DNA of 29,152 nucleotides from a virus, in IMG/VR virus record IMGVR_UViG_3300042540_001594, positions 1 to 29,152 of that record. One strand, 5' to 3'. The notes below the pieces were generated by a model that was not told where the DNA came from, did not search any database, and worked only from the letters and a program-made list of their open reading frames with translations. Position 1 is the stretch's first letter. Every line of letters begins with the position of its first letter. Position numbers and translations under genes: made by a program. Shown here in pieces: positions 1-29,152 of this stretch.

Positions 1-1305
1 TGACAATGTCCCCGTAATTGACCCAGGTGTACTTACCGCTGTATAGCTTGTTATCGGTGAACCACCATTGCTTGATGATGCTGTATATGGAACATCTATT
101 TGTGTACCACTTCCACTAACACGTATTGCTGTACCAATTGTTGGCGCACTTGCTACAAGACCCGCATATATTGAGTTACTTGCTGCACTATTTGGTGAAT
201 CACCCACAGAATTAGTTGCTTTCACTACAAATGTATATTGTGTTCCTTGCGTTAGTCCTGTTACAGTAATTGTTCCACTACTTGCTTGTGATATAGTTCC
301 TGTAATTGACCCAGGTGTACTTACCGCTGTATAGCTTGTTATTGTATTACCACCGTTACTTGATGATGCAGTATAAGGTACGTTAGCTGATGTTGCACTA
401 CCACTTACATTAACAACCGTTCCAATTGTTGGAGCGGTTGGCACAACTGCAGGTGCAATTGAGTTACTTGCTGCACTATTTGGTGAATCTCCTATTGCAT
501 TTGTTGCTTTTACTACAAATGTATAACTAGTTCCTTGTGTCAAACCATTAACACGTATTGTTCCACTACTTGCTTGAGATAATGTCCCTGTTATAGACCC
601 AGGTGTACTTGTAGCAGTATAACTTGTAATAGGTAACCCACCATTACTTGATGATGCTGTATACGGCACATCAAGGGATGTTCCACTACCACTTACACGT
701 ATAACTGTTCCAATAGTAGGTGCTGTTGGTACAATACCTGCAGTAATCGCACTACTTGCTGCACTATTTGGTGAGTCACCTACTACATTAGTAGCTTTTA
801 CTACAAATGTATAACTTGTTCCTTGTGTTAATCCACTTACACGGATAGTTCCACTACTTGCTTGTGAAATAGTGCCTGTAATAGACCCAGGCGTACTTGT
901 CGCTGTATAACTTGTAATAGGTAATCCGCCATCACTTGACGATGCTGTAAAGGGAACATCTATTTCTGTACCACTACCGCTTACGTTCAATGGTGTACCA
1001 ATTGTTGGAGCAGTTGGTACAGTTGCAGGAATGACTGAATTACTTGCTGCACTATTTGGTGAATTACCAACTCCATTTGTTGCATATACTACAAAAGTAT
1101 AAGATGTGCCTTGCGTTAAACCACCTACACGAATAGTTCCACTACTTGCTTGTGATATAGTTCCTGTAATATTACCTGGGTTACTAACCGCTGTATAACT
1201 TGTTATTATTCTACCGCCATTGTTAGCAGAGGCAGTATATGGAACATCAATTTCTGTTCCACTACCGCTCACACGTGCTGCGGTACCAATTGTTGGAGCA
1301 GTTGG
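1..1305 (-). repeat. 288-bp tandem repeats encoding FN3 domains (copy 1)
   Basis: In-frame repeats of 288 bp (96 codons), four complete and one cut by the window edge. The third unit contains a 110-bp stretch (506-615) identical to 4108-4217 in the adjacent paralogue. Because the period is a multiple of three, gain or loss of a unit would keep the frame. Confidence 0.85.
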
Positions 1306-1368
1306 AACAAATACGCTTTCAATGTCTATAAAGCCACTAATTGTTACATTTGCTAGAGTTATACCCAT
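1..1368 (-). CDS. FN3-repeat fibre/adhesin-like protein, C-terminus beyond window
   Basis: The reading frame opens at an ATG (1368-1366) and runs without a stop to base 1, giving 456 codons of an incomplete protein. After a 21-residue N-terminus (MGITLANV...) come four full fibronectin type III-like repeats of about 96 residues and part of a fifth, each beginning near P-T-A-P-T-I-G-T and ending with a Y-T-F-V-V-[YK]-A-T-N strand and N-S-P-N-S-A-A-S. The N-terminus and repeats 1-3 are collinear with the neighbouring gene at 1485-4967, so the pair looks like a tandem gene duplication. By analogy with that gene, a Gly-rich C-terminal module is expected outside the window. FN3 arrays in phages are usually surface-exposed parts of fibres or decorations that contact cells or glycans; the role as a fibre is inferred. 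A late promoter box lies 18 bases upstream of the start. Confidence 0.85.
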   Translation of the reverse strand, partial: MGITLANVTISGFIDIESVFVPTAPTIGTAARVSGSGTEIDVPYTASANNGGRIITSYTAVSNPGNITGTISQASSGTIRVGGLTQGTSYTFVVYATNGVGNSPNSAASNSVIPATVPTAPTIGTPLNVSGSGTEIDVPFTASSSDGGLPITSYTATSTPGSITGTISQASSGTIRVSGLTQGTSYTFVVKATNVVGDSPNSAASSAITAGIVPTAPTIGTVIRVSGSGTSLDVPYTASSSNGGLPITSYTATSTPGSITGTLSQASSGTIRVNGLTQGTSYTFVVKATNAIGDSPNSAASNSIAPAVVPTAPTIGTVVNVSGSATSANVPYTASSSNGGNTITSYTAVSTPGSITGTISQASSGTITVTGLTQGTQYTFVVKATNSVGDSPNSAASNSIYAGLVASAPTIGTAIRVSGSGTQIDVPYTASSSNGGSPITSYTAVSTPGSITGTLS

Positions 1369-1385
1369 TTTATTTTTCTCATTTA

Positions 1386-1393
1386 AATTTATA
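1386..1393 (-). promoter_or_regulatory. T4-type late promoter box TATAAATT
   Basis: Minus-strand TATAAATT differs from the T4 late consensus TATAAATA only at the last base. It ends 17 bases before the ATG at 1368. A start site about six bases downstream leaves a short leader carrying GAGA as a weak ribosome binding site. Confidence 0.5.
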
Positions 1394-1484
1394 TTGCTTT
1401 TCTAATTTCATGCAAAAACATACTATACTGATGTTGCTGCACTAATTTTATAATTTGTAATTGAAATATCATTGTTTATAATCT

Positions 1485-4400
1485 TTATAAAGTTGTATTT
1501 GCAATACCTGTAGATGGATAGGAACGTCCTGTGCCCCATATAATACGCACTGCTCCATTGCCACCTGTACCACCAGGTCCAGGGGTTGCCCCTGTTGTGC
1601 TGCCACCACCACCCCCGTATGTTCCCCCATTCCCCGCACCGTTACCAACACGTGCTGATCCATTCGTGCCACTGCTTCCTCCTGTACCAAAACTTCCTTC
1701 TACAGTTGCACCTACGCCGTTTGGTCCTTGCCCATAGATTCCTACACCACCACCGCCCCCTGCGGATGAAGCTGGATTAATGCTCCATGGAGTAGATTTT
1801 CCACCACCTCCACCACCTCCTGCGCCATTACCACCATTAACAGTAGAATCAGCAGAACCTGCACCACCTGCTCCTGCATAACCACCTGCTCCTGCACCCG
1901 CACCTGCATTACCCCAACATGATGATGCTCCACCACGACCACCCGTTCCACCACCATCACCAACAAAACTTCCACCAAAACCATAAAGACTTGAAGGTAC
2001 ACATCCCCCGCCACCTTGTCCACCATTGCCACTTGCAGTAAGCACAGTGTTAAAATAACTTGGCCCACCACTGCCGCCGCTACTATAAAGACCACCACCG
2101 CCACCACCACCGCCTGCTACTACTGTATAAGATGTATTTGGTATAACATTGATAGTTTTATAACCTAATCCACCTCCACCGCCTCCACCTGAACCACCTT
2201 TTCCTGTTGACATACCACCCGCACCGCCACCTCCTCCACCTACCGTGAGAACACTAATACTTGTTACTCCAAATGGTGCAACCCATGTATATGTTCCTGC
2301 TGTGGTGTACTCAATCTGTGCATTAGCTCCACCATAGGTAATTGAATTACTTGCAGGACTTTGTGGTCCTGCCCCTGCTGCATTAACAGCATATACTTTA
2401 AATGTATATGCTGTGCCTGATGTAAATAAAAAGTTACTTGAATAAGTTATACTACCGCTACTTGCTTGGTTAACAGTGCCTATGATGTTTCCTGGGGTTG
2501 ATATGGCTCTATGACTTGTAATAGTTCCACCATTAGCACCTGCTGCTGTAAATGGCACTGTAATGTTTCCTGAAGAAGTTGTAACTGTTCCTACAGTAGT
2601 TTGTAATGGAACAGCAGCAGAACCTGTTGGGGTTACTGTATTACTTGGGCTTGAAAGTTGCCCATCACCTGCAGAATTTGTAGCATATACTCTAAAAGTA
2701 TAGGGTTGATTACCTACAAATGCTGCATTCATGGTAATAGTGCCACTACTCGCCTGACTTATAGATGCAGTAAAGTTATCGGGATAGCTTACCGCAGTAT
2801 GTGATGTAATCGGTCCGCCACCGTTAGCAGGTGCAGTAAATGGTATAGAAGCTGTACTTCCTGCAAATGAAACTGTACCAACTGTTGCTTGACTTGGAAG
2901 ATTTGATGGAGTTATAACACTAGATGCTGCGCTAGCAGGTGAATTACCCAAACTATTAGTTGCACGTACAACAAACGTGTAAGATGTTCCTGTGGTTAAT
3001 CCTGTTACTGTAATATTACCACTACTTGCTTGTGATACAGTTCCCGTAATTGAACCAGGCGTACTTGTCGCAGTATAGCTAGTAATCGCAAAACCACCAT
3101 CACTTGATGATGCAGTATATCCTACGATTACAGATGTATTACTTAACAAATTCACTGAATTTATAGTCGGAGCAGTTGGTACACTAGCAGGAACAATTGC
3201 AGCACTTTCCGCACTGTTAGGAGAATTTCCTGCACTATTTGTTGCATATACTACAAACGTATAACTTGTTCCTTGTGTCAATCCACTTACACGTATAGTT
3301 CCACTACTTGCTTGTGACAATGTCCCCGTTATTGACCCAGGTGTACTTACCGCTGTATAACTTGTAATTGTTGCGCCACCATTACTCGCTGATGCAGTGT
3401 ATGGCACATCAATCTGTGTGCTACTACCACTTACTCTAGCAGGTGATCCAATTGTCGGTGCATCAGGCACTAGAGCAGGTCTTATTGCAGCACTTGCTGC
3501 ACTATTAGGTGAATTACCAACACTATTTGTTGCATATACAACAAAAGTATAACTTGTTCCTTGTGTTAACCCCGATACAACTATAGTACCACTACTTGCT
3601 TGTGATAATGTTCCTGTTATAGATCCAGGCGTACTAACCGCTGTGTAACTCGTAATTGCGTTACCACCATTACTTGATGATGCAGTATATGGTACATTAA
3701 TTGAAGTACCACTGCCACTAACATTAGTTGGTGTTCCAATAGTTGGCGCAGTTGGCACTACAGCAGGTGATATAGAATTACTTGCCGCACTATTAGGTGA
3801 ATTACCAACGCTATTTGTTGCATATACAACAAACGTATAACTTGTTCCTTGTGTTAACCCCGATACAACAATAGTACCACTACTTGCTTGCGACAATGTC
3901 CCTGTGATTGACCCAGGCGTACTTACCGCTGTATAACTTGTAATTGCGTTACCACCATTACTTGATGATGCAGTATATGGTACATTAATTGAAGTACCAC
4001 TGCCACCCACTCTTGTCGCTGTACCGATTGTTGGAGCAGTTGGTACTACCGCAGGTGCAATTGAATTACTTATAGCACTATTTGGTGAATCACCTACAGC
4101 ATTAGTAGCTTTTACTACAAATGTATAACTAGTTCCTTGTGTCAAACCATTAACACGTATTGTTCCACTACTTGCTTGAGATAATGTCCCTGTTATAGAC
4201 CCAGGTGTACTTGTAGCTGTGTAACTTGTAATTGGAGTACCACCATTACTTGATGATGCAGTATATGGAACATCAAGGGATGTACTACTACCACTTACAC
4301 GTATAACTGTACCAATAGTAGGTGCTGTTGGTACAATACCTGCAACAATTGAACTACTTGCTGCACTATTTGGTGAATCACCTACCGTATTAGTTGCTTT

Positions 4401-4967
4401 TACTACAAATGTATAACTTGTTCCTTGTGTTAGTCCACTTACACGTATTGTTCCACTACTTGCTTGTGATATAGTTCCTGTAATAGACCCAGGCGTACTT
4501 GTCGCTGTATAACTTGTAATAGGTAATCCACCATTACTTGATGATGCTGTGTATGGAACATCTATTTGGGTACCACTACCACTTACATTTAATGGTGTAC
4601 CAATTGTTGGAGCAGTTGGTAATGTAGCAGGAATGACTGAATTACTTGCAGCACTATTTGGTGAATTACCTACTGCATTTGTTGCATAAACAACAAAAGT
4701 ATAAGATGTTCCTGCTGTTAATCCACTAACACGAATGGTTCCACTGCTTGCTTGTGATAATGTTCCTGTTATATTATCAGGTGTGCTTACCGCTGTATAA
4801 CTTGTAATAGGTAATCCACCATTGCTTGATGATGCGGTATAAGGTACATCTATTTGGGTACTACTTCCACTAACACGTGCTGCTGTACCAATTGTTGGTG
4901 CTGTAGGTACAAATACACTTTCTACAGTAAGTCCTGAGAATGTCATTCCATTGAAAGTTAAGCCCAT
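1485..4967 (-). CDS. FN3-repeat and Gly-rich fibre/adhesin-like protein
   Basis: This 1160-residue protein has a 20-residue N-terminus (MGLTFNGM...), nine FN3-like repeats at about residues 21-884 (six of exactly 96 residues, then more divergent ones), and a Gly-rich module at 885-1160. The last module opens with a strand-rich Y-T-[TA]-x-G-T-Y-T-W-V-A-P motif followed by many runs of four to eight glycines, and closes with G-A-V-R-I-I-W-G-T-G-R-S-Y-P-S-T. Such Gly-rich ends occur in tail fibre and adhesin proteins of aquatic T4-like phages. FN3 arrays are typical of extended virion surface proteins. Receptor binding by the Gly-rich end is inferred. The gene follows the 205-aa gene after 11 bases with AAGGTAA as ribosome binding site, so it is probably co-transcribed. 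No signal peptide or membrane segment is visible. Confidence 0.88.
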   Translation of the reverse strand: MGLTFNGMTFSGLTVESVFVPTAPTIGTAARVSGSSTQIDVPYTASSSNGGLPITSYTAVSTPDNITGTLSQASSGTIRVSGLTAGTSYTFVVYATNAVGNSPNSAASNSVIPATLPTAPTIGTPLNVSGSGTQIDVPYTASSSNGGLPITSYTATSTPGSITGTISQASSGTIRVSGLTQGTSYTFVVKATNTVGDSPNSAASSSIVAGIVPTAPTIGTVIRVSGSSTSLDVPYTASSSNGGTPITSYTATSTPGSITGTLSQASSGTIRVNGLTQGTSYTFVVKATNAVGDSPNSAISNSIAPAVVPTAPTIGTATRVGGSGTSINVPYTASSSNGGNAITSYTAVSTPGSITGTLSQASSGTIVVSGLTQGTSYTFVVYATNSVGNSPNSAASNSISPAVVPTAPTIGTPTNVSGSGTSINVPYTASSSNGGNAITSYTAVSTPGSITGTLSQASSGTIVVSGLTQGTSYTFVVYATNSVGNSPNSAASAAIRPALVPDAPTIGSPARVSGSSTQIDVPYTASASNGGATITSYTAVSTPGSITGTLSQASSGTIRVSGLTQGTSYTFVVYATNSAGNSPNSAESAAIVPASVPTAPTINSVNLLSNTSVIVGYTASSSDGGFAITSYTATSTPGSITGTVSQASSGNITVTGLTTGTSYTFVVRATNSLGNSPASAASSVITPSNLPSQATVGTVSFAGSTASIPFTAPANGGGPITSHTAVSYPDNFTASISQASSGTITMNAAFVGNQPYTFRVYATNSAGDGQLSSPSNTVTPTGSAAVPLQTTVGTVTTSSGNITVPFTAAGANGGTITSHRAISTPGNIIGTVNQASSGSITYSSNFLFTSGTAYTFKVYAVNAAGAGPQSPASNSITYGGANAQIEYTTAGTYTWVAPFGVTSISVLTVGGGGGGAGGMSTGKGGSGGGGGGGLGYKTINVIPNTSYTVVAGGGGGGGGLYSSGGSGGPSYFNTVLTASGNGGQGGGGCVPSSLYGFGGSFVGDGGGTGGRGGASSCWGNAGAGAGAGGYAGAGGAGSADSTVNGGNGAGGGGGGGKSTPWSINPASSAGGGGGVGIYGQGPNGVGATVEGSFGTGGSSGTNGSARVGNGAGNGGTYGGGGGSTTGATPGPGGTGGNGAVRIIWGTGRSYPSTGIANTTL
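2316..4907 (-). repeat. Array of nine FN3-coding repeats, ~288-bp period (copy 2)
   Basis: Units run at residues 21-116, 117-212, 213-308, 309-404, 405-500, 501-596, 597-690, 691-786 and 787-884. Units 4 and 5 share a core of about 65 residues that is identical in protein and nearly identical in DNA, the sign of a recent unit duplication. Units 7-9 are diverged. Confidence 0.88.
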
Positions 4968-4978
4968 AATTTGTTACC

Positions 4979-5596
4979 TTATGATCTAGAACCTGTTGAA
5001 GGTCTTGGTGGTCTTGTTATTGTGGTCATGGGACTTTTATTTCCCATCGTAGACATAAATTTTTTCTGATCAAAAGGGTCAAAAGCAGGTTTAGTTCTAT
5101 CTCCTGCATAGGGCATTTCAATCTTATCTTTTTGTTCAGCATTGCGAATACGTGACATATATTGCTCACCATACTCCTTACTAGCTTCTTTACCATCATC
5201 TTCTAATTCTGTGTGATCTAATAAAGGCGTATGACTAGCTTGATTTGCATATTGTTCAGCTTCATGTGTCACACTATCATCATATCCTGCTTGAATCATA
5301 CGAACCATATTCTCATCATAATTTAGTAAACGTGCAATTTGCTTTACCATAGGTTCAGTACATGGATATCTAAATTCAACATCTATAATCCATATCGATT
5401 GATTTTGTAAGTTTGGAAACCCATATGGGTCTTTTTGTATCGGTGTGCTCTTAGGTTCACTGATTTTGACAGGGTCAAATTTCTGTAAGTTAAACATAAA
5501 CATGTCTAACCAATTTTTATTACAGTCTCCTGCAACTTTAATTTTGTAATTGTAAGTGCGTACACTCTCTGTTAAATATTGGCGAAAAGTTTTCAT
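4979..5596 (-). CDS. Probable head-internal or structural protein with capsid-targeting-like N-terminus
   Basis: A 205-residue protein beginning MKTFRQYLTES. This closely matches the N-terminal capsid-targeting sequence of T4 internal head proteins (MKTYQEFIAE, from memory), where the prohead protease gp21 cuts after the glutamate. The equivalent cut here would be after E10. Residues 14-105 look like one alpha/beta domain: a K-I-K-V-A-G strand, a helix W-L-D-M-F-M-F-N-L, a strand I-W-I-I-D-V-E-F and a helix M-V-K-Q-I-A-R-L-L. The C-terminal half is charged and probably disordered, ending in a Pro/Arg/Ser tail. It has its own late promoter box and AGGA as ribosome binding site, and precedes the FN3 gene by 11 bases. 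The function of the body is not recognised; packaging into the head is inferred from the N-terminus alone. Confidence 0.65.
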   Translation of the reverse strand: MKTFRQYLTESVRTYNYKIKVAGDCNKNWLDMFMFNLQKFDPVKISEPKSTPIQKDPYGFPNLQNQSIWIIDVEFRYPCTEPMVKQIARLLNYDENMVRMIQAGYDDSVTHEAEQYANQASHTPLLDHTELEDDGKEASKEYGEQYMSRIRNAEQKDKIEMPYAGDRTKPAFDPFDQKKFMSTMGNKSPMTTITRPPRPSTGSRS

Positions 5597-5616
5597 AAAC
5601 TAAATTCCTGTTAAAT

Positions 5617-5624
5617 TATTTATC
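5617..5624 (-). promoter_or_regulatory. Late promoter box GATAAATA for the 205-aa gene
   Basis: Minus-strand TTGAGATAAATA matches the NATAAATA late consensus of T4-like phages. A start six bases downstream gives a leader of about 15 bases holding CAGGAA before the ATG at 5596. The box overlaps the end of the gp16-like gene by about eight bases (5617-5624 against a stop at 5625-5627, so it directly abuts that stop). Confidence 0.65.
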
Positions 5625-6146
5625 TCAATCGGGTTTTTTGTCTTGGCTGTTTTTATCAAGTAAAGTCTTTAATAACTCATTTCTATCTAGTACTCTACCT
5701 TCTCCAAGATCTTGTTTTTTCAAATTATTTTCTTCTTTTGAATTAACAATGCTTAATTTTCTATCAAGCTCAGCTTTTTTTAACTGCAAATCAATCATTT
5801 TTAGTTTTTTGTTGACTTTAGCAGTCTTGGCTGTGATAGCATGACCCAACATAGAACTAGCCACAGCAAAAATTTCAGCACTAAATCTACTGTCAACTTG
5901 CATACCTAAATTGCTTAAATCATGGAAACTTTCTACTGCTAATTTAGATATTTCATCTAGTTCACCATCACTTGCATCTAACCCTTTTACTTGAGGTAAT
6001 GCATTTTCTACTTTTTCAATCGTGTTCAAAGTATCCTCAGAAATGAGTTCTTTAGGTACAATTTGTGTTTCTTTAATATCATGTTCAGATTCTTCAGGTT
6101 TTTCCTGCGAATCTAATTCAAATAAATCAATAAGACTTTTAGTAAT
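5625..6146 (-). CDS. 16: Small terminase-like protein (gp16-like), AUU start
   Basis: The product (173 residues) resembles T4-type small terminase subunits, which bind DNA as rings and regulate the large terminase gp17 during packaging. It has an acidic N-terminus (T-K-S-L-I-D-L-F-E-L-D), a low-complexity linker, then a helical core with L-A-V-E-S-F-H-D-L and A-E-I-F-A-V-A-S-S-M-L-G-H, followed by a Lys-rich coiled-coil-like segment. That pattern parallels the gp16 central helices, but identity is too low to be certain. The frame is open up to a stop at 6176-6174 and contains no ATG or GTG before the conserved part; the first TTG is at 6029. A strong GGAGAG at 6157-6152 sits five bases before an ATT at 6146-6144, so AUU is the best start. 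No gp17 gene is in the window. Confidence 0.55.
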   Translation of the reverse strand: MTKSLIDLFELDSQEKPEESEHDIKETQIVPKELISEDTLNTIEKVENALPQVKGLDASDGELDEISKLAVESFHDLSNLGMQVDSRFSAEIFAVASSMLGHAITAKTAKVNKKLKMIDLQLKKAELDRKLSIVNSKEENNLKKQDLGEGRVLDRNELLKTLLDKNSQDKKPD

Positions 6147-6151
6147 TTTAA

Positions 6152-6157
6152 CTCTCC
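6152..6157 (-). promoter_or_regulatory. Strong ribosome binding site GGAGAG deciding an AUU start
   Basis: GGAGAG lies five bases upstream of ATT (6146-6144) in the frame of the gp16-like protein. No canonical start codon is available nearby in that frame. Confidence 0.6.
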
Positions 6158-6166
6158 AATATAAAA

Positions 6167-6174
6167 TATTTAGT
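6167..6174 (-). promoter_or_regulatory. Late-promoter-like box ACTAAATA
   Basis: ACTAAATA differs from the NATAAATA consensus at position 2. It lies 20 bases before the proposed AUU start, the same spacing as the better boxes in this window, and the predicted leader would carry GGAGAG. It lies just downstream of the gp4 stop. Confidence 0.4.
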
Positions 6175-6179
6175 TAAAA

Positions 6180-6611
6180 CTACTTTGTACCGTTATGAAA
6201 TATATCAGACTCAGTAACTACTCTAAATTTTAAACCTTTACTTTTACACCAAGCATTTGCTGCTTGCCACTTTGCTGTATTTAAAGCTACAGCTAATTTA
6301 TCTTTTCGTGACTTTGCTTCTGTTATGTAAGCTTGTTTTTTGGGTTTAATTTCAACTACTTCTCCAACAGTTTGCCCATGTTTGTTTTTATATACAATGA
6401 ATACATCAGGTACATAAATTGTTTGTTTACCTGTTAATGGGTTACGATATGGAATTTGTATTGCTTCACTTGCCCATTGTAGTACAGCAGGATTGTTGTC
6501 ACAAAACATAAAAAAAGTCATTTCCCATCCACTTCGATATTTCGGCTTACCATTGCCTACATATTTTTGTGGATTTCTTACTTCATAAATGCCTTGTGCA
6601 TATTTTGCCAT
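6180..6611 (-). CDS. 4: Head completion protein gp4 (nuclease-fold)
   Basis: A 143-residue protein matching the T4 gp4 (gp50/65) head completion family in length and motifs: N-P-x-K-Y near residues 13-17, Y-R-S-x-W-E at 25-30, P-x-V-x-x-W at 41-46, then a PD-(D/E)xK-like nuclease signature with P68-D69, E87 and K89 inside V-V-E-I-K-P-K-K-Q. T4 gp4 acts after DNA packaging to prepare the filled head for tail joining, and the family has a TnsA-like endonuclease fold. Presence of the D-E-K triad suggests that the nuclease centre is intact; activity is inferred. The ATG at 6611 lies three bases after the stop of the preceding gene, so translation is probably coupled. Confidence 0.82.
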   Translation of the reverse strand: MAKYAQGIYEVRNPQKYVGNGKPKYRSGWEMTFFMFCDNNPAVLQWASEAIQIPYRNPLTGKQTIYVPDVFIVYKNKHGQTVGEVVEIKPKKQAYITEAKSRKDKLAVALNTAKWQAANAWCKSKGLKFRVVTESDIFHNGTK

Positions 6612-6614
6612 GCT

Positions 6615-6977
6615 CTACTGTACAACATTTCTTTGCACCGATTGCACAGGACTTAACACATTATTATATCCAAACATTATTGCTTTGTTATCATTGATAC
6701 TATTAAGATAATAAGCCATGGTTAAGTTAATCTGCATGGTTGATGTTGAACTCTTAAAACTTTCTAGCAATGTTAAAACATTGACACCTGTTAAAGTAGC
6801 AATTCTAAATAAATTTACTGTAAATGCTTCACTAGTTTGTTGATCATTAGTAAATTTATTGAAAAAAGAATTGACAATTTCATATTGACCTGCAGGTGGT
6901 TCAATTTGAAAATCATAAAACGCATCATAGATGACGTTTGTTATATCTTGAGTTTGATTGGATACACTTATTGGCAT
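6615..6977 (-). CDS. Conserved small T4-like protein, probably virion-associated
   Basis: This 120-residue protein has no catalytic motif that I recognise. It is mostly helical, with a hydrophobic, Thr/Leu-rich central part (F-R-I-A-T-L-T-G-V-N-V-L-T-L-L-E-S-F) and M-A-Y-Y-L-N-S-I near residue 90. From memory, similar proteins lie beside gp19 and gp4 in T4-like cyanophages, where they are listed as structural or hypothetical. It sits 15 bases after the tube-like gene and three bases before gp4, so it is part of the late structural operon. A possible late-like box CTAAATA lies at 6985-6991. The Cys-free composition is compatible with a virion or assembly role, which remains inference. Confidence 0.6.
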   Translation of the reverse strand: MPISVSNQTQDITNVIYDAFYDFQIEPPAGQYEIVNSFFNKFTNDQQTSEAFTVNLFRIATLTGVNVLTLLESFKSSTSTMQINLTMAYYLNSINDNKAIMFGYNNVLSPVQSVQRNVVQ

Positions 6978-6992
6978 AATATACTATTTAGA

Positions 6993-8099
6993 TCAACCAC
7001 CAGGTAGCCCTGAAGCATTTGTTGGTGTAGTTATATTATTTGCGTTTGATGTGCTTGTGTTTTGAGTTGGCTTAAACGTAGGGAACTTAAAATTAGATGC
7101 TGTATTTACAGCAATTTGCCCTAACCCTGCTGTTAATTCTGCTTTAGCAGCAGCTTTTAAACCTGCTTTACTTAAATTCTTTGATGCAGTAATACCTTTA
7201 ATCGCTGCACCAACAATATTTCCTGCACTTAAATCTTGTTGTATACCTAAAGCAGCATCAATTAATCCACCTTGACCTAATATCGTATTACGTGTACCTG
7301 CTTTTGTAATAGGACTCTTTTCTAAATCATAGTGAGATGCTTGTCCAAAACCTTGTACTATTTGATCAGGACTATTACCATTTAATGCACCATCATAATA
7401 CTTAACATACTCATATCGTATAGACATACGATTTTCCATGGTTGCGTTTGTTTGATAATAATCATAAGTATCATGCTGCCATGAATCAATAATTGGATTA
7501 ACTAATTGATATAAAGCAAAGTTATGTTGGTTAAATCCATAGATGTTAATATTTCTAAAGAATGGAACTTTACCTGTAGTCAATGATACAGTTTGGGGTG
7601 TTGGATTTAATTCTACTCCACTGTATCCCCATTGATCAGGAGGTAATTCAGGTGTATATTGATTGGCTGTTGCTGCTGCACTATTATTTTCATTATTAGG
7701 GTCACCAATATTATAGCTATAATATGCATACCAAAGTTTACGAACTAAGTTACTGTTGTCATCGTGAAATGTAATTTGTACAGGATCATATTTGATTTTT
7801 GTTTGCACAAAACGATGATGGTTATATTGATTTAAATCATGTACATCAAAAGAATATTTTGGCAAATCAACACTTTTTACAGCTAAACCAAAGTTTTTAT
7901 CTGTTGGAAAAAGTGATGCTGTGTTAACAAATTGTTCGTTTATATCAAAGTATACATGAAACAGCCACTTAAATTTTGGTGAATAGCCAAAAGCATTTGT
8001 TACAAATGTTTTTGAAGCATGTGTATAATCTTTTAAAAACTTACGACCGAAGAGTTCCTCGGTCGCACCTTGCAACACCTGTTGAAAGAATCCTGCCAT
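6993..8099 (-). CDS. Tail tube-fold structural protein (gp19/gp54-like)
   Basis: A 368-residue protein. The N-terminus reads M-A-G-F-F-Q-Q-V-L-Q-G-A, followed by F-K-W-L-F-H-V-Y-F-D-I-N, F-G-L-A-V-K-S-V-D-L-P-K-Y-S-F and Y-D-P-V-Q-I-T-F-H-D-D, the pattern of T4 gp19-type tube domains (edge strand, LPxxxF loop, DPVxITFxDD strand pair). The domain recurs in gp19, gp48 and gp54, so this could be the baseplate tail tube initiator gp54 or a second tube-like protein. The last 100 residues are Ala/Asn/Thr-rich and poorly structured, an addition absent from gp19 itself. It follows the real gp19 by 13 bases with no clear ribosome binding site, so translation may be coupled. The assignment to the fold is firm; the exact gp number is not. 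Confidence 0.7.
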   Translation of the reverse strand: MAGFFQQVLQGATEELFGRKFLKDYTHASKTFVTNAFGYSPKFKWLFHVYFDINEQFVNTASLFPTDKNFGLAVKSVDLPKYSFDVHDLNQYNHHRFVQTKIKYDPVQITFHDDNSNLVRKLWYAYYSYNIGDPNNENNSAAATANQYTPELPPDQWGYSGVELNPTPQTVSLTTGKVPFFRNINIYGFNQHNFALYQLVNPIIDSWQHDTYDYYQTNATMENRMSIRYEYVKYYDGALNGNSPDQIVQGFGQASHYDLEKSPITKAGTRNTILGQGGLIDAALGIQQDLSAGNIVGAAIKGITASKNLSKAGLKAAAKAELTAGLGQIAVNTASNFKFPTFKPTQNTSTSNANNITTPTNASGLPGG

Positions 8100-8112
8100 A
8101 ATACTAAACTAA

Positions 8113-8751
8113 TTAACCGCCAACGCCACTTACATTAGTTAATATTTGTCTTGCTACTGCTGCACCAACACCTTGTTGAATACCACTATCAGTTGGTGTT
8201 TGTACTGCATTATCATAACGAATTGTTAATGAAATTGTAACAGGTTCATTTGTTCCATAATTTAAAGTGTTATAGTTTGCATTTTGAATAAAGCAACCAT
8301 AAAGTTCCCAAGTTTCCAAAACTGTTGGAATATGAATACCACCACCTCCATCAAGAATTTGGATGGTAGTTTGAAACTTATAACTGCTACCTGCTGCTGC
8401 ACTTGCTTGTTCTTCAAAATCAAATTGCTTTTGAATTTGTTCACCAACACGCATCGCTACAGCACCCGTTGCATCATCACGTAAGTTCAATGTAATTGCT
8501 TGCCACTCAGGTTTACCTGCCAAATATACACGACTATTATAAATTTCTAAAGGAATCTCAGGAAAACTTACTTGCGGACGTGATACGTCAATAACCTGTT
8601 TAGTAAGTTCAGTAGTAGCTTTGTCAACACCAATATTTTGAAACAATACACGAAAACGATATTGTAACTTTGGCATTAACAAACCTTGACTATCACCTCC
8701 TACATCACTGCCTACAGGCACTGTCATTTTTGAGATTGAAGTAAAACTCAT
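8113..8751 (-). CDS. 19: Tail tube protein gp19
   Basis: A 212-residue protein with the strongly conserved T4-like gp19 signature: G-L-L-M-P-K-L-Q-Y-R-F-R-V, E-L-T-K-Q-V-I-D-V-S-R-P near residue 50, E-I-P-L-E-I-Y-N-S-R-V-Y-L-A-G-K-P-x-W, L-R-D-D-A-T-G, E-Q-I-Q-K-Q-F-D-F, and L-E-T-W-E-L-Y-G-C-F near residue 150. It polymerises as stacked hexamers to form the inner tube of the contractile tail. T4 gp19 is 163 residues, and marine relatives are about 200, so the length is normal for the latter. It has its own late promoter (8772-8779) and TAGGAGA ribosome binding site, separated from gp18 by a hairpin. Confidence 0.92.
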   Translation of the reverse strand: MSFTSISKMTVPVGSDVGGDSQGLLMPKLQYRFRVLFQNIGVDKATTELTKQVIDVSRPQVSFPEIPLEIYNSRVYLAGKPEWQAITLNLRDDATGAVAMRVGEQIQKQFDFEEQASAAAGSSYKFQTTIQILDGGGGIHIPTVLETWELYGCFIQNANYNTLNYGTNEPVTISLTIRYDNAVQTPTDSGIQQGVGAAVARQILTNVSGVGG

Positions 8752-8771
8752 TTTTATTTCTCCTATACTTT

Positions 8772-8779
8772 TATTTATC
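8772..8779 (-). promoter_or_regulatory. Late promoter box GATAAATA for gp19
   Basis: Minus-strand TTTAAGATAAATA. The expected start six bases downstream (about 8766) immediately precedes the TAGGAGA ribosome binding site (8765-8759) of gp19. Box, leader and ribosome site have textbook T4 late spacing. Confidence 0.75.
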
Positions 8780-8784
8780 TTAAA

Positions 8785-8811
8785 TTAGGAACCCAAAATA
8801 TGGGTTCCTAA
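8785..8811 (-). terminator. Strong hairpin after gp18
   Basis: An 11-bp perfect stem, TTAGGAACCCA (8785-8795) with TGGGTTCCTAA (8801-8811), and a five-base loop. On the minus strand it follows the gp18 stop and is trailed by TTTAAG and the gp19 late promoter. The tail of T residues is stronger on the plus strand (TCTTTTTTC). It may terminate or attenuate gp18 transcripts or protect their 3' ends. Confidence 0.7.
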
Positions 8812-8821
8812 TCTTTTTTCA

Positions 8822-11800
8822 TTAAACACCTGCTGCAATTTCGCCTGTGTTCAATATACGAACAGGAATGTAAATGAATTCCACTGCCTTGACAGGTTCA
8901 ATCGCTATATCAATCCATAATTGATTAGCATCAATTCTAGCAGGTGTGTTATTACTTTCATCACATACTACGAGATAATCGTAAAGACCACGCTTTGACT
9001 GAACATCTGCTAACAATGTTTGTACGACAGCTTTTGCCTGTGAACGTGTAATCACATCATTAGGTTCGAAGATAAATGGACGAACTGCCTGTTGTAAACG
9101 CTCACGTAGGTAACATATCAAACGTGCAACATTCGTACGATCAAGTGAACTTTGACTATCAAAGCTATTCTTATTACCAAAGTTGAGTAAACCAATATTG
9201 GTAAAGAATGCTACAGGATTAATAAAGTTTGTGTACTCAATATTACGTAATGCTAAACGGTTCTTTGTTACTACAAATTCGCCTGTTGCTGCATCAATGT
9301 AACCAATATTTGTTGCATTGTCTACAACACCTCGACGTTGACCTGCAGGAGCAAACCATGGATAAGCAATTGTATCGTTACGTAAAATAGTACGTAATAA
9401 CATATAGCTTGGTGGTAAAGCAACTGCTGCACCTGTTAAGTCACTGCCAATACAACTTGGATAATATAATCCCATGTATGTATCACGTGTAACTAATCCA
9501 TCTTCACCTGTTGATGTTGCTCCTGCTGCATTAGTTGCCCATGCAGAAATAGCGTTAGCATCATCAGCAAGACGCATTGGTGTATCACCAACAATGTATC
9601 CTGTTTGACCACGATCATTATTTAATGTGACCATGTTTGGCTGAAGCTCAGGATAATTTGGTGTAGCAATCAAGTTAAAGTATGTGTCTTCTTCACGAAC
9701 TGATTGGTTTGTATCAATTGCTGCTTTCATAGCAGATACAACCATTGCACGTTGTGCTTTACGACCCATATATGGAGCACCATTAGTCATATTTCCACTT
9801 GTTGTAACCCATGTATAACTAAACTCAGGTAAACTTCCAGGCGTTGTCGTTGGACTAATATATGAACTTGCATTTGGATAATTTGTTTGTGTAAAATAAT
9901 TAGTTCTAAATTGTTTTACGTTATAACCACTTCGACGTGTGTTGAATAACAATGTACCACGTGGATATAGTGAATAACTTGGAGCATCCAAATCAATATA
10001 GTTACTTGATAACAAGCTCACAATTGTTGGGATTGCATCATTGACAGGGTCTACGCCACTGTTTGGTGCCCAACGTGCATCAGCAAATACTACACCATTT
10101 TCTGTAACTTGGTCAGTATTGTCAAGTAATACCCATTGTGCTAAACCACTAACTAATTGCCAACGGTTAATTACAGGATAATTTTCAAGATCACTTGTAT
10201 CAATCCAAATATCACCATATACTAAAGGTGTACCATCACTTTGTACTGTTGGTTCACTTGCACTGATGATTGGACCTGCAGGGTCGGTTGTACCTGTTGC
10301 AGTAGTTGACCACAAACCATTTGTACCATAAGTTGCGTTACGATATCCAACCCACTGTGTACCTGTGTTGACCATGATATCAACTTCATCAACAACACTG
10401 TAATACCAATTTGTATTATTTGTTGGTAGCGTTACAGGACGAATATCATTTGACTCATAACTAAATTCTTGCCAATTACTTAATGCAGTCATGTAGGAAG
10501 GTGTCATTTGTCCACCATAAGGTAACAATGAAACAATTGCTCCACCTGCTGCTGTTACATAAGCTGTTATTGTACTTGTTACGTATGGAGTTAATGATGA
10601 ACCACCTAAGGTAACAATATCACCTGTTACATAACCTGTACCACCTGATACACTGATTGAGCTAATTGTATAACCTGTGTAAACAATACCTGTTACAGTT
10701 GCTCCTGTACCTGTACCACCTGTTACAGTAAACGTACCTGCTGTAGGTCCTGATGTTTGTAAGGTTACTTGAGACATTGGGCCTGGTTTGCTGCCTGTAG
10801 GTGCTCCTGTTGTTGCACTTAAAGACAAACCTGCGATATCAATTGCACTGTTTGAATATGCATTATCATCTAGAAGAATTTGACCACCCTCAGTATGAGT
10901 CAATACAATTGCTCCTGTGCCTGATACTGATGCTGTGGTATAAGGTATATTTGCTGCTGACCATGCAGCAACAAAATCTGATGCACCTTTAGCTGCTACA
11001 GTAGCAGGTAATGAAACTACATAACGTGGTGATAACGATGAACTACCAGGCATACTCACATACACACCAAAAGTTGATGCCCCTGTGCTAAAATTAGGAC
11101 TTGTATTTGTACCTGTGAATGTTGATGCACCTGTTGCACTTCTACGGAATAATTGAATAGGTGCTGCGTTATCTGTTGCACCGAATGAATATTGTGCATA
11201 TAGTGTGTTTACTGCAATATTTTTACCACCTGCTGAGTCTAAATCAGCACTTGCGCTTGCATCATCCAAATATAATGGGCATGCTAGTGAAACAAAAGTA
11301 TCAGTTGCTGCCACATAACGACTTGTTACTAAATTTGTACCTAAGTTGGCACTATTAGTTTTAATCCACAAGCTTCCTGTTGGACGTGCTGTAGCACTTG
11401 CTCTCCAATTTGGTTGTTGAGCGTTTGTACCATAAAATACTGTAGGAGCATTATATGTACCAACTTGGAAACCAAATTGTGCCCAATGTGTTCCGCTTGC
11501 ACCATCTGATAAAGTGATGGTTGAATCATATAATGAACGTTGGAAAATATTAACACGATTGTTTACAACAACAGCTTTTAATAATGGCACATCAGGAATT
11601 GCATTAATTGCTGCTGCCAATGTTGAGGCATCAATACCTGAAGCAAAAGTTTCAGTAAATGTTTTTGCACCACGTGTTACAGAAATTGTAAGATTGTAAG
11701 ATGTGCCTGGGGTGACTGCGCTACCTTGTAATATAGGCACTGAGCTTAACCAATCTTGACTACCAACTGCAACCCAACTATTATAAAGTGAATCACCTGT

Positions 11801-12442
11801 ACTTAAGAATTGACCTGCTTTGTACCAATATGTATGGAACATGTCAGGATCACCGTAATCAGTAACACCTGTTACAACAGCATAGTCACCAATATTTCCA
11901 ATATAAGACTGTGGTTCTTGTGATGAATTTACAGTATCTGCACTACTATCAATAACGATTGGAGTTTGTACATCAAAATCAAGTGTTGATTGATTGAATT
12001 GGAACATACCCCATGTACTATTTGTTGTATCTAACCAAAATGTTCCATCTGCGGGATTTCCTGCAGGGCGACCAATTTGACCAACTAAACTAGCTAAATC
12101 AATATCTGCACGTAAAACATAACAAAGATTGGTTGCACCAAGTACACTGTATGCGGTCATTAAACCATACTCATTTAATTCATAACCTTGAATAGGTGTA
12201 CCATTGGTGGTTTTATAGAAAAATGGATTTCCATAAAGTGTAACAAGATCACGCTGACTTGTCACACGGTATAATTTATTTGCATTTGCTGCGGTAGTTG
12301 CTACAGCGACCCCTGTGCCCGAAGCATTTGCCTTGTTTTGTGCTGTAGCTACTAACAGCATTGGAACTGAATTTGAACCTGCGGGTAAGTACTGACTCTG
12401 ATCGATGATCGTTACTTCCACGCCTGGGCTAACAAGTGCCAT
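8822..12442 (-). CDS. 18: Tail sheath protein gp18
   Basis: At 1206 residues this is far longer than T4 gp18 (659). The N-terminus M-A-L-V-S-P-G-V-E-V-T-I-I-D-Q-S-Q-Y and the C-terminus (L-I-C-Y-L-R-E-R-L-Q-Q-A-V-R, F-E-P-N-D, V-V-C-D-E-S-N-N-T-P, P-V-K-A-V-E-F-I-Y-I) are the canonical sheath ends that make the conserved core. The extra length lies in the middle. It includes a Gly/Thr-rich beta-structured stretch at about residues 550-640 (G-T-G-Y-V-T-G-D-I-V-T-L-G-G), W-x-D-T-x-N-x-x-W-G-x-x-Q-like modules near 130 and 690-740, and other Ig-like or exposed insertions. The sheath contracts to drive the tube through the cell envelope. Insertions should decorate the sheath exterior. Its ribosome site TAGGAGA matches that of gp19; a hairpin follows. 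Confidence 0.92.
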   Translation of the reverse strand: MALVSPGVEVTIIDQSQYLPAGSNSVPMLLVATAQNKANASGTGVAVATTAANANKLYRVTSQRDLVTLYGNPFFYKTTNGTPIQGYELNEYGLMTAYSVLGATNLCYVLRADIDLASLVGQIGRPAGNPADGTFWLDTTNSTWGMFQFNQSTLDFDVQTPIVIDSSADTVNSSQEPQSYIGNIGDYAVVTGVTDYGDPDMFHTYWYKAGQFLSTGDSLYNSWVAVGSQDWLSSVPILQGSAVTPGTSYNLTISVTRGAKTFTETFASGIDASTLAAAINAIPDVPLLKAVVVNNRVNIFQRSLYDSTITLSDGASGTHWAQFGFQVGTYNAPTVFYGTNAQQPNWRASATARPTGSLWIKTNSANLGTNLVTSRYVAATDTFVSLACPLYLDDASASADLDSAGGKNIAVNTLYAQYSFGATDNAAPIQLFRRSATGASTFTGTNTSPNFSTGASTFGVYVSMPGSSSLSPRYVVSLPATVAAKGASDFVAAWSAANIPYTTASVSGTGAIVLTHTEGGQILLDDNAYSNSAIDIAGLSLSATTGAPTGSKPGPMSQVTLQTSGPTAGTFTVTGGTGTGATVTGIVYTGYTISSISVSGGTGYVTGDIVTLGGSSLTPYVTSTITAYVTAAGGAIVSLLPYGGQMTPSYMTALSNWQEFSYESNDIRPVTLPTNNTNWYYSVVDEVDIMVNTGTQWVGYRNATYGTNGLWSTTATGTTDPAGPIISASEPTVQSDGTPLVYGDIWIDTSDLENYPVINRWQLVSGLAQWVLLDNTDQVTENGVVFADARWAPNSGVDPVNDAIPTIVSLLSSNYIDLDAPSYSLYPRGTLLFNTRRSGYNVKQFRTNYFTQTNYPNASSYISPTTTPGSLPEFSYTWVTTSGNMTNGAPYMGRKAQRAMVVSAMKAAIDTNQSVREEDTYFNLIATPNYPELQPNMVTLNNDRGQTGYIVGDTPMRLADDANAISAWATNAAGATSTGEDGLVTRDTYMGLYYPSCIGSDLTGAAVALPPSYMLLRTILRNDTIAYPWFAPAGQRRGVVDNATNIGYIDAATGEFVVTKNRLALRNIEYTNFINPVAFFTNIGLLNFGNKNSFDSQSSLDRTNVARLICYLRERLQQAVRPFIFEPNDVITRSQAKAVVQTLLADVQSKRGLYDYLVVCDESNNTPARIDANQLWIDIAIEPVKAVEFIYIPVRILNTGEIAAGV

Positions 12443-12488
12443 ATTATTTCTCCTAATGAATAAAAATGAAGCTATACCTCATTAATAT

Positions 12489-12496
12489 TATTTAGG
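12489..12496 (-). promoter_or_regulatory. Possible late promoter box CCTAAATA for gp18
   Basis: Minus-strand CCTAAATA resembles the late box but differs at two positions. It lies 47 bases upstream of the gp18 ATG. It is the only late-like box seen in this gap on the minus strand. Confidence 0.3.
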
Positions 12497-12524
12497 AAAT
12501 TTACTGAAAAAGACCCTGTAATAC

Positions 12525-12540
12525 ACTCTACTAGTAGAGT
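12525..12540. promoter_or_regulatory. 16-bp perfect palindrome between divergent genes
   Basis: ACTCTACTAGTAGAGT is a perfect inverted repeat without loop, between divergent gp18 and the HNH-type gene and seven bases upstream of the plus-strand late box. It may be an operator or a DNA-binding site; nothing else supports this. Confidence 0.4.
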
Positions 12541-12546
12541 TGCGCT

Positions 12547-12554
12547 TATAAATA
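12547..12554 (+). promoter_or_regulatory. Perfect T4 late promoter box TATAAATA
   Basis: An exact TATAAATA match. T4 late transcription starts about six bases after the box, which falls at or next to the ATG at 12560. The mRNA of the HNH-type gene would then have essentially no leader. Confidence 0.65.
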
Positions 12555-12559
12555 GGCAA

Positions 12560-12904
12560 ATGAGACCTATTTGCAAAGTTTGTAACAAAAACCCACGTGC
12601 CCCTGCTTATTATAGGAATGGTAAAAGATATTTTAGAGCACGATGTTCTACTTGTATTTCAGCTAACAAACAATTACCAAAATCCAAACCTAAATGGGAA
12701 CTTAAAGGTTATAAAAAGAAAGTAATTTGTGATGTATGTGGGTTTCGTTCGCAATATAATTCACAAATCACAGTATGGCATATTGATGGCAACTTAAACA
12801 ATACTGAATTAATAAACTTACGCAGTGTATGCTTAAATTGCGTTGAAGTAATTAAGAGAAAGCAGACACTATGGAAAGTTGGCGATCTTCAAGTAGATTA
12901 TTAA
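12560..12904 (+). CDS. HNH-type zinc-binding protein, possible endonuclease
   Basis: A 114-residue protein with four Cys pairs: C5/C8, C29/C32, C57/C60 and C91/C94. The second half, C57-D-V-C60-G-F-R-S, then H74-I-D-G-N78, N81 and N86-L, then C91-L-N-C94, is the zinc-braced HNH-like arrangement in which H and N residues normally hold the catalytic metal. From memory, close relatives are annotated as HNH endonucleases or conserved hypotheticals in T4-like cyanophages. It is not inside an intron and does not interrupt a gene, so a free-standing homing role is possible but unproven. It is the only plus-strand gene between the two minus-strand blocks; its last 53 bases overlap the 3' end of the convergent kinase gene. 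No ribosome binding site precedes the ATG. Confidence 0.7.
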   Translation: MRPICKVCNKNPRAPAYYRNGKRYFRARCSTCISANKQLPKSKPKWELKGYKKKVICDVCGFRSQYNSQITVWHIDGNLNNTELINLRSVCLNCVEVIKRKQTLWKVGDLQVDY

Positions 12905-13514
12905 TTTTTTGGTGTAATTCATCTATTGTACTATCATTTTCTATAACAACATCAAAATTTAAACCACAATGACTGTATTCACTAGCATGTACTTTTGCAT
13001 CTTCTAATTCACGCCTAGCTAATGCCCAACCCATGTGCTTTGGTCCTGAGTTATAGGCAACGGCTGCTTCATACCATGATGGATCTTGACCACGTTTAAC
13101 ACGTACGACAATACCACCTGATTTATGTATAGCATCTACTTCATTTGCAAATCTACAATCAGTGATAACAATACTGTCTTGAGTTTTACTTAATTTACGT
13201 TCGACACTAGCAACCCATATTTCATCATGAAAATGATTTCGAAATAATTCTGTGCCCCAATTTTGTAATATCATTCTTGGTGTAAGATTAGGTATGTTTA
13301 AACGGGTTGCCCACCATGGATCAACTTCCTCTCGCCATGCTCTACTTGATTTAGTAACACCATCAAGCATTTCACGATCCCATCCAAATACTGCTGCTAC
13401 GGTATCTTTTAAACTTTCAGCAAATGATAAACGTCTAAATCCATGTTCATCAATAAGATAACTTGCTATGGTGTCTTTACCACTACCAATTAATCCGCAT
13501 ATACCTACAATCAT
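12852..13514 (-). CDS. 1: Deoxynucleoside monophosphate kinase (gp1-like)
   Basis: The start is taken at ATG 13514, preceded by GGAGGG, not at an in-frame GTG 12 bases upstream. The 220-residue protein has a Walker A loop G7-L-I-G-S-G-K13-D-T, and later motifs typical of T4 gp1-family dNMP kinases: L-K-D-T-V-A-A-V-F-G-W near residue 40, R-M-I-L-Q-N-W-G-T-E-L-F-R near 85, a D-x-R element in I-V-I-T-D-C-R-F-A-N-E near 115-125, and a C-terminal N-D-S-T-I-D-E-L. These enzymes phosphorylate dNMPs, including modified ones in T4, to diphosphates for phage DNA synthesis. The 3' end overlaps the convergent HNH-type gene by 53 bases. The upstream gap of 62 bases lacks a late box, so expression is likely early or by read-through. 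Confidence 0.8.
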   Translation of the reverse strand: MIVGICGLIGSGKDTIASYLIDEHGFRRLSFAESLKDTVAAVFGWDREMLDGVTKSSRAWREEVDPWWATRLNIPNLTPRMILQNWGTELFRNHFHDEIWVASVERKLSKTQDSIVITDCRFANEVDAIHKSGGIVVRVKRGQDPSWYEAAVAYNSGPKHMGWALARRELEDAKVHASEYSHCGLNFDVVIENDSTIDELHQKINNLLEDRQLSIVSAFS

Positions 13515-13576
13515 AATACCCTCCACATAAACGTATTATGACATATATATTGCAAAAATAAAGTATATTTGGATTT

Positions 13577-14350
13577 TTATCCTTGTACCCAAGTTAAAGG
13601 TTGTGACCAATCAACATAACGCTTGAGTTCGTCGATCAATTCAGCAAAACCTTCCTTAGCCTCAGCTTTCATTGCTGTGCCATTTAATGTGGTGCCACCC
13701 GTAGGTCCTGCAATAGTGCCAAACTTTTCACGTGCTTCACCAATAATCATCTTACACTGACACAGTGTCCAACTAGTTATCCAATTGGCAATAGATGGAT
13801 CCTTTAACAATGTAATTTCAGGTTTCATATTGTATGTCCATAACAATAACTGTTCACCACTGCCCTTAAAATTACGAACAAAACTAATTTCTTTTGTTAC
13901 AGGATTAAACGTAAAAATAACATAACCACCAAACATACGTGCAGCTAACTCAATATAACCTGCATAAAAATCATAAGTAGCTAAACCCCCTGCATAGTTA
14001 TAATTTAACAAATAAGTATTTAAAATTGCACTAGAAAATGGATCAAATGAAGAAGCTGCGGGTCCTGTTTCCAACCCAACTGTTCTGCGAAATACTTCAC
14101 GAACTATAGTAACTTCTTGTGGTAATATGTAAGTATATTGATTATTTTCTACAGTAAGTAAACTGTATGATTCTTCATACGCATTAGTGGCACGTTGTCT
14201 ATATGTTGCAATTGCATATTGATATGCTGCTTCATAATGTGCAGGATCAAGTTCTAAATCAATGATTCCTCCACCTAAACGTAAACGAACATTATTAAAT
14301 AATGCTTCTTTTTGATCTTGTAATGGAGGTAGTACAGGTGTAACTGACAT
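13577..14350 (-). CDS. 13: Neck protein gp13
   Basis: A 257-residue protein with the marine T4-like gp13 pattern: V-R-L-R-L-G-G-G-I-I-D-L-E-L-D-P-x-H-Y, Y-R-Q-R-A-T-N-A-Y-E-E-S-Y, Y-x-L-P-Q-E-V-T-I-V-R-E-V-F-R-R near residue 80, a middle A-R-M-F-G-G and F-x-F-N-P-V-T-K, and C-K-M-I-I-G-E-A-R-E-K-F with I-A-G-P-T-G-G-T-T-L-N-G near 200-225. gp13 forms the neck with gp14 above the portal and closes the packaged head before tail attachment. T4 gp13 is 309 residues; relatives in marine phages are nearer this size. It stands alone on the minus strand, separated from gp14-like and gp15, with its own late-like box and GAGAG ribosome site. Confidence 0.85.
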   Translation of the reverse strand: MSVTPVLPPLQDQKEALFNNVRLRLGGGIIDLELDPAHYEAAYQYAIATYRQRATNAYEESYSLLTVENNQYTYILPQEVTIVREVFRRTVGLETGPAASSFDPFSSAILNTYLLNYNYAGGLATYDFYAGYIELAARMFGGYVIFTFNPVTKEISFVRNFKGSGEQLLLWTYNMKPEITLLKDPSIANWITSWTLCQCKMIIGEAREKFGTIAGPTGGTTLNGTAMKAEAKEGFAELIDELKRYVDWSQPLTWVQG

Positions 14351-14373
14351 AATTTACTCTCAGGTTATGAAAG

Positions 14374-14381
14374 TATTTATT
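14374..14381 (-). promoter_or_regulatory. Late promoter box AATAAATA for gp13
   Basis: Minus-strand AATAAATA fits the NATAAATA late pattern. It overlaps the stop codon of the 58-aa gene and gives a leader of about 18 bases with GAGAG before the gp13 ATG. Confidence 0.55.
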
Positions 14382-14553
14382 CAGTTTCATCCTGTATTTC
14401 ATATTGATTGCCACAATCAGGACAAATAAAACAACATGCTTGTGAAACATATACAAATCCATGTATATGTCCACAATCACCTTTTAGTATATCAAATGTA
14501 GACCGTTCATTGGTAGTTTGCATAACTTCAATAGATTTTGTAAATAAATTCAC
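14377..14553 (-). CDS. 58-aa zinc-ribbon-like microprotein
   Basis: A short gene starting with GTG (14553-14551), whose first bases overlap the MazG stop TGA (14552-14550) in a GTGA junction. AAGAAGGTGA upstream acts as ribosome binding site. The protein begins M-N-L-F-T-K-S and carries C27-G-H29-I-H31 and C40-C41-F-I-C44-P-D-C47-G, a CxxCPxCG knuckle as in zinc ribbons. Overlap, ribosome site and clustered Cys support a real gene. The function is unknown; DNA, RNA or protein contact is possible. It ends at 14377, inside the late box of gp13. Confidence 0.6.
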   Translation of the reverse strand: MNLFTKSIEVMQTTNERSTFDILKGDCGHIHGFVYVSQACCFICPDCGNQYEIQDETE

Positions 14554-15002
14554 AGATCACCTTCTTTACGATTTTCGCTATACCATGGATCAAATGAACC
14601 ACTTGGATAACGAGATTGTAATTTAGTAACATTTTCAGCAATTACGTCATTAGGATCAAGGTTTAAAGCACGACACATATTAACCCAATACCATATAATA
14701 TCACCTAATTCACGTTTCATGTGAAATAAATTTTCTTCATTAAGTGGTTTACCCTGAAAACACATCTTTTTTACAATTTCCATTAACTCACCTGATTCAC
14801 TACATAGTCCCATTGCTCCTGTAAGCATAAGTGGCACATTTACATCAGGCCCATGTTGGTTATTTGCAAAATCATAATTACCATCAAGAACATCTAGTCT
14901 ATTCATAAATGTACTAAGATCATTACTTCCTGCGCTTGTTACTGCTTGAACAAACTCGGTATATTTTTTTAAATCAATTTGTTTATTCATTCCATGCTCC
15001 AT
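14550..15002 (-). CDS. mazG: MazG-like nucleotide pyrophosphohydrolase
   Basis: A 150-residue all-helical protein with the MazG metal motifs: E69-x-x-E72 in S-E-S-G-E-L-M-E and E98-x-x-D101 in K-R-E-L-G-D-I-I-W-Y. This family hydrolyses (d)NTPs to monophosphates and pyrophosphate; phage versions are thought to clean or recycle nucleotide pools. The domain spans most of residues 55-130, so it is a single-domain type. Two starts are possible: ATG 15002, or ATG 14990, which lies six bases after GGAG and overlaps the upstream stop. The second is about equally likely and would shorten the protein by four residues. It is coupled to the oxygenase gene upstream and to the microprotein downstream. Confidence 0.8.
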   Translation of the reverse strand: MEHGMNKQIDLKKYTEFVQAVTSAGSNDLSTFMNRLDVLDGNYDFANNQHGPDVNVPLMLTGAMGLCSESGELMEIVKKMCFQGKPLNEENLFHMKRELGDIIWYWVNMCRALNLDPNDVIAENVTKLQSRYPSGSFDPWYSENRKEGDL

Positions 15003-15594
15003 ACTTAAGCCCCTCTGTACCTAAAGAATTTCTACCGTCCAACATATATTTTGGATAAAAAATATTATTTTTATCAATATAGTGTAAAAAAAATTGTGTA
15101 TGCTGTTTACCAAAGTATTCATTTCTCCAATGCTTCATTTTAGTTCCTTGATAAATTAAAGCATCTCCATCATTTAATTCAATTGAAAGAATATCATCTT
15201 GTAAGGTATGGAGGTATAAAGGCCAATCAATATCTTCTTTGTTAATACAAACTGAAACTGAATATTCACAACTTTTACGATCTATGTGTGGCATTAATTT
15301 ACTGCCATGATAATAAGTCCTATGATAACTATATGACTCAGCTAAGTCTTTTTTTACTATTTTTGCAACTTTATCTCGATACGACATTAATAAACTATCA
15401 GTGTGAAACCCACCGTACCAAGAAAAACATCGGTCAACTAAGTCATCTTGAAAGGGGTATGGTTTTTCTTTTGTTATCGGTTTTTCTTTGTACAATCGAT
15501 CTTCAAAAAGCTTAACGTAATTTTTTAAAAAAATAATCATTTCTTTATTTAAGAAGTTTCTTACAATTTTATATTTCTGTTCACTGAAAGACAC
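14983..15594 (-). CDS. 2-oxoglutarate/Fe(II)-dependent oxygenase
   Basis: A 203-residue protein with the 2OG oxygenase core: Y-H-G-S-K-L-M-P-H103-I-D105 is the HxD iron pair, followed by Y-S-V-S-V-C-I-N, W-P-L-Y, L-N-D-G-D-A-L-I-Y-Q-G and the distal H155 in K-H155-W-R-N, with a final strand H-T-Q-F-F-L-H-Y-I-D. Such enzymes hydroxylate or oxidise protein, nucleic acid or small substrates using 2-oxoglutarate and O2. They are frequent in T4-like aquatic phages, where the substrate is generally unknown. The start is GTG (15594-15592), with AAAGG upstream, one base after the previous stop. The stop overlaps the start of MazG. The substrate cannot be guessed from the sequence. Confidence 0.78.
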   Translation of the reverse strand: MSFSEQKYKIVRNFLNKEMIIFLKNYVKLFEDRLYKEKPITKEKPYPFQDDLVDRCFSWYGGFHTDSLLMSYRDKVAKIVKKDLAESYSYHRTYYHGSKLMPHIDRKSCEYSVSVCINKEDIDWPLYLHTLQDDILSIELNDGDALIYQGTKMKHWRNEYFGKQHTQFFLHYIDKNNIFYPKYMLDGRNSLGTEGLKYGAWNE

Positions 15595-15595
15595 G

Positions 15596-16756
15596 TTAAA
15601 AAACCTTTAAAATAATTATAGTTTCGCCCATTCTACCACTTGGTTGTGTAAGTAACGTTTTAATATCTTTAAAAAACTTTCTAGCTGCAGGTTTTCCGCT
15701 ACTCATTAACTCTTTCAGTTGTTCTTCAGGTTTACGTAAAGTTTTTGTCCCACTTTGTACTACATCAAACCCTAGTATCGTATTTCCTTTTACAGTCATT
15801 ACTTGTGAATGAGCGTCTGCAATGTAATAAGACAATCTACGTTTGGCAGTATCATATACCCATATTTCTGTTGCACCAATTAATTTAGATGGCAAAATGC
15901 TGCGTAATCCTAATTTTTCATCTTTTAATTGAAATTTTATATTTTTAGTTTGTTGTTCAGGACTGAGTATTTTCTTCTTGCGTATTGGTTGCTGTGATTT
16001 TTTAATATTAACATAACCATTAATTTCATGAATAATGCTTTCGCAAAACTTAACTAAATTTTTAATTTGTGTTTTAGTCAAATGTGAATAACCTAGCACT
16101 AAATCTTTATCTTTACTATTATAAACAGATTGAAATTCTTCCATTTTTTTCTGCCATGTTTCAAGCAGAATCGAGGTATGTTGAGGCAAGATATTTTTTT
16201 CAGTCAAAATTCCAACAACATCGGGCAAATTTTGTTTTTTAGTTCTACTTATTAAGTAATCATCAAATGCACCTTCTAATTCACCACATACTTCATGTGC
16301 ACGTGTACGCATAATTTCTTGTACATTAGGTTTTACAGCGGTATCTTCTTTTTTAATAACTTCAGGTTTAGCAGTAGTTTCTAATAACCGTGTTACTTCA
16401 TTACTTAATATATGAGATTCGTGTTCTGTTAATTCTAAGCCACGCATGTTCATTCGTGCTAACCAACATAAGGTTACCATAAATTCATTGTCATGTACAC
16501 GCCTCATTAGTTTAGCGTGTGAATCTTGCTTCAACCATTCTAAATATTGTGCCATCATTTCTTTGGCATCTTTCTTATCAAAGAACCTTGAATACCAAGT
16601 AAATGATTTTGCTAATGCACCATCCCGTACATCATCTTCAGGTTGCATAATAAAATTTGGTTCATAACCATAATACTTAAGATCTGTATCCTTTGGAACT
16701 AAATCTTTAATATTTGAATTTTCGTTTTGTTTCTTGTCTTTCTTAGCCATATCCAT
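15596..16756 (-). CDS. Conserved T4-like protein of unknown function (386 aa)
   Basis: A protein I cannot assign to a named function. The first 40 residues are Lys/Asp/Asn-rich. Residues 45-130 are helical, with W-Y-S-R-F-F-D and Y-L-E-W-L. A linker near 130-145 follows, then a long helical region to about 270 (C-G-E-L-E-G-A-F-D-D-Y). The last 110 residues look like a beta domain: L-G-L-R-S-I-L-P-S-K-L-I-G-A, E-I-W-V-Y-D-T-A-K-R-R-L-S-Y-Y, V-K-G-N-T-I-L-G-F-D and K-T-L-R-K-P. That C-terminal pattern is, from memory, shared with unannotated proteins in marine T4-like phages. Basic residues would allow nucleic acid contact. A second ATG at 16750 may be the true start. It leads the operon with the oxygenase, MazG and microprotein. 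Confidence 0.65.
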   Translation of the reverse strand: MDMAKKDKKQNENSNIKDLVPKDTDLKYYGYEPNFIMQPEDDVRDGALAKSFTWYSRFFDKKDAKEMMAQYLEWLKQDSHAKLMRRVHDNEFMVTLCWLARMNMRGLELTEHESHILSNEVTRLLETTAKPEVIKKEDTAVKPNVQEIMRTRAHEVCGELEGAFDDYLISRTKKQNLPDVVGILTEKNILPQHTSILLETWQKKMEEFQSVYNSKDKDLVLGYSHLTKTQIKNLVKFCESIIHEINGYVNIKKSQQPIRKKKILSPEQQTKNIKFQLKDEKLGLRSILPSKLIGATEIWVYDTAKRRLSYYIADAHSQVMTVKGNTILGFDVVQSGTKTLRKPEEQLKELMSSGKPAARKFFKDIKTLLTQPSGRMGETIIILKVF

Positions 16757-16771
16757 AACCCAACTGTACCT

Positions 16772-16779
16772 TATTTACA
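16772..16779 (-). promoter_or_regulatory. Possible late box TGTAAATA
   Basis: Minus-strand TGTAAATA is one to two bases from NATAAATA and lies 16-23 bases before the ATG at 16756. Weak by itself; it faces away from the plus-strand box at 16801-16808. Confidence 0.3.
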
Positions 16780-16800
16780 ATAGAACCACAAAAACTTTCA

Positions 16801-16808
16801 GATAAATA
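16801..16808 (+). promoter_or_regulatory. Late promoter box GATAAATA for the neck operon
   Basis: GATAAATA is followed directly by TATAAATC and the ATG at 16817. With a start about six bases after the first box (16814), the leader would be about three bases and carry no ribosome binding site. Confidence 0.6.
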
Positions 16809-16816
16809 TATAAATC

Positions 16817-18682
16817 ATGCCAAAATTAAGTCTGTGGAGATCACAAAAATCTAACGATTACCGTTTCTTTGATAAAACAATCAGAGAAATGTATACCGTT
16901 GGTGCAACTGATATATATGTTCACAAATACATTGGATCAAATAATACACCAAATAATGACCTTACCACACCTGTTTATGATCAGTTAAACCCAACCAATA
17001 TACAAGATTTAATGTGGTTGGAAAATCGTGACAGAAAATATGATCCTAACATATATCGCATCAGAATGCATTATAATGTTTCTAATATTGATTTTGATTT
17101 AAGTCAATTTGGTTTATTCTTAAGTAATGACACCATATTTTTAACGGTTCACTACAATGATATGATTGACATATTAGGTAGAAAATTAATGGTAGGTGAT
17201 GTTTTAGAACTACCTCATTTACTTGATTATCATCCATTAAATGAATCAATACCTACTGCACTACGTCGATTTTATCAAGTTACTGATGGTAACTTTGCTA
17301 GTGAAGGATTTAGTCAAACATGGTTTCCTCACTTATGGCGATTAAAAGCTGAACCGCTTGTTGACAGTCAAGAATTTGCTGATATTTTACGTCAACCTAC
17401 TAATACAGATAATTACTTAGGTGATTGGGATCCTACCCAATCCTACGAACCAGGCTACACTGTTCTTTATGGCGATAAAATTTATACACCTAAACAACCT
17501 GTGCCACCAAATATAGCACCACCTGACCCTGCATATTGGGAACTAAGTACACAACAACAATTAAATGACATTTTGAGCACATACAACAAAAATATTGAAA
17601 TTAATAACACTAATCTTGCAGAAGCAGCAAGACTTGTACCTAAAGGTGGGTACAATCATGATCAGCTATATGTCGTGCCAACCACCAATGACGGACAACC
17701 TGCACCACCTGTAAATATTATTGTTGGTGCTGATTCTCCAACACCGCTTAGAGGAACAATCAGTTATATAACTAACAATCCCGTTGTTATTATTGGTGCT
17801 GCAGCACGTGAGGCTATGAAAAAGTTTGCACTTGATGCTAGTATGGATATAACGCTTGACCAATTTATCAGTATGTCATTGCAAGCTGTTGAATTAGAGC
17901 CTGAAAGAACTGACAATCAAAGTGGTCCTATGGTAGGAGAAGTAATTCTTACCGCACAATCCCTAGGACCTGTTACAGGACCGTATGGAACTGCAGACAA
18001 TACCTATGCTAACGCAGATCAATACGTGTGGTTTAATGTTAAGGCATTAGGTCCAACTAACGTGCGTGGTTCCTATATATTGACCATTGAAAATACTGAA
18101 CGTGATTTAAATGATTTATTATTAATGAGTGCTGAGGGTGCTTTAGTAAACCCATTTTTACCAAATACTAGAATTACAAATGTGATTAGTACATCAATGG
18201 TTGAACTAAATCAACCTATACAAAATGAAATTGCAGACGGACAGATTATTGTAGTGTCGAGTAATTTTGATCGTATTATAACCCAAGAAATGGATTATCG
18301 TGCTGACGCAGATCCTAGATTTCATTTTATTAGACGCACATCACCAAAATCTTTTGGGTATATTAGTGGTTATTTAGCGGGTGATGGTACAGCACCTAAT
18401 GGTGAAGCCACACAAGCGGGTATTATGTTCCCTGCAAGTCCCAATGTTGGTGATTATTTTCTTAGAATTGATTATCTACCACAAAAATTATTCAGATTTG
18501 ATGGGGTATTATGGGTTGAAATTAGTCAAAACGTACGTACTGCAACAGGATTTACATTAGATGATCGTTCACAATTAAGTTCGTTTATAAATAACGATTC
18601 AGTAGTACAAACAACTGATGGAACGTTGATACCAAGTCGCCAATCATTAAGTAATGCGCTTAGTATACAACCTGATCAATAG
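16817..18682 (+). CDS. 14: Neck protein gp14-like, enlarged
   Basis: A 621-residue protein beginning M-P-K-L-S-L-W-R-S-Q-K-S-N-D-Y. Residues 80-190 (F-G-L-F-L-S-N-D, G-R-K-L-M-V-G-D-V-L-E-L-P-H, R-R-F-Y-Q-V, P-H-L-W-R-L-K-A-E-P-L-V-D-S-Q-E-F) resemble the gp14 pattern of a GDxxxxP loop, a FYQ strand and a closing RxxxEPLxDSQEF-like segment. T4 gp14 has 256 residues, so much is added. Residues 203-243 look like a carbohydrate-binding module (W-D-P-T-Q-S-Y-E-P-G, V-L-Y-G-D-K-I-Y, P-D-P-A-Y-W-E). The C-terminal part has V-G-D-Y-F-L-R-I-D-Y-L-P-Q-K-L-F-R-F-D-G-V-L-W-V. Position next to gp15 supports a neck role. No ribosome site precedes the ATG. A different structural identity remains possible. 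Confidence 0.55.
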   Translation: MPKLSLWRSQKSNDYRFFDKTIREMYTVGATDIYVHKYIGSNNTPNNDLTTPVYDQLNPTNIQDLMWLENRDRKYDPNIYRIRMHYNVSNIDFDLSQFGLFLSNDTIFLTVHYNDMIDILGRKLMVGDVLELPHLLDYHPLNESIPTALRRFYQVTDGNFASEGFSQTWFPHLWRLKAEPLVDSQEFADILRQPTNTDNYLGDWDPTQSYEPGYTVLYGDKIYTPKQPVPPNIAPPDPAYWELSTQQQLNDILSTYNKNIEINNTNLAEAARLVPKGGYNHDQLYVVPTTNDGQPAPPVNIIVGADSPTPLRGTISYITNNPVVIIGAAAREAMKKFALDASMDITLDQFISMSLQAVELEPERTDNQSGPMVGEVILTAQSLGPVTGPYGTADNTYANADQYVWFNVKALGPTNVRGSYILTIENTERDLNDLLLMSAEGALVNPFLPNTRITNVISTSMVELNQPIQNEIADGQIIVVSSNFDRIITQEMDYRADADPRFHFIRRTSPKSFGYISGYLAGDGTAPNGEATQAGIMFPASPNVGDYFLRIDYLPQKLFRFDGVLWVEISQNVRTATGFTLDDRSQLSSFINNDSVVQTTDGTLIPSRQSLSNALSIQPDQ

Positions 18683-18691
18683 GATTTAAAC

Positions 18692-20314
18692 GTGGCACAA
18701 TTTTTTTATGATAAACAAGTCCGTAGATTTTTAATACAGTTTGCAAAAATCTTATCTAATTGGTACGTAGAAGATGGTACTGACCCTAACGGTAACCCCA
18801 TTTTAAAACGTGTCCCCGTCATGTATGGTGATCAAAGTAGAAATGTTGCAAATATTATAAACAATAACAGTCCTAGTAATCTACCAACTGTTCCGCAAAT
18901 TACCTATTATGTCAATGGGTTAACATACGAACAAAATAGAACACAAGACCCGTATTTTGTTGATAATCTTGCTGTACGTCAACGAACATATAACGAAGAA
19001 ACACAAGAATATGAAACAACACAGGGCAATGCATTCAGTGTAAAACGTTTGATGCCTGTACCATATCGATTAAGTGTAACAGTTGATTTTTGGACAAGTA
19101 ATTATAACCAAAAAATGCAATTGTTTGAACAACTTGGTGTATTGTTTAATCCATCATTGGAAATACAAAGTACAGATAATTTTATTGATTGGACTTCACT
19201 AAGTGTAGTTTATCAAGAAAGTTTAAATTGGACAAGTAGATCCATACCTGTTGGCACTAGTAATCCTATCGATATTATGACTTGGAAATTCTATATGCCA
19301 ATATGGATATCAAGTCCAATAAAGGTTCAAAAACTTGGTATCATATATAAGGTTATTAATAGTATATACAAAGGTACTGCCTTAAGTGATATGCAAAATG
19401 ATGACCTATTGTTAGGAACAAGACAAAAAGTAAGTCCATATGGTTATCAAACTTTATTATTAGGCAATACGTTACAAATTTTACCTGCAAATCAACCTGA
19501 ATATTTAAGCAATGATGACTTAGAATTACCATCAAGTCCAAATACATCATTAAGTTGGCATGCAGTACTCAATGCTTATGGCACCATCCGCCCAGGCATC
19601 TCTATGATTACTCTTGAAAATCCATACATGGATACAGAAATTATGGGAACTATATCCTATGATCCATTGGATGATCGATTATTGAGTTATACAATTGACC
19701 CTGATACTATTCCATCAAACACATTACAACCAATTGATCGTGTTATAGACCCGCTAAGTCAAGGTCCTAACGTAGGACTACCTGCCGCAACCACAGGAAC
19801 ACGTTATTTGATTACTAATGATATAGGTGATCCTAATACGATAAGTTTAGTGTGTAGTGAATCTGCGCCATTAGCTGCGGGTGCTACAACCATCACAGTT
19901 AGTGGTTTGAATTTAGCTGCAAGTAACACTTGGGTTGGCAGTGTTTTAAGTGCAAGAAATGCTAGTGGACAATCAATATTTTCAAATGGTACAGAAATAG
20001 TATCAATAAATTTAATTGCAAATACGATAACAATAGACAATCCTACTATTGCAATAATTAATAACGGTGATAAAATAGTCACAACTACAAGAAATACTGC
20101 TAGTGCTTGGGGGGATGTTGTCGCATATCAAAATGACATTATAGAATATAATGGAACAAAATGGGTTGTATCATTTAATAGTCGCACATCAACTACCCCA
20201 CAATGGGTTGTTAACTTAAGAACAAGTGTACAGTATAGATATAGTCAAACTAATGGTTGGACTAAATCGTTTGAAGGTTTTTATGACCAAGGATCATGGA
20301 ACATCGTAATATAA
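18692..20314 (+). CDS. 15: Tail sheath stabiliser gp15
   Basis: The start is GTG (18692), ten bases after the previous stop, with ATAGGA upstream. The 540-residue protein has the gp15 N-terminal core: F-F-Y-D-K-Q-V-R-R-F-L-I-Q-F-A-K-I-L-S-N, R-V-P-V-M-Y-G-D-Q-S, P-T-V-P-Q-I-T-Y-Y-V, V-K-R-L-M-P-V-P-Y-R-L-S-V-T-V-D-F-W, F-E-Q-L-G-V-L-F-N-P near residue 150, and a closing M-T-W-K-F-Y-M-P-I-W-I-S-S-P. gp15 forms the hexameric ring at the head-proximal end of the sheath and joins the tail to the neck. T4 gp15 is 272 residues; the second half here is an added region, with an Ig-like beta segment (about 380-470) and a W-x-V-x-F beta segment near the end. It overlaps the Nudix gene by 19 bases. Confidence 0.8.
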   Translation: MAQFFYDKQVRRFLIQFAKILSNWYVEDGTDPNGNPILKRVPVMYGDQSRNVANIINNNSPSNLPTVPQITYYVNGLTYEQNRTQDPYFVDNLAVRQRTYNEETQEYETTQGNAFSVKRLMPVPYRLSVTVDFWTSNYNQKMQLFEQLGVLFNPSLEIQSTDNFIDWTSLSVVYQESLNWTSRSIPVGTSNPIDIMTWKFYMPIWISSPIKVQKLGIIYKVINSIYKGTALSDMQNDDLLLGTRQKVSPYGYQTLLLGNTLQILPANQPEYLSNDDLELPSSPNTSLSWHAVLNAYGTIRPGISMITLENPYMDTEIMGTISYDPLDDRLLSYTIDPDTIPSNTLQPIDRVIDPLSQGPNVGLPAATTGTRYLITNDIGDPNTISLVCSESAPLAAGATTITVSGLNLAASNTWVGSVLSARNASGQSIFSNGTEIVSINLIANTITIDNPTIAIINNGDKIVTTTRNTASAWGDVVAYQNDIIEYNGTKWVVSFNSRTSTTPQWVVNLRTSVQYRYSQTNGWTKSFEGFYDQGSWNIVI

Positions 20315-20736
20315 ATCGTTTAAACAATAGTGTTGGTATCCTATTTTGCGCTCTCAATACCAATCGACACTTGTTTTTACTTAGAAACGATAAAAAAATA
20401 AACACATGGGGATTGCCTGGTGGTAAGGTAGAGCGTGGTGAAAGTTTAAAAGAAGCATTACAAAGAGAATGCATTGAAGAAATACAATTTTGGAATCATG
20501 GATTAAAACTATTTCCTATTGAACAATTTACAAGTGAAGATAAACGATTTGTTTATCATACTTTTTATTCTTTTGTAGAAAACGAATTTGTACCTATTTT
20601 AAACAATGAACATCTTGGTTATTGTTGGATAGATTCTAATATATACCCACGTCCTTTGCATCGTGGTTTATTTAATACATTAAATTATAAAATAATTCAA
20701 CAAAAAATTGCATTAATACATGATGCTATAAAATAA
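20296..20736 (+). CDS. Nudix hydrolase
   Basis: A 146-residue Nudix-fold protein. The Nudix box begins at G43 with K-V-E-R-G and E49, then R57-E58-C-I-E61-E62-I-Q64-F. All metal-binding glutamates are present, but the conserved glycine after the EE pair is Q64. The domain spans residues 10-115 with strands V-G-I-L-F-C-A-L and H-L-F-L-L-R before the box. Nudix enzymes hydrolyse nucleoside diphosphates linked to another moiety (for example NADH, ADP-ribose, NDP-sugars, capped RNA, oxidised dNTPs). The substrate is not evident. ATG at 20296 lies inside the end of gp15, with CCAAGGAT as ribosome binding site, so translation is coupled. It ends just before a bidirectional terminator. Confidence 0.82.
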   Translation: MEHRNINRLNNSVGILFCALNTNRHLFLLRNDKKINTWGLPGGKVERGESLKEALQRECIEEIQFWNHGLKLFPIEQFTSEDKRFVYHTFYSFVENEFVPILNNEHLGYCWIDSNIYPRPLHRGLFNTLNYKIIQQKIALIHDAIK

Positions 20737-20737
20737 A

Positions 20738-20759
20738 AAACCCACTATAAAGTGGGTTT
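20738..20759. terminator. Bidirectional rho-independent terminator
   Basis: AAACCCACT (20738-20746), loop ATAA, AGTGGGTTT (20751-20759), a 9-bp perfect stem followed by C and TTTTT on the plus strand and preceded by A-rich sequence that reads as T-rich on the minus strand. It sits between the convergent Nudix and 173-aa genes, ending both transcripts. Confidence 0.85.
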
Positions 20760-20777
20760 CTTTTTAAAATTACATGT

Positions 20778-21299
20778 TTACTGACTTGGAATTTGAAGAA
20801 TTGCCAAATTAGAACCAGGTTGTAGTGTTGCGTTAGCTGCAACAAATGAAACGTGATATGCTGTAGCATTTGCCATGTTACCAATACTATTTGCGTTAGC
20901 ATAATCAGGAGCAAATCCTTCAGCGTGTGAATTAATAATACTGAAAATTGCAACATTTGCGTTAGATGCATCAACACCTTGAATAGCCATTTGACCTGCT
21001 GATAAATTAGCTACGTTACCATCATCGACATTTGACAAAATGCAAACTTGTGTACGTGATGTATTAGCTAAATTTGCGACTAAAAACTTTGATTTACCTT
21101 TTTGACGTACAATAAAAGCATCACCTGCTGCATATGAACTTGTAGCATATTGAATATTAGCGATACAAGCAATTGTGTTACCACCGCTTACTGCACCTAA
21201 ACCATTAGCACCACCAACGACACCAATATTACCAACTTCTGTTTGTGCGGGAATACCAACATCGATATTTCCTGTTTTTTGAATTTTAAGCTTTGCCAT
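20778..21299 (-). CDS. Probable virion structural protein (173 aa)
   Basis: A 173-residue protein, M-A-K-L-K-I-Q-K-T-G-N at the start, very rich in Ala, Asn, Ile and Val. It contains A-F-I-V-R-Q-K-G-K-S-K-F-L-V near residues 60-73, which resembles a motif in small structural proteins of T4-like cyanophages (recalled, not searched). The rest looks beta-rich, with no catalytic motif, signal peptide or membrane segment. It has a late promoter box and a good ribosome binding site AAAGGA. The gene stands just downstream of the third FN3 gene and ends at the bidirectional terminator. A high-copy decoration or capsid-associated protein is possible but only inferred. Confidence 0.55.
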   Translation of the reverse strand: MAKLKIQKTGNIDVGIPAQTEVGNIGVVGGANGLGAVSGGNTIACIANIQYATSSYAAGDAFIVRQKGKSKFLVANLANTSRTQVCILSNVDDGNVANLSAGQMAIQGVDASNANVAIFSIINSHAEGFAPDYANANSIGNMANATAYHVSFVAANATLQPGSNLAILQIPSQ

Positions 21300-21370
21300 T
21301 ATAATTTCCTTTAGCTCGTTCTAGGAGCCATAACTACCCCATGTAATTATGAGTTCGCTTGGAACAATTG

Positions 21371-21378
21371 TATTTATC
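21371..21378 (-). promoter_or_regulatory. Late promoter box GATAAATA for the 173-aa gene
   Basis: Minus-strand ATTAAGATAAATA, ten bases after the FN3 gene stop. The predicted leader is about 65 bases, longer than at other late boxes here, and contains a mini reading frame (M-A-P-R-T-S-stop) and a small GCTC/GAGC stem. Confidence 0.65.
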
Positions 21379-21386
21379 TTAATTTA

Positions 21387-24300
21387 TTATATAGTTGTAT
21401 TAGCAGTATTTGTAGATGGGAATGATCTACCTGTTCCCCATATAATACGTACTGCACCATTTCCACCTCTTTGGAAAGGAACTGCGAGATTTGGTTGTCC
21501 TCCACCCGAACCTCCTCCATAATCACCACCTATACCTGCATTATTTGGTCCAGGATTGCCGCCGTTTGCTCCTCCTGAACCTCCACCTCCACCAACATTT
21601 TGACCTGCCCCTGCACCTGATGGTCCTGATCCATATAAACTTACACCTCCACCACCAGCACCGCTAAACCAACTAGAACCTGCTCCACCACCACCGCCAC
21701 CGCCACCTGAGCCTGCAGTGCCATTAGCGGATGGGTTAGCCACACCACCTGAACCACCTGTTCCGCTGTAGCCACCTGCTCCACCTCCACCGCCACCTTT
21801 TTTATCCGATGGTCCTCCACTATATCCTGCACCACCTACACCCCCATTACCTCCACCATCTCCTGTATATGTACCCGCATTAGTTGTGCATTGAGCAAAT
21901 CCACCGCCACCTCTTACAATACATGTTGAATTAAAATAACTATCTCCACCTGATCCTCCTATAGGAGCAGCCCCTGCAACTACTGTATAACTATTACCTG
22001 CAGTTACAGAAATATTATTTTTATAACCTAATCCTCCGCCTGATCCCCCAGGAATACCACAGTATGCATATGAAGTCGCCCCACCACCGCCACCAACTGC
22101 AACTACACTAACACTTGAAACACCAACGGGTGCAACCCAAGTATAAGTTCCAGGTGTTGTGTATTCAGCTTGTGCATTAGCACCACTATATGTAATTGAA
22201 TTACTTGCAGGACTTTGCGGTCCTGCTCCCGCCCCATTAATTGCATACACCTTAAATGTATAGGATGTTCCTGCAGTAAGTAAAAAGTTATTGCTATAAA
22301 CGATATTACCACTACTTGCTTGATTTACACTTGCTATAACATTACCAGGTGTCGATATCGCTCTATGTTGAGTTATTGTACCTCCATTAGCACATGCTGC
22401 AGTAAAAGGTACTGTCACCGTACCCGTAGAAGTTGTTACTGTTCCTACAGTAGTTTGTAGTGGGTAATTTATTGGTGCACCTGTCACGTTTGTTGATGGA
22501 AAAGCACGTCCTGCTCCCCATAAAATACGTACTGCCCCGTTTCCACCTCTACCATGCTCACCTATACTATTCGTGCATGTACCACCACCGCCACCACCAT
22601 ATAAACCACCCATAGCGTACGATGTACCAGGTGAACCCCCTGATCCTCCATTACCAACCGTGTTATATCCTCCCGAAGGACTTCCGTTTACATGTATGCC
22701 ACCTGCCCCACTTGGTCCTTCACCATAAATTCCTGTACCTCCGCCTGGCTGACCCGCTCCATTACCCGCAGGTGGTGATGCAGTATAACCACCACCACCG
22801 CCACCACCACCGCCACCTGCACCACTACCACCATTACCAAACATACCGCCACCTTGACCGCCTGAGCCTGTATAACCTCCTGCACCACCACCACCTGCTG
22901 ATTGTCTATCGGCTGATAATCCTGGTGAACCACCTCCATTACCACCACCTGATGTGCCATATGAAGTTGATACAACGTACGATCCACCTTGTGAACCTAA
23001 TCCGTTAGCAAATCCCCTCACTCCACCACCTGCACCAGCAGTAGGTATGTTAACAAAGTGACTACACCCACCAGGTGAAGCTGAACCGCCGTTCGTACCG
23101 CCTCCCCCCACAACAACAGTATAGGAAGAATTTGCTGTAACAGGATATCCATTTAACCATACAAGTCCACCCCCGCCTCCGCCACCACCTCTTCTTAATC
23201 CAACACACAGTCTTCCATTACCACCTCCACCCCCACCTATGGCAACTACACTTATGTTAGATACCCCTACAGGCGCAACCCATGAATAGGTACCAGGTGT
23301 TGTATATGTTGCATCATCGTAATTCGGAGCACCTGCGGTTACGGTATTACTATTAGCTGAAATTGGACTATTTCCTATGACATTAGTTGCATATACAGTG
23401 AAAGTATATGCTTGACCTGTAATAAATCCTGAAGAAATTACAATATTTCCACTACTTGCTTGACTTACAGAGGCAGTCAAATTATCAGGATAACTAACTG
23501 CAGTATGTGATGTGATTGGAGGTCCACCATTTGATGGTGCAGTAAATGGTATAGTTGCTACGTTTGCTGAAAAAGATGCTGTTCCTATAGTTGGCTGCGA
23601 TGGAACCGTTCCAGGTATTGCACTATTTGATGCGGCACTATTTGGTGAATTACCTACACTATTTGTTGCATATACCACAAAAGTATAGCTTGTTCCTTGA
23701 GTAAGACCTGTTACAGTAATTGTTCCACTACTTGCTTGTGACACTGTTCCTGTTATTGACCCAGGCGTACTTACCGCTGTATAACTTGTTATTGCATTAC
23801 CACCGTTACTTGACGATGCTGTATAGGTCACAGTTGCAGTTGTCGTATTAATTGGGGTTGCAGTGCCAATTGTTGGAGCAGTTGGTACCACTGCAGGTAT
23901 AATAGAATTACTTGCTGCACTATTTGGCGAATCACCTACGCTATTTGTTGCTTTTACTACAAATGTATAGGAGGTTCCTGCTGTTAATCCACTTACACGT
24001 ATAGTTCCACTGCTTGCTTGTGATATAGTTCCTGTAATAGAGCCAGGAGTGCTTGTCGCTGTATAACTTGTTATTGCATTGCCACCATCACTTGACGATG
24101 CTGTATATGTAACATCAATTTGTGTATTACTTCCGCTTACACGTGATGCTGTTCCAATTGTTGGAGCAGTTGGTACTACTGCAGGTGCGATTGAGTTACT
24201 TGCTGCACTATTAGGCGAATCGCCTACTGAATTAGTTGCTTTTACAATAAAAGTATAACTTGTTCCTTGTGTCAATCCACTTACACGTATTGTTCCACTG

Positions 24301-25097
24301 CTTGCTTGTGATATAGTTCCCGTAATTGATCCAGGTGTACTTGTGGCTGTATAACTTGTTATTGCATTACCACCATTACTTGATGAAGCCGTATATGGCA
24401 CATCAATTTGAGTGCCACTTCCACTTACACGTATTGCTGTACCAATTGTTGGAGCAGTTGGTACTATAGCAGGTGATATAGAATTACTTGCTGCACTATT
24501 TGGTGAATCACCTATCGCATTTGTTGCTTTTACTACAAATGTATAATTTGTACCTGATGTAAGCCCACTTACACGAATCGTTCCACTACTAGCTTGTGAT
24601 ATAGTTCCCGTTATTGAGTCAGGTGTACTCGTAGCCGTATAACTTGTTATAGGAAGACCACCATTGTCAACAGGTGCAGTGTAAGTAATATCAAGTTGAG
24701 TGTTACTTCCACTAACACGTGAAGCAGTGCCAATTGTTGGTGCACTTGGTACGACTGCAGGTATAATAGAATTACTAGCAGCACTATTTGCTGAATTACC
24801 TATACTACTTGTTGCATATACAACAAATGTATAACTTGTCCCTTGTGTTAGTCCACTAACACGAATAGTTCCACTACTTGCTTGTGATATAGAACCTGTA
24901 ATATTATCAGGTGTACTTACTGCTGTATAACTTGTAATAGGTAACCCACCATTACTTGATGATGCAGTATAAGTGATATCAATTTGACTATTACTACCAC
25001 TTACACGTGATGCTGTTCCAATAGTTGGTTCAGATGGAAGATAAAAAACTTCCATCTGCACAGCACCAATAGTTACGTTATTAAATGTTATACCCAT
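21387..25097 (-). CDS. FN3-repeat fibre/adhesin-like protein with two Gly-rich modules
   Basis: A 1236-residue paralogue of the genes at 1-1368 and 1485-4967. Residues 1-20 (MGITFNNV...) match their N-termini. Six FN3-like repeats follow (about 21-592), then a first Gly-rich module (about 593-860) ending in G-A-V-R-I-L-W-G-A-G-R-A-F-P-S-T. A seventh FN3-like repeat starting P-L-Q-T-T-V-G-T is followed by a second Gly-rich module to the end, closing with G-A-V-R-I-I-W-G-T-G-R-S-F-P-S-T. Both Gly-rich modules begin with Y-T-T-P-G-T-Y-[ST]-W-V-A-P-V-G-V. The layout suggests an extended stalk with two binding or folding modules. It lies 26 bases after the 150-aa gene; no strong ribosome site was found before the ATG. 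Likely virion surface fibre, by inference. Confidence 0.88.
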   Translation of the reverse strand: MGITFNNVTIGAVQMEVFYLPSEPTIGTASRVSGSNSQIDITYTASSSNGGLPITSYTAVSTPDNITGSISQASSGTIRVSGLTQGTSYTFVVYATSSIGNSANSAASNSIIPAVVPSAPTIGTASRVSGSNTQLDITYTAPVDNGGLPITSYTATSTPDSITGTISQASSGTIRVSGLTSGTNYTFVVKATNAIGDSPNSAASNSISPAIVPTAPTIGTAIRVSGSGTQIDVPYTASSSNGGNAITSYTATSTPGSITGTISQASSGTIRVSGLTQGTSYTFIVKATNSVGDSPNSAASNSIAPAVVPTAPTIGTASRVSGSNTQIDVTYTASSSDGGNAITSYTATSTPGSITGTISQASSGTIRVSGLTAGTSYTFVVKATNSVGDSPNSAASNSIIPAVVPTAPTIGTATPINTTTATVTYTASSSNGGNAITSYTAVSTPGSITGTVSQASSGTITVTGLTQGTSYTFVVYATNSVGNSPNSAASNSAIPGTVPSQPTIGTASFSANVATIPFTAPSNGGPPITSHTAVSYPDNLTASVSQASSGNIVISSGFITGQAYTFTVYATNVIGNSPISANSNTVTAGAPNYDDATYTTPGTYSWVAPVGVSNISVVAIGGGGGGNGRLCVGLRRGGGGGGGGLVWLNGYPVTANSSYTVVVGGGGTNGGSASPGGCSHFVNIPTAGAGGGVRGFANGLGSQGGSYVVSTSYGTSGGGNGGGSPGLSADRQSAGGGGAGGYTGSGGQGGGMFGNGGSGAGGGGGGGGGGYTASPPAGNGAGQPGGGTGIYGEGPSGAGGIHVNGSPSGGYNTVGNGGSGGSPGTSYAMGGLYGGGGGGTCTNSIGEHGRGGNGAVRILWGAGRAFPSTNVTGAPINYPLQTTVGTVTTSTGTVTVPFTAACANGGTITQHRAISTPGNVIASVNQASSGNIVYSNNFLLTAGTSYTFKVYAINGAGAGPQSPASNSITYSGANAQAEYTTPGTYTWVAPVGVSSVSVVAVGGGGGATSYAYCGIPGGSGGGLGYKNNISVTAGNSYTVVAGAAPIGGSGGDSYFNSTCIVRGGGGFAQCTTNAGTYTGDGGGNGGVGGAGYSGGPSDKKGGGGGGAGGYSGTGGSGGVANPSANGTAGSGGGGGGGGAGSSWFSGAGGGGVSLYGSGPSGAGAGQNVGGGGGSGGANGGNPGPNNAGIGGDYGGGSGGGQPNLAVPFQRGGNGAVRIIWGTGRSFPSTNTANTTI
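23322..25037 (-). repeat. Array of six FN3-coding repeats, ~288-bp period (copy 3)
   Basis: Units start at residues 21, 117, 213, 309, 405 and 499. The first four are 96 residues, the fifth 94. Units 3 and 4 resemble units of the left-hand paralogues closely. The sixth, opening P-S-Q-P-T-I-G, is the diverged type seen as unit 8 of copy 2. Confidence 0.85.
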
Positions 25098-25123
25098 AAT
25101 AGATTTTAGATATTAAAAATTTT

Positions 25124-25576
25124 TTATGGATTTTGATTTTGCATTGAAGGTAATAAATATTCTGCTTCAGAACGATGAACCCACTTCTGCAATGATTCAT
25201 CCCACAAATATATCTCACCATCTGTAGGATAAGGAATAGGTGGATCAAAAGAACATGTTGCTTCGTTGAATGTCCATGATTGATAGTTAGGAGCAATAGC
25301 AAATTGAGCTTTAATAAAATTTTGTTTATCGATTTTTTCTTGTTCAGTAAATTGTCTTATATCCCATACGTCTTTAACGATACCATCTACCCATTGATAT
25401 GATAATCCTGTAATTTCTTCATAAGGACCTTCTGTAGGGCGAGCCACACGTTCAAAACGTGCAAATTCAGGTGGTAAATTGTTTACATCAACATTTGGAA
25501 ATGCACTAACAAAATTGTCTAATAAAATTGGGTGTTCGTATGGTTGCCCATCTCTGATTTGAATAATTAAATTCAT
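25124..25576 (-). CDS. Fibre-associated conserved protein (150 aa)
   Basis: A 150-residue protein starting M-N-L-I-I-Q-I-R-D-G-Q-P-Y-E-H-P. It has E-R-V-A-R-P-T-E-G-P-Y-E near 43-54, W-V-D-G-I-V-K-D-V-W near 62-71, and W-T-F-N-E-A-T-C-S-F-D-P-P-I-P-Y-P with Y-L-W-D-E-S near the C-terminus. Proteins of this type, from memory, lie next to tail fibre genes in T4-like marine phages without assigned function. Fibre assembly or capping has been suggested for similar positions but is not shown here. It has a good AAGGAG ribosome binding site and two late boxes. It lies between the Asn-rich fibre gene and the third FN3 gene, which it precedes by 26 bases in the same transcript. Confidence 0.65.
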   Translation of the reverse strand: MNLIIQIRDGQPYEHPILLDNFVSAFPNVDVNNLPPEFARFERVARPTEGPYEEITGLSYQWVDGIVKDVWDIRQFTEQEKIDKQNFIKAQFAIAPNYQSWTFNEATCSFDPPIPYPTDGEIYLWDESLQKWVHRSEAEYLLPSMQNQNP

Positions 25577-25594
25577 ACTAACTCCTTAAGTTTA

Positions 25595-25602
25595 AATTTA
25601 TA
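25595..25602 (-). promoter_or_regulatory. Second late-like box TATAAATT
   Basis: It lies 11 bases downstream of the stronger GATAAATA box, on the same strand. A start six bases downstream would still keep the AAGGAG site (25587-25582) in the mRNA. Confidence 0.4.
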
Positions 25603-25605
25603 TCG

Positions 25606-25613
25606 TATTTATC
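25606..25613 (-). promoter_or_regulatory. Late promoter box GATAAATA for the 150-aa gene
   Basis: Minus-strand TTAAGATAAATACG, the same extended TTAAGATAAATA seen before the 173-aa gene. Start expected near 25600, leader about 24 bases with AAGGAG. Confidence 0.7.
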
Positions 25614-25696
25614 TTAATAATTTATTAATTAAAAACGATTGTCAGTGTAGATTTAGGGTGTTTCTCAATAAACGTATATACTTAATAACAAAATTT

Positions 25697-28600
25697 TTAT
25701 GAATTTACACCTTTGATTACAGCAAATTGAAGCACAGGAGCTTCTGTTGTAGTCCCACCTGTTGTGTAAAAAGTAATATCAAAACTACTCGCCGCAACAT
25801 TAGTAACAAAAGTTAAATATTTGTCAGTTCCCGATTTTTGATTTACAATAACTACATCAGTAGCAGCAACGGTATTATTAGTAACAGTAAATGTATTTGG
25901 AGTGGTTGATCCTGCAGCAGAAAATAAAGTAATTGCTCCTGTAATTTTATTTAATGTGACCCCGTTAGCTCTTGAAGTAATTTGACCTATTGTTCCACCT
26001 GCACCTGTTACGTATCCAATTTGACTAGTAGCATTAAATATGTTCGCACTAATTACATTAGCACCGCTAATATTTCCACCTGATCCTGCCCCTGTCACAA
26101 GATTTGATGCAGTTAATGTACCTGAAACATTAACACCTGTGCCTGTAACTACAACCACATTAGCATTACCTGCTGCACTTAAATTAATATTTCCATTAGC
26201 CGCAGGTATTGATACATTACTATTGCCATTGCTGATACTACTTGTGCTAATTGTTGTCCAACTTAAATTACCACTGCCATTTGTTGTTAAAATTTGACCA
26301 TTACTACCGCCTGTAATAATGACATTACCAACTGCACCAAGATTTGATATTCCTGCTACACTTATACCCGCACCTGAAACAACTAATACATTAGCATTAC
26401 CTGCTGAACTAATATTAACGTTGCCATTGGCTGCAGGTATTGATACGTTACTATTGCCATTACTAATACTACTTGTGCTAATTGTTGTCCAACTTAAATT
26501 ACCGCTACCATTGGTGCTAAGTACTTGACCATTACTACCACCTGTAATAATAACATTACCTACTGCACCAAGATTTGATACACCTGCTACATTCAGTGTA
26601 ATCGCAACATTCATCGTATTAGCACTAATTATATTAGCACCGCTAATATTTCCACCTGATCCTGCACCTGTCACTAGATTTGATGCAGTTAATGTACCTG
26701 CGACATTAACGCCTGTACCTGATACAACAACCACGTTGGCATTGCCTGATGCACTTAAATTAATATTTCCATCTGCAGTAGGTATCGATACGTTACTATT
26801 GCCATTATTAATACTTGATGAACTAAATGATACCCAGCTTAAATTTCCGCTGCCATTTGTACTAAGAACTTGACCATTACTGCCACCTGTAATAATTACA
26901 TTGCCTACTGCACCAAGATTTGATACACCTGCCACATTTAACGCAGTTGCTGCATTTACTGTATTGGCACTGAGAACATTTACCCCTGAAACATTACCGC
27001 CTGTTCCACCACCTGCTACAATACTTAATGCAGTTAATGTACCTGAGACATTTACACCTGTACCTGTTACAACAACAACATTAGCGTTACCTGCTGAACT
27101 AATATTAACGTTCCCATTAGCAGCAGGTATAGACACATTACTATTGCCATTACTAATACTTGATGAACTAATTGATACCCAACTTAAATTTCCACTTCCA
27201 TTTGTGCTTAATACCTGTCCATTACTACCACCTGTAATAATGACATTGCCTACTGAACCAAGGTTTGATACACCTGCTATATTCAGTGTAGTAGAAACAT
27301 TCAATGTATTAGCACTAATTACATTTGCACCACTAATATTTCCACCTGATCCTGCCCCTGCAGTTATTCCTGAAGTAGTAACAACTATTACATTTGCAGT
27401 ACCCCCAACTGACATAGTAATATTTCCATTTGCAGCAGGTATGCTGACATTGCTATTGCCATTACTAATACTACTTGTGTTAATTGTTGTCCAACTTAAA
27501 TTACCACTACCATTTGTACTGAGTACTTGACCGTTACTGCCCCCCGTAATAATTACATTACCCACTGCACCAAGATTTGATACTCCTGATACACTTAAAG
27601 AACCTACTGCCAACGGAGCTAAAGTTGCATTAGCAAAGTCAATAATAGTATTTGGTTGTACAGCTAAATCTGTAAATAATTTCCATGTACGGTTAGCGTC
27701 ACTAGCATCTCGTGCAAATCCTGTGAATTTTTCAGCACCATCATTATATTCGCCAACAAATCCTAAATCTACAGTATCACCTGAATTATTAGCACCAATA
27801 AATATCAACGGATCGCCAACAACTAAATCAGTTACATTAGAATAATTTAAATTACCACTAATAGTCATATTACCTGTTATTGATACATTTCCTGTTATAT
27901 TGGCACCACCTGCTGATATTGTAAATCCATTACCTACAACTATATTACCTGTTGTTGTTAAATTTGATAATATTCCAATACTTGTTATATTTGGTTGAGA
28001 AGCAGTAGTCAATGTGCCTGTTAAATAATTAGCTGTTACCGTATTGCCTAAGTTAGCATTAGATGCAGTAATCGTACCTGCAATATTTGCACCAATTCCT
28101 GTAACAACTAATATGTTAGAATTACCCGCTACGCTAATATTAACATTACCATTAGCTGCAGGTATATTTACATTACTATTACCATTTGAAACACTTGTTC
28201 CACTTGGCAAACCCGTTAATTGACTACCATTACCTAAGAAATATGAAGCAGTTACGTTTGCACTGAAATTACCTGTATTAGCACTAACTACATTAGCACC
28301 GCTAATATTTCCACCTGATCCTGCTCCCGCAGTTATTCCTGAAGTAGTAACAACTATGACATTTGCAGTACCCCCTACTGACATAGTAATATTACCGTTA
28401 GCAGCAGGTATGCTGACATTACTGTTGCCATTGCTAATACCACTTGCACTTAAGGTAACCCAACTTAAGTTTCCACTACCATTAGTGGATAAAAATTGTC
28501 CATTACTTCCACCTGTAATAATTACGTTAGCATTAGAGCCAAGATTAGATACACCTGCTACATTTAAAGCTACCGCAGCATTAACAGTATTGGCACTGAG

Positions 28601-29152
28601 AACATTAACCCCTGTAATATTACCGCCTGAACCCCCGCCTGTAACAATACTTGTTGCATTTAACGTACCTGTAACATTTACACCATTGCCTGTAACAACA
28701 ACTACATTGGCATTACCCGCTGAACTAATGTTTACATTACCATTTGCAGCAGGTATAGACACATTACTATTACCATTACTAATACTTGAGGAACTAAATG
28801 ATACCCAACTTAAATTTCCACTTCCATTTGTACTAAGAACTTGACCATTACTGCCACCTGTAATAATTACGTTGCCAACAGGTCCTAAGTTCGATACGCC
28901 TGTAGCTATAAGTCCTGTAGTACCAATATTTCCTACATTTGCGTTACCTGAAACATTTAATGTTCCTGTAACATTAGCACCCGTACCTGTTACAACAACA
29001 ATATTAGCATTACCTGCTGAACTAATATTAACGTTGCCATTGGCTGCAGGTATTGATACGTTACTATTGCCATTACTAATACTTGATGAACTAATTGATA
29101 CCCAACTTAAATTTCCACTTCCATTTGTACTAAGAACTTGACCATTACTGCC
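25697..29152 (-). CDS. Asn/Gly/Ser-rich repeat fibre protein, N-terminus beyond window
   Basis: The frame is open from the right edge (base 29152) to the stop at 25699-25697, at least 1151 residues. An in-frame GTG at 28762 is inside a repeat and is not a credible start. The protein is built of repeats of about 80-115 residues with S-I-S-N-G-N-S-N-V-S-I-P-A-A-N-G-N, a V-V-V-T-G-[TN]-G-V-N-V strand, and G-G-S-N-G-Q-V-L-S-T-N-G-S-G-N-L-S-W; the last motif occurs eight times. One interruption (about 27640-27835) holds D-P-L-I-F-I-G-A-N-N and D-L-G-F-V-G-E-Y-N-D-G-A-E-K, a domain recurrent in marine T4-like phage fibres. The last 100 residues (from G-Y-V-T-G-A-G-G-T-I-G-Q) form a separate end domain. 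Likely a trimeric beta-structured tail fibre, inferred from composition and context. Confidence 0.82.
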   Translation of the reverse strand, partial: GSNGQVLSTNGSGNLSWVSISSSSISNGNSNVSIPAANGNVNISSAGNANIVVVTGTGANVTGTLNVSGNANVGNIGTTGLIATGVSNLGPVGNVIITGGSNGQVLSTNGSGNLSWVSFSSSSISNGNSNVSIPAANGNVNISSAGNANVVVVTGNGVNVTGTLNATSIVTGGGSGGNITGVNVLSANTVNAAVALNVAGVSNLGSNANVIITGGSNGQFLSTNGSGNLSWVTLSASGISNGNSNVSIPAANGNITMSVGGTANVIVVTTSGITAGAGSGGNISGANVVSANTGNFSANVTASYFLGNGSQLTGLPSGTSVSNGNSNVNIPAANGNVNISVAGNSNILVVTGIGANIAGTITASNANLGNTVTANYLTGTLTTASQPNITSIGILSNLTTTGNIVVGNGFTISAGGANITGNVSITGNMTISGNLNYSNVTDLVVGDPLIFIGANNSGDTVDLGFVGEYNDGAEKFTGFARDASDANRTWKLFTDLAVQPNTIIDFANATLAPLAVGSLSVSGVSNLGAVGNVIITGGSNGQVLSTNGSGNLSWTTINTSSISNGNSNVSIPAANGNITMSVGGTANVIVVTTSGITAGAGSGGNISGANVISANTLNVSTTLNIAGVSNLGSVGNVIITGGSNGQVLSTNGSGNLSWVSISSSSISNGNSNVSIPAANGNVNISSAGNANVVVVTGTGVNVSGTLTALSIVAGGGTGGNVSGVNVLSANTVNAATALNVAGVSNLGAVGNVIITGGSNGQVLSTNGSGNLSWVSFSSSSINNGNSNVSIPTADGNINLSASGNANVVVVSGTGVNVAGTLTASNLVTGAGSGGNISGANIISANTMNVAITLNVAGVSNLGAVGNVIITGGSNGQVLSTNGSGNLSWTTISTSSISNGNSNVSIPAANGNVNISSAGNANVLVVSGAGISVAGISNLGAVGNVIITGGSNGQILTTNGSGNLSWTTISTSSISNGNSNVSIPAANGNINLSAAGNANVVVVTGTGVNVSGTLTASNLVTGAGSGGNISGANVISANIFNATSQIGYVTGAGGTIGQITSRANGVTLNKITGAITLFSAAGSTTPNTFTVTNNTVAATDVVIVNQKSGTDKYLTFVTNVAASSFDITFYTTGGTTTEAPVLQFAVIKGVNS
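26280..29152 (-). repeat. Direct repeats coding the G-G-S-N-G-Q fibre motif
   Basis: Eight copies of the coding stretch for GGSNGQ and GNLSW, at about 29140, 28855, 28510, 27540, 27230, 26885, 26540 and 26298. Spacings are about 240-350 bp apart from one gap of about 970 bp holding unique sequence. Many copies are nearly identical in DNA, suggesting exchange between units. Confidence 0.8.

Follow-up and report, generated by a model that had tools for sequence, protein, structure and literature searches.

The window analysed here is a viral contig of 29,152 bp (G000). It carries genes for a tail sheath, a tail tube, a gp15-like sheath stabiliser, head closure and the neck, a gene content that points to a T4-like myovirus. 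The tail sheath protein (8822-12442) is long, at 1206 aa, and its closest named relatives, over partial coverage only, belong to Agrobacterium phage Atu_ph07, Sinorhizobium phage Phosso and relatives of Pseudomonas phage PA5oct.

FN3 stalks and glycine-rich tips of three paralogous genes

A preliminary description of this DNA had pictured two fibre genes built of FN3 repeats. Both are present, but a third paralogue had been overlooked, and the glycine-rich tips, likely the functional part, had gone unmentioned. The genes and their parts are as follows.

1..1368, minus strand: gene A; leader, four full FN3 units and a partial fifth; runs off the contig
1485..4967, minus strand: gene B; leader, nine FN3 domains and one glycine-rich tip; 1160 aa
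1485..2612, minus strand: module of gene B, FN3 plus glycine-rich tip
3471..4046, minus strand: units B4 and B5 of gene B, a younger tandem pair
21387..25097, minus strand: gene C, the third paralogue; seven FN3 domains and two glycine-rich tips; 1236 aa
22467..23606, minus strand: first module of gene C, FN3 plus glycine-rich
21387..22466, minus strand: second (C-terminal) module of gene C, FN3 plus glycine-rich

Each gene opens with a leader of ~20 residues, followed by 96-residue FN3 domains, of which a profile search counts 5 in A, 9 in B and 7 in C. The PF00041 (FN3) matches score 98, 181.7 and 150.1 bits against a curated cut-off of 25, the profile E-values range from 4e-28 to 3e-54, and the sequence profile also matches the FN3 structures of titin and fibronectin. 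A two-domain structure model (pLDDT 88.6) is all-beta, with the beta-sandwich expected of PF00041. The proposal that 288-bp units form tandem arrays was confirmed by the unit coordinates and by a TRF repeat period of 288: units A1-A4, B1-B6 and C1-C4 measure 288 bp, or 96 codons, and B7 and C5 measure 282 bp. The gene proposed at 1-1368 does exist as an FN3 gene, but it is incomplete, being cut by the contig end, and any tip of its own would lie beyond that end; tips are seen in B and C. Units B4 and B5 are 89% identical (dS 0.36), share a 67-bp exact match (3652-3718 = 3940-4006) and represent a younger unit duplication within B. When gene B was compared with sequenced phage records, no close relatives were found, only seven weak FN3 matches.

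One tip module, consisting of an FN3 domain and a glycine-rich part, ends gene B, and two are found in gene C. Alignment of five such modules, two of them from the locus L096, revealed a conserved glycine framework with variable stretches in between. Gene C matches PF21722 (Gly_rich_2; cut-off 24.3 bits) with 28.6 bits and gene B with 25.6 bits, counted with its neighbours; the tips also match phrog_4474. The AlphaFold model of the tip is of low confidence (pLDDT 56); among solved structures, Foldseek ranked the Bxb1 tail tip highest and the Pam3 fibre second (7ypx; E 1.6e-4, TM 0.33/0.47). Because the model is weak, this match is only suggestive of a resemblance to the receptor-binding tip of the cyanophage Pam3 fibre. 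Variation between conserved framework positions might also be expected if a diversity-generating retroelement, or another dedicated system, varied the tips. However, no reverse transcriptase (PF00078) was found in the window or in the contigs G001, G002, G003 and G021, all of them possibly fragments, and we regard such a system as extremely improbable.

Proteins with comparable tips have been described. In Pam3, the glycine-rich domain was proposed as the receptor binder (PMC9608196). Pam3 gp24 (TNF-like plus glycine-rich; PDB 7ypx) resembles the proteins described here in having a C-terminal glycine-rich tip behind a beta domain, and the distal ends are variable in both. It differs in that an N-terminal helical domain docks gp24 to the baseplate, where FN3 repeats stand in our proteins. 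For Pam3, a dedicated chaperone has also been shown. In the polyglycine sandwich of S16-type gp38 of T-even phages, variable loops on the glycine-rich motifs are considered host-range determinants (PMC6851490), and the tips here likewise have glycine-rich motifs separated by variable segments. S16 gp38, however, is a separate protein with a beta-helix, anchored on gp37 by an N-terminal helical bundle. In the proteins described here, tip and FN3 repeats form a single chain, the glycine-rich part coming after the FN3 domains, and the models contain no helices. In haloarchaeal hafunaviruses, the consulted part of one report (PMC8651126) describes a glycine-rich tail adhesin, encoded in a variable region, as deciding host range; these viruses belong to a different group, and an FN3 stalk and repeat exchange are not described in that part. 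Genes of uncultured Caudovirales (BFVD entries; IMG/VR loci L132-L207) show the same pairing of FN3 and glycine-rich domains, often with several genes side by side. Their tip genes mostly hold 0-2 FN3 domains, unlike B with nine and C with seven. Of 83 loci that match FN3 or the tip, 19 carry two or more tip-bearing ORFs (tips were counted by a simple motif, which gives a lower bound), and most tip-bearing ORFs again hold 0-2 FN3 domains. By analogy with Pam3, S16 gp38 and the hafunaviruses, the tips of B and C are candidate receptor binders.

The block shared by genes A and B

Genes A and B share an exact tract, which lies within a longer region of high similarity.

506..615, minus strand: 110-bp exact tract in unit A3
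4108..4217, minus strand: 110-bp exact tract in unit B3
445..1068, minus strand: young block in gene A, end of unit 1 and units 2-3; limits approximate
4047..4670, minus strand: young block in gene B, partner of 445-1068; limits approximate

The tract had been reported as 110 bp with zero mismatches and unlike flanks, and it proved to be exactly so. It is the longest exact direct repeat of the window, and its copies occupy the equivalent position in A3 and B3. Units 1-3 of the two genes are also colinear and have the motifs TAARV, TPLNV and TVIRV in common, as had been noted. The tract is not isolated but embedded in a young block of ~620 bp: in 48-bp bins, A-B identity is 83-100% from the end of unit 1 through unit 3 and 69% at the start of unit 4. 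The dS between A and B is 0.83 in unit 1, 0.27 in unit 2, 0.27 in unit 3 and 0.94 in unit 4; the median for all unit pairs is 0.76. In the unit tree, A2+B2 (97/98) and A3+B3 (100/99) form strong pairs, A1+B1 pair weakly (84/76) and are then joined weakly by C1, and A4 and B4 are unpaired. For units 1-5, permutation of A-B codon matches gave P = 1e-5; restricted to units 2-3 it gave 0.003, and restricted to unit 3, 4e-4.

The permutation test, the unit tree and dS all support the local exchange between A and B that the preliminary description had proposed. They do not bear out its "recent gene duplication", since units 1 and 4 are as diverged as unit pairs generally. Equal divergence of all units, which had been named as a pattern that would speak against exchange, is likewise not what we see, with dS of 0.27 in units 2-3 against 0.83 and 0.94 in units 1 and 4. 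Because dS is low in units 2-3 only and units 1 and 4 lie near the general median, with the unit tree in agreement, we infer that the duplication that founded the A/B family is old and that units 2-3 were homogenised later, leaving only the ~620-bp block young. The 110-bp patch, younger than the block around it, probably came last.

A simple recent duplication of one fibre gene, with rapid divergence producing the differences outside units 2-3, would fit the leader common to both genes, the colinear units 1-3 and the weak pairing of A1 with B1. Against it, dS in units 1 and 4 is triple that of units 2-3, and fast protein change would not raise dS. The course of dS along the gene rejects a recent whole-gene duplication, and we consider this account improbable. 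Alternatively, the source of units 2-3 in A or in B could be a related phage that shared the cell and recombined with this one, rather than the sister gene. Recombination is common among phages, and other contigs carry related FN3 genes; yet the block matches the sister gene of the same genome at the same unit position, and among the loci compared no outside sequence matches better. An outside donor is therefore unlikely, and exchange between the sister genes A and B is the reading we follow.

Short-read assembly can be misled by repeats of 110 bp, and FN3 units are where the window, G002 and G021 break off, features that could suggest that the tract or the second gene arose from misjoined repeat reads. 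Two further IMG/VR contigs, G001 and G002, come from the same phage as the window. Both genes and the tract are present on G002, which departs from the window at a single SNP in 22,371 bp; G001, spanning window positions 3456-22442, has the same single difference. Since both genes stand on this separate contig, gene B is not an assembly artefact, and an assembly origin of the pattern as a whole is very improbable. In gene C, G002 and the window differ by one base. An exact search of IMG/VR with the last 60 bases of the window gave zero matches.

Exact stretches of 84 and 64 bp also occur between otherwise diverged FN3-array genes in the loci L141 and L199; unit exchange is therefore not unique to the window phage. 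Long ORF-to-ORF "repeats" in L133, L148-L151 and L158, situated at ORF ends and 100% identical, were rejected and left uncounted because they are likely the same DNA in overlapping stop-to-stop frames.

Empty sites, a gene remnant and deletions in gene D

The 136.9-kb relative G003, at about 80-85% DNA identity, has the neighbours of gene C without C between them, and it lacks A and B between a 205-aa gene and a 1134-aa gene. Both sites are cleanly empty, and their junctions coincide with gene boundaries. The A/B site is likewise empty in L012. A profile search of G003 gave no Gly_rich_2 match. Elsewhere, between its tail tube and sheath genes, G003 has an additional 537-aa ORF (L089:17765-19378), endonuclease-like by eye, which is absent there in the window. 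Two other Gly_rich_2 (PF21722) genes occur in G006 (L090:10540-12730), separated by a few genes from the 173-aa gene, which in the window is a neighbour of C.

The other side of the A/B site is covered by G021 (73.7 kb). Its last gene is an FN3 fibre gene with two tips, adjoining the gene that comes after the site in G003. The end of this contig (L096) and the end of the window overlap by 104 bp at 97%, with three differences, all silent; other units reach at best 89/104. Because the identity is 97% and not 100%, the G021 gene would be either the remainder of gene A, which is possible, or its counterpart in a sister phage. Behind this intact gene, at L096:3039-3280, the start of a further FN3 gene survives as a frameshifted remnant, aligned with a score of 58 compared with a shuffled maximum of 32. 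Together, A, B, C and the remnant copy point to a birth-and-death process among candidate adhesin genes, which occupy two sites flanked by core genes.

Close upstream of C lies another gene that is also built of repeats.

25697..29152, minus strand: gene D, neighbouring repeat gene, without 231 bp and 297 bp relative to G001/G002

The deletion junctions lie at 26391-26406 and 27219-27274 in the window, with junction identities of 16 bp and 56 bp, and both missing lengths are multiples of three and thus in frame. G001 and G002, the reference for this comparison, agree at 99.99% over 9,557 bp. Assembly word lengths usually exceed 16 bp, so that a collapse at the shorter junction would be unexpected. 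The near-identical contigs differ by only a handful of SNPs outside the altered part of gene D, compared with two in-frame deletions within it. A frame-keeping change of unit number had been predicted for the FN3 genes. No gain or loss of an FN3 unit was found in the overlaps of the window, G001 and G002; the predicted behaviour is seen instead in the adjacent gene D. Between D and C, a 150-aa protein (25124-25576) matches phrog_7759, of unknown function, and could, by its position, be a fibre chaperone.

Proposed turnover of candidate adhesin genes

We propose, with a probability of roughly 0.7, that A, B and C are accessory host-binding adhesins that form a birth-and-death family and exchange units by in-frame recombination. 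Each protein has a short N-terminal leader and an FN3 stalk, followed, as seen in B and C, by one or two distal glycine-rich tips. Displayed on the virion, tips in the style of Pam3 gp24 or S16 gp38 would contact the host surface. Because the stalk is made of 288-bp units, homologous recombination between units would keep the reading frame. By this probable route, a block of two units would have passed between A and B, the 110-bp tract being the most recent patch, and one unit would have been duplicated within B; the phage may benefit from the altered stalks or tips. A broader notion is that in-frame recombination uses the FN3 arrays and gene D's repeats as handles, so that within populations this phage alters its fibre length and exchanges glycine-rich tips among paralogues about as fast as point mutation acts; this is speculative and rather doubtful.

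The exchange between paralogues itself is real and relatively well dated; it is ordinary in kind and a clear example of a known route of evolution. With empty sites, a dead copy, a dated exchange and in-frame repeat change nearby, the locus offers a readable case of a phage reshaping its probable host-binding proteins. If unit exchange is frequent, it would provide an alternative to point mutation and retroelements for altering fibre reach and receptor choice.
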